NCBI GenBank assembly: GCA_019636275.1
Contig: JAHBXY010000018.1
Span: forward strand, 1 to 64,000
DNA from: Planctomycetota bacterium
Lineage (GTDB): Bacteria; Planctomycetota; J058
Direction of reading: 5' to 3'
Length of the DNA stretch: 64,000 nucleotides
Part shown: positions 1 to 64,000 of the stretch, piece by piece
Layout of the letters: every line of letters starts with the position of its first letter
How positions within the stretch are numbered: position 1 is the first letter of the stretch
Notes under the pieces: model-generated
Seen by the model: the letters and a program-made list of their open reading frames with translations, nothing else
Databases searched by the model: none
What the model was told of the DNA's origin: nothing
Made by a program: the position numbers and the translations under genes

Positions 1-3000
1 CTGCGGCGCGTGCCGCTGGGCCTGCGCCGGGCGCTGGCCGACGGCCTCGCCGCGCGCGACCTCGACCCGACGGGGCCGCTGGCGCGGCTCGTCCCCGAGC
101 TCCGGGCGCTGCCGGCCGACGGCGAGGTGCTCCTGCGCTTCGGCGCCGACCTGACGCAGCGCGCCCGCGACGGGGCCGCGCAGCGCGCGTTCGGGCGCGA
201 GCGCGAGCTGAAGCTGATCCGAGACCGCCTGGCCCGCCCCGGCCCGCGCAGCCTGGTCCTCGTCGGGCGCAGCGGCGCGGGCAAGACGGCGCTCATCCAC
301 GAGCTCGCGCGGCACCTGGCCCACGAGGCGGGGCTCGTGGCCACGACGGTCCTCGAGGCCACGACGGGCGACGTGCTCTCGGGCACGCGCTTCCTGGGCG
401 AGTGGCAGACGCGCCTCAAGGAGCTGCTCGGGGCCATGCGCGCGCCGCACCGGGCGATCTGGTACGTCCCCGACGTCAACCGCCTGATCGACGCCGGCAC
501 GACCGTCCACTCGGACGAGAGCTTCGCCAGCATGCTGGCCCCGGCGGTCGAGCGCGGCGAGCTGGTCATCATCGGCGAGAGCACGCCCGAGGCGTTCCGG
601 CGCGGGCTCGACCGGCACCCGGCCTTCGCCCGGCTGTTCCTCAGGCTGGCCGTCGAGGAGCCCGAGCGCGAGGCGACGCTCGAGATCCTGCGCGCCGTGG
701 CCGACGACCTGCGCGCGGCCGAGGCGCGGCGCGGGCTCGAGCTCGTCGTGCCCGAGGCCTCGGTCGCGGTGAGCCTCGACCTGGCGCAGGACTACTTCCC
801 GGCGCTGGCGCGCCCGGGCAACGGCGTGCATCTCCTGCGCGAGGCGGCGAGCGCCGCGCTCGAGGAGCACCGCGACGCGGCCGAGGCCGGCGCGCCGGTC
901 ACGGCGCGCGTCGAGGTGGCGCCATCGCGGGTGCTGGCCACGCTGTCGCACCTGTCGGGCGTGCCCAGCCAGCTCCTCGACGACGCCGTGCCGCTCGACC
1001 TCGAGGGCGTGGCGCGCTTCTTCCACGAGCGCGTGCTCGGCCAGGACGAGGCGGTCGAGGCGGTCGTCGACCTGATCTCGCTCGTGAAGGCCGGCCTGAC
1101 CGACCCCACGCGCCCGCTGGGCGTGCTGTTCTTCGTCGGGCCGACGGGCGTCGGCAAGACCGAGATGGCCAAGGCGCTGGCCGAGTTCATCTTCGGCTCG
1201 CCCGAGCGCCTCGTGCGCATCGACCTCGGCGAGTTCAAGGAGCCCGACGCGCACCGGCGCCTGACCGGCGACCCGCAGGCGCCGGACCCCGCGGCGCGCT
1301 TCGGCCTGCTCACGGCGCCCGTGCGCGAGCGGCCGTTCTCGGTCGTGCTCCTCGACGAGGTGGAGAAGGCGCACCGCAACGTCTTCGACCTGCTCCTGCC
1401 TCTGATGGCTGAAGGCCGCCTCGTCGACGAGCAGGGGCGCGTCACCGACTTCCGGCGCACGATCATCGTCATGACCTCGAACCTGGGCTCCGACCTGCGC
1501 GAGGACGTGTTCCTCGGCTTCGGCGCCGAGGGCGGGGGGCCCGAGGACGGGGCGCGGGCGGCGAAGGTCCAGCGGGTCATGGAGGAGGCCTTCCGGCCCG
1601 AGTTCCTGAACCGCATCGGCAAGACCGTCGTCTTCGCCCCGCTCACGGTCGAGGCCATGCGCCAGCTCACGCGGCGCGAGGTGCGGCGCGTGCTCGCGCG
1701 GCGCGGGATCACGCGGCGCGACGTGATCGTCGAGACCGACGACGCGGTGATCGGCCTGCTCCTGCGCGAGGGCTTCTCCGAGCGCTACGGGGCGCGGCCG
1801 CTCAAGCGGCGCGTCGAGGACCTGCTGCTCAAGCCGCTGGCGCGCGCGCTCCTGCAGCTCGGGCCTGGGGACGGGGCGGCGATCGTGCGCCTGGGCGTCC
1901 AGGGCGAGCGGCTGGTGAGCGAGGTCATCCGCGCCCACGACCCCGACGACGAGGCGCCGCCGGCGACCTCGCGGGCCACGGCGAGGGTGCGCGACGCCGC
2001 CGGGCGCCTCGTGACCGTGGACGACCTCGACGCCACGTTGCAGGGGCTGTTCGACCGCGTGGTGGCGATCTCCGGCTGGCTCGAGGAGCAGCGGCTGCGC
2101 GAGCGCAAGCGCGAGCTGCTCAAGGCGACCATGGCCCCCGACTTCTGGCAGCACCGCGCGCGGGCCAGCGCGATCCTCTCGGAGGTGGCCTCGATCGAGC
2201 AGACGCTCGAGGCGCCGGGGCGGCTCGAGCGGCGCCTGCAGAAGCTCGAGGCGCTGCTCGGGCGCGCGCGCGAGCAGGCGGGCGAGTCGCGCCTCCTGCA
2301 CGACGCGGTCGCGCGCACGGCCGAGGCCGAGCGCGACGTCGAGTTCACCGAGTACGCCGTGCGCTGCCCGTCGGCGCAGGACCGCGGCGACGCCTACCTG
2401 CTGCTCCGGCGCGTCGACGACGAGGAGTTCCCCGAGGACGTGATCAAGCGCATGGCGCGCATGTTCCTGCGCTACGCCCGGCGCAAGGGCTTCGGCACGC
2501 AGGTCGTGTTCGAGGCGGTCACGCGGCGGGGCGTCGTGCGCGAGGCGGGGCTCAAGCTCGAGGGCATGTGCGCCTACGGGCTCCTGCGCGGCGAGCAGGG
2601 GCTGCACGAGTGGATCGCCCGCGGCGAGGCGGCCGGCGGCCACTCGAAGCGCAAGAAGCAGGCGACCTTCGTCCGCGTGAGCGTCCTGCCGCCGGCCGAC
2701 GAGGCCCTGCGCCCGCAGGACGTCACGCGCGAGCGGCGGCTGTCGCGCGAGGAGCAGGGGGTGCTGATCCGCAAGCACCGCCTGCACCTCGTCCTGACCC
2801 ACGCGCGGACGCTCGTGGCGCTCGACGGCGGGACCGACGGCGGCGACGACGCCGAGGAGGAGGCGCTGGCCTTCCTGGCCGCGCGCGTGGCGCAGGCGGC
2901 CCGGGCCGGGCGCGACCCGGGGATCGTGCGCCGCTACGTCGTCTCGACGCAGCCGCTCGTGCGCGATCTGGGCTCGGGGCTCAAGGCGCAGCTGGACCGC

Positions 3001-3054
3001 GTGCTCGACGGCGAGCTCGACGACTTCGTCCTGGCGCGCGTGCTGGGGCAGTGA
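1..3054 (+). CDS. Clp-type AAA+ ATPase fused to a GGQ-less release-factor-2-like module (5' end possibly outside window)
   Basis: The frame is open to base 1. The first in-window start is GTG at 10, so the N-terminus may be cut by the window edge; residue numbers count from that GTG. Residues 60-330 are a ClpA/ClpC-type D1 domain with Walker A GRSGAGKT (86-93), but the Walker B site reads WYVPDVN (about 151-157) and lacks the catalytic Glu. Residues 340-640 are a D2 domain with GPTGVGKT (377-384), VLLDEVEKAH (446-455), sensor 1 TSNLGS, FRPEFLNRI and sensor 2 YGARPLK. The aromatic GYVG pore loop is absent: the matching segment (418-437) reads LTGDPQAPDPAARFG. Residues 708-1014 align from memory with bacterial RF2: APDFWQH, then AYGLLRGEQGLHEW (855-868), then a C-terminal VLDGELDDFV. 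Where RF2 has SGAGGQ this protein has SREEQ (912-916), and the stop-codon-reading SPF motif is replaced. I infer a ribosome-docking AAA+ machine without hydrolase activity. Confidence 0.85.
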   Translation: MRRVPLGLRRALADGLAARDLDPTGPLARLVPELRALPADGEVLLRFGADLTQRARDGAAQRAFGRERELKLIRDRLARPGPRSLVLVGRSGAGKTALIHELARHLAHEAGLVATTVLEATTGDVLSGTRFLGEWQTRLKELLGAMRAPHRAIWYVPDVNRLIDAGTTVHSDESFASMLAPAVERGELVIIGESTPEAFRRGLDRHPAFARLFLRLAVEEPEREATLEILRAVADDLRAAEARRGLELVVPEASVAVSLDLAQDYFPALARPGNGVHLLREAASAALEEHRDAAEAGAPVTARVEVAPSRVLATLSHLSGVPSQLLDDAVPLDLEGVARFFHERVLGQDEAVEAVVDLISLVKAGLTDPTRPLGVLFFVGPTGVGKTEMAKALAEFIFGSPERLVRIDLGEFKEPDAHRRLTGDPQAPDPAARFGLLTAPVRERPFSVVLLDEVEKAHRNVFDLLLPLMAEGRLVDEQGRVTDFRRTIIVMTSNLGSDLREDVFLGFGAEGGGPEDGARAAKVQRVMEEAFRPEFLNRIGKTVVFAPLTVEAMRQLTRREVRRVLARRGITRRDVIVETDDAVIGLLLREGFSERYGARPLKRRVEDLLLKPLARALLQLGPGDGAAIVRLGVQGERLVSEVIRAHDPDDEAPPATSRATARVRDAAGRLVTVDDLDATLQGLFDRVVAISGWLEEQRLRERKRELLKATMAPDFWQHRARASAILSEVASIEQTLEAPGRLERRLQKLEALLGRAREQAGESRLLHDAVARTAEAERDVEFTEYAVRCPSAQDRGDAYLLLRRVDDEEFPEDVIKRMARMFLRYARRKGFGTQVVFEAVTRRGVVREAGLKLEGMCAYGLLRGEQGLHEWIARGEAAGGHSKRKKQATFVRVSVLPPADEALRPQDVTRERRLSREEQGVLIRKHRLHLVLTHARTLVALDGGTDGGDDAEEEALAFLAARVAQAARAGRDPGIVRRYVVSTQPLVRDLGSGLKAQLDRVLDGELDDFVLARVLGQ

Positions 3055-3066
3055 GGGCGCGCGGGG

Positions 3067-3072
3067 TATCCT
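3067..3072 (+). promoter_or_regulatory. Putative -10 element TATCCT for a leaderless gmd transcript
   Basis: TATCCT ends 7 bases before the GTG start of the dehydratase, with no Shine-Dalgarno between them. That spacing would place transcription start at or next to the start codon. No convincing -35 is visible. Confidence 0.35.
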
Positions 3073-3079
3073 GCGGGGC

Positions 3080-4048
3080 GTGAAGCGGCGGGCCCTCATC
3101 GTCGGCGTCTCCGGGCAGGACGGCCCCTACCTGGCGCGGCTCCTCCTCGACGAGGGCTACGACGTCGTGGGCACGTCGCGCGACGCCGGCGCGTCGCGCT
3201 TCGACGGCCTGGCGCGGCTGGGCGTGCGCGAGCGCGTGACCTGCGTGTCGATGGCGCCCAACGACTTCCGCTCGGTGCTCTACGTCCTCGACCGGCACGC
3301 GCCCGACGAGGTCTACAACCTCGCGGGGCAGAGCTCGGTCGGGCTGTCGTTCGAGCAGCCGGTGGAGACGCTCGAGAGCGTGGCGGTGTCGACGCTCACG
3401 CTGCTCGAGGCGATCCGCTTCACCCGGCGGCCGATCCGCTTCTACAACGCGGGCTCGGGCGAGTGCTTCGGCGACACGGGCGACGCGCCGGCCGACGAGC
3501 GGACGCCGTTCCGCCCGCGCAGCCCCTACGCCGTGGCCAAGGCGACCTCGTTCTGGGAGGTGGCCAACTACCGCGAGGCCTACGGCCTCTTCGCCTGCAC
3601 GGGGATCCTGTTCAACCACGAGTCGCCGCTCCGGCCCGAGCGCTTCGTCACGCAGAAGATCGTGGCGGCGGCCTGCCGGATCGCCGCCGGGAGCGGGGAG
3701 CGGCTCTCGCTCGGCAACCTCGCCGTCCGGCGCGACTGGGGCTGGGCGCCCGAGTACGTGGTCGCCATGCGGCGCATGCTGCAGCTCGACCGGCCGGAGG
3801 ACCTGGTCGTGGCCACGGGCGAGACGCGCTCGCTCGAGGAGTTCCTCGGCCTGGCCTTCGGCGAGGTGGGGCTCGACTGGCGCGACCACGTCGACCACGA
3901 CCCTTCGCTCATCCGTCCGACCGACCTGCACGGCGGCCGGGCGGACCCGTCGCGCGCGCGCGAGGTGCTCGGCTGGCAGGCCGAGGCGCGGCTGCCCGAG
4001 GTGGTGCGGCGCATGGTGCAGGCCAGGCGGGAGGGCGGCTGCGGATGA
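3080..4048 (+). CDS. gmd: GDP-mannose 4,6-dehydratase (SDR family)
   Basis: 322 residues, slightly short for the family (usually 340-370). It has an N-terminal Rossmann motif GVSGQDG (9-15) and the SDR catalytic pair Y150/K154 in SPYAVAK. Several segments are typical of Gmd rather than other SDR dehydratases: NLAGQSSVGLSFEQP, NHESPLRPERFVTQKI and GNLAVRRDWGWAPEYV. The known reaction converts GDP-D-mannose to GDP-4-keto-6-deoxy-D-mannose, the precursor of GDP-fucose, GDP-rhamnose or GDP-perosamine; no second-step reductase is seen here. The GTG start at 3080 follows the Clp fusion gene by 25 bases, and the stop overlaps the next start (ATGA). Confidence 0.9.
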   Translation: MKRRALIVGVSGQDGPYLARLLLDEGYDVVGTSRDAGASRFDGLARLGVRERVTCVSMAPNDFRSVLYVLDRHAPDEVYNLAGQSSVGLSFEQPVETLESVAVSTLTLLEAIRFTRRPIRFYNAGSGECFGDTGDAPADERTPFRPRSPYAVAKATSFWEVANYREAYGLFACTGILFNHESPLRPERFVTQKIVAAACRIAAGSGERLSLGNLAVRRDWGWAPEYVVAMRRMLQLDRPEDLVVATGETRSLEEFLGLAFGEVGLDWRDHVDHDPSLIRPTDLHGGRADPSRAREVLGWQAEARLPEVVRRMVQARREGGCG

Positions 4049-4665
4049 GCGCGACCGAGGTGGCCGTGATCGGGGCGGGCGGGCACGCGAAGGTCGTGAT
4101 CGCCACGCTCCGCGACGCCGGCTGGAGGGTGGTCTGCGCCTACGACGGCGACCAGACCAAGTGGGGCACGTCGATCTCCGGCGTGCCGATCGTCGGCGAC
4201 GACGACCGGATCGGCGACGGTCCGCCGCGGGCGGTGATCGCCGTGGGCAACAACCGCACACGCCAGCGGCTCGCCGGCCGGCTCGGGCTCGAGTGGGTGA
4301 CCGTCGTCCACCCGCGGGCGTGGGTCGACGCGTCGGTGCGCCTGGGCGCAGGCACGGTCGTCTTCGCCGGCGCCGTGATCCAGCCCGACTCGGTCGTCGG
4401 CGCCCACGTTATCGTCAACACCGGCGCCTCGATCGACCACGACTGCCAGGTCGACGACTTCGTCCACCTGGCCCCCGGCTGCCACCTCGCCGGCGAGGTC
4501 CACGTGGCCGAGGGCGCCTTCCTCGGCACCGGCGCCTCGGTGATCGTGCGCGTCGAGGTCGGCCCCTGGTCGATCGTCGGCGCGGGCGGCGTCGTCGTGC
4601 GCCACGTGCCGCCCGGGGTCACGGCGGTCGGGGTCCCGGCGCGGCAGCGCGGGCCGGGGGGGTAG
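4045..4665 (+). CDS. NeuD/PglD-family sugar O- or N-acetyltransferase
   Basis: 206 residues starting at the ATG that overlaps the gmd stop. The N-terminal sugar-nucleotide-binding domain begins AVIGAGGHAKVV and includes IAVGNNRTRQRL. A C-terminal left-handed beta-helix follows, and the catalytic His is probably H132 in SIDHDCQVDDFVHLAPG. PglD acetylates the C4 amine of UDP-4-amino sugars; NeuD relatives acetylate sialic or other sugars. The window also holds PglF-, PglE- and PglC-like genes 27-33 kb away, so a PglD role in UDP-di-N-acetylbacillosamine synthesis is plausible. The neighbouring gmd instead suggests a GDP-4-amino-sugar substrate (perosamine-type). I cannot choose between them. 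Confidence 0.82.
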   Translation: MSATEVAVIGAGGHAKVVIATLRDAGWRVVCAYDGDQTKWGTSISGVPIVGDDDRIGDGPPRAVIAVGNNRTRQRLAGRLGLEWVTVVHPRAWVDASVRLGAGTVVFAGAVIQPDSVVGAHVIVNTGASIDHDCQVDDFVHLAPGCHLAGEVHVAEGAFLGTGASVIVRVEVGPWSIVGAGGVVVRHVPPGVTAVGVPARQRGPGG

Positions 4666-4896
4666 CCGCTCGCGGTCAACGGAGACGAGCGCGCCCGAGA
4701 AATGTGGCGGCGAGCCGCCCGCGCGCTCGGCACCCCACGGCGCCTGGAGGGCGGACCGTACGCGAACCGTCTGTAACGACTTCGGTCCGCGGCGACGGTC
4801 GGTGAGGGCCGCCGTCCTGTGGCTTCAGCCGCTTACAGTCGGGTGTCCCATGGTCCCCGTCTTGCACCTCTCCGGGTGGATGGGAAGGGTGACCCC

Positions 4897-5103
4897 GTGG
4901 CCATGCTCAAGTTCATGCTCGTCATGTTCGGCGTGCTGTTCGTGCTCATCTCGGCGGGCGACTGGCTGTTCCTCGACAACTGGCTCCCCGTCACGAATGA
5001 GCTCCAGTGCGCGGCGGCCGGGTCCATCATCGTGGCGAAGCTCTTCGTCAGCGTCAGGTCCGTCACGACGACCGCGATCGCCGTGACTGCACGGTGCGTT
5101 TGA
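4897..5103 (+). CDS. Small hypothetical membrane protein
   Basis: About 68 residues. GGGAAGG at 4882-4888 lies 8 bases before GTG 4897; ATG 4903 is the alternative start. One strongly hydrophobic N-terminal segment (MLKFMLVMFGVLFVLI) is followed by a short loop and a weaker hydrophobic stretch, with no recognised family. It stands alone between a polysaccharide operon and the convergent MoxR gene. The 230 bases upstream show no other gene. It could be spurious, but the hydrophobic pattern and the ribosome binding site argue for a real small protein. Confidence 0.4.
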   Translation: MAMLKFMLVMFGVLFVLISAGDWLFLDNWLPVTNELQCAAAGSIIVAKLFVSVRSVTTTAIAVTARCV

Positions 5104-5150
5104 CGGGCCGACCCGGACGTTCGACTCTCCGGTGAGAGGGCGCCGCGACG

Positions 5151-5173
5151 CGCCAGCACGCGCCGCGCTGGCG
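5151..5173. terminator. GC-rich hairpin between convergent genes, possible terminator
   Basis: CGCCAGC (5151-5157) pairs perfectly with GCTGGCG (5167-5173) across a 9-base loop. A second stem, TCACCC/GGGTGA with a 3-base loop, lies at 5254-5268. Both are between the small membrane protein and the convergent MoxR gene. Neither is followed by a T tract, so a terminator role is only suggested by position. Confidence 0.3.
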
Positions 5174-5289
5174 TCGGGCAGGTGCGCGTCGAGGAGCCGC
5201 CGCGGCAGCGGCGCCGCAGGAGGCGGAGGAGGATCGCCCGCCCCGCCTTGGCCTCACCCTCGGGGTGACGACGTGGGTGATGCGGGCGA

Positions 5290-6252
5290 TCACACGGGCG
5301 CCGGCACGCCCTGCACCAGCTCGGCCAGCACGTCCGCCGCCGCCCCGCCGCCGCGGCCCGCGACGACCCGGTGCGCCAGGACGGGCACGACCAGCTCCTT
5401 GACGTCGTCGGGCACGACGTGGTCACGCCCGCGCACGAGCGCCAGGGCCTGCGACGCGCGGCGCAGGCAGAGCGAGCCGCGCGGGCTGACGCCGACGGCG
5501 AGCTCGGGGACATCGCGGGAGCGCTGGGCGATCGCGACGACGTAGTCGAGGACGGCGTCGTCGACGCGCACCTGCCGCGTGGCCTCCTGCAGGCGCAGGA
5601 CGTCGGCGCCGGTGACCACGGGCCGGAGGCCCTCGAGCGGGTGCCGGGCGGCCTGGGCGCGCAGGACCTCGCGCTCCTGCGCGGGCGACGGGTAGCCGAT
5701 CCGGATGCGCAGGAGGAAGCGGTCGAGCTGCGACTCGGGCAGCGGGTAGGTGCCCTCGAACTCGTGCGGGTTCTGGGTGGCCAGGACGAGGAACGGCCGC
5801 GGCAGGGCGTGCGTGTCGCCGTCGACGCTGACGGCGGGCTCGCTCATGGCCTCGAGCAGGCTCGACTGCGTGCGCGGGTTGGTGCGGTTGATCTCATCGG
5901 CGAGCACGACGTTGGCGAAGATCGGCCCCGGCTTGAAGCTGAAGGTCGCCTTCGCCTGGTCGAAGACCGAGACGCCGACGATGTCGCTCGGCAGCAGGTC
6001 GGGCGTGAACTGGATGCGCTTGAACGACGCGTCGATCGAGCGCGCCAGCGCCTTGGCCAGCGTCGTCTTGCCGACGCCCGGCGCGTCCTCGATCAGGAGA
6101 TGGCCCTCCGCCAGGAGGGCCGTGAGCAGGAGCTCGACCGTCGCCTCCCGGCCGACGAAGACCTGCTTGACGTTGTCGGCCAGGCGCCGGACGAGGTCGA
6201 TCGCCGGGCCGGGCGCGCTGCCGTTGCTGGCCGGGGTCGTCGAGGCGGTCAG
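5290..6252 (-). CDS. MoxR-family AAA+ ATPase, apparent CTG start
   Basis: 320 residues. Walker A DAPGVGKT is at 56-63, Walker B VVLADEINRTNP at about 115-126, followed by TQNPHEFEGTYPLPESQLDRF, a MoxR signature. The C-terminal lid contains GVSPRGS. MoxR ATPases are chaperone-like and usually work with VWA-domain proteins; none is in the window. No ATG, GTG or TTG gives the full domain: the first internal GTG (5907) would remove Walker A. The frame opens with CTG at 6252, overlapping the nadC stop, and GGAGGAG (6264-6258) sits 5 bases before it. I therefore place the start at CTG. Confidence 0.85.
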   Translation of the reverse strand: MTASTTPASNGSAPGPAIDLVRRLADNVKQVFVGREATVELLLTALLAEGHLLIEDAPGVGKTTLAKALARSIDASFKRIQFTPDLLPSDIVGVSVFDQAKATFSFKPGPIFANVVLADEINRTNPRTQSSLLEAMSEPAVSVDGDTHALPRPFLVLATQNPHEFEGTYPLPESQLDRFLLRIRIGYPSPAQEREVLRAQAARHPLEGLRPVVTGADVLRLQEATRQVRVDDAVLDYVVAIAQRSRDVPELAVGVSPRGSLCLRRASQALALVRGRDHVVPDDVKELVVPVLAHRVVAGRGGGAAADVLAELVQGVPAPV

Positions 6253-7163
6253 GCGACTCCTCCGATCTCGAAGTCGAGCGCGATGTCGAGGCTCCTGGCC
6301 GAGTGGGTCATGGAGCCGGTGGAGATACGGTCCACGCCGGCCTCCGCGAAGGCGCGGATCGTGTCGAGCGTGATCCCGCCCGACGCCTCGAGCTGCGGCG
6401 GCCGCGCGCCGCGCGCCCGGGCGTCCTCGCGCACGGCCTGGACGGCCTGGCGCAGGCGCGGCGGGTCGAAGTTGTCGAGCAGCACGATGTCGGCGCCCGC
6501 GCGGGCGGCGGCCAGGGCGCCGTCGACGGTCGTGACCTCGAGCTCGAGCGGCGTGCCGGGCGGCGCCTTGGCGCGCGCGAGCGGCACGACCGTGGGGATC
6601 GCCGCCTCGCCGCCGAGGACGGCCAGGTGGTTGTCCTTGAGGAGGATCTGGTCGAAGAGGCCGATGCGGTGGTTCTTGCCGCCACCGGCGCGCACGGCGT
6701 ACTTCTCGAGCAGCCGCCAGCCGGGCGTCGTCTTGCGCGTGTCGAGGACCTCGGCGCCCGTGCCGGCGACCGCGTCGACCAGGCGGCGCGTGGCCGTGGC
6801 GGTCCCGCTGAGGCGCTGGAGGAAGTTGAGGAGCAGCCGCTCGGCCGCGAGCACCTCGCGCGCGGGGCCCGTGATCACGCCGACGACCTGCCGCGCGGCG
6901 ACCCGGTCACCGTCGCGGGCGCGCGCGTCCAGGCGCGCGTTGGGGGCGATCCGCGCCAGGACCCGGCGCACGATCGGCAGCCCGGCGAGCACCCCCGCCT
7001 CGCGGAACACGAGCTCGCCGCGGCACGTGGCCGCGTCGGGGACGACGCGCGACGTCACGTCCCCGTCGTAGGCGCCGCCGGGGCCCAGGTCCTCGGTGAC
7101 CGCCACCTCCAGGAGGCGGGTCACGTCGTCGTCGTCGAACACGCTCGGGTCGAGGTCGTCCAC
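6249..7163 (-). CDS. nadC: Nicotinate-nucleotide pyrophosphorylase (carboxylating)
   Basis: 304 residues, slightly longer than the usual 270-290. It converts quinolinate and PRPP to nicotinate mononucleotide in de novo NAD synthesis. Family signatures are visible: GDVTSRVVP, the substrate-binding segment DTRKTTPGWRLLEKYAVRAGGG, NHRIGLFDQILLKDNHL, then LELEVTT, LLDNF and EASGGI. No nadA or nadB is nearby. It starts at GTG 7163, with AAGAGGG upstream and a TACACT -10-like element at 7184-7189. Its stop overlaps the start of the MoxR gene, so the two are translationally coupled. Confidence 0.95.
   Translation of the reverse strand: MDDLDPSVFDDDDVTRLLEVAVTEDLGPGGAYDGDVTSRVVPDAATCRGELVFREAGVLAGLPIVRRVLARIAPNARLDARARDGDRVAARQVVGVITGPAREVLAAERLLLNFLQRLSGTATATRRLVDAVAGTGAEVLDTRKTTPGWRLLEKYAVRAGGGKNHRIGLFDQILLKDNHLAVLGGEAAIPTVVPLARAKAPPGTPLELEVTTVDGALAAARAGADIVLLDNFDPPRLRQAVQAVREDARARGARPPQLEASGGITLDTIRAFAEAGVDRISTGSMTHSARSLDIALDFEIGGVA
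6258..6264 (-). promoter_or_regulatory. Strong ribosome binding site deciding the MoxR CTG start
   Basis: GGAGGAG on the minus strand lies inside the 3' end of nadC, 5 bases upstream of CTG 6252. It is the main evidence that translation of the MoxR gene starts at a CTG codon, coupled to nadC termination. Confidence 0.55.
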
Positions 7164-7183
7164 CGGTGCCCTCTTGGGGCGCG

Positions 7184-7189
7184 AGTGTA
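7184..7189 (-). promoter_or_regulatory. Putative -10 element TACACT of the nadC-moxR operon
   Basis: TACACT on the minus strand lies 20 bases before the nadC GTG, with an AAGAGGG ribosome binding site between them. The -35 is not convincing. Confidence 0.35.
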
Positions 7190-7220
7190 GCGGTCCGGGC
7201 CGCGCCCGGCGACCTCGGGA

Positions 7221-7772
7221 TCATGGCCAGGGGTCGTACCCCACCTCCGGCTCGGCGGCGAGCATGGTCGCGATGTCCTCGACCTTCTCGATCCGGTCGG
7301 CGGCGAGCAGGATCGCGTGGAGCCGCTCGAGCTCGGGCACGCGCACGAGGCGCTCGAAGAGGGTCCGCGGCACGATCCCGTGCAGGCGCCGGCGCACGAC
7401 CGCCATGATCGCCTCGCGCAGGGCCTTGCGGGCCGCTTCGAGACCCTCGCCGCGCCCCTTGGTGAGGCCGCGCTCGATCCCCGAGCGGAAGCCCGCGGCG
7501 TAGCCGGTGCGGCGCCCCTCGTTGAGGCCGTCCTGCTTGCCGTCCTGGTGGCCGTGCGTGAGGCCGTTGCGCATGCCCTCGAGGCGGCCCTTGCGGCTGC
7601 CCTCGGACTTGCCCTTCTCGTAGCCCTGCTTGAAGCCCTCCTTCAGCCCCTCGCGGCGGCCGTCCTCCAGGCCCTTCTTGTGCCCTTCCTTCCAGCCGTG
7701 ACGGAGCCCGTCGCGGCGGGCCTCGTCGAGGCGGTAGCGGGCCGTGACGCGGAAGCTGTCGAGGAACCCCAT
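7221..7772 (-). CDS. Protein with glycine at every fourth residue (Rpn/DUF4351-like tail, no nuclease domain)
   Basis: 183 residues. ATG 7772 is chosen because GGAGG lies 6 bases upstream; the frame stays open 43 codons further, but those are basic and look non-coding. From residue 22 to 110 every fourth residue is Gly: 23 glycines without a break, with charged residues between (GWKEGHKKGLEDG). The C-terminal part (about 120-183) is helical and resembles the tails of Rpn-type PD-(D/E)XK and DUF4351 proteins, which often carry similar but shorter Gly repeats. No nuclease domain is present. Function is unknown; GxxxG periodicity suggests tight helix packing or self-assembly. Confidence 0.7.
   Translation of the reverse strand: MGFLDSFRVTARYRLDEARRDGLRHGWKEGHKKGLEDGRREGLKEGFKQGYEKGKSEGSRKGRLEGMRNGLTHGHQDGKQDGLNEGRRTGYAAGFRSGIERGLTKGRGEGLEAARKALREAIMAVVRRRLHGIVPRTLFERLVRVPELERLHAILLAADRIEKVEDIATMLAAEPEVGYDPWP
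7443..7718 (-). repeat. Coding repeat: 23 consecutive xxxG tetrapeptides
   Basis: The 12-base period encodes x-x-x-Gly units across residues 19-110 of the protein above. The units vary in sequence, so the periodicity is kept at protein level rather than by recent DNA duplication. Confidence 0.8.
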
Positions 7773-7950
7773 GGCGGTCCTCCGCGCCCCCCTCGCCCGG
7801 ATCCACCCTAACAAAAACCGTTTCGCTCCGCGCGGGGGTGCGGCGTCGAGCTTGTCGGCGCGTGGATGCGCAAGAAGACGACGCGACCGCCGCGTCCCCA
7901 CCGTTCGCTGCGGCGAGCGCGACGGTTACGCGCGGGCGCGCGCCTTGCGT

Positions 7951-7973
7951 GAGCGGTCGCCGTCGCACCGCTC
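7951..7973 (+). other. Hairpin in the leader of the lipoprotein gene
   Basis: GAGCGGT (7951-7957) pairs with ACCGCTC (7967-7973) around a 9-base loop, 28 bases before the lipoprotein start codon. It could be a leader structure or an operator; nothing further supports either. Confidence 0.3.
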
Positions 7974-8001
7974 GACGAGGCGTCGGCGACGGGAGGTCCT
8001 C

Positions 8002-8568
8002 ATGACCCGCGTGCATTTCCTCTCCGCCGCGTTCGGCTCCCTGTGGCTCGGACTGCTCGGCGCTGGTTGCGGGGGGGGCGGCGGCGGCGGCGGCACGGCG
8101 CCTGCGCCCGCGACCTGGGAGCCCACCCCTGCGACCCCGGCGGGCGGTGGCAGCGGCGGCGGCACGGACACGGGCGTCGTCCCCGCGGGGGCGCAGGAGC
8201 CGGGCGCGCCGGCGCCCCGGGTCCAGGTGGTCACGGCCGAGGGCGTCGCCGTCCACTACCCGGTGTGGCTGGAGGCCCACCCGGCGCGCCTGGCGGAGAT
8301 GTTCGAGGAGATCCGCACGGTCGTCCCCGAGGCCGACCCGCGGATCTCGTCCGACGTGCGCGGCGTGCCGCCGGGGACGCTCCTGATCGTGCTCGACCCG
8401 GGCGCCTACTTCGCGCCCTACTCGCCCTCGCTCCTCGCGTCGGGCGAGTGGCGCGCGCCGGCGACGGTCTACGTGGCCTGGCGCGGCGGGTCGACGGGCA
8501 AGCTGCTCCCGGCGCTCGCGCACGAGATGCGCCACCTGCTCACGCAGGACCCGCACGCGGGGCACTGA
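8002..8568 (+). CDS. Putative lipoprotein with an HExxH metallopeptidase-like motif
   Basis: 188 residues, ATG 8002 with GGGAGG 7 bases upstream. The hydrophobic signal peptide ends at LLGAGC with Cys23 as the likely lipid anchor; the lipobox is imperfect. A glycine run (encoded by eight G bases then GGC repeats) and a Pro/Gly/Thr-rich linker lead to a globular domain from about residue 75. That domain has VHYPVWLEAHPARL and ends with HEMRH (174-178), an HExxH zinc-protease motif, only 10 residues before the C-terminus. A third zinc ligand might be H185 or H188. No known family is recognised; a secreted peptidase or peptidase-like fold is inferred. Confidence 0.7.
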   Translation: MTRVHFLSAAFGSLWLGLLGAGCGGGGGGGGTAPAPATWEPTPATPAGGGSGGGTDTGVVPAGAQEPGAPAPRVQVVTAEGVAVHYPVWLEAHPARLAEMFEEIRTVVPEADPRISSDVRGVPPGTLLIVLDPGAYFAPYSPSLLASGEWRAPATVYVAWRGGSTGKLLPALAHEMRHLLTQDPHAGH

Positions 8569-8789
8569 GGTGTGCTCGACGGCTGCGGGCGACGATGCTG
8601 GCCGCGGCGCCGCGCGCGCGGGCTCGAAGTAGGTCGCTACGTCGTCGCCCGCGCGCCTCGCCGCCGCGGCTCAGCCTCGTCGCCCTCGCCTCACGTGCTG
8701 CTCCGATCGAAGGCGGGTCACCAGGACTCACCGGCGAGCGTCGATGGCTTCATATGCCCTGAGCCCCTTTCGGACGCGCCCTCGCTCGC

Positions 8790-10106
<1,317 letters not shown>

Positions 10107-10122
10107 GGCGCCGGACGCTCAC

Positions 10123-10884
10123 GTGGCACCGACGGGCGCCGCTCCCATGACGCCGTGGCGGGCCACTGGCGCGGACCCCAATGCGCCCCTCGCGCTGGTG
10201 ACGCGTCGTAGGGCTCTCGCCGAGGCGTGGGCGCCGCCGGTCCATGATCGCAACGCGTACCTCGAGGGCCTTGCGCGTGGCCGTCGCGTGCTCGACGTGG
10301 GCGTCGTCGACCATACGATCGAGCGCGCGGGCACGTCTCAATGGCTCCACGGGCGGGTCGCCGCTGCGGCCTCCTACGCGATGGGGGTGGACGTCTTGCC
10401 GGAGCACGTCGACGAGCTCCGCCGCCGCGGGTTCAACGCGCGGGTGTGCGACATCACCCGCGAGGACCCAGGCGAGCGCTTCGACCTCGTCGTCTGCGGT
10501 GAGGTCATCGAGCATCTCGACTGCCCGGGCGCGCTGCTCGCAGGGGCCCGGCGCTGCCTCGGCCCGGACGGGCAAGTGGTGCTCACGAGTCCAAACCCGT
10601 ACTACCTCCCTCGCATCCGGGACGCGCTCCGTGGGGTGACCCACGAGAACGTCGATCACGTCACGTATGTGTTCCCTTCGGGGCTGGTCGAGCTCGCGGC
10701 GCGCGCAGGCCTTCGGCTCGTGCGCTGGCGCGGGGTGAGGTCGACGGAGAGCGCCGGCCGCCTTGGTCGCGCGCTGTTCGCGGCGGGGCGGGCGCTCCTC
10801 GCCCCGGAGGCAGCGTGCTACTCGCTCATCTACGAGTGCGCGGTGGACCCGCAGTCGCCCGGCGAGGGGCGCGCCCAGGTGTAG
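10123..10884 (+). CDS. Class I SAM-dependent methyltransferase
   Basis: 253 residues from GTG 10123 (ATG 10147 is an alternative). It contains the methyltransferase-11/23-type core: LDVGVVDHTIER in motif I, then the acidic GVDVLPEHVDELRRRGF, then FDLVVCGEVIEHLDCPGALL and VVLTSPNPYYLPRIRD. Motif I has GVVDH in place of the usual GxGxG, and the domain is otherwise typical of methyltransferases next to glycosyltransferases. The substrate is unknown; a sugar or lipid-linked glycan is likely from the neighbours. It ends in TAG and converges on the next gene across 20 bases. Confidence 0.8.
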   Translation: MAPTGAAPMTPWRATGADPNAPLALVTRRRALAEAWAPPVHDRNAYLEGLARGRRVLDVGVVDHTIERAGTSQWLHGRVAAAASYAMGVDVLPEHVDELRRRGFNARVCDITREDPGERFDLVVCGEVIEHLDCPGALLAGARRCLGPDGQVVLTSPNPYYLPRIRDALRGVTHENVDHVTYVFPSGLVELAARAGLRLVRWRGVRSTESAGRLGRALFAAGRALLAPEAACYSLIYECAVDPQSPGEGRAQV

Positions 10885-10904
10885 AGCCTCCTCCGCCTGC
10901 TCGG

Positions 10905-11672
10905 TCAGAAATCGGCGAAGGCCGAGTCCCAGGATCGGCGCCAGGCGGCGCGGGTCTTCACGAACGCAGCCTGCTGGAGCCCGCGTAGGCCCTTGAGGGC
11001 CCGCTGCTCCATCTCCTCGAAGCGGCCCAGGCTCCTGTAGGCGACGACATCGAGTTCCTCGAAGCTGTCGAGGTTCTCGCGGATGAAGCGGACGACCTTC
11101 CGGACGTGCGGATCGAGGCAGTCGTCCAGCACGATGATGCCCCCCTCGTGGACGAGGTCCGCGCAGAGCACGAAGTCGACGAAGCAGTCCTCGAACAGGT
11201 GTGACCCGTCGATGTAAGCGAGACCGAACCGCGCCCCTCTCGAGGCGAGGTCCGCGAGAGCAACGTGGCTGGGGCGCTCGATGACCTCGACGAGCGCCGC
11301 GAGCCCCGCGCGCTCCAGCGCGACCCGTCCGGCATCGTCCCAGACGGTCGACTGGAAGGGGTCGATGGCCACATGCACCGCGGGAGCTCCGGTGCCGAGC
11401 GCGCGGTGCATGTCGACCATGCCGACGGCGGAGCCGCCGAGGGCGAGGCCGACCTCGAGGGTTCGGCGCGGGCGATGCTTGCGCATGAGGGATCGAAGCG
11501 CCGTCACGTTCCTGAGAGACGACAGCGACGCGCCCTCGAGGCGCCGGCCGTGGCGCCCTCGGACGGGCTCCGTCGGCGAATAGACCGCCTCGAGCGCCGG
11601 CGCGACCTCCAGGTGGCGCCGGCGAACCCAGTCGTCGCGGGCCTGACGGAGGAGCCGCACCAGACCGGTCAC
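10905..11672 (-). CDS. Class I SAM methyltransferase (Methyltransf_24 type)
   Basis: 255 residues. GTG 11672 is chosen because it overlaps the stop of the upstream glycosyltransferase (GTGA); the longer open frame to 11771 is arginine/proline-rich and looks non-coding. Motif I is RTLEVGLALGGSAVGMV; then VHVAIDPFQSTVWDDAG, GLAYIDGSHLFEDCFVDF and GGIIVLDDCLDPHV, which is the usual pattern for these sugar or O-methyltransferases in polysaccharide clusters. The acceptor is unknown. Confidence 0.83.
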   Translation of the reverse strand: MTGLVRLLRQARDDWVRRRHLEVAPALEAVYSPTEPVRGRHGRRLEGASLSSLRNVTALRSLMRKHRPRRTLEVGLALGGSAVGMVDMHRALGTGAPAVHVAIDPFQSTVWDDAGRVALERAGLAALVEVIERPSHVALADLASRGARFGLAYIDGSHLFEDCFVDFVLCADLVHEGGIIVLDDCLDPHVRKVVRFIRENLDSFEELDVVAYRSLGRFEEMEQRALKGLRGLQQAAFVKTRAAWRRSWDSAFADF

Positions 11673-12421
11673 GCTCCCCACCTCGGGAGGAGCTGGGGGA
11701 TCTTCCGCAGGTTCTTGCAGGCGACCACCAGCGGCGCGCTGAGGTAGCCGTTCTTGAGCAGCGCGAGGCAATCCTCCGCCGACTTGCGCAGGAGGTTGCG
11801 GGGCGCGTTGCTGGCCCCGCCGACACGCATGCGGACCAGCACCTCGGGCAGGTAGGTGCTCGAGACCCGCGCCCGCTCGAGGTACCGGAGCATCAACTCG
11901 TAGTCGGCGGCGATGCGAAGGCGCGGGTCATAGCCGCCCAGCTTCGCGTACACGTCCCGGCGCACGAAGAAGGTGGTGTGCGGCGGCATCCACCCACGAA
12001 GGAAGAGACCTGGTCGGAACGGAGACGAGCGCCAGGTGCGCACGACCCGGCGACCGTCCGCGCCGACGTAGACCAGATCTCCGAAGCAGGACTCGACGCC
12101 CGTCGCCTCGAACGCCTCCACGACCCTGGCGAGGGTCGTGGGAGCGGCGTAGACGTCGTCGGCTCCCAAGATCCCGACCACGTCACCGGTGGCAGCAGCG
12201 ATGCCCTTGTTGATGGCCTCGTACAGGCCGCCGTCCGGCTCGCTGATGAGGCGGCCGACGCGGGAGTCGTTCGCCCGGATCACGTCGAGCGTCCCGTCGC
12301 GCGAACCGCCGTCGATGATCACGTGCTCCACGTCCGGGTGCGACTGCTCGAGGACACTCCGGAGGCAACCCGCCACGACGGAGGCACGGTCGAGCACGGC
12401 GGTGACCACGGAGATTCGCAC
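11669..12421 (-). CDS. Glycosyltransferase family 2 (WcaA-like)
   Basis: 250 residues. GT-A fold: N-terminal ISVVTAVLDRASVVAGCLRS, VEHVIIDGGSRDGTLDVI, then VVGILGADDVYA carrying the DxD-equivalent metal site, and a C-terminal region with PPHTTFFVRRDVYAKLGGYD. This matches the WcaA/colanic-acid type of inverting transferase that adds a sugar to a lipid-linked oligosaccharide on the cytoplasmic face. It is co-transcribed with the methyltransferase downstream and diverges from the Wzy-like gene. Confidence 0.9.
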   Translation of the reverse strand: MRISVVTAVLDRASVVAGCLRSVLEQSHPDVEHVIIDGGSRDGTLDVIRANDSRVGRLISEPDGGLYEAINKGIAAATGDVVGILGADDVYAAPTTLARVVEAFEATGVESCFGDLVYVGADGRRVVRTWRSSPFRPGLFLRGWMPPHTTFFVRRDVYAKLGGYDPRLRIAADYELMLRYLERARVSSTYLPEVLVRMRVGGASNAPRNLLRKSAEDCLALLKNGYLSAPLVVACKNLRKIPQLLPRWGA

Positions 12422-12495
12422 GCGGCTCGTGACTCCAGCGTTGTCGGTCAGCCACCCGGGCTGGTACCGTGGCCGAGCAGGAACCCGGATTCTAG

Positions 12496-14046
12496 ATGCT
12501 CACCATCGGTAAGCGACGAGCCACCGCGGTCGTCGATGGCGCACGTCGCCGGCGGCCGGCGGCAGGAGGTCTGGCGCCCCGCCCGGCGGCCGTCCCGAGC
12601 TGGTGGTGGGCCCTCCTCATCCCGCCCACCATCGCGTGCGCCACCTCGTGGGCGGTCGGCGGCGAGCCGGTCCTCACCGACCTGGGGTTCTTCCTCCTCG
12701 CGGTCGCGTGCGGCGTCATCGCCGTGCGCGAGCTCGCGAGTCTTGCTCGGACGGGAAGGGTCGCGGGCCTGGTGCTCTTCGGGGGCGTCCTCCTGTGGTT
12801 CTGCCACGACTACTTCGCCCGCTGGGCCGGGCGAGACTTCCGCTACGAGCGGGGGTTCGATGCCGACCTGATCGCGCGCGTCGCGACCATGCACTGCCTG
12901 TTCGTCCTGGTGATGACGGCAGGGCTCGGACTCGGCGGCAGCGACCGCCTCGAGCGGCTCCTCCTGGCCGTTCGGGAGCCCCGACGGCGCGAGCACTACC
13001 TGACCGCGGTCCTGCTGGCGTTCGCCATCGGACTCGTTCCTTATGTCTTCTTCTCGCGCGACTCGCTGGTCGTCACGTTCGAGCGCGCCGTCACCGGCTT
13101 CTACTCGGGCGGGGTCAGCTTCACGTTCGGGCGCACCGGCAACCTGAACTTCGCCTGGAGCGGGTACCTCTTCGAGCTGATCAAGGTCGGGCGCTTCGGC
13201 GGCGTCCTCGCCGGGGCCTACGCGGTCATGATCGCGCGGACGCGGCTCCAGCGCGCGATCGGCTGGGGCATCTGGACGTTCTGGCTGCTCCTTGCCTTCG
13301 GCAGCGGGACGCGCGGACAGCTCGTCTTCGTCGCAATGCCGGTGCTGGTGCTGCTGCTCCTGCGCCACTCGACAGGAGCGGCCCACCTCGCGCGGCGGCT
13401 ACGCGGGCGCGCCTTGCTCAGCACGGCCGCCCTGGCGACGATCATCTTCGTGATGATGCAGGTGCAGGGCCAGCTCCGCACTCGAGGCTTGCGCAGCGAC
13501 GACATCTCGTCCGTGAAGCTCGACGATCTGCACGGGAACCACATGTTCTCCGAGGGGCTCCCCGGATGGGACCGGATCCCGTCGTCGAGGCAACCCTTCT
13601 TCGACGAGACCCCCGGGGAAGGGGCGCTCCGGGCGCTCCCGGAGGCGCTCTTCCGGGTCGCCGTCCATCCGATCCCGCGGGCCCTCTGGACGTCCAAGCC
13701 GATCGATCCGGTCTGGGCCTGGTACAACGAGCTCGTCGCCGGGACCACGGGGGCGAGCGGCACGACGATCTCGACCGGGATCGTCGGCTGGTGGTACTTT
13801 CGTTTCGGCCTCCTAGGCATGCTCCAGGGCGCGCTCTTCATGGGCTGGTTGCTCGCCGCCGGCGACCGGGCGCTTGCCCGCGCGAGGGCTCAGCGGCGAC
13901 CGCTCGCGATGCTCGTGTGCCTCGCCTTCATCGCCTGGTGGTTCCGCTGCTTCCGCGACCTCGCGATCGGCGAGCTGTACGAGGTCGTCGTCGCCGTGGT
14001 CGTCCTCGCGCTGGGGGTGAGGATCGCAGGATGGCGGGCGCGATGA
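12496..14046 (+). CDS. Wzy-like O-antigen/repeat-unit polymerase (multi-pass membrane protein)
   Basis: 516 residues with about 10-12 hydrophobic segments (for example WWWALLIPPTIACATSW, FLLAVACGVIAV, LFVLVMTAGLGLG). There is a large loop near residues 335-395 containing MFSEGLPGWDRIPSSRQPF, then IPRALWTSKPIDP and a last membrane cluster. The topology fits oligosaccharide repeat-unit polymerases, which join undecaprenyl-linked units in the periplasm. These are poorly conserved, so the call rests on architecture and on the glycosyltransferase operon it heads. Start ATG 12496; the stop overlaps the next start. Confidence 0.65.
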   Translation: MLTIGKRRATAVVDGARRRRPAAGGLAPRPAAVPSWWWALLIPPTIACATSWAVGGEPVLTDLGFFLLAVACGVIAVRELASLARTGRVAGLVLFGGVLLWFCHDYFARWAGRDFRYERGFDADLIARVATMHCLFVLVMTAGLGLGGSDRLERLLLAVREPRRREHYLTAVLLAFAIGLVPYVFFSRDSLVVTFERAVTGFYSGGVSFTFGRTGNLNFAWSGYLFELIKVGRFGGVLAGAYAVMIARTRLQRAIGWGIWTFWLLLAFGSGTRGQLVFVAMPVLVLLLLRHSTGAAHLARRLRGRALLSTAALATIIFVMMQVQGQLRTRGLRSDDISSVKLDDLHGNHMFSEGLPGWDRIPSSRQPFFDETPGEGALRALPEALFRVAVHPIPRALWTSKPIDPVWAWYNELVAGTTGASGTTISTGIVGWWYFRFGLLGMLQGALFMGWLLAAGDRALARARAQRRPLAMLVCLAFIAWWFRCFRDLAIGELYEVVVAVVVLALGVRIAGWRAR

Positions 14047-15278
14047 CGGAGGAGCGCCCCGACCGGCTGCGCGTCCTCTTCCTCGCATCATACTTCCCCA
14101 AGCCCGACAACCCGCTCATGGGGCCGTGGGCGCTGCGGCAGGCGCAGGCGCTCGTCCGCGCAGGTGTCGACGTCCAGGTCATCTCGCTCACTTCATGGGT
14201 GCCGCGCGTCGCCGCAGTCACGCGAGGCGCCCGGGCGTTCGCACTCTGCCCGCCGCGCCATCGCTGGGGTTCGGTCGAGGCCGTGTACCCGCGCTGGCTG
14301 CTCTACCAGGTGCAGCCGCTGAAGCGATGGGCCCATGCCCGACCTCAGCGACAGCTGCAGCTGGGCTGGGTCTCGTCCCGTCGGGCGCTCCTCGCGGCCG
14401 TGGACGAGGGGCGGCCGGACCTGCTCTATTGCCATCACACGCTCCCGAACGGCTACCTCGCGGCGCGGCTGCGAGAGGAGAGAGGGCTGCCGTTCGTCGT
14501 CACGGACCATGACTTCGATGAGGTCGACGACTGCGCGCGACTGCCCGCGCGGCGCGCGGCGTACCGGTTCGTCCTCGGGCGCGCCGCGCGCGTGGTCGGC
14601 GTGTCCAGCCGGATGGTCACTTCGCTCGAGGCGCTGTTCCCGTCCGCGAGGGCGCTGACGATCCACAACGGGGTCGACCCCCCGCCCGCCGTGGCGCCGC
14701 CCAGGCCGGAGGACCGCAGCGGGCGGCTGGTCGTGTTCTCGTGCGGGTTGTTCTACGAGCGCAAGGGGTTCGAGCTCCTCATCGCGGCCTTCGGCCGCGT
14801 CGCGGCGGAGCGACCGAACGCAGTCCTGCGCATCGTCGGCGATGGTCCGCGGCGGGCCGAGATCGAGGGCTCGATCCGGAGGCTGGGCCTCGAGTGCAGG
14901 GTCACGCTGCTCGGACGGCGACCCCATGACGAGGTCCTGCGCGAGATGGCCTGGTCGGACGTGTTTGCGCTCGTGGGCTGGGACGAGCCGTTCGCCACTG
15001 TCTATCTGGAGGCCATGGCCGCAGGTCGGCCCGTGGTCTGCGCGTCCGACGGAGGGATCACGGACGTCCTTGTGGACGGCGTGCACGGTCTCACCGTTCC
15101 GCCGCGTGACATCGAGGCCACCGCCCGCGCGCTCTCACGCCTGCTCGCGGATGGCGCGCTGCGGGCCCGCCTCGGGGCCGCCGCCCGGGGGCTCGTCGAT
15201 CGACGGCTGACCTGGGACCAGGTCGCCCGGCGCTACGCCGAGTTGTTCCGCGAAGTCGTGGCCGGGGGCGGTGGATGA
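14043..15278 (+). CDS. Glycosyltransferase family 4
   Basis: 411 residues; ATG overlaps the preceding stop (ATGA). GT-B fold: N-terminal RVLFLASYFPKPDNPLMGPW, acceptor half with LLYCHHTLPNGYLAA, and a GT1-type donor domain with VFSCGLFYERKGFELLIAAF, LRIVGDGPRRAEIE and the retaining-GT4 signature ATVYLEAMAAGRPVVCASDGGI. A cytoplasmic transferase of the polysaccharide pathway; the sugar is not predictable. The stop overlaps the start of another GT4. Confidence 0.9.
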   Translation: MTEERPDRLRVLFLASYFPKPDNPLMGPWALRQAQALVRAGVDVQVISLTSWVPRVAAVTRGARAFALCPPRHRWGSVEAVYPRWLLYQVQPLKRWAHARPQRQLQLGWVSSRRALLAAVDEGRPDLLYCHHTLPNGYLAARLREERGLPFVVTDHDFDEVDDCARLPARRAAYRFVLGRAARVVGVSSRMVTSLEALFPSARALTIHNGVDPPPAVAPPRPEDRSGRLVVFSCGLFYERKGFELLIAAFGRVAAERPNAVLRIVGDGPRRAEIEGSIRRLGLECRVTLLGRRPHDEVLREMAWSDVFALVGWDEPFATVYLEAMAAGRPVVCASDGGITDVLVDGVHGLTVPPRDIEATARALSRLLADGALRARLGAAARGLVDRRLTWDQVARRYAELFREVVAGGGG

Positions 15279-16510
15279 GGTCTCGCCGCCGCTGGATCGT
15301 CGCCCAGGTCGGGGCGAGGGAGCACTACGCGGCAGCCCGAGCCCTCCATCAGCAGGGGCTGCTGCGGCGACTGTTCACGGATGCATACTGCCACCGTGGG
15401 CGCCGACTCCTCACGCGGGCGCCAGGACCAGGCCGGTCCTTGGCGCAGCGCCACGCTCCCGGGCTACCCCCGGGGGTGGTGACGTCCTTCACCGTGGTGA
15501 CGCTCGCCGACCGACTCCGCGCGGCGCTGCAGCGGCGCGGGGGCGACCTCGCGGCCGTCTACGCGCGCTTCCTGTCGGATGGGGCGTCGTTCGGCGCCCG
15601 CGTGGCACGGGCCCTGGCGGCGCTCCCCCTCGTCCCAGGGCAGGACGCCCTGTTCACTTACAACACCGGCGCGCTCGAGCCTCTCCTCGAGCTCTCGGGG
15701 CGAGGGATCGACACGCTCCTGTCCCAGATCGACCCCGGCCGGGTGGAGGAGGCGCTGGTCGAGGAGGAGCGCGCACGCTGGCCTGGCTGGGAGGGTGCAG
15801 GGGAGCGCGTGCCCGCCGCCTACTTCGAGCGCATGGAGCGCGAGTGGTCCGCGGCGAGCCGGGTGCTCGTCAACTCGGAGTGGTCGCGACGCGCCTTGAT
15901 CGAGCAGGGGGTCGCGCCAGCCAAGCTCGTCGTCGTGCCGCTCGCGTACGAGCCTGCGGGGGCGCCGCCGACCCGGCGGATACGTCGAGGCCGGCTGCGT
16001 GTGCTGTGGCTCGGGCTGGTCTGCCTCCGCAAGGGCATCCCGTACCTCCTGGAGGCGGCGAGGCGCCTGACGGACCGCCCCGTCGAGTTCACCATTGCCG
16101 GCCCGCTGCACGTGACCGCGGCGGCCGTGGCCCACGCCCCACCGAACGTCCGCTTCGTCGGTCGCATTCCGCGCGACCAGACGGCCAGGGTCTACGCGGA
16201 GGCGGACCTCTTCGTCTTCCCCACGCTCTCCGACGGCTTCGGGATCACGCAGCTCGAGGCGATGGCCCAGGGCCTGCCCGTGATCTCCACCCCGCACTGC
16301 GGCGAGGTCGTCACCGACGGCGTGGACGGGCGCGTCGTCGCCGCGCGTGCCCCGGAGGCCCTGGCCGCCGCGATCGCCGCCCTCGACGAGGACCGGCCGC
16401 TGCTCGCCGCGATGAGCGCAGCGGCCGGCGCCAAGGCCCGGACCTTCGGCCTGGAGCGCTTCGCGCGAGGGCTCGAGCGGGCCCTGCCCGAGGGGGACTT
16501 CGCCGCGTGA
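15275..16510 (+). CDS. Glycosyltransferase family 4
   Basis: 411 residues from ATG 15275. The N-terminal half starts WIVAQVGAREHYAAARALHQ and has an atypical acceptor region (LSQIDPGRVEEAL). The C-terminal domain has LRVLWLGLVCLRKGIPYLLEAA, then NVRFVGRIPRDQ, FVFPTLSDGFGITQLEAMAQGLPVI (the E-x7-E-type motif) and TPHCGEVVTDGVDG. It shares 4-base overlaps with both neighbours, so it is part of one translationally coupled operon. Confidence 0.88.
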   Translation: MRSRRRWIVAQVGAREHYAAARALHQQGLLRRLFTDAYCHRGRRLLTRAPGPGRSLAQRHAPGLPPGVVTSFTVVTLADRLRAALQRRGGDLAAVYARFLSDGASFGARVARALAALPLVPGQDALFTYNTGALEPLLELSGRGIDTLLSQIDPGRVEEALVEEERARWPGWEGAGERVPAAYFERMEREWSAASRVLVNSEWSRRALIEQGVAPAKLVVVPLAYEPAGAPPTRRIRRGRLRVLWLGLVCLRKGIPYLLEAARRLTDRPVEFTIAGPLHVTAAAVAHAPPNVRFVGRIPRDQTARVYAEADLFVFPTLSDGFGITQLEAMAQGLPVISTPHCGEVVTDGVDGRVVAARAPEALAAAIAALDEDRPLLAAMSAAAGAKARTFGLERFARGLERALPEGDFAA

Positions 16511-17658
16511 GGGTCGTCCATTACCTCCCGGCGGTGCGGCTCGCGGAGGGCGGTATCGTCCGCTTCGTCCTCGACCTCGGCGAGCGTCTGGCGCGCGCGG
16601 GTCACGAAGTGCGGCTCCTCTGCCACGACGCGACCGACGTCCCGTCGACGTGGGGGGGGCCGGGCGCGCGACCCCCCGAGGTGATCCTGCTCCCCCGACC
16701 ACCGCTCGGCGCACGCATCCTCGGCCCACGTACCCTGGGGCGGGTCGCCGCAACGCTCGAAGGCGCGGCAGCGCTCCACGTCCACGGCCCCTGGTACCCC
16801 TCGAACCTGCAGGTCGCGCGGATGGCTGCGCGCGCAGGCACGCGGGCGGTGCTGAGCCCCCACGGCATGCTCTCGGCCTGGTCCATGGCGCAGAGGCCGT
16901 GGAGGAAGCGCGCGTTCCTGACGGCGTTCATGCCGCTGCTCCGCGGGCTCGACCTGCTCCACTGCACCTCGGAGCAGGAGCGGCGCGACGTGGCCGGGTT
17001 CGTCGCCGGCGTGCCCGCCCGGGTCGTGCCGCCCGTCCTCGACCTCGCCGCGTTCGAGCGACTCCCGGGCCCCGAGCTCGCGCGATGCACCCTGCGGCTG
17101 CCCGAGCCGCCGACGCCGCTGATCGTCTTCATGAGTCGCCTCCACCCCAAGAAGGGAGCGGACCTGCTCGTAGAGGCGGTCGCGCTGCTTCGCTCCCGCG
17201 GCGCTCGGTCGCACGCGGTGCTCGCCGGCGCGGGCGACGGCGCCCATGAGGCGGACCTGCGGCGGCTCATCGCGGCGCGCCGCCTGGAGGGGGACGTCCG
17301 CCTGGTGGGGAGCGTCACGGGCGAGCTCAAGCTGTCGCTCCTGCAGGCCGCCAAGGTGGTCGCGCTCCCGACGCATCACGAGAACTTCGGCTTCGTGGTG
17401 CCGGAGGCGCTCGCGTGCGGGACCCCCGTCCTCACGACGCGCGGTCTCGATCTGTGGCGAGAGTTCGAGTCGAGCGGCGCGGTCTGGACGGCGGAGCGGA
17501 GCGCGGCGCCCTTCGCCGCGGCGCTGGAGCGTGCCCTGGCGCTCGGCGAGGACCAGCGGAGGGTCATGGGGGCCCGAGGTCGCGCGTGGGTGCACATGAC
17601 CTTCGAGCCGGCGGCGCTCACAGCCCGATACGAGGAGCTGTATGCCCTCTCGGGATGA
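16507..17658 (+). CDS. Glycosyltransferase family 4
   Basis: 383 residues. GTG 16507 overlaps the previous stop (GTGA); the longer frame upstream is only a shadow of the preceding gene. N-terminus MRVVHYLPAVRLAEGGIVRF with the GG loop typical of GT4, HVHGPWYPSNLQVARMA, LSPHGMLSAWSM, and in the donor domain IVFMSRLHPKKGADLLVEAV, then VRLVGSVTG and HHENFGFVVPEALACGTPVL. The SPHGML segment is common in WcaI- or mannosyl-type transferases. Specificity is not predictable. Confidence 0.9.
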   Translation: MRVVHYLPAVRLAEGGIVRFVLDLGERLARAGHEVRLLCHDATDVPSTWGGPGARPPEVILLPRPPLGARILGPRTLGRVAATLEGAAALHVHGPWYPSNLQVARMAARAGTRAVLSPHGMLSAWSMAQRPWRKRAFLTAFMPLLRGLDLLHCTSEQERRDVAGFVAGVPARVVPPVLDLAAFERLPGPELARCTLRLPEPPTPLIVFMSRLHPKKGADLLVEAVALLRSRGARSHAVLAGAGDGAHEADLRRLIAARRLEGDVRLVGSVTGELKLSLLQAAKVVALPTHHENFGFVVPEALACGTPVLTTRGLDLWREFESSGAVWTAERSAAPFAAALERALALGEDQRRVMGARGRAWVHMTFEPAALTARYEELYALSG

Positions 17659-18823
17659 CGCGGCGCGCCCGCCGACGATCGCCATGGTCGACACCACCTT
17701 GACGCCGTACCGGCTCCACTTCCACCGCCGGGTCGTCCGCGAGCTTCGTCTCCGCCTGCTCACCTGGCACCTCCGCGCGCACGACGCGCTTCCATGGCGG
17801 CTGAGCGTGCCCGACGGGCTCCAGGTCGAGTCGTTCGCTGGCGCGAGGGAGCCAGGGCGCGCGGCCGAGGTGGTCGCCGGGCGGCGCGTCCTCGGGGCCC
17901 TCCGCGATCGGAGGGTGGATGCGGTGGTCGTCGGCGGCTACGGCGACCTCGCGCGGCTCATGATCATTCTCGGGTGCCAGCGGGCGGGCACCCCCGTGCT
18001 CCTCTTCGGCGACTCCAACGTAAGCGGGGACCTTGCGCGCGGCGCGCGGCGCCTCGCGAAGCGCGCCGTGCTGCCCCTGCTCCTCCGCCGTTGCTCGGCG
18101 ATTCTCGCCTGCGGCTCGCGCGGGGAGGACTACTTCTCGCGCTACGGCGTCCCGTCCGAGCGGATCTTCCTCTCGCCGTACGAGCCCGACTACGACCTCC
18201 TCGCACGCGCCAGCGATGAGCCCCCGGAGTCAGCGGCGGCGCGCTGGGGCTTGAGCCCCGCGCGCCGCCGACTCCTCTTCGTTGGCCGCCTCGCCCCCGA
18301 GAAGCGGGTCGACCTGGCGGTCGAGGGCTTCGGGCGCATCGCCGGGGAGCGACCGGAGTGGGACCTGGTCGTCGCTGGGACGGGCGCCGAGGGGGCGGCC
18401 CTGAAGGCCCTGGCGGCGAGGAGCGCGCCCGGCCGCGTGCACTTCGTCGAGTTCGTCCAGCCAGCGCGCCTCCCCTCGCTCTACAGGGCCTGCCACGCGC
18501 TGGTCCTGCCCAGCGACTACGAGCCCTGGGGGGTGGTGGTGAACGAGGCGGTCGCCGTCGGCCTGGCCCTGGTGTGCGCGGACGTCGTGGGCGCCGCGGC
18601 GGAGCTCCTGGTCGACGGCGTCGACGGCTACACCTTCCGTGTGGGGGACGTCGACGACCTTGTGCGCGCGCTCCGGCGCGTGACCGATCCGTCCCGCCTG
18701 GAGTCCCTGCGCGCGGGCGGCGCCGCCGTCCTCGCGAGCTGGCGTCGACGCGCCGACCCGGTCGTCGGGCTGGGCGCGGCGCTGGCGCGCGCAGGGGTCC
18801 GCGTCCAAGATCGGACGTCATGA
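17642..18823 (+). CDS. Glycosyltransferase family 4
   Basis: 393 residues. ATG 17642 lies 17 bases inside the upstream gene. Residues 13-20 begin the fold (AMVDTTLTPYRLHFHRRVV). The acceptor half holds VDAVVVGGYGDLARLMIIL and the donor half RRLLFVGRLAPEKRVDLAVEGF, then DLVVAGTGAEGAALKALA, VHFVEFVQPARL and LPSDYEPWGVVVNEAVAVGLALV. The WGVVVNEA segment is characteristic of the GT4 donor site. Retaining transferase in the same operon; sugar unknown. Confidence 0.9.
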   Translation: MPSRDDAARPPTIAMVDTTLTPYRLHFHRRVVRELRLRLLTWHLRAHDALPWRLSVPDGLQVESFAGAREPGRAAEVVAGRRVLGALRDRRVDAVVVGGYGDLARLMIILGCQRAGTPVLLFGDSNVSGDLARGARRLAKRAVLPLLLRRCSAILACGSRGEDYFSRYGVPSERIFLSPYEPDYDLLARASDEPPESAAARWGLSPARRRLLFVGRLAPEKRVDLAVEGFGRIAGERPEWDLVVAGTGAEGAALKALAARSAPGRVHFVEFVQPARLPSLYRACHALVLPSDYEPWGVVVNEAVAVGLALVCADVVGAAAELLVDGVDGYTFRVGDVDDLVRALRRVTDPSRLESLRAGGAAVLASWRRRADPVVGLGAALARAGVRVQDRTS

Positions 18824-19395
18824 GCGAGGGTCATCGCTTCAAGGTGGACCTGAGCGCCTACGGCGCGGGAGGCTTCGACCGCGGGGCCAGCCGGGTCGTG
18901 GAAGGGCTCTGGCGGCTCACCCAGGCCGGGCTCTTCCAGGCGTGCCCCTTCGGGCTGTACGCCCTGAAGCGAGCCGTCCTCCGCGCGTTCGGGGCCCGGA
19001 TCGGGCGCGGTGTCGTGCTCAAGCCTGGTGTGAAGATCACCTTCCCCTGGAAGCTGGAGCTCGGGGACCACGTCTGGGTCGGCGAGGAGGCCTGGCTGCA
19101 CAACCTCGACCCGATCATCATCGGGAGTCATGCGTGCGTGTCTCAGCGGGCGATGCTCTGCGCCGGGAGCCACGACTACCGCGCGCCCACGTTCGACCTG
19201 CGGACGGCGCCGATCCGGGTGGGCGAGGGGGCCTGGGTCGCCGCGATGGCGTGGGTCGGCCCCGGGGTGACGATCGGCTCGCACGCGGTGCTCGCGGCCG
19301 GGTCGGTGGCCGGGCGTGACCTCGAGCCGTACGGGGTGTACCGCGGGAACCCCGCCGGGCTCGTCGGTGAGCGGGCCCCGGAGACGCCGGTGTGA
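18820..19395 (+). CDS. WcaF-like hexapeptide acetyltransferase
   Basis: 191 residues, ATG 18820 overlapping the previous stop. It is a left-handed beta-helix acyltransferase of the WcaF/colanic-acid type: N-terminal VDLSAYGAGGFDRGASRVVE, the helix with GARIGRGVVLKPGVKITFPW, HNLDPIIIGSHACVSQRAML, CAGSHDYRAPTFDLRTAPI (His in the active site), and WVGPGVTIGSHAVLAAGSVA. It transfers acetyl from acetyl-CoA to a sugar hydroxyl of the repeat unit. Confidence 0.9.
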   Translation: MSEGHRFKVDLSAYGAGGFDRGASRVVEGLWRLTQAGLFQACPFGLYALKRAVLRAFGARIGRGVVLKPGVKITFPWKLELGDHVWVGEEAWLHNLDPIIIGSHACVSQRAMLCAGSHDYRAPTFDLRTAPIRVGEGAWVAAMAWVGPGVTIGSHAVLAAGSVAGRDLEPYGVYRGNPAGLVGERAPETPV

Positions 19396-20297
19396 GGCCC
19401 GGGGCCATGCTGCTGGCTGCTCGGCGCCTGCTCCGGGGCGGTCCGAGAGCCACCTACTACCGCGAGGTCGTGCTCCCTCGGATCCTCGAGACCCCGCCGA
19501 TCTCGGGCACGACGAACGGCGCTTGCGAGATCCACGCGCTCACCTGCGCCGCGGACTGGCTGTGCCTCATCTGGACGCTGAAGTCGTTCTACCGGGTCAC
19601 CGACCATCGCTACCGCCTCTGCATCCACGGGGACCCCACGCTGACTTCGGCCCAGGCGCTGACCCTCCGCGCGCACTTCCCGGACGCGCGAGTCATCGAA
19701 AGCGCAACGGCGCTCACCGAGGCGCGGCGCCGCCTCCAGTCGCACCCCCGGTGCCTCGCCTTTCGCGAGCGGAACCACCTCTCTCCGAAGGTGGTCGACT
19801 TCCTCCACTTCCTGGAGGCCGACCGGCTCCTGATCCTCGACAGCGACCTCCTGTTCTTCTCCCGACCAGCGGCCCTGCTGGACCGAGTCGAGGGCGTCGG
19901 ACGGGTGAACGCCTTCAACGGCGACGTCGCGAGCGCCTACACCGTCGACCCTGACCTCGTCCGGGCCCGCTGCGGGATCGTGCTGCCGCCCCGGATCAAC
20001 AGCGGGCTCGCGCTCGTCCACCGGGAGTCTTTGCGGCTCGATTGGCTCGAGGAGTTCCTCGCGCTCGAAGGCATCGATTCGCACTTCTGGCGCCAGGAGC
20101 AGACGCTGCTCGCGCTGTGCAGCGCACGCTTCGGGGTAGAGCTCCTGCCCCCCGAGTACGACGTGCGGCTCGACCGCGGTCCGCCCGGGCCTTGCCGCCA
20201 CTACGTGGGCGCCATCCGACAGCGCTTCTTCTCGGAGGGCATACGGCTCCTCCGCGCGGGCCTCCTCGAGGAACGTGGCAGCTCGTGCGCGTCCTGA
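19392..20297 (+). CDS. GT-A-fold glycosyltransferase-like protein (GT8/nucleotide-sugar type)
   Basis: 301 residues from GTG 19392 (overlaps the previous stop). ICIHGDP-like strand, LLILDSDLLFFSRP with the DxD metal site, and later RINSGLALVHRESLRLDWLEEF and DSHFWRQEQTLLALCSARFG give a GT-A transferase resembling GT8 proteins. The first 70 residues, with HALTCAADWLCLIWTLKSFY, are also typical of that fold. The family is assigned only by pattern. It is embedded in the same coupled operon. Confidence 0.7.
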   Translation: MRPGAMLLAARRLLRGGPRATYYREVVLPRILETPPISGTTNGACEIHALTCAADWLCLIWTLKSFYRVTDHRYRLCIHGDPTLTSAQALTLRAHFPDARVIESATALTEARRRLQSHPRCLAFRERNHLSPKVVDFLHFLEADRLLILDSDLLFFSRPAALLDRVEGVGRVNAFNGDVASAYTVDPDLVRARCGIVLPPRINSGLALVHRESLRLDWLEEFLALEGIDSHFWRQEQTLLALCSARFGVELLPPEYDVRLDRGPPGPCRHYVGAIRQRFFSEGIRLLRAGLLEERGSSCAS

Positions 20298-21328
20298 TGA
20301 CCCCCGACTACCGCGCCGACAACCCGTACCAGGAGCTCCTCGCGACGGCGCTCCGGGAGCAGGGCGTCGAGGTCGTGTTCCCTACGGGGTATCGCCGGGT
20401 CCTGCCCATCACACGCTCGCTGCGCGAGTTCGGGGCAGACGTCCTCCATCTTCACTGGGTCGAGCCATACCTGCGACCCAACGCCGCATTACCTGTCGCG
20501 CTCGTCCGAGGCTTGAAGACAGTGGCCGACCTGCTCCTCGCCCGCGCGACTGGGGTGCGGGTGGTGTGGACCGTGCACAACGAGGTCTCGCACGAGAGCA
20601 GGTTCCCGCGCCTCGAGCGCGCGATCTTGCGGCAGATCGGTCGCCTGACGGACCAGGTCATCGTCCACGAGGAGGCCCGCCGCGGATCCTATGCCGGCGC
20701 GGCGGTGATCCCGCACGGCAGCTTCTCCGCCGCCTACGAGCAGCCGCTGCCGCGAGCCGACGCGCACGCGGCACTGGGCCTTGAGGTGACAGGCAGGGTC
20801 TTCCTGCACTTCGGGATGCTGCGGCCTTACAAGGGAATCGAAGACCTGCTGGAGGCATGGTCCCTGACCCATCTCGGACGCGAGCACGTGCTCCTGATCG
20901 CAGGGCCGAGCCCTGACCCGATCTACACGAAGCGGCTCGAGGAGCGCGCGCGCGCAATCTCGGGCGTGAGGTTCGAGCCTGGCTTCGTCCCCGCCGACCG
21001 GGTCCACGTCGTGTTCAGCGCGGCGGACATCGTCGTCCTGCCGTACCGGAAGGTCGCGACCTCGGGGTCCGCCATGCTCTCCCTGTCCTTTGGACGGCCG
21101 CTCGTCGTGCCCGCCCTCCCGACGTTGCTCGAGGTCCTCGGTCGGCCAGGACCGGCCCTCTTCTTCGGCGGTGATACCGGGCGAAGCCTGGCCGAGGTTC
21201 TCACGACCGCCGCACAGGCCGACCTCGCGCCGCTGCGAACGGCGGCAGCGGACCGGGTGCAGGGGTGGGAGCAGGTCGCCTCGGCCACGCGAGACGCGTA
21301 CTGCGGGCGTGAGCGAGGCTCTAGCTGA
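20285..21328 (+). CDS. Glycosyltransferase family 4
   Basis: 347 residues. GTG 20285 (MRVLMTPDYRADNPYQELLA) lies 13 bases inside the upstream gene. LHLHWVEPYLRPN and VVWTVHNEVSHES are typical of GT4 enzymes resembling GumH/mannosyltransferases; the donor domain has VFLHFGMLRPYKGIEDLLEAW, HVLLIAGPS, FVPADRVHVVFSAADIVVLPYR and SGSAMLSLSFGRPLVV. It is the last gene of the forward run; its 3' end overlaps the convergent membrane protein gene by 8 bases. Confidence 0.9.
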   Translation: MRVLMTPDYRADNPYQELLATALREQGVEVVFPTGYRRVLPITRSLREFGADVLHLHWVEPYLRPNAALPVALVRGLKTVADLLLARATGVRVVWTVHNEVSHESRFPRLERAILRQIGRLTDQVIVHEEARRGSYAGAAVIPHGSFSAAYEQPLPRADAHAALGLEVTGRVFLHFGMLRPYKGIEDLLEAWSLTHLGREHVLLIAGPSPDPIYTKRLEERARAISGVRFEPGFVPADRVHVVFSAADIVVLPYRKVATSGSAMLSLSFGRPLVVPALPTLLEVLGRPGPALFFGGDTGRSLAEVLTTAAQADLAPLRTAAADRVQGWEQVASATRDAYCGRERGSS

Positions 21329-22787
21329 GGTGTCGCCAGCAGTCGATGCCGCTGTACGTGAGGTAGAAGCCGAGGACGATGGCGGTGAACCGCGGGCGAG
21401 GCGCGAGCCAGGACCGCATGCACTCCCAGGCGAGCAGATACAGTCCGCAGGAGAAGGGGACGAGGTAGCGAAAGTTCGTGTCGCTATGGAGTGCCCAGCT
21501 CGGGAACATGATGAACACGACCAGCACGACCGGCGCGACCAGGATTGACTTCCTCGACCGGAACGATCGCATGACCGCTCGTGGGGTGAGTCGAGCCCAA
21601 GCGCCGACCAGCAGGGTAGCGAGCACCGCCACGCTGACGCCAGTCTTCCAAGTCAGCGGCACCTGCTGCGGCGGGACTCCATCGAGTTCGCTCCAACGAC
21701 CGATGACGAGTGCGGGCAGAACCCGGTCAAGGAGCAGGCGCAGCTGAAAGGGCATCTCGTGCCAGTGCTTGAGGGAGTAGCTCTTTTCGGGCCAGAGCTC
21801 GATCCGAGCCGCCGCCAGTCGCGGCTTCTCGACGTACTTGAAGTGCACCGCCGGTGGGGCGGTGAAGGCGACGATGGCGAGCGCGACCACGGCTGCTGGC
21901 CAGCAGCGGCGCCAGGGCGCCCGGCTGGCCCGATACAACCCTATCGCGCCGAGCAGCAAGAGCGCCCCGCCGACGCATAGGAGCGCAACCTCATGGCTCC
22001 CTGCGGAGTACGTCGCCCGCCGCGTGAGCCAGCGATACGCGACCGGACTCAGCAGCAGGACCCCGAGCGCCGCGACGAAACTCGCACGGGCGAGCGCCTG
22101 TCGCCGGAGCGCGTCCAATCTCGTGGCCCGCCGCCACTGGCGGAAACTGTTGGACCGCAGTCCGAGCCAGAGGAGCGACACGAAGACCGGAAAGATGGCT
22201 AGTTTCAACGCGTACACGCTGAAGCCGGCAAGGCAGGCCCAGGCGACCCACGTGGCGCGTGTCCGGTGACGATCGACCTCCCACGCTCCCCACACGAGAC
22301 CCAGGACAAGGATGGTGAGCGCCGCGTAGACCGGGTGCCCGCCAACCCCGTAACGAGTGAGGGCCGAGTTGGGGAAGGCGAGGACGAGCGCGATGCCGAT
22401 CGCCGCCGGGCCGGGGAGGACCCTCCGGAGGACGAGCAGGGCGACGACGACCGCGACGGCCGAAAAGAACGCCACGGGTATCCTCAGCGCGACCAAGGAC
22501 TCGCCGAACAGCCGGAAGAGCAGCGCCGCGGCCGCCTCGTGGATCGGAGCGCCGTAGTTCGTCCCCCGGATGTAGGGGTACCACTGCCCGGCCGCAAAGT
22601 CCTGAGCGGTGGGAAGGGAGAAGCGCACCTCGTCGATGTGCCAGAGGGCCAGCCTGGGCGCGTGCACCGCGCGCCAGGCGAACGCGGCGACGAACAAGGC
22701 GGCGCAAACAAGGACGAAGGACCACTCAGGTCCTCGGCGCGCACGCGCGTCCGGACGCCATGGAGACGCGTCTGTCGTCGACTTCAC
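21321..22787 (-). CDS. GT39/ArnT-like membrane glycosyltransferase or related multi-pass protein
   Basis: 488 residues with about 11-12 hydrophobic segments. GTG 22787 is chosen because it overlaps the upstream wzt stop (GTGA); the longer open frame is antisense shadow. An early periplasmic loop has LALWHIDEVRFSLPTAQDFA, with the acidic residues expected of PMT/ArnT-type enzymes, then WYPYIRGTNYGAPIHEAAAA. Such enzymes use polyprenyl-phosphate sugars in the periplasm. It closes the wzm-wzt operon and could decorate the exported glycan. Confidence 0.7.
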   Translation of the reverse strand: MKSTTDASPWRPDARARRGPEWSFVLVCAALFVAAFAWRAVHAPRLALWHIDEVRFSLPTAQDFAAGQWYPYIRGTNYGAPIHEAAAALLFRLFGESLVALRIPVAFFSAVAVVVALLVLRRVLPGPAAIGIALVLAFPNSALTRYGVGGHPVYAALTILVLGLVWGAWEVDRHRTRATWVAWACLAGFSVYALKLAIFPVFVSLLWLGLRSNSFRQWRRATRLDALRRQALARASFVAALGVLLLSPVAYRWLTRRATYSAGSHEVALLCVGGALLLLGAIGLYRASRAPWRRCWPAAVVALAIVAFTAPPAVHFKYVEKPRLAAARIELWPEKSYSLKHWHEMPFQLRLLLDRVLPALVIGRWSELDGVPPQQVPLTWKTGVSVAVLATLLVGAWARLTPRAVMRSFRSRKSILVAPVVLVVFIMFPSWALHSDTNFRYLVPFSCGLYLLAWECMRSWLAPRPRFTAIVLGFYLTYSGIDCWRHLS

Positions 22788-24022
22788 CGGGGCTCCGATG
22801 CACCGGAAGAAGAGCCCGCCTGCTGGACCTCCACCTCGCAGGGAACGTTGAGGATGCCTGCGTACGCCTCCCTGCTGTGCGCCAGAGCCGGCACCGCCAT
22901 CACGAGCGGCGGAACGCCGTCCCAGTCCTCGACCAGCTCGCGGTCGGAAAAGAGCTTGGCGCGCCACCGGTACGCCCCGGGCCGCAAGGGGAGAGCTGGG
23001 ACCGCCACGACCACGTCGGTGCTTCCGGCGCCGAGCGCGGGCAGCGCGGGGTCGCAGCCCCAGACGATGAGCCCTTGGTCGTCCGTCAGTGCGAGGGTGA
23101 GTATCGGGCGCGCCACCGCCTCCTCCGTGCAGAGCCGGAAGACGAAGCGGACGGGCTCGAGCGGGGCGCGAACCGAGTGGTGCGTCGTCCCGTCGGCCCC
23201 CTCGATGTGCCAGCTGACGAAGCCCGTCGAGGCCGAGGGCGACGCCACCGGATGGAGGAGGGCGGCCTCGTATGCGCCGAGGACCTCGTGCGTCGGACCC
23301 TGGAGGCGCACCGTCCCCGCATCGAGCCACAGGACGCGCGTACAGAGGCTACGGATGGCGTTCATGTGGTGGCTGACGAAGAGGATCGTCCGTCCACCGC
23401 GGGATACGTCGTCCATCTTCTTTAGGCACTTGCGCTGGAACTCGAGGTCGCCGACGGCGAGGACCTCATCGACGAGCAGGATCTCCGGCTCGAGGTGGGC
23501 CGCCACGGCGAAGGCGAGCCGGAGGTACATGCCCGAGGAGTAAAACTTGACCTGGGTGTCCAGGAACTCCGCGACGCCGGCGAACGCGACGATCTCGTCG
23601 AACTTGCGTGCGACCTCCGCCCGCGACATGCCGAGGATGGCGCCGTTGAGGAACACGTTCTCGCGGCCGGTCAGCTCCGGATGGAAGCCCGTACCTACCT
23701 CTAGGAGCGAGCCGACCCTTCCGAACACCGTCGCAGAGCCGCAGGTCGGCTCGACGATGCGGGTCAGGACCTTCAGGAGCGTGCTCTTGCCCGCGCCATT
23801 GCGCCCGACGATGCCGACGACCTCGCCCTCCTGGACCTCGAACGAGACGTCACGGAGCGCCGCGATGGTGCGCGGGGCCGTCCGCGGCCGGCCAGTGAGA
23901 CGGTCAAGCGGCCAGCGAGCCGCCGCGCGCAGGACGTCGCGGAGCCCGCCGGGACCGCCGCTCCCCAGGTGGAACTCCTTGGAGAGGGCCTCGGCCCGGA
24001 TCGCGGTGCCGCTCACACTCAC
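22784..24022 (-). CDS. wzt: Polysaccharide ABC transporter ATP-binding subunit with C-terminal carbohydrate-binding domain
   Basis: 412 residues. Residues 1-250 are an ABC ATPase: Walker A GRNGAGKSTLLK, the family hallmark TGRENVFLNGAILGMSRAEV, a signature-motif region FYSSGMYLRLAFAVA, Walker B EILLVDEVLAVGD and the H-loop FVSHHMN. Residues 260-400 form a Wzt C-terminal beta-sandwich that in known systems binds the capped O-antigen terminus (VSWHIEGADG, FRLCTEEAVARPILTLAL). GTG 24022 overlaps the wzm stop. With Wzm it exports a fully polymerised lipid-linked glycan across the inner membrane. Confidence 0.93.
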   Translation of the reverse strand: MSVSGTAIRAEALSKEFHLGSGGPGGLRDVLRAAARWPLDRLTGRPRTAPRTIAALRDVSFEVQEGEVVGIVGRNGAGKSTLLKVLTRIVEPTCGSATVFGRVGSLLEVGTGFHPELTGRENVFLNGAILGMSRAEVARKFDEIVAFAGVAEFLDTQVKFYSSGMYLRLAFAVAAHLEPEILLVDEVLAVGDLEFQRKCLKKMDDVSRGGRTILFVSHHMNAIRSLCTRVLWLDAGTVRLQGPTHEVLGAYEAALLHPVASPSASTGFVSWHIEGADGTTHHSVRAPLEPVRFVFRLCTEEAVARPILTLALTDDQGLIVWGCDPALPALGAGSTDVVVAVPALPLRPGAYRWRAKLFSDRELVEDWDGVPPLVMAVPALAHSREAYAGILNVPCEVEVQQAGSSSGASEPR

Positions 24023-24861
24023 ACCGTATCCGCGAACCGCGGCTCGAGCCGATGAAAGAGGAGCAGCCCGCCTCCGAGCGCCAGGACGGTGACGATCGCG
24101 GAAGAGGCGACGATCGGGAAGGAGGGCGGCGCATCAGCGAAGACGGCCCAGCGGAAGAGTTCGATGACGCCGGCCATCGGATTCAGGCCGTACACGGCGT
24201 GCCAACGCTCGGGCACGATCACCGCGGGGTACGCCACGGGGGAGAGGAACAGCCAGAGCTGACTGACGAGCGGGAGCGTGTGCCGTACGTCCTTGAGGAC
24301 GGTGACGACGGCCGAAAGGCACAGGGACACGGCGGCCGCCACCGCGCAGGCTCCGGCCAGGGCGACCGGGACGAGCAGGAGCGAACCGCCAGGCTGGACG
24401 CCCATGAGGAGCATCGCCGGGACCAGGACGCCGAACGCGCAGGCGAAATCGATCACGGCCGCCGCGACCGGGGCGAGCGGGATCGCCGCGCGCGGGAAGT
24501 ACACCTTGGTGATGAGGTTGCGATTCGTGATCAAGCTCGTGCTGCCCTCGGTCAGCCCCCTCGCGAAGAGCTGCCAGGGGAGCAGGGCGACGAAGGCGTA
24601 GAGCGGGTACGGGACCGAGCCCGTCGTGTGGTCGAGCCCGGCGAGCCGGCCGATGACGAGCGCGAAGACCGCCATCCCGAGGGCCGGCTGCAGCACCGCC
24701 CACCCGACTCCGAACACGGTCTGCTTGTAACGCACCTTCACATCACGAACCGCGAGGAACCAGACGAGCTCTCGGTGTCTCCAGAGCTCGAAGAGGCCGA
24801 GGGACCAGCGCCGCCGGCGCGCGATCACCGTCGGTTCCCGGGTCGTCCTCATGGTGCACAC
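24019..24861 (-). CDS. wzm: Polysaccharide ABC transporter permease (ABC-2 type)
   Basis: 280 residues from GTG 24861 (ATG 24852 is possible). An N-terminal amphipathic stretch carries the family motif LVWFLAVRDVKVRYKQTVFG, followed by VGWAVLQPALGMAVFALVI and five or six membrane segments, ending RWAVFADAPP and LFHRLEPRFADTV. This is the classic Wzm/KpsM-like ABC2_membrane protein partnering the ATPase encoded immediately downstream. Confidence 0.93.
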   Translation of the reverse strand: MCTMRTTREPTVIARRRRWSLGLFELWRHRELVWFLAVRDVKVRYKQTVFGVGWAVLQPALGMAVFALVIGRLAGLDHTTGSVPYPLYAFVALLPWQLFARGLTEGSTSLITNRNLITKVYFPRAAIPLAPVAAAVIDFACAFGVLVPAMLLMGVQPGGSLLLVPVALAGACAVAAAVSLCLSAVVTVLKDVRHTLPLVSQLWLFLSPVAYPAVIVPERWHAVYGLNPMAGVIELFRWAVFADAPPSFPIVASSAIVTVLALGGGLLLFHRLEPRFADTV

Positions 24862-24880
24862 TGGCGTGGGCGACGGCGAC

Positions 24881-25807
24881 TCACACCCCCTCCGGTCGGT
24901 CGAGCGAGGGCAGCGTGAGCTCGAACAGGCCGAGCGGCAACCCGCGCCCCCGTCGGAGCCGCCTCGCGAGCACGTAGGTGCGGAGCGAGACGGGCCGTCG
25001 CGCGCGGGGCGCGCGCAGCGCCGCGCCGGCCCCTCGCAGCAGCCCCAAGCCCATCGCGCCGAGATGACCAGTTCGAAGCCCGCAGCGCAGTCCGAGCAGC
25101 GAGGAGGCGCTGAGGTGCACGGGGAGCATCACCGTGGGGACGTTGTACCACGCGAACAGCACGTCGTTGCGCCGACCGTAAAGGGCCATGCGGCGCCATG
25201 AGCGGAGCGGCGACTCGACGTGGTGGATCGGGTCCGCGGTCCCGAGCCGGACCACCCTGCCCGTCGCGAGCATCCTGAGGCAAAGATCACGCTCCTCGCC
25301 CTGATGGAAGAATTCCGTCCGGAACCCCCCGAGCCCCAGAAAGACGTCCCGCCGGATCGCGTACGCGGTTCCCACGAACGAGTCGGTGACGAAGATGTCC
25401 GCTCCCCTCGCGGGGGCGCGCTGGAGGACCTGCGGCCCCGAGTTGACGTTCACGAACGGGATCGCCACCGCACCCACGCGGCGGTGGTCGAACTCGACGA
25501 GCGTCTGCTCGACCGTCCGATCCGACGGGAAGTAGGCGTCGTCGTCCAGCGAGACGACGACCTTGGCGCGCGCGAGCGACGCGCCGAGGTTCCGCTGCGC
25601 GATGTAGCCGCGCGAGACGGGCGAGCGCTCGAGGTGGACCTGGGGGAAGCGCGCGCGCACCATCTCGTCGGTTCCATCGGTCGAGCCGTCGTCGATGACG
25701 AGGACCTCGGGGGCGACGGTCTGCGCCAGCGCCGACTCGATCGTCCGGGCGAGCGACTCTCGCCGGTCCTTGGTCGAGATCACGACGGTCGCGACGGGGA
25801 GGCTCAT
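24881..25807 (-). CDS. Glycosyltransferase family 2
   Basis: 308 residues. ATG 25807 (MSLPVATVVISTKDRRE) overlaps the stop of the upstream acyltransferase; the longer frame is non-coding. GT-A signatures: PEVLVIDDGSTDGTDEMV, VSLDDDAYFPSD (metal-binding acidic cluster), GFRTEFFHQGEERDLCLRML (catalytic-base region ED/ERD). Resembles rhamnosyl-type GT2 enzymes. It lies 19 bases upstream of wzm in the same minus-strand operon. Confidence 0.9.
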   Translation of the reverse strand: MSLPVATVVISTKDRRESLARTIESALAQTVAPEVLVIDDGSTDGTDEMVRARFPQVHLERSPVSRGYIAQRNLGASLARAKVVVSLDDDAYFPSDRTVEQTLVEFDHRRVGAVAIPFVNVNSGPQVLQRAPARGADIFVTDSFVGTAYAIRRDVFLGLGGFRTEFFHQGEERDLCLRMLATGRVVRLGTADPIHHVESPLRSWRRMALYGRRNDVLFAWYNVPTVMLPVHLSASSLLGLRCGLRTGHLGAMGLGLLRGAGAALRAPRARRPVSLRTYVLARRLRRGRGLPLGLFELTLPSLDRPEGV

Positions 25808-26364
25808 GCCAGGCGCGACCGGATCTTGCGCGGCGGGTTGCCCACGACGACATCCCCGACGGGGATGTCCCGTGTCACGACGCTGCCCGCTCCGATGACG
25901 GCGCCAGCCCCGATCCGGACGCCCTTGAGCACGACGACGCCGGCGCCGAGCCAGCAATCGTCGCCGATCGACACCGGCGCGCTCACGTAAGGTTGGGCGC
26001 TGACGGGGGACCCGGCGGTCCCGTGGTCATGGTCGGTGATGTAGCAGTACGGGCCGATCATGCAGTTCGTCCCGACGACGATCCTGTCCGTGGCGTCGAA
26101 CATCGTGAAGCGGTTGACGTAGGTCCCCCGTCCGATGCGGATCCTGGGCTCGGCGCGACGCTCGCCAGTTGCCAGGAGGACGACGTGATCGTCGAGGGCG
26201 ACGTCGTCGAGCTCCACATCCCACGGATTCTGCGGCACGTGCACCGTCGAGAGCCGACCGCGCCGGATCCTCGCCCCGAGCAGGTTCAACCAGGCGCGTC
26301 GCGCCCGGGCCCTGACCGAGCCCGGCAGGCGGAGCAGGAGGTTCACGGCGCGGTCGCTCAGCAC
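25804..26364 (-). CDS. Hexapeptide-repeat acyltransferase (WbbJ/maltose-O-acetyltransferase type)
   Basis: 186 residues. GTG 26364 is chosen: it lies 4 bases before the upstream stop and gives a normal-length protein; the much longer open frame is shadow of the upstream GT2. Beta-helix repeats run from about residue 70: IRIGRGTYVNRFTMFDATD, IVVGTNCMIGPYCYITDHDH (catalytic His), APVSIGDDCWLGAGVVVLKG, then IGAGAVIGAGSVVTRDIPVG and the terminal GNPPRKI. Transfers an acetyl group to a sugar of the repeat unit. Confidence 0.88.
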   Translation of the reverse strand: MLSDRAVNLLLRLPGSVRARARRAWLNLLGARIRRGRLSTVHVPQNPWDVELDDVALDDHVVLLATGERRAEPRIRIGRGTYVNRFTMFDATDRIVVGTNCMIGPYCYITDHDHGTAGSPVSAQPYVSAPVSIGDDCWLGAGVVVLKGVRIGAGAVIGAGSVVTRDIPVGDVVVGNPPRKIRSRLA

Positions 26365-27293
26365 TGCGATGGGCTCCGGCCCCGGAGGGCGAAGGACGTC
26401 AGGGCGACGAGCGGCAGCCCCAGGAGGAAGCGCAGCCGGCGCTCCCGGAGCTGCCAGATGAAGGTCTGACGGTAGATCTGCCAGGCGAGGTCGAAGCGTC
26501 CCGCCCTGGCGCACGTGGTGGCGAGGGGCCGCGCGTGCAGCCCGAGGAGCCGACGGCGCTCCCCGGCGCGTGCACGTCCCCCGGGGTAGCGCCGAGCTCG
26601 CTCGCGCGCGAGGCACGCGCTGAGCCCGGCCGCGGACCGCGCGGGCGTCTGGATGCTCCCGTCGTGGCGGCGGTAGGCCACCGTCGGCGGGGTGACGATC
26701 TTCACGAACCCCCGCGCCGTGCCGAGGCGGAGGGCGAGGTCGTGGTCCTCCATGTTCACCAGCGCCGGATCGAATCCGCTGTGAGCGGCCAGCGCCGACC
26801 GTGAGTACACGGTCATGCCGCTGCCCGCGAAGTGACCGCTTCGACTGGAGGCCAGGTAATCCGGGAAGACTTCGAGCACAGGCGGAGTGTCCCGTGCCCA
26901 CGCGAGTTCCTCCTCGCGCTCGAAGGGCAGGAGCGCTCCGGCGATGATGGTTGGCTCTCCAGCGGCGGCGATTGCATGGGCGATCGTGTCGAGCGTCCAG
27001 GGGAACCAAAGGTCATCGCTGTCCAGCGAGCAGACGTAGTCTCCCCGCGCCTCGGCGATGCCGCGATTCCGCGCGGCGGAGGGTCCAGCGTTTCGCTGCC
27101 GGAGGAAGCGCACCCGGTCGCCGAACCCGGCGACGAGTTCGCCGGTCGAGTCCGTTGATCCATCGTCCACGACGATGACCTCGAAGTCCCTCCGCGTCTG
27201 CGCCAGGACGGAGGCGAGCGTCTTCCGGAGGAGCTCTGCTCGGTTGTACGTGGGGATCACCACGGAGAATCGCGGCCGACCGGTGACGGTCAC
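26358..27293 (-). CDS. Glycosyltransferase family 2
   Basis: 311 residues. N-terminal FSVVIPTYNRAELLRKTLAS, VIVVDDGSTDSTGELV, NAGPSAARNRGIAEARGDYV, and CSLDSDDLWFPWTLDTI with the DxD-type motif. A C-terminal extension of about 100 residues with helices (RARRYPGGRARAGE) follows the catalytic domain (EDHDLALRLG). Starts at GTG 27293, overlapping the stop of the next upstream GT2. The sugar is not predictable. Confidence 0.92.
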   Translation of the reverse strand: MTVTGRPRFSVVIPTYNRAELLRKTLASVLAQTRRDFEVIVVDDGSTDSTGELVAGFGDRVRFLRQRNAGPSAARNRGIAEARGDYVCSLDSDDLWFPWTLDTIAHAIAAAGEPTIIAGALLPFEREEELAWARDTPPVLEVFPDYLASSRSGHFAGSGMTVYSRSALAAHSGFDPALVNMEDHDLALRLGTARGFVKIVTPPTVAYRRHDGSIQTPARSAAGLSACLARERARRYPGGRARAGERRRLLGLHARPLATTCARAGRFDLAWQIYRQTFIWQLRERRLRFLLGLPLVALTSFALRGRSPSQC

Positions 27294-28231
27294 GCCTGGA
27301 CTCCGGCGAGTCGTCGGATGCGGCGCTTGAACCGTATCGCGTCCCGGAACAGGGAGGGGGAGAGGGCGGCGGCCCGGTAGAACGCGCGGAACCCCGGGGC
27401 GAGGTGCGGCCAGGCGAGGAGTCGGGCGCGGCGGAGGTCGTCGGGCCCGCCGTCCACGAAGGCCAGGCTCATGGCCCGCCGCGCCGCCGTGCGGATGAGC
27501 GCGTCCATCGCCGGCTGCGCGTAGCCCTCGTCCCGGTTCCGGCTCAGCGCCTGGAGCCAGTACAGCTCACAGGTCACGACGTCCCCGGAGATCCCGCCGG
27601 TCCCAATGCGGTAGCCAGCGGCGGGCTCCGCCGAGTAGGCCCACGTCCGCCCGCGCAGCGCCCGTAGCCAGTGGTCGATGTCGTGCCGCCGCACCTGCCG
27701 CTCGTCGAACCCGGCGACCTGGAGGCTGCGGTCCCGCCGGACGAGCACCGTGGAGTGCCCGAAGTGGAAGCCGCCGGCGAGGACCTCGATGAAGCCTGAG
27801 GCCGGGAGGCCCTTCGCGCTGGCGAGCCGGTGCCGCAGCGTCGGTGGCATCTCCAGCCGGCGGCCTTCGAGGTCGATCCAGTCGTGGTTCGCCATGAAGG
27901 CGACGTCCTCGCCACCCTCCAGGCGCTCCCGCGCGCGCGCGAGGTGGTCGGGGTACCAGACGTCGTCGGCATCGAGGAACGCGACCCACTCGCCGCGGGC
28001 GGCCCGGATTCCCACGTTCCTGGCGCGCGCCGCGTTCCCGCCAGGCGCCCGGAGGACCGTGACCGGGAGCCCGGAGGCGCGCACCCGGTCGAGCGACCCG
28101 TCCTTGGAGGCGTCGTCCACGACGATGACCTCGGCCGGGGCGCAGCGCTGGGCCGCGACCGAGCGCAGCGCCGCCTCGATCCAGCGCTCCGCGTCGTGGC
28201 AGGGGATCACGACCGACACCGTGAAGCTCAC
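27290..28231 (-). CDS. Glycosyltransferase family 2
   Basis: 313 residues. GTG 28231 (MSFTVSVVIPCHDAERWIEA) is chosen over the longer open frame because upstream codons overlap the wecA-like gene out of phase. VIVVDDASKDGSLDRVR, NAARARNVGIRAARGEWVAF, LDADDVWYPDHLARARERL and HDIDHWLRALRG define the GT-A catalytic site. It follows the WecA-like gene by 16 bases. Confidence 0.92.
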   Translation of the reverse strand: MSFTVSVVIPCHDAERWIEAALRSVAAQRCAPAEVIVVDDASKDGSLDRVRASGLPVTVLRAPGGNAARARNVGIRAARGEWVAFLDADDVWYPDHLARARERLEGGEDVAFMANHDWIDLEGRRLEMPPTLRHRLASAKGLPASGFIEVLAGGFHFGHSTVLVRRDRSLQVAGFDERQVRRHDIDHWLRALRGRTWAYSAEPAAGYRIGTGGISGDVVTCELYWLQALSRNRDEGYAQPAMDALIRTAARRAMSLAFVDGGPDDLRRARLLAWPHLAPGFRAFYRAAALSPSLFRDAIRFKRRIRRLAGVQA

Positions 28232-28247
28232 GCCGCGGCGCCGCCCT

Positions 28248-29831
28248 TCACGCGGACACCTCGGCCCAGGCGAGGACGCAGCGCCCGAGCGCCAGGCGGA
28301 GCGGCTCGGCCAGGTAGCGCCGCATGGCCTCGTCACCCGACCCGGCGCTGAGCCCGGCCAGGAACCGGTGGAAGCCGAAGACGCCCCGGAGGTCCGGTCC
28401 GAGCTCGAAGGGGATCGTGTAACAGACCCCAGGGCGCGTGGTCTCGTCGTGATCGTCGGGGAGCGGACAGGAGAACAGCCACAGCGCCGGCCGATCACGC
28501 CGGGCGACGAGCTCCGCCAGCTGGTTCCGGGCCTCCGTGACGTGCCCGTGCTCGCCGAGCGCCGCGGCCAGGGCCGGTGAGAACTCGACCGTGATGTAGG
28601 TGAGGCCCGAGATCGGGAGCGCTTCGCGGAGGGCCGCGTGCAGCTCCGGAACCGTGCGGGCGGCGGCGATCACGTCGCCCGCGCGCGCCATGGCGACGAG
28701 ATGCGGGAGCTCGCGGCCGCGCGGCCTCGTGAGCGCGTGACGCAGCCGGTCGGTGAGCACCCGGAGCTCGACGTACCCGAGCCAGCGGAGGCCGAACGCG
28801 GCGAGCGCGGCCGAGGCCAGCGCGGCCGTCAAGGCCGCCTCGTGGCGCCACAGCCGAGACATCACGGCGGTCGCGGCGAAGAGCGCCGAGGTGCCGCTGA
28901 GCCACAGGACGGCCTGGCGGACGCTGAGCCCCCTGTTGAGCAGGACGTGATGCATGTGGCTGCGGTCACCGACGAAGTAAGGCTGCCCGTTGACGTAGCG
29001 GCGAGCGAGCGTGAGGAGCGTCTCCGCGATCGGCAGCGCGGACAGGAGCAGCGGCACGTGGAGGGCGAGGGTGCCGGAGGGGTTGCGGGCCACCTTCAGG
29101 GAGAGCGCCGCGATCGTGAAGCCGATCATCAAGCTCCCGGCGTCTCCCAGGAAGACTCGGGCGGGATGCCAGTTCCAGCGGAGGAACCCGATGAGGCCGC
29201 CGGCGAGGGCCACGGCGAGGGTGGCGCTCCCCGGCCGATCGCCAAGGACCGCGACCGCCGCGCAGCCCAGGAGGGCCGATGTGGCGACGGTGGCGAGGAG
29301 CCCGTCGAGGCCGTCGACCAGGTTGTAGGCGTTCGTGATGCCGACGAACCAGAGGAGGGTCAGCGGGAAGGCGAACAAGCCGAGCTCGATGGGAGCGCCG
29401 AAGGGGTTCGCGATGACGTCGATCACGTAGCCGCGCTGGATGAGGAAGGCCGCTGCGACCGCCTCGAGGCACACGCGCGCGCCAGGGCTCAGGCCGCGCA
29501 GGTCATCGACGAGCCCCACGATGAAGACGAGCAGGCAGGGGATCAGGAAGGCGACGACCTGGTCGCGGCCGATCGTCCGCACGAGGTCATCGGGGCCGAA
29601 GACGTTCAGGAACGCCCCGCCGAAGGCCAGGGCGCCGGCCAGCAGCCCTGCGAGCAGCGCCACCCCGCCGAGCCGCGCGGTCGGGCGCTCATGGACGTGG
29701 CGGCCGCCGGGGGCGTCGATGGCGCCGAGGCGATCGGCGAGCCGCGCGGCGAGCGGCGTCGTGACGTAGGAGACGAGGGTCGCGCCGGCGAAGGCCCCGC
29801 CCAGGAGGGTGACCAGCGGCAGTTCCTGCAT
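28248..29831 (-). CDS. WecA/MraY-family undecaprenyl-phosphate sugar-1-phosphate transferase with a GAF-like C-terminal extension
   Basis: 527 residues; ATG 29831 with GAAGGGG just upstream. Residues 1-330 are the polytopic transferase: APGGRHVHERPTARLGGVAL, GLVDDLRGL (metal-binding Asp pair), NAYNLVDGLDGL, FLGDAGSLMIGF and the cytoplasmic His loop DRSHMHHVLLNRG. It initiates glycan synthesis by moving a HexNAc-1-phosphate (probably GlcNAc-1-P) to undecaprenyl phosphate. After the last membrane segment about 170 soluble residues remain (roughly 355-527), not part of WecA or TagO. This region looks like a GAF-type sensory fold (ELHAALREALPISGLTYITV ... CYTIPFELGPDLRGVFGF). It may regulate the enzyme. 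Confidence 0.85.
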   Translation of the reverse strand: MQELPLVTLLGGAFAGATLVSYVTTPLAARLADRLGAIDAPGGRHVHERPTARLGGVALLAGLLAGALAFGGAFLNVFGPDDLVRTIGRDQVVAFLIPCLLVFIVGLVDDLRGLSPGARVCLEAVAAAFLIQRGYVIDVIANPFGAPIELGLFAFPLTLLWFVGITNAYNLVDGLDGLLATVATSALLGCAAVAVLGDRPGSATLAVALAGGLIGFLRWNWHPARVFLGDAGSLMIGFTIAALSLKVARNPSGTLALHVPLLLSALPIAETLLTLARRYVNGQPYFVGDRSHMHHVLLNRGLSVRQAVLWLSGTSALFAATAVMSRLWRHEAALTAALASAALAAFGLRWLGYVELRVLTDRLRHALTRPRGRELPHLVAMARAGDVIAAARTVPELHAALREALPISGLTYITVEFSPALAAALGEHGHVTEARNQLAELVARRDRPALWLFSCPLPDDHDETTRPGVCYTIPFELGPDLRGVFGFHRFLAGLSAGSGDEAMRRYLAEPLRLALGRCVLAWAEVSA

Positions 29832-29937
29832 GACCCCCTTCGAACTGACCTTCGTCCTGGAGAGTAGCGCCGTGGCCCGGCTGAGGCCAGCGCGAGGACC
29901 GCAGGAAGGCCTCCGGTCGGGTGGGCATGCGCACCGG

Positions 29938-29943
29938 TAGACT
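29938..29943 (+). promoter_or_regulatory. Putative -10 element TAGACT, leaderless start
   Basis: TAGACT ends 8 bases before the ATG of the GT4-PglC fusion, with no ribosome binding site between. It lies in the 120-base gap between divergent genes. Confidence 0.35.
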
Positions 29944-29951
29944 CGCTGCCC

Positions 29952-31823
29952 ATGCCCCGCCTCGCCTACCTCGTCACCCACCCCGTCACGGCGCGGACGC
30001 TCCTGCGCGGGCAGCTCGCCTGGCTCCGCGGGCGCGGCCACGACGTCGCCGTGGTCTCGGGGCCGGGCGCGGCGCTCGACGACCTCGCCGCCCGGGAGCG
30101 CGTGGCGACCGTCGGCGTGCCGATGGAGCGGGAGATCCGGCCGCTGGCCGACCTGGTCTCGCTGGCGCGGCTGGTCGGCGCGCTCCGCGCCCTCCGGCCG
30201 GACGTGGTGAACGCGAGCACGCCCAAGGCGGGGCTCCTCGGGATGATCGCCGCGGCGGTGACGCGCGTCCCCGCGAGGGTCTACCTGCTCCGGGGGCTAC
30301 GCCTCGAGACGGCGCGCGGGGCGCGCGGGCGACTGCTCAAGGCGGCCGAGCGGGTGGCGTGCGGGCTGGCGCACGAGGTGGTGTGCGTCAGCGAGAGCCT
30401 GCGACGCCGGGCGCTCGAGGAGGGCCTGGTCGCGGCCGACCGGGCGCGCGTCCTGGGGGCTGGCTCTTCGAACGGGGTCGATGCCGAGCGGTTCCGGCCG
30501 CGAGGCCGGGACGACGCGGAGGTCGAGGCGCTGCGGGCGCGGCTGGGGCTCGGCGCGGGAGCGCCGGTGGTCGGCTTCGTCGGGCGCCTGACGCGCGACA
30601 AGGGCATCGAGGACCTGTGGCGCGCGTTCGAGCAGGTGGTGCTACCGCGCGTCCCGGCCGCGCGCCTGCTCCTGGTGGGCGAGCCGGAGCCGGGGGACCC
30701 GGTGCCGGCGGCCGTGCTCGAGGCGCTGCGGCGCCACCCGCGGGTCGTCGGGACCGGCGCGTTCGTGCGGGACACCGCGCCCTACTACGCGCTCATGGAC
30801 GTGCTGGCCTTCCCGTCCTACCGCGAGGGCTTCCCGAACGCGCCGCTGGAGGCGGCCGCGAGCGAGCGGCCGGTGGTCGGCTACGCCGCGACGGGCACCG
30901 TGGACGCCGTCGTCGCGGGTCGGACGGGGACGGTCGTGCCGCTGGGCGACTGGCGCGCCCTCGGCGAGGCGCTGGTCGGTTACCTCGACGTCCCCGACCT
31001 CGCGCGAGAGCACGGGCGCGCGGGGCGGGAGCGGGCGCGGCGCGAGTTCGAGCCGGCGGCCTTGTGGGCCCGCCTCGAGCAGGAGCACCTGCGCCTCCTG
31101 GCGGAGGTGCCCGACGCGAGGGCGCGCGCGCGACGCCTCGCCCGGCGCCTCGGACGGTCGCGGACGCTGAAGCGCGCCCTGGACCTCGCGATCGCCGGGC
31201 CCGCGCTCGCGGCGGCCGCCCCGGCCCTCGCCGCCGTGGCGTTGGCCGTGCGCCTCGGGATCGGGCGGCCGGTCCTGTTCGCCCAGCAGCGGCCCGGACT
31301 CCACGGCCGGCCGTTCACCCTCTACAAGCTCCGCAGCATGACCGACGCGAGGGACGCCGCTGGCCGACCTTTGCCCGACGCAGCGCGCCTGACGCGGCTC
31401 GGGCGGCTCCTTCGCGCGACCAGCCTCGACGAGCTGCCCGAGCTCTGGAACGTCGTGCGCGGCGACATGAGCCTCGTGGGGCCCCGGCCGCTCCTCATGG
31501 AGTACCTCGCCCGCTACTCGCCCGAGCAGGCCCGCCGCCACGAGGTCAAGCCCGGCCTCACCGGCTGGGCCGTCGTGCGCGGGCGGAACGCTTTGACGTG
31601 GGAGGAGAAGTTCGCCGACGACGTGTGGTACGTCGACCACTGGAGCCTGGGGCTCGACCTCCAGATCCTCGCGCGCACGGCCCTCTCGGTCCTGCGCCGC
31701 GAGGGGATCAACGCCCCGGGGGCGGCGACGATGCCCGTGTTCATGGGCAGCGGCGCCGCGCCCGCGCCGGCGGCGTCCGTGCGCGGCGCCGTCGGGTTTC
31801 CGGCCGTCACGGACGCCGGGTAA
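29952..31823 (+). CDS. Fusion of GT4 glycosyltransferase and PglC-like polyprenyl-phosphate sugar-1-phosphate transferase
   Basis: 623 residues. Residues 1-385 are [23 protein letters not shown], then [53 protein letters not shown] and [21 protein letters not shown]. Residues about 396-600 are a bacterial sugar transferase: one re-entrant hydrophobic segment ([20 protein letters not shown]), [19 protein letters not shown], the catalytic Asp-Glu dyad D493-E494 in [12 protein letters not shown], and [12 protein letters not shown]. In known systems these are separate proteins (PglC and PglA in Campylobacter). A fusion would couple lipid loading to the next sugar addition. Confidence 0.9.
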
Positions 31824-31826
31824 CCT
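31821..31826 (+). promoter_or_regulatory. Putative -10 element TAACCT built on the upstream TAA stop
   Basis: TAACCT starts with the stop codon of the fusion gene and ends 8 bases before the ATG of the aminotransferase, with no ribosome binding site. It suggests an internal leaderless promoter. Confidence 0.35.
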
Positions 31827-31834
31827 GGCCGGCG

Positions 31835-32962
31835 ATGCCGCGCGTTTACCTGTCACCGCCGCACATGGGCCCCGACGAGCGGGCGCTCCTGCTCGACGCC
31901 TTCGACTCGAACTGGATCGCCCCGCTCGGGCCCCACGTCGAGGCGTTCGAGCGCGAGCTCGCGGCCAGGGTGGGCGCTGGCCACGCCGCGGCCCTCTCCT
32001 CCGGCACGGCGGCGCTCCACCTCGCCCTGCAGATCCTGGGGGTCGGCCCCGGCGACGAGGTGGTCACGTCCACGCTCACGTTCGCGGCCACGGCGAACCC
32101 GATCGTCTACCAGGGCGCGCGGCCGGTGTTCGTCGACGTCCACCCCGAGACCTGGACGCTCGACCCGGCCCTCGTGGCCGAGGCGGTCGAGGACGGCGTC
32201 CGACGCGGGCGACCGCCGAAGGCGGTGATCACGGTCGACCTCTACGGCCAGTGCGCCGACCACGACCCGATCCGCGAGGTGTGCGACCGGCACGGCGTGC
32301 CGGTCGTCGAGGACGCCGCCGAGGCGCTCGGCGCGACCTACAAGGGGCGCGCGGCCGGCACCCTCGGCGCCATGGGCGTGTTCTCGTTCAACGGCAACAA
32401 GATCATCACGACGAGCGGCGGCGGCATGCTCGTGACCGACCGCGAGGACTGGGCCCGGCAGGCGCGTCACCTCGCGACGCAGGCCCGGCAGCCGGCGCCG
32501 CACTACGAGCACACCGAGGTGGGCAACAACTACCGCCTGAGCAACCTGCTCGCGGCCGTCGGGCGCGGGCAGCTGCGAGTGCTCGACGAGCGCGTCGCCG
32601 CGCGGCGCGCGCACAACGCCTTCTACCGGGAGGCGCTCGCGGACCTGCCCGGCGTGTCGTTCATGCCCGAGGCGCCGTACGGCCGCTCGACCTGCTGGCT
32701 GACGTGCCTCCTGGTCGATCCACGCGCGGCCGGCGTCGACCGCGAGGCGCTGCGCCTGGCGCTCGAGGCCGAGGACATCGAGGCGCGGCCGGTCTGGAAG
32801 CCCATGCACCTCCAGCCCGTGTTCCGTGAGTGCCGGGCGCTCGGAGGCGAGGTCGCCGCCGGGCTGTTCGAGCGCGGGCTGTGCCTGCCCAGCGGGTCGA
32901 GCCTCTCCGTGGCGGACCGGGCGCGCGTCGTCGACGTGCTGCGGCGCGCGGTGCGGCGCTGA
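31835..32962 (+). CDS. DegT/DnrJ/EryC1-family sugar aminotransferase (PglE-like)
   Basis: 375 residues from ATG 31835. PLP-dependent aminotransferase of 4-keto nucleotide sugars: N-terminal PRVYLSPPHMGPDERALL, ALSSGTAALHLALQILGVGPGDEVV, VVEDAAEALGATYKGRAAGTL, FNGNKIITTSGGGM with the PLP Lys K189, and NNYRLSNLLAAVGRGQL. These match the PglE/LegC/WecE group, which make UDP-4-amino sugars. The PglC-like gene is upstream and the PglF-like gene downstream, so UDP-4-amino-4,6-dideoxy-GlcNAc is the likely product. Confidence 0.92.
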   Translation: MPRVYLSPPHMGPDERALLLDAFDSNWIAPLGPHVEAFERELAARVGAGHAAALSSGTAALHLALQILGVGPGDEVVTSTLTFAATANPIVYQGARPVFVDVHPETWTLDPALVAEAVEDGVRRGRPPKAVITVDLYGQCADHDPIREVCDRHGVPVVEDAAEALGATYKGRAAGTLGAMGVFSFNGNKIITTSGGGMLVTDREDWARQARHLATQARQPAPHYEHTEVGNNYRLSNLLAAVGRGQLRVLDERVAARRAHNAFYREALADLPGVSFMPEAPYGRSTCWLTCLLVDPRAAGVDREALRLALEAEDIEARPVWKPMHLQPVFRECRALGGEVAAGLFERGLCLPSGSSLSVADRARVVDVLRRAVRR

Positions 32963-32972
32963 GGCGGTCGGG

Positions 32973-34763
32973 ATGACCCCCGCCGGCTCCGGTCCGCGCG
33001 CGGCGCTCCGCCTCGGCGCCGGGCTGCTCCGGCAGGTCCCCCCGGGCGAGCGACGGCACGCCGCGCAGGCGCTCGCGCTCCTCGTCCTCCTCGGCGCGAC
33101 CGAGGGCGTGGGCCTGCTGCTCATCCTCCCGGTCCTCGCCGTCGTGGGCGTAGACCTCGGCGACGGCGCCCTGGGGCGCGGGGCCGGCTGGATCGCCGAC
33201 GCGGCGGCCGCCCTCGGGGTGCGCCCGTCGCTCGGCCCCCTGCTCGTCGCCTACGTGGCCGTGATCGCGGCGCACGCGGCCGCGCAGCGGCAGCTCCTGC
33301 TCGCCACCGGACGCACGCGGGAGGCCGTGATCCGCGGGCTCCGGCGCCGGCTCTACGAGGCCGTCTCGCGCATGGCGTGGGCCGCCTTCACCCGCCTCCG
33401 CAGCGCCGAGGTCAGCCACGCGCTGATGGTCGAGGCGGACCGGGCCGGGGCGGCTGCGTCGTCGCTCCTGCACCTGGCCACCCAGGCCTTCTTGACGCTC
33501 GTGCACCTCGCGCTCGCGGCGCTCCTCTCCCCGGCGCTCGTGCTCGTGGCGCTCGTGGCGGCGTGCGGGCTGCTCGCCGTGGTCCGCTCGCGGCGCGAGG
33601 CGGCCTACCGGCGCGGGGTCGCGGCCGCCGAGGCGGAGCGCGCCCTGAGCGCGGCCGTCGGCGACCTGCTGGCCGGGGCCAAGACCCTCCGGGCGCACGG
33701 CCTCGACGACCGGGCCGGCGCCTGGCTCGAGGCGCGGTTCGACGGCGCCGCGGCCGAGCGGGTCGGCGTCGACCGCACCCACGCCGCGGCGCAGTTCGGC
33801 CTGGAGGTCGGCGCGGCCAGCGCCGTCGCCGTCCTCGTCGCCGCGGCGGTCGCCCTCGGGGTCTCGGCCGCGACGCTCCTCGTGCTCCTGTTCCTCTTCG
33901 CCCGCGTCGCCCGGCGCGCCTCCGGCCTGCACTACGAGTGGCAGGCGTTCCTCGGCGAGGCCGGCGCGGTCGAGGGGCTCGAGGCCCTCGCGGGGCGCTG
34001 CGAGGCCGCGCGCGACCCCAAGCTCGAGCAAGGCGGGGGCGAGGCCGGGGAGATCGTGTCGCTGCGCGACGAGCTGCGGCTCGAGGAGGTGTCCTACACC
34101 TACCCGGGCCGCGACCGGCCGGCCGTCGAGCGGGTCGACCTGGAGCTCCCGGCCGGTCAGGTGACCGTCCTCGTCGGCCCCTCCGGCGCGGGCAAGACCA
34201 CGCTCGCCGACCTCGTGCTCGGCCTCCTCGCGCCGGACGACGGGCGCGTCACGGTCGACGGGCGCGCGCTCCGCCCGGAGGACATGCCCGCCTGGCGCCA
34301 GCGGGTCGCGTACGTCCCTCAGGAGCCGTTCCTCCTCCCCGGGAGCGTGCGGGAGAACCTGGCCTGGGTGCGCCCGGACGCCGCCGAGGAGGAGATGCGG
34401 CACGCCCTGCGCCTCGCCGGCGCCGAGGAGGTCGTCGAGCGGCTCCCGGGCGGGCTCGACGGCGTCGTCGGCGAGCGCGGGGCGCTCCTCTCGGGCGGCG
34501 AGCGCCAGCGCCTGGCGCTCGCCTGCGCGCTCCTGCGCGCGCCCGACCTCCTCGTCCTCGACGAGCCGACCAGCGCCCTCGACGCCGCGTCCGAGGCGCG
34601 GGTCTGGGCGGCGGTCGCCGGGCTCGCGGGCGCCGTGACGGTGCTCGTGATCTCGCACCGGCCGGCGGCGCTCGAGGGCGTCGCGAATCGATTGGTCGCG
34701 CTGGAGGCAAGCGGGGCTGAGCCGCTCCCTGAACGTCGACGAGGAGACGCGAGCCATGGATGA
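32973..34763 (+). CDS. ABC exporter, fused permease and ATPase (MsbA/HlyB type)
   Basis: 596 residues from ATG 32973. An N-terminal six-helix exporter domain (about 30-330; LALLVLLGATEGVGLLLILP, ALVLVALVAACGLL) and a C-terminal ATPase: Walker A GPSGAGKTT, Q-loop VPQEPFL, signature LSGGERQRLALA, Walker B LLVLDEPTSALD, H-loop SHRPA. Such half-transporters export lipids, glycolipids or peptides. It is flanked by polysaccharide genes, but the lasso cluster 5 kb downstream has no exporter of its own, so this could be the missing D protein. Overlaps the next gene by 8 bases. Confidence 0.88.
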   Translation: MTPAGSGPRAALRLGAGLLRQVPPGERRHAAQALALLVLLGATEGVGLLLILPVLAVVGVDLGDGALGRGAGWIADAAAALGVRPSLGPLLVAYVAVIAAHAAAQRQLLLATGRTREAVIRGLRRRLYEAVSRMAWAAFTRLRSAEVSHALMVEADRAGAAASSLLHLATQAFLTLVHLALAALLSPALVLVALVAACGLLAVVRSRREAAYRRGVAAAEAERALSAAVGDLLAGAKTLRAHGLDDRAGAWLEARFDGAAAERVGVDRTHAAAQFGLEVGAASAVAVLVAAAVALGVSAATLLVLLFLFARVARRASGLHYEWQAFLGEAGAVEGLEALAGRCEAARDPKLEQGGGEAGEIVSLRDELRLEEVSYTYPGRDRPAVERVDLELPAGQVTVLVGPSGAGKTTLADLVLGLLAPDDGRVTVDGRALRPEDMPAWRQRVAYVPQEPFLLPGSVRENLAWVRPDAAEEEMRHALRLAGAEEVVERLPGGLDGVVGERGALLSGGERQRLALACALLRAPDLLVLDEPTSALDAASEARVWAAVAGLAGAVTVLVISHRPAALEGVANRLVALEASGAEPLPERRRGDASHG

Positions 34764-35676
34764 CGTCGTCGATGTGATCGTTCCGACTCGCAACCGTGTC
34801 GAGCTCACCGTCAGGGCTGTCACGAGCGTCCTGGCCCAGACGCACCGGCGAGCGAGGATCCTCGTCGTCGACGACGCGAGCGATGACGGCGCTGCTGACG
34901 AGCTCGCGCGTCGGTGGCGAGGCGAGGAGAGGGTCTCGCTCGTCCGGCGCTCTGAGCGCGGAGGCGAGGCGCTCGCCCGGCAATCCGGGCTCGAAGCCGC
35001 GCGCGCGCCCTACGTCGCGCTCCTCGACAGCGATGACGTCTGGCTCGAGAGCAAGCTGGAGCGCCAGCTCGAGGCGCTGCGCGCCTCCGGGGCAGACCTG
35101 GCTCTCTGCTGGTACGAGTGGGTCTCTCCGGACGGGGCGCGCGTCCAACCCCTTCGGCGACATCAGGCGCCCGGCGGCCGCATGGGCGCGCTCGACTTCA
35201 ACAACTGCAGCGCCCCCCTGGTCCGGCGCTCGGCGCTGCTCGCGGCGGGTGGGTTCGGCGGGGACCGCGCCGCAGGTCTGTCGACCTGTGCGTCGGTCGA
35301 GCTGTTCATTCGCTTGCTGCAGCGCTGCCAGGTCGCCGTAGTCCCCGAAGTGCTTGTCAAATGCCTCGTCCATCCGGGCCCCCGCGCCAGCGACGCCGTG
35401 CGCACGCTCAGAGCGGCCGAGGAGCTCGCGCGCGTGCTCGAGGCTCACGCGCCGGGCCTTCGGCTCGAACCCGATGCACTCCGCGAGCTGGAGCTCCGGG
35501 TCGCGACCCGGTACGCTCAGGCAGGCGAGCTCGCCGCGGCCGCGCGTCACCTCTCCCGAGCGTGGCGGCTCTCGGCCCCCCGCGGGCTCTCGGCGTCTAC
35601 CCGTGCCTCGCTCTACATCGCGCGGCGCGCGGTCCGCTGGGCGGCGAAGCAGCTGAGCCTCTACCTCCCGCATTGA
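34756..35676 (+). CDS. Glycosyltransferase family 2
   Basis: 306 residues; ATG 34756 inside the ABC gene's 3' end, with GAGGAGACG just upstream. VDVIVPTRNRVELTVRAVTS, ILVVDDASDDGAADELARR, ARQSGLEAARAPYVALLDSDDVWLESK (DxD) and a C-terminal helical tail give a standard GT-A transferase. It ends convergently 51 bases from the pglF-like gene. Confidence 0.92.
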   Translation: MDDVVDVIVPTRNRVELTVRAVTSVLAQTHRRARILVVDDASDDGAADELARRWRGEERVSLVRRSERGGEALARQSGLEAARAPYVALLDSDDVWLESKLERQLEALRASGADLALCWYEWVSPDGARVQPLRRHQAPGGRMGALDFNNCSAPLVRRSALLAAGGFGGDRAAGLSTCASVELFIRLLQRCQVAVVPEVLVKCLVHPGPRASDAVRTLRAAEELARVLEAHAPGLRLEPDALRELELRVATRYAQAGELAAAARHLSRAWRLSAPRGLSASTRASLYIARRAVRWAAKQLSLYLPH

Positions 35677-35727
35677 CCCGACGAGCACGGGTCTGCACGC
35701 GCCCGACCCGACTGTTGCCCGCGCTGG

Positions 35728-37653
35728 TCAAGCCACTGGCGCCGGCTGCGCCGTGGGGCTCTGGTGCGAGTCCGACGTCGGTCCGCCCCGCTTGTAGTCC
35801 GGTAGGACCCGCGAGAGCTCGCTCCGCACGTCCTCCGCGGACATGTCCGCGACCGTCTCGAGCCGCTCGATCGCGGCGGCGAGCTCGCTCCAGCCGCGCG
35901 GCTCGCCGCGCCCGACGAAGATCTTGGGGTGCCGGGTGCGGTCGGCGTGCTCGTCGGCCCGCGACAGCTCCTCATGCAGCTTCTCGCCGGGGCGGACGCC
36001 CGAGAACACGATCGGGACGTCCCGGTCGGGCACGAACCCCGACAGGCGGATCAGGTCGCGCGCGAGGTCCACGATCCTCACTGGTTGGCCCATGTCGAGG
36101 ACGAAGATCTCCCCGCCGTGTCCCATGGAGGCCGCCTGCAGGATCAGCTGGCAGGCCTCGGGGATCGTCATGAAGTAGCGGGTCATCTCGGGGTGCGTGA
36201 CGGTCACCGGCCCGCCGCGCGCGATCTGCTCCTGGAAGATCGGCACCACGCTGCCATTCGAGCCGAGGACGTTGCCGAAGCGCACGGTCACGAAGCGGGT
36301 CTTGCGGCTCCGGGCGGCGAGCGACTGGACGTAGAGCTCGGCGATCCGCTTGCTCGCGCCCATCACCGAGGACGGGTTGACCGCCTTGTCCGTCGAAACC
36401 AGGACGAAGACGGACACCCCGTGTTCGCGCGCCAGGTCGGCCAGGACGCGGGTCCCGCAGACGTTGTTCTTGATCGCCTCGCCGGGGTTCCGCTCCATCA
36501 TGGGCACGTGCTTGTGCGCCGCCGCGTGAAGGACCACCGCCGGTCGGACCTGGTCGAAGAGGCGCTCCATGCGGGGGACGTCGGAGACGTCTGCCATGCG
36601 CGGCTCGATCACGAGCTCCGGGGCGCGCTCGCGCAGCTCGCGCTCGATCAGGAACAAGGAGTTCTCCGCCCGCTCGACGAGGACCAGGCGGGCCGGCCCG
36701 AAGCGCGCCACCTGACGGCAGAGCTCGGCGCCGATGCTCCCGCCCGCGCCGGTGACCATGACGACCTCGTCGCGCACGACCTCCGCGATCGCGTCCTCGT
36801 CGAGCTGCACGGGCGCTCGCCCGAGGAGGTCCTCGATCGAGACCTTCCGGATGCGCGTGAGGTTCACCTCGCCGCCGACGATCTCGTAGAGTCCAGGGAT
36901 GATCTTCGGCGCGAGGCCGGCCGTCTCGCACTCGCTGGCGATGCGCCGGATCACCTGGCCGGGGGCGTTGGCGATCGTGATGAGCGCCTGCTCGACCTCC
37001 TGCTGGTCCTTGATCCGGCCCAGGTCGGCGATCCGGCCGAGCACCGGCAGGCCGTGGACGAGCGTGCCCGCCTTGAGCGGGTCGTCGTCCAGGAAGCCGA
37101 CGGCCTCGATCCCCAGGTCGGGCCGGGCGCCCACCTCCTTCGCCACGAGGAACCCGGCCTGCCCGGCGCCGATGAGGATGGTCCGCCTGGCGCGGAGCCT
37201 CGGGCGCCTGAGCTGCCGCGTCTCGGTCCGTTCGGCGAGGAGGCGCCGGATCACGCGGACGCCGGCGATGCCCAGGTAGGCCAGCACGGCGTCGATCAGG
37301 ATCACGCCATACGGGAGGACGGCCAGCTTGGCCACGGCCGACCCTGGCTCGAGCGCGCCGGCCATCAGGCGCATGCTGCCGAGGAGGGCCGTGCTGGCAC
37401 CGATCGCCAGGCCGATCCGCTGCGCCTCGCGCAGGCCGACGTAGCGCCACGCGAAGCGCGGGACGGCGAAGGCGAGGAGCGCGCCGTACTGCAGGACGAG
37501 GACGACCGGCCAGAGGACGACCGCCCGCTTGACCATCTCCGCCGGCACGGTGCCGTCGAAGCGCAGCAGCAGCGCCGCCATCAGGGCGACGCTGAGCACG
37601 GCCAGGTCGATGGCGACCTGGGTCCCTCGATTGAAGACGAGGCGACTGGCCAC
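35728..37653 (-). CDS. UDP-GlcNAc 4,6-dehydratase, membrane-bound (PglF/WbpM/CapD type)
   Basis: 641 residues. Four N-terminal hydrophobic segments (1-125), then a first Rossmann-like domain with ILIGAGQAGFLVAKEV (about 158) and a catalytic SDR domain with VTGAGGSIGAELCRQ. The usual Tyr of the SDR site is Met: SSVMGASKR, which with Lys is the SMK arrangement known in WbpM/PglF. VLHAAAHKHVPMME and FVTVRFGNVLGSNGSVVPIF are further family marks. It makes UDP-4-keto-6-deoxy-GlcNAc, the substrate for the PglE-like aminotransferase. GTG start at 37653; an isolated minus-strand gene. Confidence 0.93.
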   Translation of the reverse strand: MASRLVFNRGTQVAIDLAVLSVALMAALLLRFDGTVPAEMVKRAVVLWPVVLVLQYGALLAFAVPRFAWRYVGLREAQRIGLAIGASTALLGSMRLMAGALEPGSAVAKLAVLPYGVILIDAVLAYLGIAGVRVIRRLLAERTETRQLRRPRLRARRTILIGAGQAGFLVAKEVGARPDLGIEAVGFLDDDPLKAGTLVHGLPVLGRIADLGRIKDQQEVEQALITIANAPGQVIRRIASECETAGLAPKIIPGLYEIVGGEVNLTRIRKVSIEDLLGRAPVQLDEDAIAEVVRDEVVMVTGAGGSIGAELCRQVARFGPARLVLVERAENSLFLIERELRERAPELVIEPRMADVSDVPRMERLFDQVRPAVVLHAAAHKHVPMMERNPGEAIKNNVCGTRVLADLAREHGVSVFVLVSTDKAVNPSSVMGASKRIAELYVQSLAARSRKTRFVTVRFGNVLGSNGSVVPIFQEQIARGGPVTVTHPEMTRYFMTIPEACQLILQAASMGHGGEIFVLDMGQPVRIVDLARDLIRLSGFVPDRDVPIVFSGVRPGEKLHEELSRADEHADRTRHPKIFVGRGEPRGWSELAAAIERLETVADMSAEDVRSELSRVLPDYKRGGPTSDSHQSPTAQPAPVA

Positions 37654-37770
37654 GTGTCCCCCCGGGCTGGCCGATGTCGCTTGTACGACAGCGGGCGCCG
37701 TGAACGCAACGCCGACGGGGGAGCAGCTCGGGGAATCAGGGCTCCTCTGATGGACGAGGTCGACGCTCCG

Positions 37771-38937
37771 TCAGGGTCCCGCAGCCTCTCGGCCGGAAGC
37801 CTTCGCGAGGGCTCGGGCGAGGCGGAGCGCCTGTCGACGGACGGGGCTCTCCGTCGACCACTCGGCCTCTGTAGGCGAGAGGAGCGCGCCAACGAGCTCA
37901 CGAGCGCGGGCGAGATTGCCGGAGCGGAGCAGCACGAGCCAGGCGCGACGGCGCCGCGGCTGGTCGTCGGCGAAGACCGACCGTTCGTACCAGCCGGCGG
38001 CCGCGCCGGCGAGGCGGTCGGCGGCGCAGGCGGCGAGGGCGGCCGCCGGGAGCGGAGCGCCGAGGAGCGCGTGCGCGAGCAGCAGCCCCGCCCGGAGGAG
38101 GTGCTCGCAGCCCGTCTCGACCGCGGTCCGCTCGAGGCGACACCAGTCCAACCCGCCGCGTCTCACGAACAGGGCGACGTCGACGATCCACCGCAGGCGC
38201 GACCAGGCGTGCCGGCAGCCGTGAACGCACAAGAAGAGGAAGTGGTCCTCCGGTCCCAGCGTCCGGACCGTGTGGCCCTCGACGACCGCGGTCTCGGCGC
38301 GCCTCCAGAGCGACTCCGGCGCGTCACCCAGAGGGCCGTAGGGCGGAGTGAGGCGCCAGTGGAGATCGACGTTGATCCGTCCACTCCGCTCGAACACGCT
38401 CTCCTTGCCGAGCGCGACGCAGCGCGCCTCCTGCCCGCTGGGCATGCGGTGTCGCTCGCCATAGCCGAGGCCCATGAGCGCGCGCCGGGCGCGGACGACG
38501 TCCTCTGGCCGGACGAGGAGATCGAGGTCGGCGCAAGGCCGAAGATGGCCCGCCGCCGGGTGGAGCCGTTCGCCCAGGGCGGGCCCCTTGAACGAGAGCG
38601 CGTCGATGTCCGCAGCGTGAAGCGCGCCGAGCACCGTCCCGAGCTGGGCGGCCCGATGCAGGTGCTCGGCCGCGGCCTGGAACGACTCCGCCTTGAGCGC
38701 CGCGCGGGCGCGGGCCGGGAGCGCGTCCGTGCCCCCGAGGGCGGCGCCCACCAGCGCCAGGACGCCGTGCTCGCGGCCCACCGCGTCCACGACCTCCCAG
38801 GGGGCTGCGCGCGCGAGGTCGAGCGCACGGCTCGCGTCCGGCAGGGCCTCGGACACGAGCAGCCGGGCGCAGCGCACGACGAGCTCGCGCGCCGCGTCCC
38901 GATCCTCCGCGACCCGTGGCGCGCCGTCGTCGAGCAC
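37771..38937 (-). CDS. Nucleotidyltransferase-family protein (PF14907 type) of the lasso cluster
   Basis: 388 residues. The catalytic region holds ALSFKGPALGERLHP and RPCADLDLLVRPEDV, the DxD of a minimal nucleotidyltransferase, followed by NVDLHWRL and a helical C-terminal half. This family (NTP_transf_5) recurs in lasso-peptide clusters with HprK-like kinases; in pseudomycoidin-type systems such a protein is reported to modify the phosphorylated C-terminal residue. It is divergent from the B2-B1-C-A-K genes and separated from B2 by about 97 bases, which would hold a shared promoter region. Confidence 0.85.
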   Translation of the reverse strand: MLDDGAPRVAEDRDAARELVVRCARLLVSEALPDASRALDLARAAPWEVVDAVGREHGVLALVGAALGGTDALPARARAALKAESFQAAAEHLHRAAQLGTVLGALHAADIDALSFKGPALGERLHPAAGHLRPCADLDLLVRPEDVVRARRALMGLGYGERHRMPSGQEARCVALGKESVFERSGRINVDLHWRLTPPYGPLGDAPESLWRRAETAVVEGHTVRTLGPEDHFLFLCVHGCRHAWSRLRWIVDVALFVRRGGLDWCRLERTAVETGCEHLLRAGLLLAHALLGAPLPAAALAACAADRLAGAAAGWYERSVFADDQPRRRRAWLVLLRSGNLARARELVGALLSPTEAEWSTESPVRRQALRLARALAKASGREAAGP

Positions 38938-39002
38938 GCGATCAACGTATCCGCGCGCGGCGCGCCGACAACTCCGCCGTTCCCTGGTCAGGGTGGCTGC
39001 TT

Positions 39003-39008
39003 TATGCT
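39003..39008 (+). promoter_or_regulatory. Putative -10 element TATGCT of the lasso operon
   Basis: TATGCT in the gap between the divergent nucleotidyltransferase and B2 genes, 26 bases before GTG 39035. GGGGGAG at 39022-39028 is the matching ribosome binding site. No good -35. Confidence 0.35.
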
Positions 39009-39034
39009 GTCGACCAGGCGTGGGGGAGTTGACG

Positions 39035-39460
39035 GTGCTCGGCAGGCTGCGACACGTGTACGACCGGGCGCGCCGGGCGGGGCCCGACGGGCGGCTGCTC
39101 CTCGCGGAGGCGTTCGTCGCCTCCGTCGTCGTGCGCGCCGCGCTCTCGGGCCTGCCCTACGCCGCCGCCGCGCGCGTGATCACCCGCGCCCAGCCGCTCA
39201 TCGGGCGACGCCCACGTGAGCCACGACGGATCGTGTGGGCCGTGCGCGTCGCCGCCGCCCGCGTGCCCGGAGCCACCTGCCTGGTGCAGGCGCTCGTCGG
39301 CCAGGCCCTCCTCGCGCGCTCGGGGCGATCGTCCGCCGTCCGCTTCGGCGTGCGCCGCGGCGCGGCGGGCGTCGAGGCGCACGCCTGGCTCGAGCACGAG
39401 GGCAGCGCCCTCGTCGGCGCGGACGAGCGCTATGCGCCGTTCGAAGGAGTCCGCGCGTGA
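39035..39460 (+). CDS. Lasso peptide B2 protein (transglutaminase-like leader peptidase)
   Basis: 141 residues. GTG 39035 is favoured because GGGGGAG lies 6 bases upstream; GTG 39020 and TTG 39029 are alternatives. The Transglut_core3 fold is recognisable by the catalytic triad C82 (VPGATCLVQALVGQALL), H116 (EAHAWLEHEG) and D130 (GADERYAPF). B2 proteins cut the leader from the lasso precursor just after the Thr(-2)-X(-1) site, in concert with B1. The stop overlaps the B1 start. Confidence 0.93.
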   Translation: MLGRLRHVYDRARRAGPDGRLLLAEAFVASVVVRAALSGLPYAAAARVITRAQPLIGRRPREPRRIVWAVRVAAARVPGATCLVQALVGQALLARSGRSSAVRFGVRRGAAGVEAHAWLEHEGSALVGADERYAPFEGVRA

Positions 39461-39759
39461 CCGCGAGGGGCGTGACGCTGAGCGATCGCGTGACCCCGGC
39501 CGAGGAGGTCCTGTTCAAGGAGCTCGAGGGTGAGGCGGTCTTGCTCCACCTCGACGTCGGCCGGTATTTCGCGCTCGACCCGGTCGGGACGCGGATCTGG
39601 GCGCTGCTGCGCGAGCGCGAGGGCGACCTCGCGGCGGTCCTCGACGGGATCCTGGCCGAGTTCGACGTCGCCCGGGAGGAGGCCGCGCGCGACCTCCTGG
39701 CGCTCCTCGACGAGCTCGTCGCCGAGCGGCTCGTCCGGGTCCAGACCCCGCCGGCGTGA
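39457..39759 (+). CDS. Lasso peptide B1 protein (PqqD-like RiPP recognition element)
   Basis: 100 residues from GTG 39457 (GTGA overlap). PqqD/RRE winged helix-turn-helix: LSDRVTPAEEVLFKELEGEAVLLHLDVGRYFALDPVGTRIW is the beta-hairpin region (positions 11-51), followed by three helices with DGILAEFDVAREEAARDLLA. It binds the leader peptide (YxxPxLxxxG motif) and delivers it to B2 and the cyclase. The next gene overlaps its stop. Confidence 0.93.
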   Translation: MTARGVTLSDRVTPAEEVLFKELEGEAVLLHLDVGRYFALDPVGTRIWALLREREGDLAAVLDGILAEFDVAREEAARDLLALLDELVAERLVRVQTPPA

Positions 39760-41525
39760 GCGGCTTCCTCGCGCTCGTGGGCGAGCCGGCGGCGCTCGCG
39801 TCCCCGGACCTCGCCTCGACCCTCCTCGGGCTGGCCCATACGCGTCCTGTGGACCTCTGGCGCGGGGGGCACGACGTCCTGCTCGCGAGCGGCCCCAACC
39901 CGGCCGACGTGGCCCTCGGGCGGGTCGAGGACCTCCAGCGGGGGCGCCTCGTCGTCGCGGTCGACGCGCGGCTCGACGCTCGCGATGACCTCCGGGCCGC
40001 GCTGCTGGCCGCCAACCAGCAACCTGCCGCGGGGGCGAGCGACGCGGCGCTCGTGGCGCATGCCTGCGAGGCCTGGGGCCCCGCCTGCGTCGAGCGCCTG
40101 CGCGGCGACTTCTCGTTCGTGGCCTGGGATCCGGCCCGTCGCGAGCTGTTCGGGGCGCGCGACCCGTTCGGCGGGCGGCCGCTGTTCTACGCCGAGGTCC
40201 AGGGCGGGCTGGTCGTGAGCAACGCCATGTGTCCCGTCTCCGAGCACCCGCTCGTGTCGGACGACCTCGACGAGCTCTGGCTCGCGGACTTCGTCCTGCT
40301 CGGCGAGAGCCTGCGCCCGGAGGCCAGCGTGTTCGGCGCGGTCCGCAGACTTCCCCCTGGGCACGCGCTCCTCGTCCGCGACGGGGGCCTCCGGTCGGTC
40401 CGACCCACCTTCGCGCTCGACCCGGTCCCCCCGCTCCGCGGGGACGAGGGCGAAGTGCGCGCGCAGGTCACGGCGGCCCTCGACGCGGCGGTGCGCGACC
40501 GCCTGCCCTCCGATCGCCTCGGCGTGCTCCTGAGCGGGGGCCTCGACTCGCCGCTCATCGCCGCCCTCGCCCGCCGCCTCGCGCCGGCCCTCGACATGCG
40601 CGGCCACTTCGTCCACTTCGAGCGCCTCATCCCCGACGTCGAACCCCCGTTTGTGAGGCGGGTGGCCGATGCGCTCGGCGTGCCGCTCCGGTCGGTGGCG
40701 GCGGATGATGTCGGGCTGTTCGATCACTGGGAGCACGGGAGCGCCTTCGAGCCGACCCATGGGCTCGACCTGGGGATCGCCGCCCTGGTGGACCCGGGGC
40801 TCGTCGAGCACGCGCCCGTCGCGTTCACCGGCCATCCCAGCGACGCGCTGCTCATGCCCGACCCGCTGCCGCTCGCCGCCTGGCACGACGGCCTGCGCGC
40901 GACCTTGCGCGGCTTCTGCGCCACCTGGCAGCGCTGGAGATTCCGCCCCTCCCTGAGCCTCGCGTGGGCATGGCGCCGCCTCCGGCCCGGGAGCGACGAG
41001 GAGCCCTTCCCCGCCTGGCTCGACCCTGAGGTCGTCGACCGGCTCGGCCTGCGTGAGCGCTGGAGGGTCGGCCGTCGCGACCGGCCGCCGCTCCCAGGCC
41101 GGCGTGGCGATGCCCGGGCGTACGTCCGTGGCCCGGTTTGGGCCACCATGTTCGAGCAGCGCCACTCGTGCGCGACCGGCCTCGCCCTCGAGTTCCGCCA
41201 TCCTCTCTTTGATCTGCGGGTCGTTCGGGCGCTCCTCGGGCTTCCCTCGCTGCCCTGGTGCCAGCGAAAGGCGGTCTTCCGCGACCTGGGACGAGTTGCG
41301 GGGCTGCCCGAAGTGGTCGTTCTACGGCAAAAGGCCCCGCTCGCGGGTGACCTCCTTCAGGCCCTAGCCGACCAGGAGCACGCATGGCCACCCGCCGTCG
41401 TGCCCCCGCTCGCCGGGTGGGTACGGCCCGGTAGGCGCCCGAGCTCTCGCGCCCACCTCGAGCCATGGATCCGGCTCGTCGATGCGGACCGATGGCTCGC
41501 GCTGTCTCGCGTGGCCGGCGAGTGA
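39756..41525 (+). CDS. Lasso peptide cyclase C (asparagine synthetase homologue)
   Basis: 589 residues from GTG 39756. An N-terminal glutaminase-like domain without the catalytic Cys at position 2 (MSGFLALVG), carrying DFSFVAWDPARRELFGARDPF, and a C-terminal synthetase domain with the ATP pyrophosphatase loop SGGLDS (260-265) and FTGHPSDALL. Lasso C proteins adenylate the Asp or Glu side chain and close the macrolactam with the core N-terminus. The gene order B2-B1-C followed by the precursor leaves little doubt about the role. Confidence 0.93.
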   Translation: MSGFLALVGEPAALASPDLASTLLGLAHTRPVDLWRGGHDVLLASGPNPADVALGRVEDLQRGRLVVAVDARLDARDDLRAALLAANQQPAAGASDAALVAHACEAWGPACVERLRGDFSFVAWDPARRELFGARDPFGGRPLFYAEVQGGLVVSNAMCPVSEHPLVSDDLDELWLADFVLLGESLRPEASVFGAVRRLPPGHALLVRDGGLRSVRPTFALDPVPPLRGDEGEVRAQVTAALDAAVRDRLPSDRLGVLLSGGLDSPLIAALARRLAPALDMRGHFVHFERLIPDVEPPFVRRVADALGVPLRSVAADDVGLFDHWEHGSAFEPTHGLDLGIAALVDPGLVEHAPVAFTGHPSDALLMPDPLPLAAWHDGLRATLRGFCATWQRWRFRPSLSLAWAWRRLRPGSDEEPFPAWLDPEVVDRLGLRERWRVGRRDRPPLPGRRGDARAYVRGPVWATMFEQRHSCATGLALEFRHPLFDLRVVRALLGLPSLPWCQRKAVFRDLGRVAGLPEVVVLRQKAPLAGDLLQALADQEHAWPPAVVPPLAGWVRPGRRPSSRAHLEPWIRLVDADRWLALSRVAGE

Positions 41526-41550
41526 TAGCATGACTAGCTGCACGTGGTTC

Positions 41551-41555
41551 AGGAG
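41551..41555 (+). promoter_or_regulatory. Ribosome binding site of the lasso precursor
   Basis: AGGAG lies 6 bases before ATG 41562, confirming the start of the 48-residue precursor. A TAGCAT hexamer at 41526-41531 could be a promoter element giving extra precursor mRNA. Confidence 0.6.
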
Positions 41556-41561
41556 ACGACG

Positions 41562-41708
41562 ATGGCCCCCACCGACCCGACCGCTCGGCGCCCATATCAC
41601 CGCCCTCACCTCATGCGACTGGGCGATGTCGCCTCGCTCACTCAGTCGGTTGGCGCGAACGCCGCGCCCGATGGCGGAGCGGCGCCGAACAACATGATCA
41701 AGTCCTGA
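41562..41708 (+). CDS. Lasso peptide precursor (48 residues)
   Basis: A 48-codon gene directly after the cyclase. The leader has the exact lasso motif YxxPxLxxxGxxxxxT: Y12, P15, L17, G21, T27. Thr27 is the conserved penultimate leader residue, so cleavage after Q28 gives a 20-residue core (29-48). It begins SVGANAAPD, so a 9-residue ring between the Ser29 amine and Asp37 (core position 9) is predicted, followed by GGAAPN and the C-terminal NMIKS. A 7-residue ring from Gly31 to Asp37 is less likely because it would break the Thr(-2) rule. The C-terminal residue is Ser48, the residue phosphorylated in paeninodin. No other precursor copy was found. Confidence 0.88.
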   Translation: MAPTDPTARRPYHRPHLMRLGDVASLTQSVGANAAPDGGAAPNNMIKS

Positions 41709-41748
41709 ACCGGACCCAACTCAAACCCCGACGGCGAGTCAGCGTCGC

Positions 41749-42642
41749 GTGACCATGTATCGCGCGTTCGGGCTGGACCTCCGCTGCGCGGAGCCGCTGC
41801 CCTGTGGGCCTGCGACGGAGCGCTTGGACTCGCCCCCGCTCGCAGTCGTCAGCGTTCAGTCGGACCCGACGAGGGCCGAGGGGAGCTTCGGCGACCTCGT
41901 GCTGGAGTATCCGGACGGGTATCACTTCAGGATCGCCCCCGCCGGAGACAGGATCGTGGCGCGCTGGCCGGACGACGCCACGTTCGAGGACGCGAGCTGT
42001 TACCTCCTCGGCCCCGTCCTCCGGTTCGTCTTGGGCCTCCGCGGCGTTCCCTGTCTTCACGCCAGCGCCGTCGACGTCGATGGTGGAGCGATCGCGCTTG
42101 CGGGCGAGTCCGGCGCCGGGAAGTCGACCACGGCCGCGGCCCTGGTACGCGCCGGCGCGCGGCTCCTCACCGACGATACGGTCACCCTGGTGCGTTCGGG
42201 AGAGGACGTGGTCGTCCACCCTGGCTACGCCGGTCTCCGGCTCTGGCCGGATGTGACGGCCGCGCTCGGTGGGCCGGGCGTCGAGCTCCCCCGCGTCAGC
42301 CCGGGCTGGGACAAGCGCTTCCTAGCAGCGGAGGGGCGCGCCTTCGACCTGCGTCCGGTCCCCTTGCGCGCGATCTACCTGCTGGGAGACCGGCGGACCG
42401 CTGGTGCGCCCTGCATCGAGGCGCTGAGCGCGCGCGATCGGCTGCTCGCGCTGCTGCAGCACGTGCGCGAGGAGGGCGCGAAGGGGCGAGCCGGCTGGGC
42501 GCGCGCGTTCGAGGCGCTCGCCGCCCTCATCGAGCGGATACCGGTGCGGCGACTGATCCCGCACGCCGACCTGGACCGGTTGCCGGCCCTCGTCGACCTC
42601 GTGCTGACGGAGGCGCGCCGGCCGGACGGGCCCGAAGTCTGA
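41749..42642 (+). CDS. HprK-like kinase, probable lasso peptide C-terminal Ser kinase
   Basis: 297 residues from GTG 41749 (ATG 41755 possible). No N-terminal HprK sensor domain; after an unrelated 100-residue segment comes the kinase core with CLHASAVDVDG, P-loop GESGAGKST (119-127), RAGARLLTDDTVTLV and HPGYAGLRLWPD. This is the PadeK-type HPr kinase homologue seen in paeninodin-type lasso clusters, where it phosphorylates the C-terminal Ser of the precursor. The precursor here ends in Ser. The stop is 2 bases before the methyltransferase start. Confidence 0.88.
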   Translation: MTMYRAFGLDLRCAEPLPCGPATERLDSPPLAVVSVQSDPTRAEGSFGDLVLEYPDGYHFRIAPAGDRIVARWPDDATFEDASCYLLGPVLRFVLGLRGVPCLHASAVDVDGGAIALAGESGAGKSTTAAALVRAGARLLTDDTVTLVRSGEDVVVHPGYAGLRLWPDVTAALGGPGVELPRVSPGWDKRFLAAEGRAFDLRPVPLRAIYLLGDRRTAGAPCIEALSARDRLLALLQHVREEGAKGRAGWARAFEALAALIERIPVRRLIPHADLDRLPALVDLVLTEARRPDGPEV

Positions 42643-42644
42643 GC

Positions 42645-43784
42645 ATGTACGACCTCCTGGGCTACGCCTCGATGCTCACGGACGGAGTGCGCCTCGCGGC
42701 GTACACGGAAGCCTTGCGCCGCGCCGTGCGGCCCGGCGACGTGGTCGTCGACCTTGGCGCGGGGCCCGGAGTTTTCGCGCTCTACGCGGCGCGCCTCGGC
42801 GCAGGGAAGGTCCACGGCGTCGACCCCACGCCGCTCGTCGCGCTCGGACGAGATGCGGCCAGGCGCGCCGGGCTCGACGGTCAGGTCGAGTTCCACCAGG
42901 CCCGCCTCGAGGAGCTCGAGCTTCCTGGGCGGGCGGACGTGATCGTCTCCGACCTGAGGGGGGTGCTGCCGCTGTTCGAGGGGCATCTGTCGACGCTGAT
43001 GCACGCGCGCGACCACGTCCTGCGGCCGGGCGGGACGCTGATACCCGCCCAGGACCGACTCCGAGTCGCCGTGGGGGAGGCCTCCGAGGTCTACCGGGAC
43101 CGTGTGACCGTCTGGACCTCGCAGGAGCTCGGCCTCTCCATGGAGGCGGCGCGGCGCTGCGCGGCGAACACCTGGTGCCGCGTCAAGCGCAACGAGGCCC
43201 GCGTCGTCTCGAGCGCGGAGACGTGGAGCACCCTCGACTACGCCTCGCTCCGCGACGTGAACGCGGCGGGGCGGGTGGAGCTGGTCGTCCCGCGACCGAC
43301 CATGGGGCACGGACTGGTCGTCTGGTTCGAGACCACCCTGGTCCCCGAAGTGGAGTTCTCGACCGCCCCAGACCAGCCGGAGGCCGTCTACAACCGCGCC
43401 TTCTTCCCGTGGAACGAGCCCGTCGAGCTCGACATGGGAGCGCGGCTGTCCGTCCACCTGCGAGCTGACCTCGTTGGCCGCGACTACGTCTGGACCTGGA
43501 CGACCGACATCGCACGGCCGGGACGGGCCGCCGTGCGCTTCGAGCAGGCGAGCTTCTTCGGTGACGTCCAGAGCCCGGAGGACGTGCGCCGCGCTGGCGA
43601 GTCCTACGCCCCCGACCTCACCGAGGATGGCGCGGTGGACCGCGCGATCCTCGTCGAGGTCGACGGACGGCGCACGAACGGAGAGATCGCGCGGCGCCTG
43701 CGCGAGGCGTTCCCTGGCCGCTTCTCCGACCACGCCGCCGCCCTCCGGCGGGTGACGGAGCTGACGAGGCGCCTCGGGCGATGA
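42645..43784 (+). CDS. PRMT-like SAM methyltransferase with a PqqD-like C-terminal tail
   Basis: 379 residues, ATG 42645. N-terminal Rossmann fold with VVVDLGAGPGVFALYAARLGAG, VHGVDPTPLVALG, ADVIVSDLRGVLPLFEGHL and the following beta-barrel domain give the architecture of protein arginine methyltransferases; here the double-E loop reads SDLRGVLPLFEG, with only one Glu. The last 60 residues (AILVEVDGRRTNGEIARRL and LRRVTEL) resemble a PqqD/RRE-type winged helix, suggesting leader-directed substrate binding. No Arg is in the predicted core, so the target atom is unclear: the C-terminal carboxylate, Asn or Lys47 are possibilities. Confidence 0.75.
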   Translation: MYDLLGYASMLTDGVRLAAYTEALRRAVRPGDVVVDLGAGPGVFALYAARLGAGKVHGVDPTPLVALGRDAARRAGLDGQVEFHQARLEELELPGRADVIVSDLRGVLPLFEGHLSTLMHARDHVLRPGGTLIPAQDRLRVAVGEASEVYRDRVTVWTSQELGLSMEAARRCAANTWCRVKRNEARVVSSAETWSTLDYASLRDVNAAGRVELVVPRPTMGHGLVVWFETTLVPEVEFSTAPDQPEAVYNRAFFPWNEPVELDMGARLSVHLRADLVGRDYVWTWTTDIARPGRAAVRFEQASFFGDVQSPEDVRRAGESYAPDLTEDGAVDRAILVEVDGRRTNGEIARRLREAFPGRFSDHAAALRRVTELTRRLGR

Positions 43785-44036
43785 GCCGCGCCGCGCCGCG
43801 ATCGGCCGGGGCTGCGTGGGGAGGAGACGAGGGACCGAGCGCAGAACGAGGAGTTCGCGCGCCCCGTCTCGACCTCTCGCGTCTCGAAGCACGCCGTCAC
43901 CGTGACTGGCATACACGCAGCGTTCACGTGTGCGGCACCGACTCGACAGGCGCCTCATGCAGCGTGGCATGGTGATACTGTCTGGCGCGACTGCCTCCGG
44001 TGGTGGACGGCCCCTCGACCCAGGAGTCATGCGAAC

Positions 44037-44912
44037 GTGCTTGCATCAGTCATCATCACTACATACAAACGGCCTGCTTACCTCTTCCGCGCGGTGTGCT
44101 CCGTGCTCGCGCAGTCGCTCACGGACTTCGAGGTGATCATCGTCGACGACTCCCCGGATTCTCCGTCGGAGGAGGCGATCTCGTCGCTCCTGAGCGACCG
44201 TCGGATCCACTACCATCGCAACGAACGAAACCTCGGCGGCGGCGCATCGCGCAACGTGGGCCTCGAGTTCAGCACGGGCGAATACGTCTGCTTCCTCGAC
44301 GACGACGACGTGTGGCTGCCCGACCGGCTGCTCCTTGCCGCTCGAGCGCTGCGGCCCTCGACCATCTGGTCGTCGGTGGGATGGGAGTGGCGGGAGGACG
44401 CGACCGGCCGCCTCGAGAAGCGGCGCGTCGCCAATCGAACAGGGCGGGTGGCTGGTCTGCCGCGTTGGATGCACAACATAGCAGTGGACTACCTCGTGCA
44501 ACGAGAGGTGGCCCTCACGTTGCCCACAAGTGAGACGCTCAACTACTACATCCCAATGGAGTTCATCTGCCGCTTGTTCAAGGTTGCGCCGCCGGTGTTC
44601 GTTCCCGAGGTGCTGATCTCTTGCCGCACGCACCCAGGCGAGCGCACAAGCACTCGATCGGCAAGAGCGAAACTCGATGACATCGCCGCGATTCGCCGCC
44701 TTCATGGAGACCTGTTGGGATCCGACAGGGCAGCAGATGCGCACTTCCTCACGATCGAAGCGGCACTCCTCGAGGAGGAGGGCCACTGCATGGACGCAGC
44801 ATTTCGGTATGCGCGCGCGGCCGCGCTCCGGCCGAATCTGAAGAATCCGATGCGGGGGGCGAGGGCAGGCGTGAAGGCGCTCCGGACGCTCGTTCGTAGC
44901 GGGCTTCCGTAA
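44037..44912 (+). CDS. Glycosyltransferase family 2
   Basis: 291 residues. GTG 44037 (MLASVIITTYKRPAYLFRAV) is chosen because AGGAG lies 10 bases upstream; the frame is open to 43902 but that segment is not protein-like. VIIVDDSPDSPSEEAISSLL, NLGGGASRNVGLEFSTGEYV, CFLDDDDVWLPDRLL (DxD) and FVPEVLISCRTHPGERTS are GT-A marks. Base composition seems somewhat less GC-rich than the neighbours, and it is flanked by non-coding stretches of 252 and 324 bases, so it may have been inserted. Ends in TAA. Confidence 0.88.
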   Translation: MLASVIITTYKRPAYLFRAVCSVLAQSLTDFEVIIVDDSPDSPSEEAISSLLSDRRIHYHRNERNLGGGASRNVGLEFSTGEYVCFLDDDDVWLPDRLLLAARALRPSTIWSSVGWEWREDATGRLEKRRVANRTGRVAGLPRWMHNIAVDYLVQREVALTLPTSETLNYYIPMEFICRLFKVAPPVFVPEVLISCRTHPGERTSTRSARAKLDDIAAIRRLHGDLLGSDRAADAHFLTIEAALLEEEGHCMDAAFRYARAAALRPNLKNPMRGARAGVKALRTLVRSGLP

Positions 44913-45236
44913 CCTCCCTCGTCACCTACACCTCTTGCTGCGCCCCGGACTCGGCCAACACCTCGCCTCTGAGAAGTTCGGCACGACTGCGCGGGGGCCA
45001 CTACGACGCTGGCTGGTCAGTCGCGCAGGAACCAGGTACCACGCGCTCAAGGGTCTCCGAACCGGTGATAGAATCCGTTGGACCCCGGTCCACAGAGACG
45101 TCCAATCGACGCTCCTGGGGCTCTCAAGGTGGGATGCCGCTCGTAAGAGCGTGACTCACGGGTCGCGAGACCACGGTCCTGCGGTGACCGCGTGCGGCGC
45201 TCGCCTCGGTCACCAGGGGTCGGAGTCGGATCGATC
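44913..45236. other. Intergenic region, 324 bases, no gene seen
   Basis: No open frame of coding character. It holds two short inverted repeats (GGACC/GGTCC at 45080-45091; CGCTC-GTAA-GAGCG at 45138-45151) and a TAGAAT hexamer at 45069-45074 that could be a -10 element for the flippase, leaving a leader of about 155 bases. Confidence 0.4.
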
Positions 45237-46724
45237 GTGACGTCGGAGTCGGAGAGCACGAAGCCCTGGCTGGAGGAGAATCGTCGGCGCGCGGCGACCG
45301 GCATGGTCTGGACGACCGGGGCCCAGCTCGTGGGCCATGGCTTCGCGATCGCCTCGAAGCTGCTCCTCGCTCGACTCCTTGTTCCGGCGGACTTCGGCCT
45401 GGTCGCGATGGCGGCGGTCGTCATCTCGTTCCTGGAGCTGCTGTCGGGACTGGGTATCCCGGCCGCTTTGGTCCAGACACGGGAGCTCGACGAGACCACG
45501 AAGTCGAGCGCGCTCTGGGCGGCCCTCGCGCAGGGCGTCGGCCTGGCGGCGCTGGGCATCATCGCGTCTCCCTTGATCGCCGACGGCTTCGGCGCCGTGG
45601 AGCTCGTCCCGATCTTGAAGGCGCTGCTCGTGGGCGGCGCGATCACCGCTCCGCTAGGAGTCCTCGAGTCGCTGTTCCTTCGCGGACTCGAGTTCCGCCT
45701 CGTGGCCATGCGGAAGGTCCTGGGGAACGTGCTGGGCGGAGCACTGGCCATTGCTCTGGCGCTCGCCGGGTTCGGGGTCTGGGCCCTCGTGGCGGGGCGC
45801 CTGATGACGTCGGCGGCGGCCCTGATCCTGGTACTGATGGCCACCACCTGGCGCCCCCGGCTCGTCTTCTCGCTCTCCGCCCTGCGGCCGCTCACGGGGT
45901 TCGGCTTCGGCATGACCGGCGTCGGGCTCATCCTCGCTGTCGGTCGCCAGCTCCCGGCCGTCCTGATCGGCCGGCTGCTGGGGAGCGAGGCCCTCGGGCT
46001 GTTCAACCTGGCGCAGCAGGTCATTCTCCTTCCGCTGCAGTCCATCGCTCGCCCCATGGCCTTCGTGCTCTTCCCCGTGTTCTCCCGCCTCCGGGAGCAG
46101 CCGGAGGAGCGGCTCGCGACCTTCGTGCGCTGGCAGTTCGTGATCGTCGCCCTGGGGATCACGGCCCCCGCGCTCGCCGTCGCTCTGGGCCCGTTAGCCG
46201 TCGATACGATCCTGGGCGCGCGCTGGGAGGACGCCGGGAGCGTCGTCCAGGTGATGGCGATCCCCGCAGTGGCGCGGTTGGGCGTGTCGTCCCTCGGGGC
46301 GGGCCTCGGCGCCGCGGGGCTCGTGCGAGTCAACCTCCTCTGGACCGCAGCGATCCTGTTGCTCGAGGGAGCAGGCCTGCTGGTCGGCATCAGGGCCGGG
46401 CTCTTCGCGGCCGCCCTGGGCTGGTCGATCGGATCGCTGCTGACGGCGGGCGTCGTCGGGACCTTCCTTGCGGCTCGTTACCTCGACGTTCCCGTGCAAG
46501 CCCAGCTTCGCCCCTTCGCCCTCGTCGCGCTCCCGGCGGTCGTCCTCGCCGTGACGGCCTGGGTCGTCGCGCAGGCGCTGATCGGGGCACCGGCGCTCGT
46601 GCAGCTCCTGGTGGCTTGTCCGGCGGGCGTCATCGCTTATGCCGTGAGCCTCAGGCTCGTGGCCCCGATCGAGACGGGCTGGATGGTCCGCGGCGCGTGG
46701 AGCAGGCTGCGTGGCCTTCGGTGA
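45237..46724 (+). CDS. Oligosaccharide flippase (Wzx/MOP family)
   Basis: 495 residues from GTG 45237 (a start at 45192 is possible; GGAGTCGG lies 9 bases before 45237). About 12-14 membrane helices in the polysaccharide-biosynthesis MOP pattern: GMVWTTGAQLVGHGFAIASK in the first helix, LARLLVPADFGLVAMAAVV, GIPAALVQTRELDETTKSSA, then FNLAQQVILLPLQSIARPMA. These proteins flip undecaprenyl-linked repeat units to the periplasm. It provides the Wzx part of a second assembly pathway beside Wzm/Wzt. Confidence 0.9.
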   Translation: MTSESESTKPWLEENRRRAATGMVWTTGAQLVGHGFAIASKLLLARLLVPADFGLVAMAAVVISFLELLSGLGIPAALVQTRELDETTKSSALWAALAQGVGLAALGIIASPLIADGFGAVELVPILKALLVGGAITAPLGVLESLFLRGLEFRLVAMRKVLGNVLGGALAIALALAGFGVWALVAGRLMTSAAALILVLMATTWRPRLVFSLSALRPLTGFGFGMTGVGLILAVGRQLPAVLIGRLLGSEALGLFNLAQQVILLPLQSIARPMAFVLFPVFSRLREQPEERLATFVRWQFVIVALGITAPALAVALGPLAVDTILGARWEDAGSVVQVMAIPAVARLGVSSLGAGLGAAGLVRVNLLWTAAILLLEGAGLLVGIRAGLFAAALGWSIGSLLTAGVVGTFLAARYLDVPVQAQLRPFALVALPAVVLAVTAWVVAQALIGAPALVQLLVACPAGVIAYAVSLRLVAPIETGWMVRGAWSRLRGLR

Positions 46725-46796
46725 CCTCGACTTGGTGATGGACGACGGGTCGTGCGCGCGCTGGCCTCGGTGTGAGGCGGAGGAGCGTGGCTCCAA

Positions 46797-47948
46797 TTGA
46801 AGGTCCTCTACGTCATCGATTCCTTGGGCCCTGGTGGAGCTGAGCGCTCCCTCGTCGAGATGCTCCCGCCCCTCGAGCGGGGCGGTGTGCAGCCCACCGT
46901 CGTGTGCTTCAAACGCGCCTCGGTGGGGTTCGAGTCGGAGGTGCGAGTCAACGTCAAGCACCTCAGCGGCCCCGGAAGGCTCGCCAAAATGGCCCAGTTG
47001 CGGCGACTGACTGCCGTCGGGAGGTACGACCTCGTCCACACCACCCTGTTCGAGTCGGACGTGTTCGGGCGCTCGGCGCTGGCCGGCCTCGGCGTGCCAA
47101 TCCTGACGAGCCTGGTCAACATGCCGCCCGCGCCGGGTCACTTACGAGGGGGGGCGAGGGTCCGGCTCAAGCACGCAGCCGCGAGGGCGCTCGAGCGAGC
47201 GACCGGAGCGCTATTCGCCTGCCACTTCCACGCCATCACGGACGCCGTGAAGGAAGCGGCGGTAGGCCACCTCCATGTCCCCCGGGAGAAGATCACCGTG
47301 ATCTACCGCGGACGAGATCAGCAACGCCTGGGCCGCCGGACGGCCGCGCGCCGCGAGCAGCTCCGCCGCCGCATCGGCGTCCCCGAGGACGCCTTCGTCG
47401 TGCTCTCCGTGGGCCGTCAGGAGCCCCAGAAGGGGCAGCGCGTCCTGATCGAGGCGTTGTCTCGGCTCCTCGCGGCGGTGCCGCACGCCCTGCTCCTGGT
47501 CGCGGGCCGTGAGGGCAACGCCACGCCGGACCTCCGCGAGGCCGTCGAGCGCGCCGGAGTCGCTGCGGCGGTGCGGTTCCTGGGGCACGTCGACGCAGCG
47601 CCGGACCTCCTGGCCGCGTGCGACGTCTTCGCGTTCCCTTCCCTCTGGGAGGGGCTGGGCGGCGCGATCATCGAGGCCATGGCCCTGGAGGCTCCCTGCG
47701 TCGCGAGCGATCTGCCGCCGATCCGAGAGGTGACGGGGGGTGGACGAGCTGCGCTCCTCGTTCCTCCCGGGGACTCCGGCGCGCTCGCACAGGCGATCGC
47801 CCGCGTGCACGCGGAGCCGGAGCTCGCTCGGCGCCTCGCAGGCGCGGGAAGGTCGACGTACACGGAGCGCTTCACGCTCCAGGCGAGCGTCGAGGCCATG
47901 CTCGTGCTCTACGAGCGGCTCACGTCGGAGGACCCCCGCCGGCGGTGA
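46797..47948 (+). CDS. Glycosyltransferase family 4
   Basis: 383 residues from TTG 46797 (MKVLYVIDSLGPGGAERSLVEM), the canonical GT4 N-terminus with GGAE loop; no ATG or GTG lies near. Upstream GGAGGAG is 12 bases away. FHAITDAVKEAAVGHLHVPR, VLSVGRQEPQKGQRVLIEAL, LLVAGREGNATPDLREAVE and FAFPSLWEGLGGAIIEAMALEAPCVASD complete the donor domain. Sugar unknown. Confidence 0.9.
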   Translation: MKVLYVIDSLGPGGAERSLVEMLPPLERGGVQPTVVCFKRASVGFESEVRVNVKHLSGPGRLAKMAQLRRLTAVGRYDLVHTTLFESDVFGRSALAGLGVPILTSLVNMPPAPGHLRGGARVRLKHAAARALERATGALFACHFHAITDAVKEAAVGHLHVPREKITVIYRGRDQQRLGRRTAARREQLRRRIGVPEDAFVVLSVGRQEPQKGQRVLIEALSRLLAAVPHALLLVAGREGNATPDLREAVERAGVAAAVRFLGHVDAAPDLLAACDVFAFPSLWEGLGGAIIEAMALEAPCVASDLPPIREVTGGGRAALLVPPGDSGALAQAIARVHAEPELARRLAGAGRSTYTERFTLQASVEAMLVLYERLTSEDPRRR

Positions 47949-48020
47949 ACCCGGCCCGAACCTCAGGGCACCTCGAGGTCTCGGGCGAGCCGACTGACCG
48001 TGACGCGCTGACGGGCGAGT

Positions 48021-48034
48021 GGGTGAGCTCACCC
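48021..48034. other. 14-base perfect palindrome between convergent genes
   Basis: GGGTGAGCTCACCC lies in the 100-base gap between the convergent GT4 and deacetylase genes. It could be a protein-binding site or the core of a terminator; no T tract follows. Confidence 0.3.
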
Positions 48035-48049
48035 CGCGATCGACGCCGG

Positions 48050-48838
48050 TCACCCGCGCCGCGAGCGGATGGGCTGAAACCTCGTCGAGAGCCACTCTTC
48101 GAGCCAGACTCCGGCCGAGAGGAGCTCCAGGGCGTCGGGAGGGCCGTCGCGGCGGACCGGCACCCTCTCCAGCTGCCATGGCGACCACCTCGCCGCGGTC
48201 AGCTTGCGGCCGCCTCGTACCACCGCCGTCGCGTACCGCTCGCGCACCAGCGGCTCGAGCCAGGGCGCGCTCCGGCCGCGGGGGTAGCAGAAGCTCGTCA
48301 CAGGCCGGCCGAGCTCGTCCTCGAGCCTCGCGCGCGAGCGGGTCAGCTCGTCCCGCGCGCTCCGTGGGTCGAGCCGCGCCAGGTCGCGATGGGAGCAGGT
48401 GTGCGAGCCGACCTCCAGGAGGCCCGTCGCCGTGGCCTCGCGGAGCGCGTCCCAGCTGCACGGGCGCAGGCGCTCGGCGCCGCGCAGGGGAGGCGCCCCG
48501 CGCCCGTCGACGAAGTCGGTCGGGACGTAGAGCACCGCCGGGACCCCCAGCCCGCAGAGGACGGGCCAGGCGAGGTCGAAGAAGTTGGCGAACGCGTCGT
48601 CGAAGGTCACCACGACCCGGGTTCCCTGTGACCCTGTGACGAGGTGCTCCAGCGCGTCCCTCAGGGTGCTGGCGAGCGGGCGGAGCTGCTCCATGTGCGC
48701 GCGGAAGCGGTCGAACGGGATGTCCACGGCGGAGTCTATCCCACCGTCGATGAGATGGTAGGTCACGACGACGACCCCATGCTCGGCCCTGGGGAGCCAG
48801 CGGTTGGCCTCGTGTATCAGGCGGCGGGCCCAGCTCAC
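48050..48838 (-). CDS. Polysaccharide deacetylase (NodB/CE4 family)
   Basis: 262 residues. GTG 48838 overlaps the upstream stop; the longer frame is antisense shadow. CE4 motifs: TFDDAFANFFDLAW (motif 1, TFDD), HTCSHRDLARLD (motif 2, HxxxH metal ligands), FCYPRGR (motif 3). It removes N-acetyl groups from a glycan; the neighbouring glycosyltransferases suggest the capsular or extracellular polysaccharide as substrate. No clear signal peptide, so the site of action is uncertain. Confidence 0.9.
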   Translation of the reverse strand: MSWARRLIHEANRWLPRAEHGVVVVTYHLIDGGIDSAVDIPFDRFRAHMEQLRPLASTLRDALEHLVTGSQGTRVVVTFDDAFANFFDLAWPVLCGLGVPAVLYVPTDFVDGRGAPPLRGAERLRPCSWDALREATATGLLEVGSHTCSHRDLARLDPRSARDELTRSRARLEDELGRPVTSFCYPRGRSAPWLEPLVRERYATAVVRGGRKLTAARWSPWQLERVPVRRDGPPDALELLSAGVWLEEWLSTRFQPIRSRRG

Positions 48839-50064
48839 GTGTGGGACCTCAGGCGGTCGTGACGGGAGCGGAGGCCCGGTCGGGGAGGCGGTGGAGCTTG
48901 CTCCGGCCCAGACCGCGCGGCGAAGAGGGTCAAGAGCAGCGCCACGACCGTGACCCGCTGGCGGGCCAGGATGCCCAGGTTGAAGAAGGTCATGCCGTAG
49001 GCCACAGCGAGCAGGAGTGCGCAGGGCAGGGCGAAGCGGAGGGCGCGATGCTCCTGCCAGCCGCGCAGGGTGGTCAAGAGCTCGCCCCGCTTGAGCCATA
49101 CGACCGTCCAGAGGACGACGAGCTCGAGCGCCGCCAGGGCGAGCCCGGGCGTGCGCGCCTCCCAGGGGAAGGGGCGGAAGAGCACGTTCAGGAGCCCCAA
49201 AGGCAGGGCGGCGGGGCCGGAGAGCACCTCGATGCTGCTGCCGCCGCGGACCGTCCGCTGCCCGGCGACCTCCACGAACGCCTGCACCTGCTCGACCTCG
49301 GTCGGGTCGAAGCCGAAGCTGGTCCCCGCCCGCAGCACCAGGACCACCGCTGCGCAGCCGAGCGCCGCGAGCTTGGCGATCCGCGCCTTGGTCCACTCGG
49401 TCCCCGGCGCCACCTCGGCGAACACCAGTGCCAGGCCCGCGAGGGCGGCGATATGCGGGCGCACGAGCCCTGCGACGATCAGGCCGGCGAGCAACGACCA
49501 CCAGCGCACGCGCCCTGCCGTGCCCACGTACCCGCGCATGACGAGCCCGAGCCCGAGCAAGAGGAGCGCCTCCTTGCCCACGCTCGAGGGCCAGAACCAG
49601 AGGGAGGGGCTGACAGCCAGGGCGAGGAGACACATCCGGTGGTCGCCCTGCGGCGCGGCCTCTTGCACGGCCCGGAACACGCACCAGAGGCCCACGAGGG
49701 ACAGGAGCGAGAAGAACAGGAACTCGCCGAGCATCGTCGGGCCGATGAGGAGGATGACCCCACCCGACACCATCTTCACGAATGGCGTGCTCCAGTAGTA
49801 GGCCGGGTCGATGAAGCTGAAGTCGAGCTCACGGAGCCTGGCGGCGATCCGGACGCCGTTTCCGTAGTAACCCGTGGCGTCGCCCACGCCGCGGTAGACG
49901 TTGAACAGGACCCAGTACCGGAGGCAGGAGCCGACCACCCGCAGCGCGAGCGCCAACCAGAGCAGGCGGGCGAGGGCGGGGTCGAGCCGGCGGCCGACCC
50001 ACGCCACGACGAGCGCCGCCGCCGAGAGGACCGCCAGGAACGCGAGGAGCTCGTACTCGGTCAC
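48835..50064 (-). CDS. Multi-pass membrane protein of the polysaccharide operon, unknown function
   Basis: 409 residues with about 10 hydrophobic segments and a Pro/Arg-rich C-terminal tail. A periplasmic-type loop after helix two contains GVGDATGYYGNGVRIAARL, and WFWPSSVGKEALLLLGLGL resembles a segment often seen in Wzy-like or EpsG-like polymerases. It is encoded in a run of coupled genes with a deacetylase and a GNAT enzyme. A polymerase-type role is possible but unproven. Confidence 0.6.
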   Translation of the reverse strand: MTEYELLAFLAVLSAAALVVAWVGRRLDPALARLLWLALALRVVGSCLRYWVLFNVYRGVGDATGYYGNGVRIAARLRELDFSFIDPAYYWSTPFVKMVSGGVILLIGPTMLGEFLFFSLLSLVGLWCVFRAVQEAAPQGDHRMCLLALAVSPSLWFWPSSVGKEALLLLGLGLVMRGYVGTAGRVRWWSLLAGLIVAGLVRPHIAALAGLALVFAEVAPGTEWTKARIAKLAALGCAAVVLVLRAGTSFGFDPTEVEQVQAFVEVAGQRTVRGGSSIEVLSGPAALPLGLLNVLFRPFPWEARTPGLALAALELVVLWTVVWLKRGELLTTLRGWQEHRALRFALPCALLLAVAYGMTFFNLGILARQRVTVVALLLTLFAARSGPEQAPPPPRPGLRSRHDRLRSHT

Positions 50065-51120
50065 TCAGAACAGCTCGAGGTCGCCCGCGGAGAGCCGCCA
50101 GGCCCGGGTCGCCGCCAGGTGGTCGAGCGACTCCCGGAGCGGCCTGAAGGTGAGCAAGGGCGAGGCGCCGAGCAGCGGCGCGAAGCCCGCGAGCGCCAAG
50201 GCCGCGCCGGTCGGGCTGCGCGCGGGTGCCGCGGCGAGGAGGTAGTCGGCCGCGAGGTCCCGGGCGAGCGATCGGAGGGCCGCGGCCGCGGCGCGGACCC
50301 CGTCCGCAGTGTCAGCGTGCAGGAGCTCGCAGGCGAGCCCCTCGCGGAGGCCGAACCGCAGGCCGGACCGCGCGATCGCGAGCGCCCGCCCGGCCTCGTC
50401 GAACCAGCAGCGGTAGGTCGCGGTGGGCGTGTCGGCGTAGCGCCAGCGGAGGAAGGCGGCCGTCCGGCGGGTCTCGAGGCGGTCGGCGTCGCGCGCCGCG
50501 AGCGCGTCCAGCAGCGCGAGGGCGCGCGGGTCGTCGAGGACCTCGCCGACGGAGCGGCCGGCGTCCCCGGCCGCCGACCCGGGCCCGGACGCCGACCCGG
50601 GCCAGGAGCGCCCGCCGAGCCGCGCGAGTCCGCCGCGCAGGAGGGCACCCGGGCGGAGCGGCTTGACCCACAGGGTCATCCGGCCCACGGGGCGCCAGCC
50701 CATCTTCAGGTAGCCCGGTAGGCTCTGCCCGTTGGGGGTGTTGAAGACGAAGTCGACGCCCTCCGCCTGGACGGCCGTCAAGAGGTCGCGGGTCAGCCTC
50801 GTGAACAGCCCGGCGCCGCGCCAGTCCGGGTGCACGGCCGTGTCGACGGCCCGGACGGCGCGCAGGAGCCCGCCGCCGCGGCGCCACTCCCAGCGCAGGA
50901 AGGCGCGCAGCCCGACGACCCGGCCCTCGGGAGTGACCGCCACGAGGCATGGCGAGGGCCCGGCTGGGTTCGCCTCGTGCTTCCAGCGCCATACCCTCTC
51001 GTCGAACGGGAACCGCCGCTCCCGGGCCATGGACACGCGAAGCAGCTCGAGGACCCCCGGGAGGTCCTCGGGCCGGGCGGACCGGATCGTCGTCGCCCCG
51101 GCCGCGGTCGAGGCGCTCAC
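50065..51120 (-). CDS. GNAT-family N-acetyltransferase
   Basis: 351 residues. GTG 51120 overlaps the preceding stop (GTGA); upstream frame is shadow. Residues 12-160 hold the GNAT fold: IRSARPEDLPGVLELLRVSM, VVGLRAFLRWEWRRGGG, VDTAVHPDWRGAGLFTRLTR (acetyl-CoA loop), VDFVFNTPNGQSLPGYLKMG. A second half (about 190-351) looks like a divergent GNAT repeat with FLRWRYADTPTATYRCWFDE. Such proteins sit in exopolysaccharide clusters. The acceptor is unknown. Confidence 0.82.
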   Translation of the reverse strand: MSASTAAGATTIRSARPEDLPGVLELLRVSMARERRFPFDERVWRWKHEANPAGPSPCLVAVTPEGRVVGLRAFLRWEWRRGGGLLRAVRAVDTAVHPDWRGAGLFTRLTRDLLTAVQAEGVDFVFNTPNGQSLPGYLKMGWRPVGRMTLWVKPLRPGALLRGGLARLGGRSWPGSASGPGSAAGDAGRSVGEVLDDPRALALLDALAARDADRLETRRTAAFLRWRYADTPTATYRCWFDEAGRALAIARSGLRFGLREGLACELLHADTADGVRAAAAALRSLARDLAADYLLAAAPARSPTGAALALAGFAPLLGASPLLTFRPLRESLDHLAATRAWRLSAGDLELF

Positions 51121-52244
51121 GCGGCCGCGCCCCTCAGCGCGCGCACGTACGCCGCCTCGAGCTCCTCGAGCATGCGGACCATGCTGAACTCCCGATCGAC
51201 GCGCCCGCGCGCAGCCGCCCCGAGCGACGCGCGGCGCGGGGCGTCCTCCAGCAGGTCGATCGTCGCGCCGGCGAGCGCCTCCGCCGACCCGGACGGGACG
51301 AGGAGGCCCTCGGCGCCCGACGCGAGCGCCTCGGGGATGCCGCCGACGGAGGTGGCGACGACCGCGCGCTCCATCGCCATGGCCTCGAGGAGGGCCAGCG
51401 GCAGGCCCTCGAACTGCGACGACATGAGGAACACGTCCATCGCCGCGAGGTACGGGCGCACGTCCTCCTTGAGGCCAGCGAACACGACGGCGTCCGCGAG
51501 GCCGCGCTCGCGCGCCAGCGCCTCCAGCCTGGGCCGCTCCGGCCCGTCGCCGACGAGGAGGAACCGCGCGTCCGGCACGCGGCGCTGGACCTGGTCCGCG
51601 GCCTCGAGCCACAGGTCGAGGCGCTTCTGGGCGCGGAACACGGCCACGGTGCCGACGACGGGGCTGGCCGGCTCGAGGCCGAGCGCGCGCCGCGTCGTCA
51701 GGCCGAGCGCGGGGTCGGGCCGCACCCGGTCGAGCGCGATCCCGTTCTTGATCACCCGGACCGGGATGCGACCGCCGGCGTGCCGGGCGGCCGACCGCGC
51801 GACCTCGTCGGATACGGCGATCACGCCGGCCTGGAGGCCCCACGTGCGCAGGTTCGCCCAGCGCGTCAGCGGGTGGTAGCGCTCCTGGAGGTTGTGCTCG
51901 GTGTAGACGATCGGCCGCCGGGCCAGCGCGCCGGCCAGGCGCCCGACGACGCCCGAGAGTGGAAGGTGGCAATGGACCACGTCCGCGCGCCAGCGCCGCA
52001 GGTGGAGGGCGACGGACGGCAGGGCGGCCGCCATGCGCGCCGGCCCGGTGGCGCCGAAGCAGCGCACCTCGGCCCCGAGCGCCTCGAGGTCCGGCACGAG
52101 CGCGTCCTTCCAGGGGAGGAAGTAGCCGTAGCCAAGCTCGAGGCGCGCCGGGTCGCGCAGCCGCTGCGCGTCGACGAGGAGCCGCTCGGCGCCGCCGCGG
52201 CCGAGGCCCTTGATGAGGTGGAACACGCGGAGCGGGCGGGTCAC
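51117..52244 (-). CDS. Glycosyltransferase family 4
   Basis: 375 residues, GTG 52244. LRVFHLIKGLGRGGAERLLV, VVHCHLPLSGVVGRLAGALA, VYTEHNLQERYHPLTRWANL, VVGTVAVFRAQKRLDLWLEA, FLLVGDGPERPRLEAL and MSSQFEGLPLALLEAMAMER mark a typical GT4 enzyme with the GGAE loop. Encoded in a five-gene minus-strand run with 4-base overlaps on both sides. Confidence 0.92.
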   Translation of the reverse strand: MTRPLRVFHLIKGLGRGGAERLLVDAQRLRDPARLELGYGYFLPWKDALVPDLEALGAEVRCFGATGPARMAAALPSVALHLRRWRADVVHCHLPLSGVVGRLAGALARRPIVYTEHNLQERYHPLTRWANLRTWGLQAGVIAVSDEVARSAARHAGGRIPVRVIKNGIALDRVRPDPALGLTTRRALGLEPASPVVGTVAVFRAQKRLDLWLEAADQVQRRVPDARFLLVGDGPERPRLEALARERGLADAVVFAGLKEDVRPYLAAMDVFLMSSQFEGLPLALLEAMAMERAVVATSVGGIPEALASGAEGLLVPSGSAEALAGATIDLLEDAPRRASLGAAARGRVDREFSMVRMLEELEAAYVRALRGAAA

Positions 52245-53455
52245 GTCGCGCTCCGGGATGAGAGGGTCCGGCGGTAGAACCGCTCGTACGCGTCAGCGAT
52301 GATCGGCATCGCGTGACGAGCGGCCACCCGATCGCGGGCGCGCTCGCCCAGGGAGCGACGGCGCGGCTCGTCCGCCAGGAGCCCGGCGATCGCGCTCGCC
52401 AGGCCGACCTCGTCCTCGCGCTCGACGAGGAGGCCCGTCTCGCCGTCGAGGATCACCTCCGGCACTCCGCCCACGCGCGTGGCCACGACGGGGCGGCCGG
52501 CGAGGCCCGCCTCCAGGAGGACGGCCGGAGTGCCCTCCGTGTCGCTGGTCAGGACGACGACGTCGGCCGCCTCGTAGAAGGGCGCGAGCTCCTCCTGCGC
52601 GCCGAAGAACCGCGCGCGGCCTGCGAGGCCCGCGGCCTCGGCCTGCGCGCGGAGCGCGGGCCCGAGCGGCCCATCGCCGACGATCCACCAGCACGCGGCC
52701 TCGAGCCCCGGCAGCGCGGCGGCCCGCAGCAGCCGGTCCACCCGCTTCTCCCGCGTGAGGCTGCCCACGAGCAGGATCACCGGGCCGCGCCGCTCGGCCG
52801 CAAGGCGCGCGCGCAGGGCCGCCGAGCCGGGTGCCGGCGGCGCCACGCCGTTGGGGATGTGCTCCATGGGCGCCCACACGCCGAGGCGGGTCCGGAGCGT
52901 CGCATCGGCGTCCCGGCTCACCGTGATCACCCCGTCGACCCCCGGCAGGACCACATGCCGGTAGAAGGCGCGCCGGCGCCAGCCCCGGATCCAGGCCTCA
53001 GGGGCGCCGATGTTGCGGTAGACCACCGCGGCGGACGTGAGCCGGAGGCGCCGCAGCAGCGCCCCGTACTTGACCGTCCTCGCACCATTGAGCTGGAGCA
53101 CGTCCACCGGCTCCTGGCGCAGGTCCGCCGCCAGCCGGCGCAGCAGGTCGGGCGCGAAGCCGAGCGTCGTCTCGAGGCGCTGGGCGGGGTCGCCTTCGAG
53201 CGCCGTGTCGCGCGGCCCGAGCGGCAGCGCACGCACGCCGTCGTGGCGGTAGAGGTAGACGGTCCGGACCCCATGCCCGCGGGCGGCGAGCTCGGCGCCG
53301 AGCTGGTGGGCGAACGTCTCCGCGCCCCGGCGCTGCCGGCTGCCGACGAGCTGCACGATGCGCAGCGGGGCGGCGACGCCCGCACGCGGCGGCGCGGACG
53401 CTGGGAGTGCCGCCGAGACATCGAGGGATCCTGCCACCGCGTAGCTCGTCCTCAC
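52241..53455 (-). CDS. Glycosyltransferase family 4
   Basis: 404 residues from GTG 53455 (an upstream GTG at 53503 would add 16 residues; no strong ribosome binding site decides). LRIVQLVGSRQRRGAETFAH, VDVLQLNGARTVKYGALLRR, VILLVGSLTREKRVDRLLRA, WWIVGDGPLGPALRAQAEAA and LTSDTEGTPAVLLEAGLAGR define the GT4 fold. First gene of its operon, divergent from wza across about 130 bases. Confidence 0.9.
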   Translation of the reverse strand: MRTSYAVAGSLDVSAALPASAPPRAGVAAPLRIVQLVGSRQRRGAETFAHQLGAELAARGHGVRTVYLYRHDGVRALPLGPRDTALEGDPAQRLETTLGFAPDLLRRLAADLRQEPVDVLQLNGARTVKYGALLRRLRLTSAAVVYRNIGAPEAWIRGWRRRAFYRHVVLPGVDGVITVSRDADATLRTRLGVWAPMEHIPNGVAPPAPGSAALRARLAAERRGPVILLVGSLTREKRVDRLLRAAALPGLEAACWWIVGDGPLGPALRAQAEAAGLAGRARFFGAQEELAPFYEAADVVVLTSDTEGTPAVLLEAGLAGRPVVATRVGGVPEVILDGETGLLVEREDEVGLASAIAGLLADEPRRRSLGERARDRVAARHAMPIIADAYERFYRRTLSSRSAT

Positions 53456-53586
53456 GGACCTGTGCGAGCCGCGAGCGTACCGCGTCGACCGCGAGGGGCA
53501 CAACGCTGGAGCGCAAAGGAGTCGCCAACGTTGCGGTCAAGCCGGCGATCGTGGTAGATCCCTGAGAGCCGCGAGAGCGTGCGCCG

Positions 53587-54597
53587 ATGCCCAGGACCCG
53601 AACACACCCCGTCCTCCTCTGCGCCGCCGCGCTCCTCCTCGCCGGCTGCGCCGGCGGACCGGACGAGCAGCCCGAGCCGGAGGTGGTCCGCCTGTGGCGT
53701 CGTCCGGCCGCCGGGCAGCCCTCGCTCGACGCGACGGCCCTGCTCGAGGCGCCGCGCCCCGGGGCTTACGTGCTCGGGGCGGGCGACGTCATCCAGGTGA
53801 GCGTCCTCGACCTCCTGGCGCTCGACCGGAAGTACGTCGAGCAGATGGAGATCGACTTCGACGGCACGATCACGCTCCCGGTGGTCGGGCGGGTCGAGGC
53901 GGCGGGGCGCACCGTGGGCGGCGTCCGCGACGAGGTGGTCGTCCTGCTCAAGGAGCGCATCCTCGACGACCCGCAGGTCACGGTCACGGTCCACGAGTAC
54001 CGGAGCAAGGAGATCGCCGTCCTGGGCGCCGTGAAGAGCCCGGGCGCGGTCGCCCTGCGCGGCAACGTCACGACGGTGCTCGGGGCGCTGGCGCTGGCCG
54101 GCGGCGTGGCCGAGAAGACGAGCCTGCGCGCCCGGCTGATCCGCGGGGCGCCGCCGGGCGACGGCTCGCCGCCGCAGATGGACGTCGACCTCGAGGCCCT
54201 CAACGCGGGGGACCTGCGCCACAACCTGGCCGTCTACCCGGGCGACGTGCTGCAGGTCATGCCGTCCGAGCGCTACTTCGTGACCGGCTGGGTGAACAAG
54301 CCGGGCGAGTACCCCTTCGAGCGCGGCACGACCGTCATGGAGGCCGTGGCGATCTCGGGCGGCATGCAGTGGCCGGACGCATCGCCGAGCCTGACCCGCA
54401 TCCACCGGCCGGGGCAGGCGGCGATCCCGGTCGACTTCGACGCGATCGTCGAAGGTGAGCTGCCCGACGTCCTCCTCCAGCCCGGGGACGTGGTCGAGGT
54501 GCGCCAGGGCTTCTGGCGCGGCGTGGGGCTGTTCGTGGGCCGGATGGTCCAGCGTGGGGTCGTCTTTGCGTACAACCTCGCCAACCTCATCCGCTGA
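53587..54597 (+). CDS. wza: Polysaccharide export lipoprotein (Wza-type, SLBB)
   Basis: 336 residues, ATG 53587. Signal peptide with lipobox LLLAGC (Cys20). Poly_export domain (about 55-145; PGAYVLGAGDVIQVSVLDLL, GTITLPVVGRVEAAGRTVGG) followed by two SLBB domains (KEIAVLGAVKSPGAVALRGN and YFVTGWVNKPGEYPFERGT), and a C-terminal amphipathic segment FLVGRMVQRGVVF-like that would insert in the outer membrane. It forms the outer-membrane channel of the Wzx/Wzy-type export system. The 3' end overlaps the wzc gene. Confidence 0.93.
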   Translation: MPRTRTHPVLLCAAALLLAGCAGGPDEQPEPEVVRLWRRPAAGQPSLDATALLEAPRPGAYVLGAGDVIQVSVLDLLALDRKYVEQMEIDFDGTITLPVVGRVEAAGRTVGGVRDEVVVLLKERILDDPQVTVTVHEYRSKEIAVLGAVKSPGAVALRGNVTTVLGALALAGGVAEKTSLRARLIRGAPPGDGSPPQMDVDLEALNAGDLRHNLAVYPGDVLQVMPSERYFVTGWVNKPGEYPFERGTTVMEAVAISGGMQWPDASPSLTRIHRPGQAAIPVDFDAIVEGELPDVLLQPGDVVEVRQGFWRGVGLFVGRMVQRGVVFAYNLANLIR

Positions 54598-56707
54598 GCC
54601 GGGGCCGGCGGCCGCGCCGCGGCCGCAGGGCGACATCGACGTCCGGCAGTACGTCCGGATCGTCCTGGCGCGGAAGTGGTTCCTCGTCGCCGCCTTCGTG
54701 ATCGTGGTCGGGAGCGCCGCGCTCTACACCTTCACGCGCGTCCCGCTGTTCAAGGCCTCCACGCTGATCCTCCTCCAGCCGAAGGAGGTGCAGTTCATGG
54801 GCGGCGTCCGCGGGATCGAGGACCCCATGGCGCTGCTCAACAGCTACGAGGTCATGGCCACGCAGTACGAGCTGCTCGCATCGCGCCGCGTGGCCGAGCC
54901 GGTGTGGAAGGCGCTCGGCCGCGACCAGGTGGAGACGGTCCGGGGCTTCATGGGCGGGATCAAGGTCGAGCCGCAGACGGGCACGCAGCTCGTGCGCGTC
55001 ACCTACCAGTCGCCCGACCCGGTCCACGCGGCGCGCGTCGCCGACGCCCTCGTCGAGAGCTACATGCGCGACAGCCGCGAGCGCGCGATGGGGATCACCG
55101 GCGCGGGCCTCGCCAGCCTGCGCGCCAAGGCGGACGAGCTGCGCAAGGAGGTCGAGCGCGCGTCGAAGGCCGTGGCGGAGTTCCGCCGGACCCACCCCAA
55201 CCTGCCGGTCGGCGGCGACGGCGACGCGGGCAAGCAGAGCCGGCTCGGCGCGCTCAGCCAGTCGCTCTTCCAGGCCGAGACCGAGCGCATCAACGCGCAG
55301 GCGCAGGTCGACGCCTTGCGCGCGACCGGCGCCGGCGGCGCCGACTCGGACCGGCTGCACCAGCTCCGCATCGAGGTGGCGCGCATCGAGGAGGAGCGGG
55401 CGCTCCTGTCCGCCCGCGGGCTGAAGGACGACCACCCCGGCGTGCTGTCGCTCGTCACGCGCCTCGTGGCCGCGCGCCAGCGGATCGAGCTGGCCTTCGC
55501 GGCGGAGCTGGCGGCGGCGGAGAGCCGCCTGCGCGCGGTCGAGGAGCGCGAGCAGCGCCTCGCGGCCGAGGTCGCCCGTCTGCTCGAGGCCACCGAGCGC
55601 GCCTCGCAGGACCTGGCCAGCCACCGCTTCCTCGTGACGGAGCACGCCAACCTGACCCGCACCTACGATGACGTCGTCAAGCGCATCGAGGAGATCGAGC
55701 TGGCCGACTCGACCAGCACGCGCGACATGAGCGTCTTCTGGATGGAGCGCGCCGAGGTGCCGCGCTCGCAGGTCTACCCGAACAAGACGCGCATGCTCGG
55801 CGGGGCCGGGGTGCTTGGGCTCCTCGCCGGGATCGGCCTGTGCCTCCTCGTCGACTACCTGGACCGGAGCGTGAAGACCCGCGAGGACGTCGAGCGCCTC
55901 CTGGGCGTCCCCGTGCTCGGCGCCGTGCCGAGCATCGACGCGCCGGCCGAGGGCGCGACGCTCGAGCTGGAGGCGGCCGGGAACCCGCGCTCGCGGCTCG
56001 CCGAGGCGTTCCGCACCATCCGCACGGGCGTGGCGTTCGGCGTGTGGACCGACGGCGCGGGCGCGGCGCAGCTGCGCCGGATCATGGTCACGAGCACGCT
56101 GCCGCGCGACGGCAAGACCATCGTCTCCGTCAACCTCTCCATCGCGCTGGCGCAGCAGGGCAAGCGCGTCCTGCTGGTCGACTGCGACCTGCGCAAGCCC
56201 CGCGTCCACCAGGTGTTCGGGATCGACCGCGAGCTGGGCCTCTCGTCGGTCCTCGCCGGCGAGGAGCCGCTCGACGCGCTCGACCGGGCGACCTACCGGC
56301 CCGAGGCGGTGCCAGGGCTGGCCGTCGTCCCGAGCGGCCCGCTGCCGCCCAACCCCGCCGACCTGCTCAACAGCGACCGCATGCAGGAGGTCCTCCGCTG
56401 GTGCGAGGGGCGCTACGACTGGGTCGTCCTCGACGCGCCCCCGTCGCAGGTCGCGGACCCCGTGATCCTCTCCACCCACGCGAACAACGTGCTGTTCGTC
56501 GTGAGGAGCTTCGCCACGCCGCGCGAACTGGCGCAGCAGGCCTGCCGGCAGCTCGTCGACGTGGGCGCGCGCCTGATCGGCGTGGTCCTGAACGACGCCG
56601 ACGTGCCCAGGACGGCGGGCTACGGCTACGGCTACGGCTACGGGTATGGCTATGGCTACGGCCACGACGCCCGGCCCGAGGAGCCCGCGGCCGGGCGAGA
56701 CGCCTGA
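54566..56707 (+). CDS. wzc: Chain-length determinant tyrosine kinase (Wzc/BY-kinase)
   Basis: About 713 residues. No ATG at the expected start; the choice is TTG 54566 (GTGGGG upstream) or GTG 54554, both overlapping wza. Wzz domain with helix one near residue 45 (FLVAAFVIVVGSAALYTF), long coiled-coil periplasmic region (about 190-400), helix two (GVLGLLAGIGLCLLVDYLD), then the kinase: Walker A' STLPRDGKTIVSVNLS, Walker B VLLVDCDLRKPR, and VVLDAPPSQVADP. The tail carries seven Gly-Tyr pairs, the autophosphorylation Tyr cluster. It controls polymer length and export with Wza. Confidence 0.93.
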   Translation: MRTTSPTSSAEPGPAAAPRPQGDIDVRQYVRIVLARKWFLVAAFVIVVGSAALYTFTRVPLFKASTLILLQPKEVQFMGGVRGIEDPMALLNSYEVMATQYELLASRRVAEPVWKALGRDQVETVRGFMGGIKVEPQTGTQLVRVTYQSPDPVHAARVADALVESYMRDSRERAMGITGAGLASLRAKADELRKEVERASKAVAEFRRTHPNLPVGGDGDAGKQSRLGALSQSLFQAETERINAQAQVDALRATGAGGADSDRLHQLRIEVARIEEERALLSARGLKDDHPGVLSLVTRLVAARQRIELAFAAELAAAESRLRAVEEREQRLAAEVARLLEATERASQDLASHRFLVTEHANLTRTYDDVVKRIEEIELADSTSTRDMSVFWMERAEVPRSQVYPNKTRMLGGAGVLGLLAGIGLCLLVDYLDRSVKTREDVERLLGVPVLGAVPSIDAPAEGATLELEAAGNPRSRLAEAFRTIRTGVAFGVWTDGAGAAQLRRIMVTSTLPRDGKTIVSVNLSIALAQQGKRVLLVDCDLRKPRVHQVFGIDRELGLSSVLAGEEPLDALDRATYRPEAVPGLAVVPSGPLPPNPADLLNSDRMQEVLRWCEGRYDWVVLDAPPSQVADPVILSTHANNVLFVVRSFATPRELAQQACRQLVDVGARLIGVVLNDADVPRTAGYGYGYGYGYGYGYGHDARPEEPAAGRDA
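56618..56659 (+). repeat. Hexanucleotide repeat encoding seven Gly-Tyr pairs
   Basis: Seven consecutive GGN-TAY units (mostly GGCTAC) encode the Tyr cluster at the Wzc C-terminus. Slippage would add or remove Gly-Tyr pairs without changing the frame. Confidence 0.9.
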
Positions 56708-56709
56708 TC

Positions 56710-58503
56710 ATGCGCCCCGCCGCCGGCGGGGGCGCGGTGCTCCTCGGCGCCGCCGCCTTCGGGCTCCTGCTGGCGACGCTCGTCGGCGCCCCGCTCCTCT
56801 TCGGAGCCGTCACGACCTGGGCCTGGACGACGGCGCTCGTCACGATGGCCATCGCGGGCCTGGCCGCCGCCGCAGCCGGCGGCGCGCCGGTCGCGGCCGC
56901 GCCCCTGCTCCGCTGGGCCGCGCCGGCCGGGGCCGTGGTCGTGCTGCAGCTCACGCCGCTCCCCGTGGGCGCCCTCGAGGTGGTCGCGCCCGCGAACGCG
57001 GCGGCGCTCGCCCAGGCGCTGCCGGAGCGGGTGGCCGCGGGCGAGTGGCTGGCCGCCTCCCTCGACCGCCCGGGCACGGTCGAGGCCGCGCTCAAGGCGG
57101 CGCTCTACCTGCTCGCCTTCTTCGTCGCGGCGCGGACCGCGAGCACCCCGCGGCGCGCGCGCGCGCTCCTGGTCGCCCTGCTCGTCCTCGGCGCCTTCCA
57201 GGCCTTCTACGGCCTCGTCGAACAGTTCGCCGGGGCCGGGCGGATCTTCGCCTGGTCGCGCCCCGCCGGCGTGGTGAAGTCCCGCGCCGCGGGGACGTAC
57301 GTCAACCCGAACCACTACGCGGCGCTGCTGGCCATGGCGATCACCGCCGCCGTGGCGCTGGCGACGGCCGGCCTGGGCGCGCTCGGGCCCCTCCCGCGCG
57401 GGCGCTGGCGCGCGGCGCTGGCGGTCGCGACGCACCCCGAGGCGCCCAAGCGCGCGCTGGTCGCCTTCACGGTGGTGGTGCTCGCCGCCGGCCTCGCCGG
57501 CAGCCTGTCGAAGGGCGGGATCCTCTCGGCCATGCTGGGCATCGCCGGGGCCGCCGCGCTCTTCGCTCGCGCGCGCGGCGTCGCCCTCGTCGTCCCGCTC
57601 GCCGCGGCAGCCGTGGCGCTCGGCGGCGCGGCGGCCGGCCTGGCGCGCGTGCTCGAGCGCTTCCGCGGGCTCACCCTCGACGGCGCCGCCGACCCGAGCC
57701 TGGCCGCGCGGCTCTCCTACACGCTCGACACGCTCGACCTGGCCTGGCGCTCGCCGCTCCTGGGCGTCGGGGCGGGCGCTTTCGAGGCCGCGTTCCTCCG
57801 CGCCCACCCGCAGGTCGTCGGCCTCGAGCACGCGCACGCCGACTACGCGCAGGCGCTGGCGGAGCTCGGCGTCCCCGCCGCCGCCGCGCTCCTGGTCGGG
57901 CTCGTCCTCACCGCCCGGCAGGTCGTCCGCGGCGCCGCCGAGCCGGAGCGGCGGCGCCTCGCCCTCACCTGCCTCGTCGCCCTCGTCCCGCTCGCCACGC
58001 ACTCGCTCGTCGACTTCAACCTGCGGATCCCCGCCAACGCCCTGTGGGCGGCGGCGCTCCTGGGCGCGGCGTGGGGCCTGGCCGCCCAGGCGGCCGGGTC
58101 AGCCCTGGCGCGCCGAGCGCGCCGAGCGCGCCCTGGCCCGCGGCCCTGGCGGGCGCCGCCGGCGCCGCGGCAGTGGCTGTGGCACGCCATCGCCTGGCCG
58201 ATTGGGAGGCGCGCCCGGTGGTCGAGCGCGCCGCGCCCGACGACCGCCCCCTCCCCCTCCGGGTGGCCGCCCTCGAGCGGGCGCTCGCGATCTGGCCGGG
58301 CGAGGCGCGCCACTGGGGGGCGCTGGCGGCGACGCGCTGGGAGGCCGCCCGCCTGGCCGAGGTCGAGGGCGCCAGCGAGGCCGCTCGGGAGCTCGCCGGC
58401 CCCCTGGCCTCCCCGGCGGAGGTCCAGGCCCTGGAGGCCCTCCTCCTGCGCGTGCGGCTCCGCGCGTCCCCGGCGCTGGCCGACGCCGGGGACCGGGCGC
58501 TGA
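56710..58503 (+). CDS. O-antigen ligase/Wzy-like polymerase, C-terminal part apparently frameshifted
   Basis: ATG 56710, 2 bases after the wzc stop. The first 465 residues form a polytopic Wzy_C/WaaL protein: about 12 helices, AFQAFYGLVEQFAGAGRIFA, the family motif TYVNPNHYAALLAMAI, AGSLSKGGILSAMLGI, SPLLGVGAGAFEAAFLRAHP and HSLVDFNLRIPANALWAAAL. After about 58105 this frame becomes Arg/Pro-rich and non-protein-like up to TGA 58503, while a neighbouring frame takes on clear coding character to 58595. The real gene therefore probably runs 56710-58595 with an indel in the GC-rich 9-base repeat at 58108-58133. Confidence 0.82.
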   Translation: MRPAAGGGAVLLGAAAFGLLLATLVGAPLLFGAVTTWAWTTALVTMAIAGLAAAAAGGAPVAAAPLLRWAAPAGAVVVLQLTPLPVGALEVVAPANAAALAQALPERVAAGEWLAASLDRPGTVEAALKAALYLLAFFVAARTASTPRRARALLVALLVLGAFQAFYGLVEQFAGAGRIFAWSRPAGVVKSRAAGTYVNPNHYAALLAMAITAAVALATAGLGALGPLPRGRWRAALAVATHPEAPKRALVAFTVVVLAAGLAGSLSKGGILSAMLGIAGAAALFARARGVALVVPLAAAAVALGGAAAGLARVLERFRGLTLDGAADPSLAARLSYTLDTLDLAWRSPLLGVGAGAFEAAFLRAHPQVVGLEHAHADYAQALAELGVPAAAALLVGLVLTARQVVRGAAEPERRRLALTCLVALVPLATHSLVDFNLRIPANALWAAALLGAAWGLAAQAAGSALARRARRARPGPRPWRAPPAPRQWLWHAIAWPIGRRARWSSAPRPTTAPSPSGWPPSSGRSRSGRARRATGGRWRRRAGRPPAWPRSRAPARPLGSSPAPWPPRRRSRPWRPSSCACGSARPRRWPTPGTGR

Positions 58504-58595
58504 CCGAGGCGAGACGCGCGGTGGCGCTCGCCCCCGGGGACCCGCGATGGCAGGCGATCGCCTCGCAGGTCGGCGCCGAGCGGCCAGGCAGGTGA
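58104..58595 (+). CDS. Out-of-frame C-terminal part of the ligase (TPR-like), or a small separate gene
   Basis: This frame (different from the ligase frame) encodes a last hydrophobic segment (WPAALAGAAGAAAVAVA) then an acidic helical region with PVVERAAPDDRPLPLRVAAL, WPGEARHWGALAATRWEAARL and RRAVALAPGDPRWQAIASQV, the pattern of the TPR-like tail seen on many Wzy_C proteins. It may be read by translational frameshifting, or start at GTG 58173 or 58179, or be joined to the ligase by a sequencing indel. The last is the simplest reading. Confidence 0.55.
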   Translation, partial: PGAPSAPSAPWPAALAGAAGAAAVAVARHRLADWEARPVVERAAPDDRPLPLRVAALERALAIWPGEARHWGALAATRWEAARLAEVEGASEAARELAGPLASPAEVQALEALLLRVRLRASPALADAGDRALTEARRAVALAPGDPRWQAIASQVGAERPGR

Positions 58596-58618
58596 TTGCT
58601 TCGGAGGCGCCACACGGA

Positions 58619-58624
58619 TACGCT
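58619..58624 (+). promoter_or_regulatory. Putative -10 element TACGCT
   Basis: TACGCT lies 22 bases before ATG 58647, with a ribosome binding site between; consistent with a short-leader promoter for the envelope protein gene. Confidence 0.3.
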
Positions 58625-58646
58625 CTGGGTCGGGGGAAGTACGCCC

Positions 58647-59540
58647 ATGCTCAGCCCGTCGACGCAGAAGGCCGTGGCCTCGCTGCTCGTCCCGACCCTG
58701 CTCCTCTGGTCGCCTCTGCCGGCCGCCTACGCCCAGGAGCGAGGCGACGCCGCGGCGGGGAAGCCCGCGGTCACGGCGGCCGAAGGCAAGGTCGAAGGCC
58801 GGCTGCTGGCGCTCGACGGCAAGACGCCCCTCCAGGGTCGTGAGCTCGTCGTCCGCAACGCCGAGACGGGTGACCTGATCATCCGGGTGCAGACGGGCGA
58901 GGACGGGAGCTTCCGCCTGCCGGAGCTCGCCAACGGCACCTACACCGTCGAGTGCGACGGCGCCGTGCACGAGGTCGAGATCCGCCGCGACCGTCCGCTC
59001 CGCTCGCTCAAGGTCCTCATGCCCACCGGCGGCGAGGGCGGGCTGCGGTCGGTCGCGGACGTCGGCTCGACGATCCTGTGGGTGGGCGCGGGCGCCGCGG
59101 TCCTCCTGCTCGCGGGCGTCGGCGGCGGCATCCTCGGCTACAACCTCCGCCACACGACCGGGCGCGGCTCGGGCGGCGGGGCCGCCCCCCAGGGCGCCGC
59201 CGCAGTGGCCTTCGAGGTCAGCCCGTCCGGCGACTTCGGCACGGTGAGCGTCGGTCAGTCGAGCCAGCGGACCTTCGTCCTCCGCAACCTGTCGTCGGAG
59301 GTGCTGCAGGGCACGGTCGTCCTCACCTCGTCGCAGTTCGAGCTGGTGGGTGACGGCGGGTTCTCGATCCCCGGCAACAGCCTGACGACCGTGACGGTGC
59401 GCTTCCGCCCCACGGTGGCCGCCACGCACGTGGGCACGATCGAGGCGATCGTGACGACCCCCGCCGGCGTGCTGCCGGCGTCGAAGACGCTGCACGGCGT
59501 CTCGACCGGCTCCCCGGCCGTCTCGCCGGCCAACCCCTGA
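58647..59540 (+). CDS. Secreted or membrane-anchored protein with carboxypeptidase-regulatory-like and Ig-like (choice-of-anchor D) domains
   Basis: 297 residues, ATG 58647 with GGGGGAAG 8 bases upstream. Signal peptide (VASLLVPTLLLWSPLPAAYA-Q), then a CarboxypepD_reg-like beta sandwich (VEGRLLALDGKTPLQGRELV ... GSFRLPELANGTYTVECDGA), a membrane helix (ILWVGAGAAVLLLAGVGGGI), a Gly-rich linker, and a C-terminal ASPM/HYDIN-type Ig domain (FGTVSVGQSSQRTFVLRNLS, TTVTVRFRPTVAATHVGTIE). It directly follows the polysaccharide export genes; a cell-surface or envelope-anchored role is inferred. Confidence 0.75.
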   Translation: MLSPSTQKAVASLLVPTLLLWSPLPAAYAQERGDAAAGKPAVTAAEGKVEGRLLALDGKTPLQGRELVVRNAETGDLIIRVQTGEDGSFRLPELANGTYTVECDGAVHEVEIRRDRPLRSLKVLMPTGGEGGLRSVADVGSTILWVGAGAAVLLLAGVGGGILGYNLRHTTGRGSGGGAAPQGAAAVAFEVSPSGDFGTVSVGQSSQRTFVLRNLSSEVLQGTVVLTSSQFELVGDGGFSIPGNSLTTVTVRFRPTVAATHVGTIEAIVTTPAGVLPASKTLHGVSTGSPAVSPANP

Positions 59541-59548
59541 GCACGCCC

Positions 59549-60163
59549 GTGGCGCGGCGATCGGGGCGGCTGCTGGCGGCCGCGGCGCTCGCGGCCTCGC
59601 TGAGCGCCTGCGCCACCTACCAGGCCACGGCGGTGCCCAGCCACTCGGCCGCGCTGCCGGTCAGCAGGGCGCTCTGGACCGACGCGCGGATCGAGGCGGG
59701 CGAGCACGCGGCGATCGTGTCGACCGTCGTCGCGGCGTCCGGCGTCTGCGGCCGGGTCCCCGGCGACGAGCGGCTGGTGCTGCACCTCGGCGTGGTCGAG
59801 GCCTGGGGGCCCATCACGCCGCTCGACCTCCTGTGCGGCGTGTCGCTGTTCACGATCCCGTCCTGGCGGAGCCGCGACATCGTGGTCGCGGGGCGCCTGG
59901 TCGACGAGGAGAGCGGGCACGAGCTGGCCGCGGTGCAGGCGCAGAGCCGCCTCAACGTCCTCCTCTCGTGGCCGCTCGCCGTGGTCGGGGCGGCGACCGG
60001 AAACCTCGACGGCGACGACCTCGCGCGGCGCAACGTCCGAGCGCTCACCTGCCACGTCGTCGCCCGGCTGGTCGAGGAGCATCGGCGGCGGCGAGGGCCG
60101 ACCCCTGAGCCCGGGAGCCGGGTGGGTCTGCTCGGCGGACCACGAGCCGCCGACGGCAGGTAA
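59549..60163 (+). CDS. Hypothetical lipoprotein
   Basis: 204 residues from GTG 59549, 8 bases after the previous stop. Signal peptide with lipobox ASLSAC (Cys23). The body has VSTVVAASGVCGRVPGDERL, LHLGVVEAWGPITPLDLLCG and VVAGRLVDEESGHELAAVQA with a hydrophobic segment LLSWPLAVVGAATG and an Arg-rich C-terminus. No family is recognised. It ends in TAA, which forms part of the next gene's -10-like element. Confidence 0.65.
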   Translation: MARRSGRLLAAAALAASLSACATYQATAVPSHSAALPVSRALWTDARIEAGEHAAIVSTVVAASGVCGRVPGDERLVLHLGVVEAWGPITPLDLLCGVSLFTIPSWRSRDIVVAGRLVDEESGHELAAVQAQSRLNVLLSWPLAVVGAATGNLDGDDLARRNVRALTCHVVARLVEEHRRRRGPTPEPGSRVGLLGGPRAADGR

Positions 60164-60166
60164 GCT
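60161..60166 (+). promoter_or_regulatory. Putative -10 element TAAGCT built on the upstream TAA stop
   Basis: TAAGCT begins with the stop codon of the lipoprotein gene and ends 6 bases before the GTG of the amidohydrolase, with no ribosome binding site. Confidence 0.35.
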
Positions 60167-60172
60167 CGGGCC

Positions 60173-61459
60173 GTGCCGCCCGAGGAGCCCTCGCCGCCCG
60201 CCGTCCGCCCCCTCCTCACCCGCCGCCGCTTCCTCGCCATGACGGCGGGGTGCCTGGCCCTCGGCGGCGCCGGCTACCCGCTGGCGGTGATCTCGCCCCC
60301 GCCGCGGCTGGCCGACCTCACCCTGAGCGACGCGGCGCTGGCGCTGATCCGCGAGGCGTGGGTCGGCCTCGACCCGGCGAAGGTGCTCGACGTCCACTGC
60401 CACGTGATCGGCCTGGGCGTGGGCGGCACCGGGTGCTTCGTGCACCCGGACAGCCTCAGCTACCTGTCGCCGCTGCGGAAGCTCAAGACGCGGATCTACA
60501 AGGGCGCGGCGGGCGTGCACGACGACGCGCGGGCTGACGCGCTGTTCGTCGAGCGCCTGGTCGACCTGGTCACGCACCAGAGCCCGCGCGTGCGCGCGGT
60601 GCTCCTGCCGTTCGACAAGCACTTCAAGCCGGACGGGACCGAGGACCTGGCACGGACGGAGTTCCACACGCCGAACGACTACGTGCTGGGCCTCGCCGAG
60701 CAGCACCCGGACCTGTTCCTGCCGGGCTGCTCGGTGCACCCCTACCGCGCGGACGCGCTGGACGAGCTGACCCGGTGCCAGGAGCGCGGGGCGCGGCTGT
60801 GCAAGTGGCTGCCGAACGCCATGGGGATGGATCCCGCCGACCCGCGCTGCGACGCGTTCTACGAGCGGCTGGCGGCGCTGGGCATGCCGCTCCTCTCGCA
60901 CGCGGGCGAGGAGCAGGCGGTCCACGCGGAGGAGGCGCAGGAGCTGGGCAACCCGCTGCGGCTGCGGCGGGCGCTGGAGCGCGGCGTGACCGTGATCGTG
61001 GCCCACTGCGCCAGCCTGGGCGCCTGCGAGGACCTGGACGCGCCGGCGGACGCCGCCGGCAAGCGGCCGAAGGCGTCGTGCTACTCGCTGTTCCGGCGCC
61101 TGCTGACCGAGGAGCGCTGGAACGGGCGGCTGTTCGGCGACGTCTCCGCCATGACGCAGTTCAACCGCTGCGGCGTGGCCTTGCCCGACGTGCTCGGGAG
61201 CCCGGAGGTCCATGGGCGCCTGCTCAACGGGTCGGACTACCCGCTGCCGGCGATCGACCCGCTGATCCGCACCGGCCTCCTCGTCGAGCAGGGGCTGCTC
61301 GACGCGGCCGAGCGCCCGGCGATCAACGAGCTCTTCGCCTACAACCCGCTGACCTTCGACTTCGTGCTCAAGCGGAGGCTCCGACGCGTCGGGCCCGACG
61401 GCGACGTGCAGCGGTTCGGCGATGCCGTGTTCGAGACGGCGCGCGTGCTCGGGGCGTGA
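60173..61459 (+). CDS. Tat-exported metal-dependent hydrolase (amidohydrolase_2/TIM barrel)
   Basis: 428 residues from GTG 60173. N-terminal twin-Arg motif LTRRRFLAMTAGCLALGG, a Tat signal. Metal site VLDVHCHVIGLGVGG (HxH), then LLSHAGEEQAVHAEE, VTVIVAHCASLGACEDL and LLNGSDYPLPAIDPL supply further His/Asp ligands. This is the PHP/amidohydrolase-2 pattern. The substrate is unknown. The stop overlaps the start of the next gene. Confidence 0.82.
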   Translation: MPPEEPSPPAVRPLLTRRRFLAMTAGCLALGGAGYPLAVISPPPRLADLTLSDAALALIREAWVGLDPAKVLDVHCHVIGLGVGGTGCFVHPDSLSYLSPLRKLKTRIYKGAAGVHDDARADALFVERLVDLVTHQSPRVRAVLLPFDKHFKPDGTEDLARTEFHTPNDYVLGLAEQHPDLFLPGCSVHPYRADALDELTRCQERGARLCKWLPNAMGMDPADPRCDAFYERLAALGMPLLSHAGEEQAVHAEEAQELGNPLRLRRALERGVTVIVAHCASLGACEDLDAPADAAGKRPKASCYSLFRRLLTEERWNGRLFGDVSAMTQFNRCGVALPDVLGSPEVHGRLLNGSDYPLPAIDPLIRTGLLVEQGLLDAAERPAINELFAYNPLTFDFVLKRRLRRVGPDGDVQRFGDAVFETARVLGA

Positions 61460-62805
61460 CGGCAGGGACCCGGGCGGCGCTCGTCGGGCTGCTCCTGCTG
61501 GCGGCGCTCGCCCCGCGCGTCGGACCGGCGCTCCGGGCGTATCAGCCCAGCAACGACGCCGCGGAGCACCTCCTCATCGCGCGCTCGCTCGCGCGCGGCG
61601 AGGGCTTCACCTTGCCGATCCGCGTGCGCGACGTCGACGGCGGCCCGGCCGTGCACGACGCCTACGCGGAGCGGGCGCCGCTGTATCCGTGGCTCCTGTC
61701 CGTCCCCGTGCGGCTGGGCGTGGGCGCGAGCGGCTGGCCCGACCCGCGGCTGCAGCTCCTGGGCGTCGGCCTGGCGGCCTTGTGCGCGCCGCTGGCGGCG
61801 AGCGTGGCGGCAGAGCTGGCCCGCCGACGGGGCCTCGGCGCGCGCGGGCAGGTCGTCGTCGCCGCGGGCGCGGGGCTGGTGGTCGCGTGGGCGCCGTCGC
61901 TCGTCCGAGCGTCGATCCACCTGTGGGCCGAGCCGCTGGGGCTGCTCCTGGTCCTCGGCGCGGCGCGGCTGGACCTGGCGCTCGACCGCGGCGGTCGGGC
62001 GCGGACGGCGGCCGCGGGGCTGGTCGGCGGGCTGGCGCGTTTCGCGCGGCCGGAGGCGTGGGTGGTCGCGCCGCTCCTCCTCGCGCGCGCGGTCGTCCGG
62101 GCGAGGCGAGGTCAGACGCGCTGGCGCGAGGTCGTCGCGCTGGCCGGCGCCCTCACGGCCGTGAACGCGGCCGGCGTGGCGGCGACCGGGGTCGTCGCGC
62201 CCCAGCTCTTCCTGCTCGAGGTGAGGCGCTTCGAGGACGCCATGGGGGCCGGCGCGGCGCCGGCGGCGCCGGGGCCGGTCGACGTGCTCGTGGCGGTCGC
62301 CGCGAACGTGGCCGGGCAGGTCGAGCACCTGCTGCTCCCGAAGAACGCCTGGCTCGTCCTCCCGCTGGCCCTGCTCGCGTTGCTGCCCGGCCGGCCAGGC
62401 GCCGCGACGGCGGGCGACCAACGGACGGCCGCCGCCTTGGCGGACGAGCGCTGGCTGCTCGGGTGGGCCGCCGCGTTCGTGCTCGCCACGGCGGGCGTGT
62501 GGGCGACGAGCGACCCGCACCGGTTCACGATCGCGCCGCTCGCGCTCCTGGCGCCGGTCGCGCTGGTCGAGGCCGAGGCGTGGCGGCGGCGGCTGTGGCC
62601 CGGCCGGCGGGCCGTGCTCTCGGCCCTCGCGGCGTCGCTCGTGCTCGTGCTGGGACACGCGGCCGGGCGCGAGCTGCGAGGCCGGGGGCCGAAGCCGCCG
62701 CCGGAGGTGGTCGCGCTCGAGGACGTTCCGGCACTCCCCGACCCCTGGTCTTACGCGCTGCTCACCGGACGCCCGGCCGTGCTCGCCCGCCCCCCGGTGC
62801 GCTAG
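61456..62805 (+). CDS. GT39-like membrane protein (dolichyl-phosphate-mannose transferase-like)
   Basis: 449 residues from GTG 61456 (GTGA overlap). About 10-11 hydrophobic segments. The first periplasmic loop holds YQPSNDAAEHLLIARSLARGEG with acidic residues after helix one, as in PMT_2/ArnT enzymes, then AYAERAPLYPWLLSVPVRL. It probably transfers a sugar from a polyprenyl carrier in the periplasm, but the call rests on topology and loop pattern only. Ends in TAG. Confidence 0.7.
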   Translation: MTAGTRAALVGLLLLAALAPRVGPALRAYQPSNDAAEHLLIARSLARGEGFTLPIRVRDVDGGPAVHDAYAERAPLYPWLLSVPVRLGVGASGWPDPRLQLLGVGLAALCAPLAASVAAELARRRGLGARGQVVVAAGAGLVVAWAPSLVRASIHLWAEPLGLLLVLGAARLDLALDRGGRARTAAAGLVGGLARFARPEAWVVAPLLLARAVVRARRGQTRWREVVALAGALTAVNAAGVAATGVVAPQLFLLEVRRFEDAMGAGAAPAAPGPVDVLVAVAANVAGQVEHLLLPKNAWLVLPLALLALLPGRPGAATAGDQRTAAALADERWLLGWAAAFVLATAGVWATSDPHRFTIAPLALLAPVALVEAEAWRRRLWPGRRAVLSALAASLVLVLGHAAGRELRGRGPKPPPEVVALEDVPALPDPWSYALLTGRPAVLARPPVR

Positions 62806-62808
62806 GCT
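62803..62808 (+). promoter_or_regulatory. Putative -10 element TAGGCT built on the upstream TAG stop
   Basis: TAGGCT begins with the stop codon of the preceding gene, 16 bases before GTG 62825, with GGGAGGA between. Suggests a short-leader promoter. Confidence 0.3.
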
Positions 62809-62824
62809 CCAGCGGGAGGACGGC

Positions 62825-63691
62825 GTGAAGCTCGCCCGTATCGGGATGGTCGTCGCCGCGCTCGGCCTGACGGCGCTGGCCGACGCACGCGCCCAGGACG
62901 TGGGCCCCGTCTCCTCCGATGCCGCCGTCGCGGTCTTCGCCCGCGTCGTCGCGCGGGCGCGGGAGACGGGGGCGCTGGAGCGGGTCGTCGGGCTGCACCC
63001 GTTCATCATGACGCGCCACTTCCGCGACGACGACGGGGCGCCGCGCTTCGAGCGGCGGTTCCTGATGACCTACCGGATCGCCGTCGAGGACGACGCCCTG
63101 CGGCTCGACGTCGTCGTCCAGCCCGAGTTCGCGCCCGGCCAGGTGGACATCGGCTACGTCGTGGGCCTCGACGGCCGGATGCGGTCGATGGTCGCCCTCA
63201 CCGGCGAGCGCGTCGAGGCGGAGGTCCGCGACGGCACGCTCGTCGTGCGCCAGGTCGACCAGGGCAAGACCACCGAGCACCCGTGGGACGACCGGCTGCT
63301 GCCGAAGATCGTCGCGGCGTTCGTCCTGCCCATGCTGGCCGACCAGGGGCTGCCCGAGGCGTGGAGCTTCCGGGACCTGAACCCGTTCGGGCAGGTCACG
63401 CGGCCGATCGTCATGCGCCCGCTCGGGGCGAACGACGAGGTCGACGGCGTCAGGACGTTCGGCACGTTCGAGGGCCGCGCGCGCGAGACGACGCGCGTGC
63501 AGGTGTCCGTCGACGGGCAGCTCGTGGGGATCGAGACCGAGTCGTCGGTCAACGCGGCCGGGGTCGTCACGCACCTGGCCGCCAGCCGGCGGATCACGCC
63601 CGAGGAGCACGCGCGCCTGGCGCCGACCTGGCAGGACGACCCGCCCCCCGCCGAGGAGCCCGGAGGCCCGGAGGGCGACCGGCCGCGGTAG
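62825..63691 (+). CDS. Hypothetical secreted protein
   Basis: 288 residues from GTG 62825, with GGGAGGA a few bases upstream. Signal peptide with probable cleavage after DARAQ (about residue 25). The mature part begins DVGPVSSDAAVAVFARVVAR and has a beta-rich body with FERRFLMTYRIAVEDDALRL, VVGLDGRMRSMVALTGERVE and VDGVRTFGTFEGRARETTRVQ. No recognised family; the sequence resembles outer-membrane lipoprotein-sorting-like or DUF-type periplasmic proteins only in general shape. Ends in TAG, part of the next -10-like element. Confidence 0.65.
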   Translation: MKLARIGMVVAALGLTALADARAQDVGPVSSDAAVAVFARVVARARETGALERVVGLHPFIMTRHFRDDDGAPRFERRFLMTYRIAVEDDALRLDVVVQPEFAPGQVDIGYVVGLDGRMRSMVALTGERVEAEVRDGTLVVRQVDQGKTTEHPWDDRLLPKIVAAFVLPMLADQGLPEAWSFRDLNPFGQVTRPIVMRPLGANDEVDGVRTFGTFEGRARETTRVQVSVDGQLVGIETESSVNAAGVVTHLAASRRITPEEHARLAPTWQDDPPPAEEPGGPEGDRPR

Positions 63692-63694
63692 TGT
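63689..63694 (+). promoter_or_regulatory. Putative -10 element TAGTGT built on the upstream TAG stop
   Basis: TAGTGT begins with the stop of the preceding gene and ends 6 bases before GTG 63701, with no ribosome binding site. Confidence 0.3.
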
Positions 63695-63700
63695 GCCGGC

Positions 63701-64000
63701 GTGAGCCACGAGGCGGACGAGCCGGTGCGAGCGCTGGATGACGCCGCGGCGCCGGACCCGCCACCCGACGAGCGCGGCCGCGGCGGGCTCCTCCTGGCCC
63801 TGGCCCTCCTCCTGCTCCTCGGCGGCGCCGCCGCCTGGCAGCACCGCGCGCAGCACAACCCCGACGGGCTCTGCTACCTGCGGCTCGCCTCCTACCTGGC
63901 CCAGGGCGACGTCAAACCGTCGATCTCCGGCTACTGGAGCCCGCTCCTGGTGTGGAGCCTCGCCCCCCTCCTGGCCCTCGGGGTCGAGCCGCTCCTCGCC
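63701..64000 (+). CDS. Membrane protein, GT39-like, N-terminal part (runs off window)
   Basis: First 100 residues, GTG 63701. An acidic N-terminus (SHEADEPVRALDDAAA) is followed by one long hydrophobic helix (LLLALALLLLLGGAAAW) and a loop with QHNPDGLCYLRLASYLAQGD, then a second helix. The NPDG-Y loop after helix one is the arrangement of ArnT/PMT-type transferases, matching the gene at 61456-62805. The 3' end is outside the window. Confidence 0.6.
   Translation, partial: MSHEADEPVRALDDAAAPDPPPDERGRGGLLLALALLLLLGGAAAWQHRAQHNPDGLCYLRLASYLAQGDVKPSISGYWSPLLVWSLAPLLALGVEPLLA

Follow-up and report, generated by a model that had tools for sequence, protein, structure and literature searches.

We found that the window, a 64,000-nucleotide stretch of planctomycete DNA, carries at 37771–43784 a complete and real lasso peptide cluster, probably in working order, in which a precursor kinase (K) is directly followed by a methyltransferase (M) with a predicted PRMT fold. 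The lasso genes, K and the nucleotidyltransferase (N) are of known kinds; the new part is M together with the tail code of the precursors that it accompanies, and a prior description of it is possible. In our best explanation, which we regard as reasonably probable, the product would be a Ser1–Asp9 lasso with K acting on Ser20, N on the phosphate and M on the same tail. We infer the product, each chemical step and the order of the steps from gene content, the leader motif, the catalytic residues of B2 and K, the modelled fold of M, the recurrence of the gene set and the pairing of M clade with precursor tail.

Using the open reading frame listing together with Pfam and NCBIfam searches, we located B2, B1, C, a 48-aa precursor (A), K and M on the + strand, with N divergent. 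A sequence-only reading had listed the order B2-B1-C-precursor-HprK-like kinase-methyltransferase with a divergent nucleotidyltransferase, and every gene was found at its given coordinates with family matches. N (37771..38937, − strand) matches PF14907 (NTP_transf_5; 1.8e-55, 188.7 bits) and accompanies K and M in relatives; its start codon lies 97 bp from that of B2. B2 (39035..39460, + strand; start GTG 39035 or TTG 39029, not certain) is a transglutaminase-like lasso leader peptidase that scores 80.2 bits against NF033537 (lasso_biosyn_B2; cut-off 33), with catalytic Cys and His columns that are invariant in an alignment of 10 sequences. B1 (39460..39759, + strand) is a PqqD-like leader-binding protein (RRE; PF05402, 4.9e-17). 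The asparagine-synthetase-like lasso cyclase C (39756..41525, + strand) combines GATase_7 (PF13537) and Asn_synthase (PF00733), has the SGGLDS motif and begins VSGFLAL, without the glutaminase Cys; its top NCBIfam match is a lasso cyclase model, but under that model's cut-off.

The precursor A (41562..41708, + strand) reads MAPTDPTARRPYHRPHLMRLGDVASLTQSVGANAAPDGGAAPNNMIKS and is preceded by an AGGAG ribosome-binding site (41551..41555, + strand) 6 bases upstream of its ATG at 41562. Its leader (residues 1–28, 41562..41645, + strand, ending LTQ) carries the YHRPHLMRLGDVASLT motif, an exact match to Y..P.L...G.....T (YxxPxLxxxGxxxxxT) with Thr(-2). This motif matches once in the window, against 0.017 chance hits per 64 kb when the same search was run on 60 order-3 Markov shuffles of the window; the exact leader and the ribosome-binding site that had been proposed are both present. 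NCBIfam precursor models match A weakly, all below cut-off (lasso_cyano 17 bits, cut-off 33). Cleavage as predicted by the conserved Thr(-2) rule would leave residues 29–48 as the core (41646..41705, + strand; SVGANAAPDGGAAPNNMIKS), with a predicted Ser1–Asp9 ring and a Lys19–Ser20 tail. The acidic ring residue falls within core positions 7–9 in A and at positions 8–10 in relatives, and the core ends in MIKS, contains no Arg and has Ser1 and Ser20 as its only hydroxyls. We propose that B1 would bind the leader, B2 would cut after LTQ, and C would link the amine of Ser1 with the side chain of Asp9, giving a 9-residue ring and an 11-residue tail. The core had been described as unlike known lasso peptides; this stands for the ring sequence and fails for the tail, which has uncharacterised relatives. 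The sequence-only reading had not picked out the C-terminal Ser as a kinase target of a known type, its place in a Lys-Ser/Thr tail that related clusters share, or the methyltransferase as the unusual gene.

We then looked at relatives of the cluster. G007, from the same order as the source, and G116 share the gene order B1-B2-C-A-M-K, with cores GGGSIPHIDGNSGMTMPTK and GGGTEPVFDGNSGMAMIKN, respectively. A contig search with the single window M as query gave no match; an alignment of M proteins used as query of genome contigs yielded 80 loci, many with the whole gene set, with members in Acidobacteria, Rokuibacteriota, Nitrospirota, Betaproteobacteria, Sphingomonadales, Thermoleophilaceae and Myxococcales. 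The window-type set with its own precursor is present at L014/L128, L050/L122, L140, L141, L143, L144, L146, L242, L245, L246, L260 and others, and the window's order A-K-M at L140, L141, L143, L144, L146, L245 and L246, among others. A precursor frame that was not conserved in relatives had been named beforehand as grounds for giving up the lasso reading; clusters with the same genes in other phyla carry a precursor of the same plan, and a complete lasso-type cluster with a Ser1–Asp9 core remains the best reading. No precursor was found by motif at L051/L137, L131, L132, L135 or L163, and plasmids searched with A and M yielded no match. In some planctomycete lasso precursors the leader element is doubled (FAEPKLTFIEPKLTKHGDATKIT) and the core is very short (L110:6008, L112:6007, L116:14213, L117:12211). 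Clusters with two or three precursors each were also observed; these end in Ser in L098, L102 and L108 and in Cys in L100.

The 9.3 Mb source genome holds one lasso B2, and none was found in a second genome of the window's genus. This patchy distribution is what a decayed cluster with no product might leave behind, but N and all six genes of the + strand read as open, tightly spaced frames, and the B2 and K catalytic residues, the precursor and the ribosome-binding site are all intact, so we consider decay very improbable.

K (41749..42642, + strand; GTG 41749, in-frame ATG 41755) is an HprK-like precursor kinase (Hpr_kinase_C, PF07475, 3.4e-9) that keeps the full H-G-G-G-K-S-D-D motif (H103, G118, G121, G123, K124, S125, D141, D142), residues of which have been shown to matter for a lasso kinase (PMC10368454). 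Across 15 sequences all of these positions are invariant except D141, which is at least 90% conserved. PMC9266682 describes paeninodin-type kinases as phosphorylating the linear precursor at its C-terminal Ser and gives this Ser as the kinase site in paeninodin and pseudomycoidin; A ends in Ser, as do substrates of the PadeK/ThcoK type. BsfK phosphorylates core Ser3 rather than the C-terminal end (PMC10368454), so the site of K is not readable from homology alone. Both cores at L146, a member of the window's clade, have a tail Thr as their sole Ser/Thr, and the kinase there can therefore act only on a tail hydroxyl. Given the known C-terminal Ser sites, the single tail Thr of the L146 cores and the presence of only Ser1 and Ser20 in the core of A, Ser20 is the likely site, which K would phosphorylate ahead of folding. 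N is PsmN-like by family and context (a PF14907 domain adjoining lasso genes and a kinase) rather than by direct comparison with PsmN, and would act on the Ser20 phosphate by sugar- or nucleotidyl-transfer, as in pseudomycoidin.

These genes have counterparts in three described systems. The paeninodin cluster (PadeA/K/C/B1/B2; Zhu 2016, via PMC9266682) likewise has split B1/B2, an HprK-like kinase and a Ser-ended core, but it is from a Firmicute, includes an ABC transporter and has another gene order, with no methyltransferase reported. Pseudomycoidin (PsmK, PsmN; Zyubko 2019, via PMC9266682, PMC8498205) shares a kinase and nucleotidyltransferase acting on the C-terminal Ser, but differs in phylum and core, and no PRMT-like methyltransferase is reported for it. 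The Bradymonas bsf cluster (BsfA/K/N; PMC10368454), in which the RRE helps the kinase, has the same H-G-G-G-K-S-D-D motif and a nucleotidyltransferase; it differs in its phosphorylated core Ser3 and Ile(-2) leader, and no methyltransferase was reported.

M (42645..43784, + strand) starts directly after the K stop at 42642 and is a class I methyltransferase with PRMT_C, in which a PRMT fold is extended by a C-terminal helical domain (~residues 320–379). It matches PRMT1 (phmmer 1.9e-24), and a profile of M proteins from the window's clade (clade I) matches eukaryotic PRMTs at 5.8e-45. The AlphaFold2 model (pLDDT 95.1) superposes on Hmt1 with a TM-score of 0.85 (normalised on target; 2.3 Å rmsd). 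While M resembles eukaryotic PRMT1, PRMT6 and Hmt1 in fold and SAM domain, it is without their double-E and THW arginine-binding loops and has the additional C-terminal domain: the double-E loop SEWMGY...E reads SDLRGVLP in M, with the second Glu varying within the clade, and a V/I-Y pair stands in place of the THW loop. With both loops lost, the predicted PRMT fold of M comes without arginine-recognition features. Arg was rejected as a target of M, as the core of A has none and the arginine-binding loops are lost.

The C-terminal domain is purely helical in the predicted model. Profile comparison with B1, as a test for an RRE, gave 2% probability, and among 14 members two had weak PqqD matches (best E 0.006), results that lend an RRE identity no clear support. 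K is present in 37/43 loci whose M has the domain vs 9/48 for the forms without it, a comparison that leans towards lasso loci because the search was seeded with a lasso M, and in which three contigs of the first set are counted twice under two locus ids. Two clade II lasso clusters (L125:695-3750, L247:6832-12928) have a second M that is of the window's clade and without the C-terminal domain. We also observed, in planctomycete genomes, B1-K-M-N cassettes in which no B2, C or lasso precursor was detectable (L052:1765-5139, L054:7225-10564, L053, L055); a precursor for such loci was sought at L052 and L054 and none was found.

M proteins associated with lasso genes fall into two clades. IQ-TREE (53 M proteins) places the window's M in a 15-row clade at support 100/99; FastTree (104 rows) gives a clade I of 25 rows (support 1.0) and a clade II, likewise of lasso M proteins, of 26 rows (support 0.99). 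Cores of clade I end in K[ST] plus 0–3 residues in 8/12 of a first set, in which the pattern was noticed, and in 5/7 of a later set read from newly fetched genomes; among the exceptions are L243 (which has K and M), L048 and the myxobacterial members. In clade II this ending is absent (0/20), and 14/20 cores end in C[LI] (8/14 first, 6/6 later; e.g. L124, L130, L133, L254-L257). Lasso clusters with K and without M show neither tail type (0/15 with either). Since the precursors share ancestry, these counts are not independent, and Fisher tests on them, which treat related precursors as independent, serve as a guide only. Tail type pairs with M clade, and the tail may go with M or with K. Separately, the Cys-Leu/Ile ends of clade II A-M-K precursors are possible places of a cysteine or C-terminal modification.

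On the best explanation M would methylate the same tail as K, with Lys19, the C-terminal carboxylate and the phosphate as candidates. Lys methylation was rejected for the M family as a whole: several clade II cores (L124, L130, L136) contain neither Lys nor Arg, so these residues cannot be the target throughout. The same cores favour a version of this explanation with the target fixed, in which M is a C-terminal carboxyl methyltransferase, StspM/LasF-like in action and convergent on the PRMT fold, since the C-terminal carboxylate is the only tail group common to both clades. We rate this version as rather unlikely: only clade I has the Lys ahead of the Ser/Thr, a residue that a carboxyl methyltransferase would not require, and M has no Pfam match to Methyltransf_2 (the StspM-type O-methyltransferase family) and belongs to a different family. 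StspM and LasF, like M, are methyltransferases within lasso clusters, but of that unrelated O-methyltransferase family, with the C-terminal carboxyl as target and no kinase described alongside. LihM and TceM of the aspartimide lasso peptides also sit within lasso clusters; they are PIMT enzymes that act on the ring Asp of the folded lasso, whereas M is PRMT-fold, and PIMT (PCMT) is absent from the Pfam/NCBIfam hits listed for M.

Alternatively, the product could be a plain paeninodin/pseudomycoidin-type lasso in which K phosphorylates and N glycosylates Ser20, with M an unrelated neighbour or one that acts on the polysaccharide produced by the surrounding genes. Lasso clusters of this phylum commonly have K and N but no M, and many of them end in Ser; M-like proteins that lack the C-terminal domain are also found apart from K and lasso genes, and glycosyltransferases surround the locus, where sugar methyltransferases are usual. 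However, M abuts K, is found again next to A and K or between them in lasso clusters from several phyla, and has a clade that matches the precursor tail type, and we judge a plain lasso to be quite improbable.

A polysaccharide locus around the cluster had also been proposed, and its flanks agree: a Polysacc_synt_2 dehydratase (35728-37653) on one side, and GT2 (44040), a MOP-family flippase (45192), GT1 (46797) and Poly_export/SLBB (53587) on the other, so that exopolysaccharide genes occupy 35728-37653 and 44040-54597 of the window. Exopolysaccharide-type neighbours also occur in three relatives with an M of the window's clade (L140, GT1; L143, Wzz/GNVR and an epimerase; L146, GT4 and Bac_transf). 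No dedicated ABC exporter was found in the window between 35.7 and 46.7 kb, in contrast to L143, with an ABC-2 pair upstream, and L144, with at least one ABC ATPase. A link between the lasso product and polysaccharide is speculation.

In the literature that we searched, from which subscription journals were mostly outside, no paper joined lasso peptides with a PRMT, and an earlier description may exist; the only 'arginine methyltransferase' paper to name lasso peptides does so in a single mention and is about another antibiotic. For lasso peptides, the passages found in a 2024 review on RiPP methyltransferases name only the LasF ester, while those forms of modification given in a 2026 review are C-terminal methylation and aspartimide formation. 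Lasso methyltransferases described in the literature searched belong to families other than the PRMT fold. More tentatively, M may represent a new class among RiPP tailoring enzymes, PRMT-fold methyltransferases in which arginine recognition has been lost and which work alongside a kinase on a tail code at the C-terminus (Lys-Ser/Thr for one clade and Cys-Leu for the other). The resulting lasso peptides would carry phosphate, sugar and methyl groups together at the tail and may be tied to the exopolysaccharide of the neighbouring genes. If our reading is correct, a PRMT-fold enzyme that accompanies the lasso kinase across many uncultured bacteria of soil and groundwater would widen lasso tailoring chemistry, and M and its tail code would provide a sequence handle for finding clusters with very short precursors.
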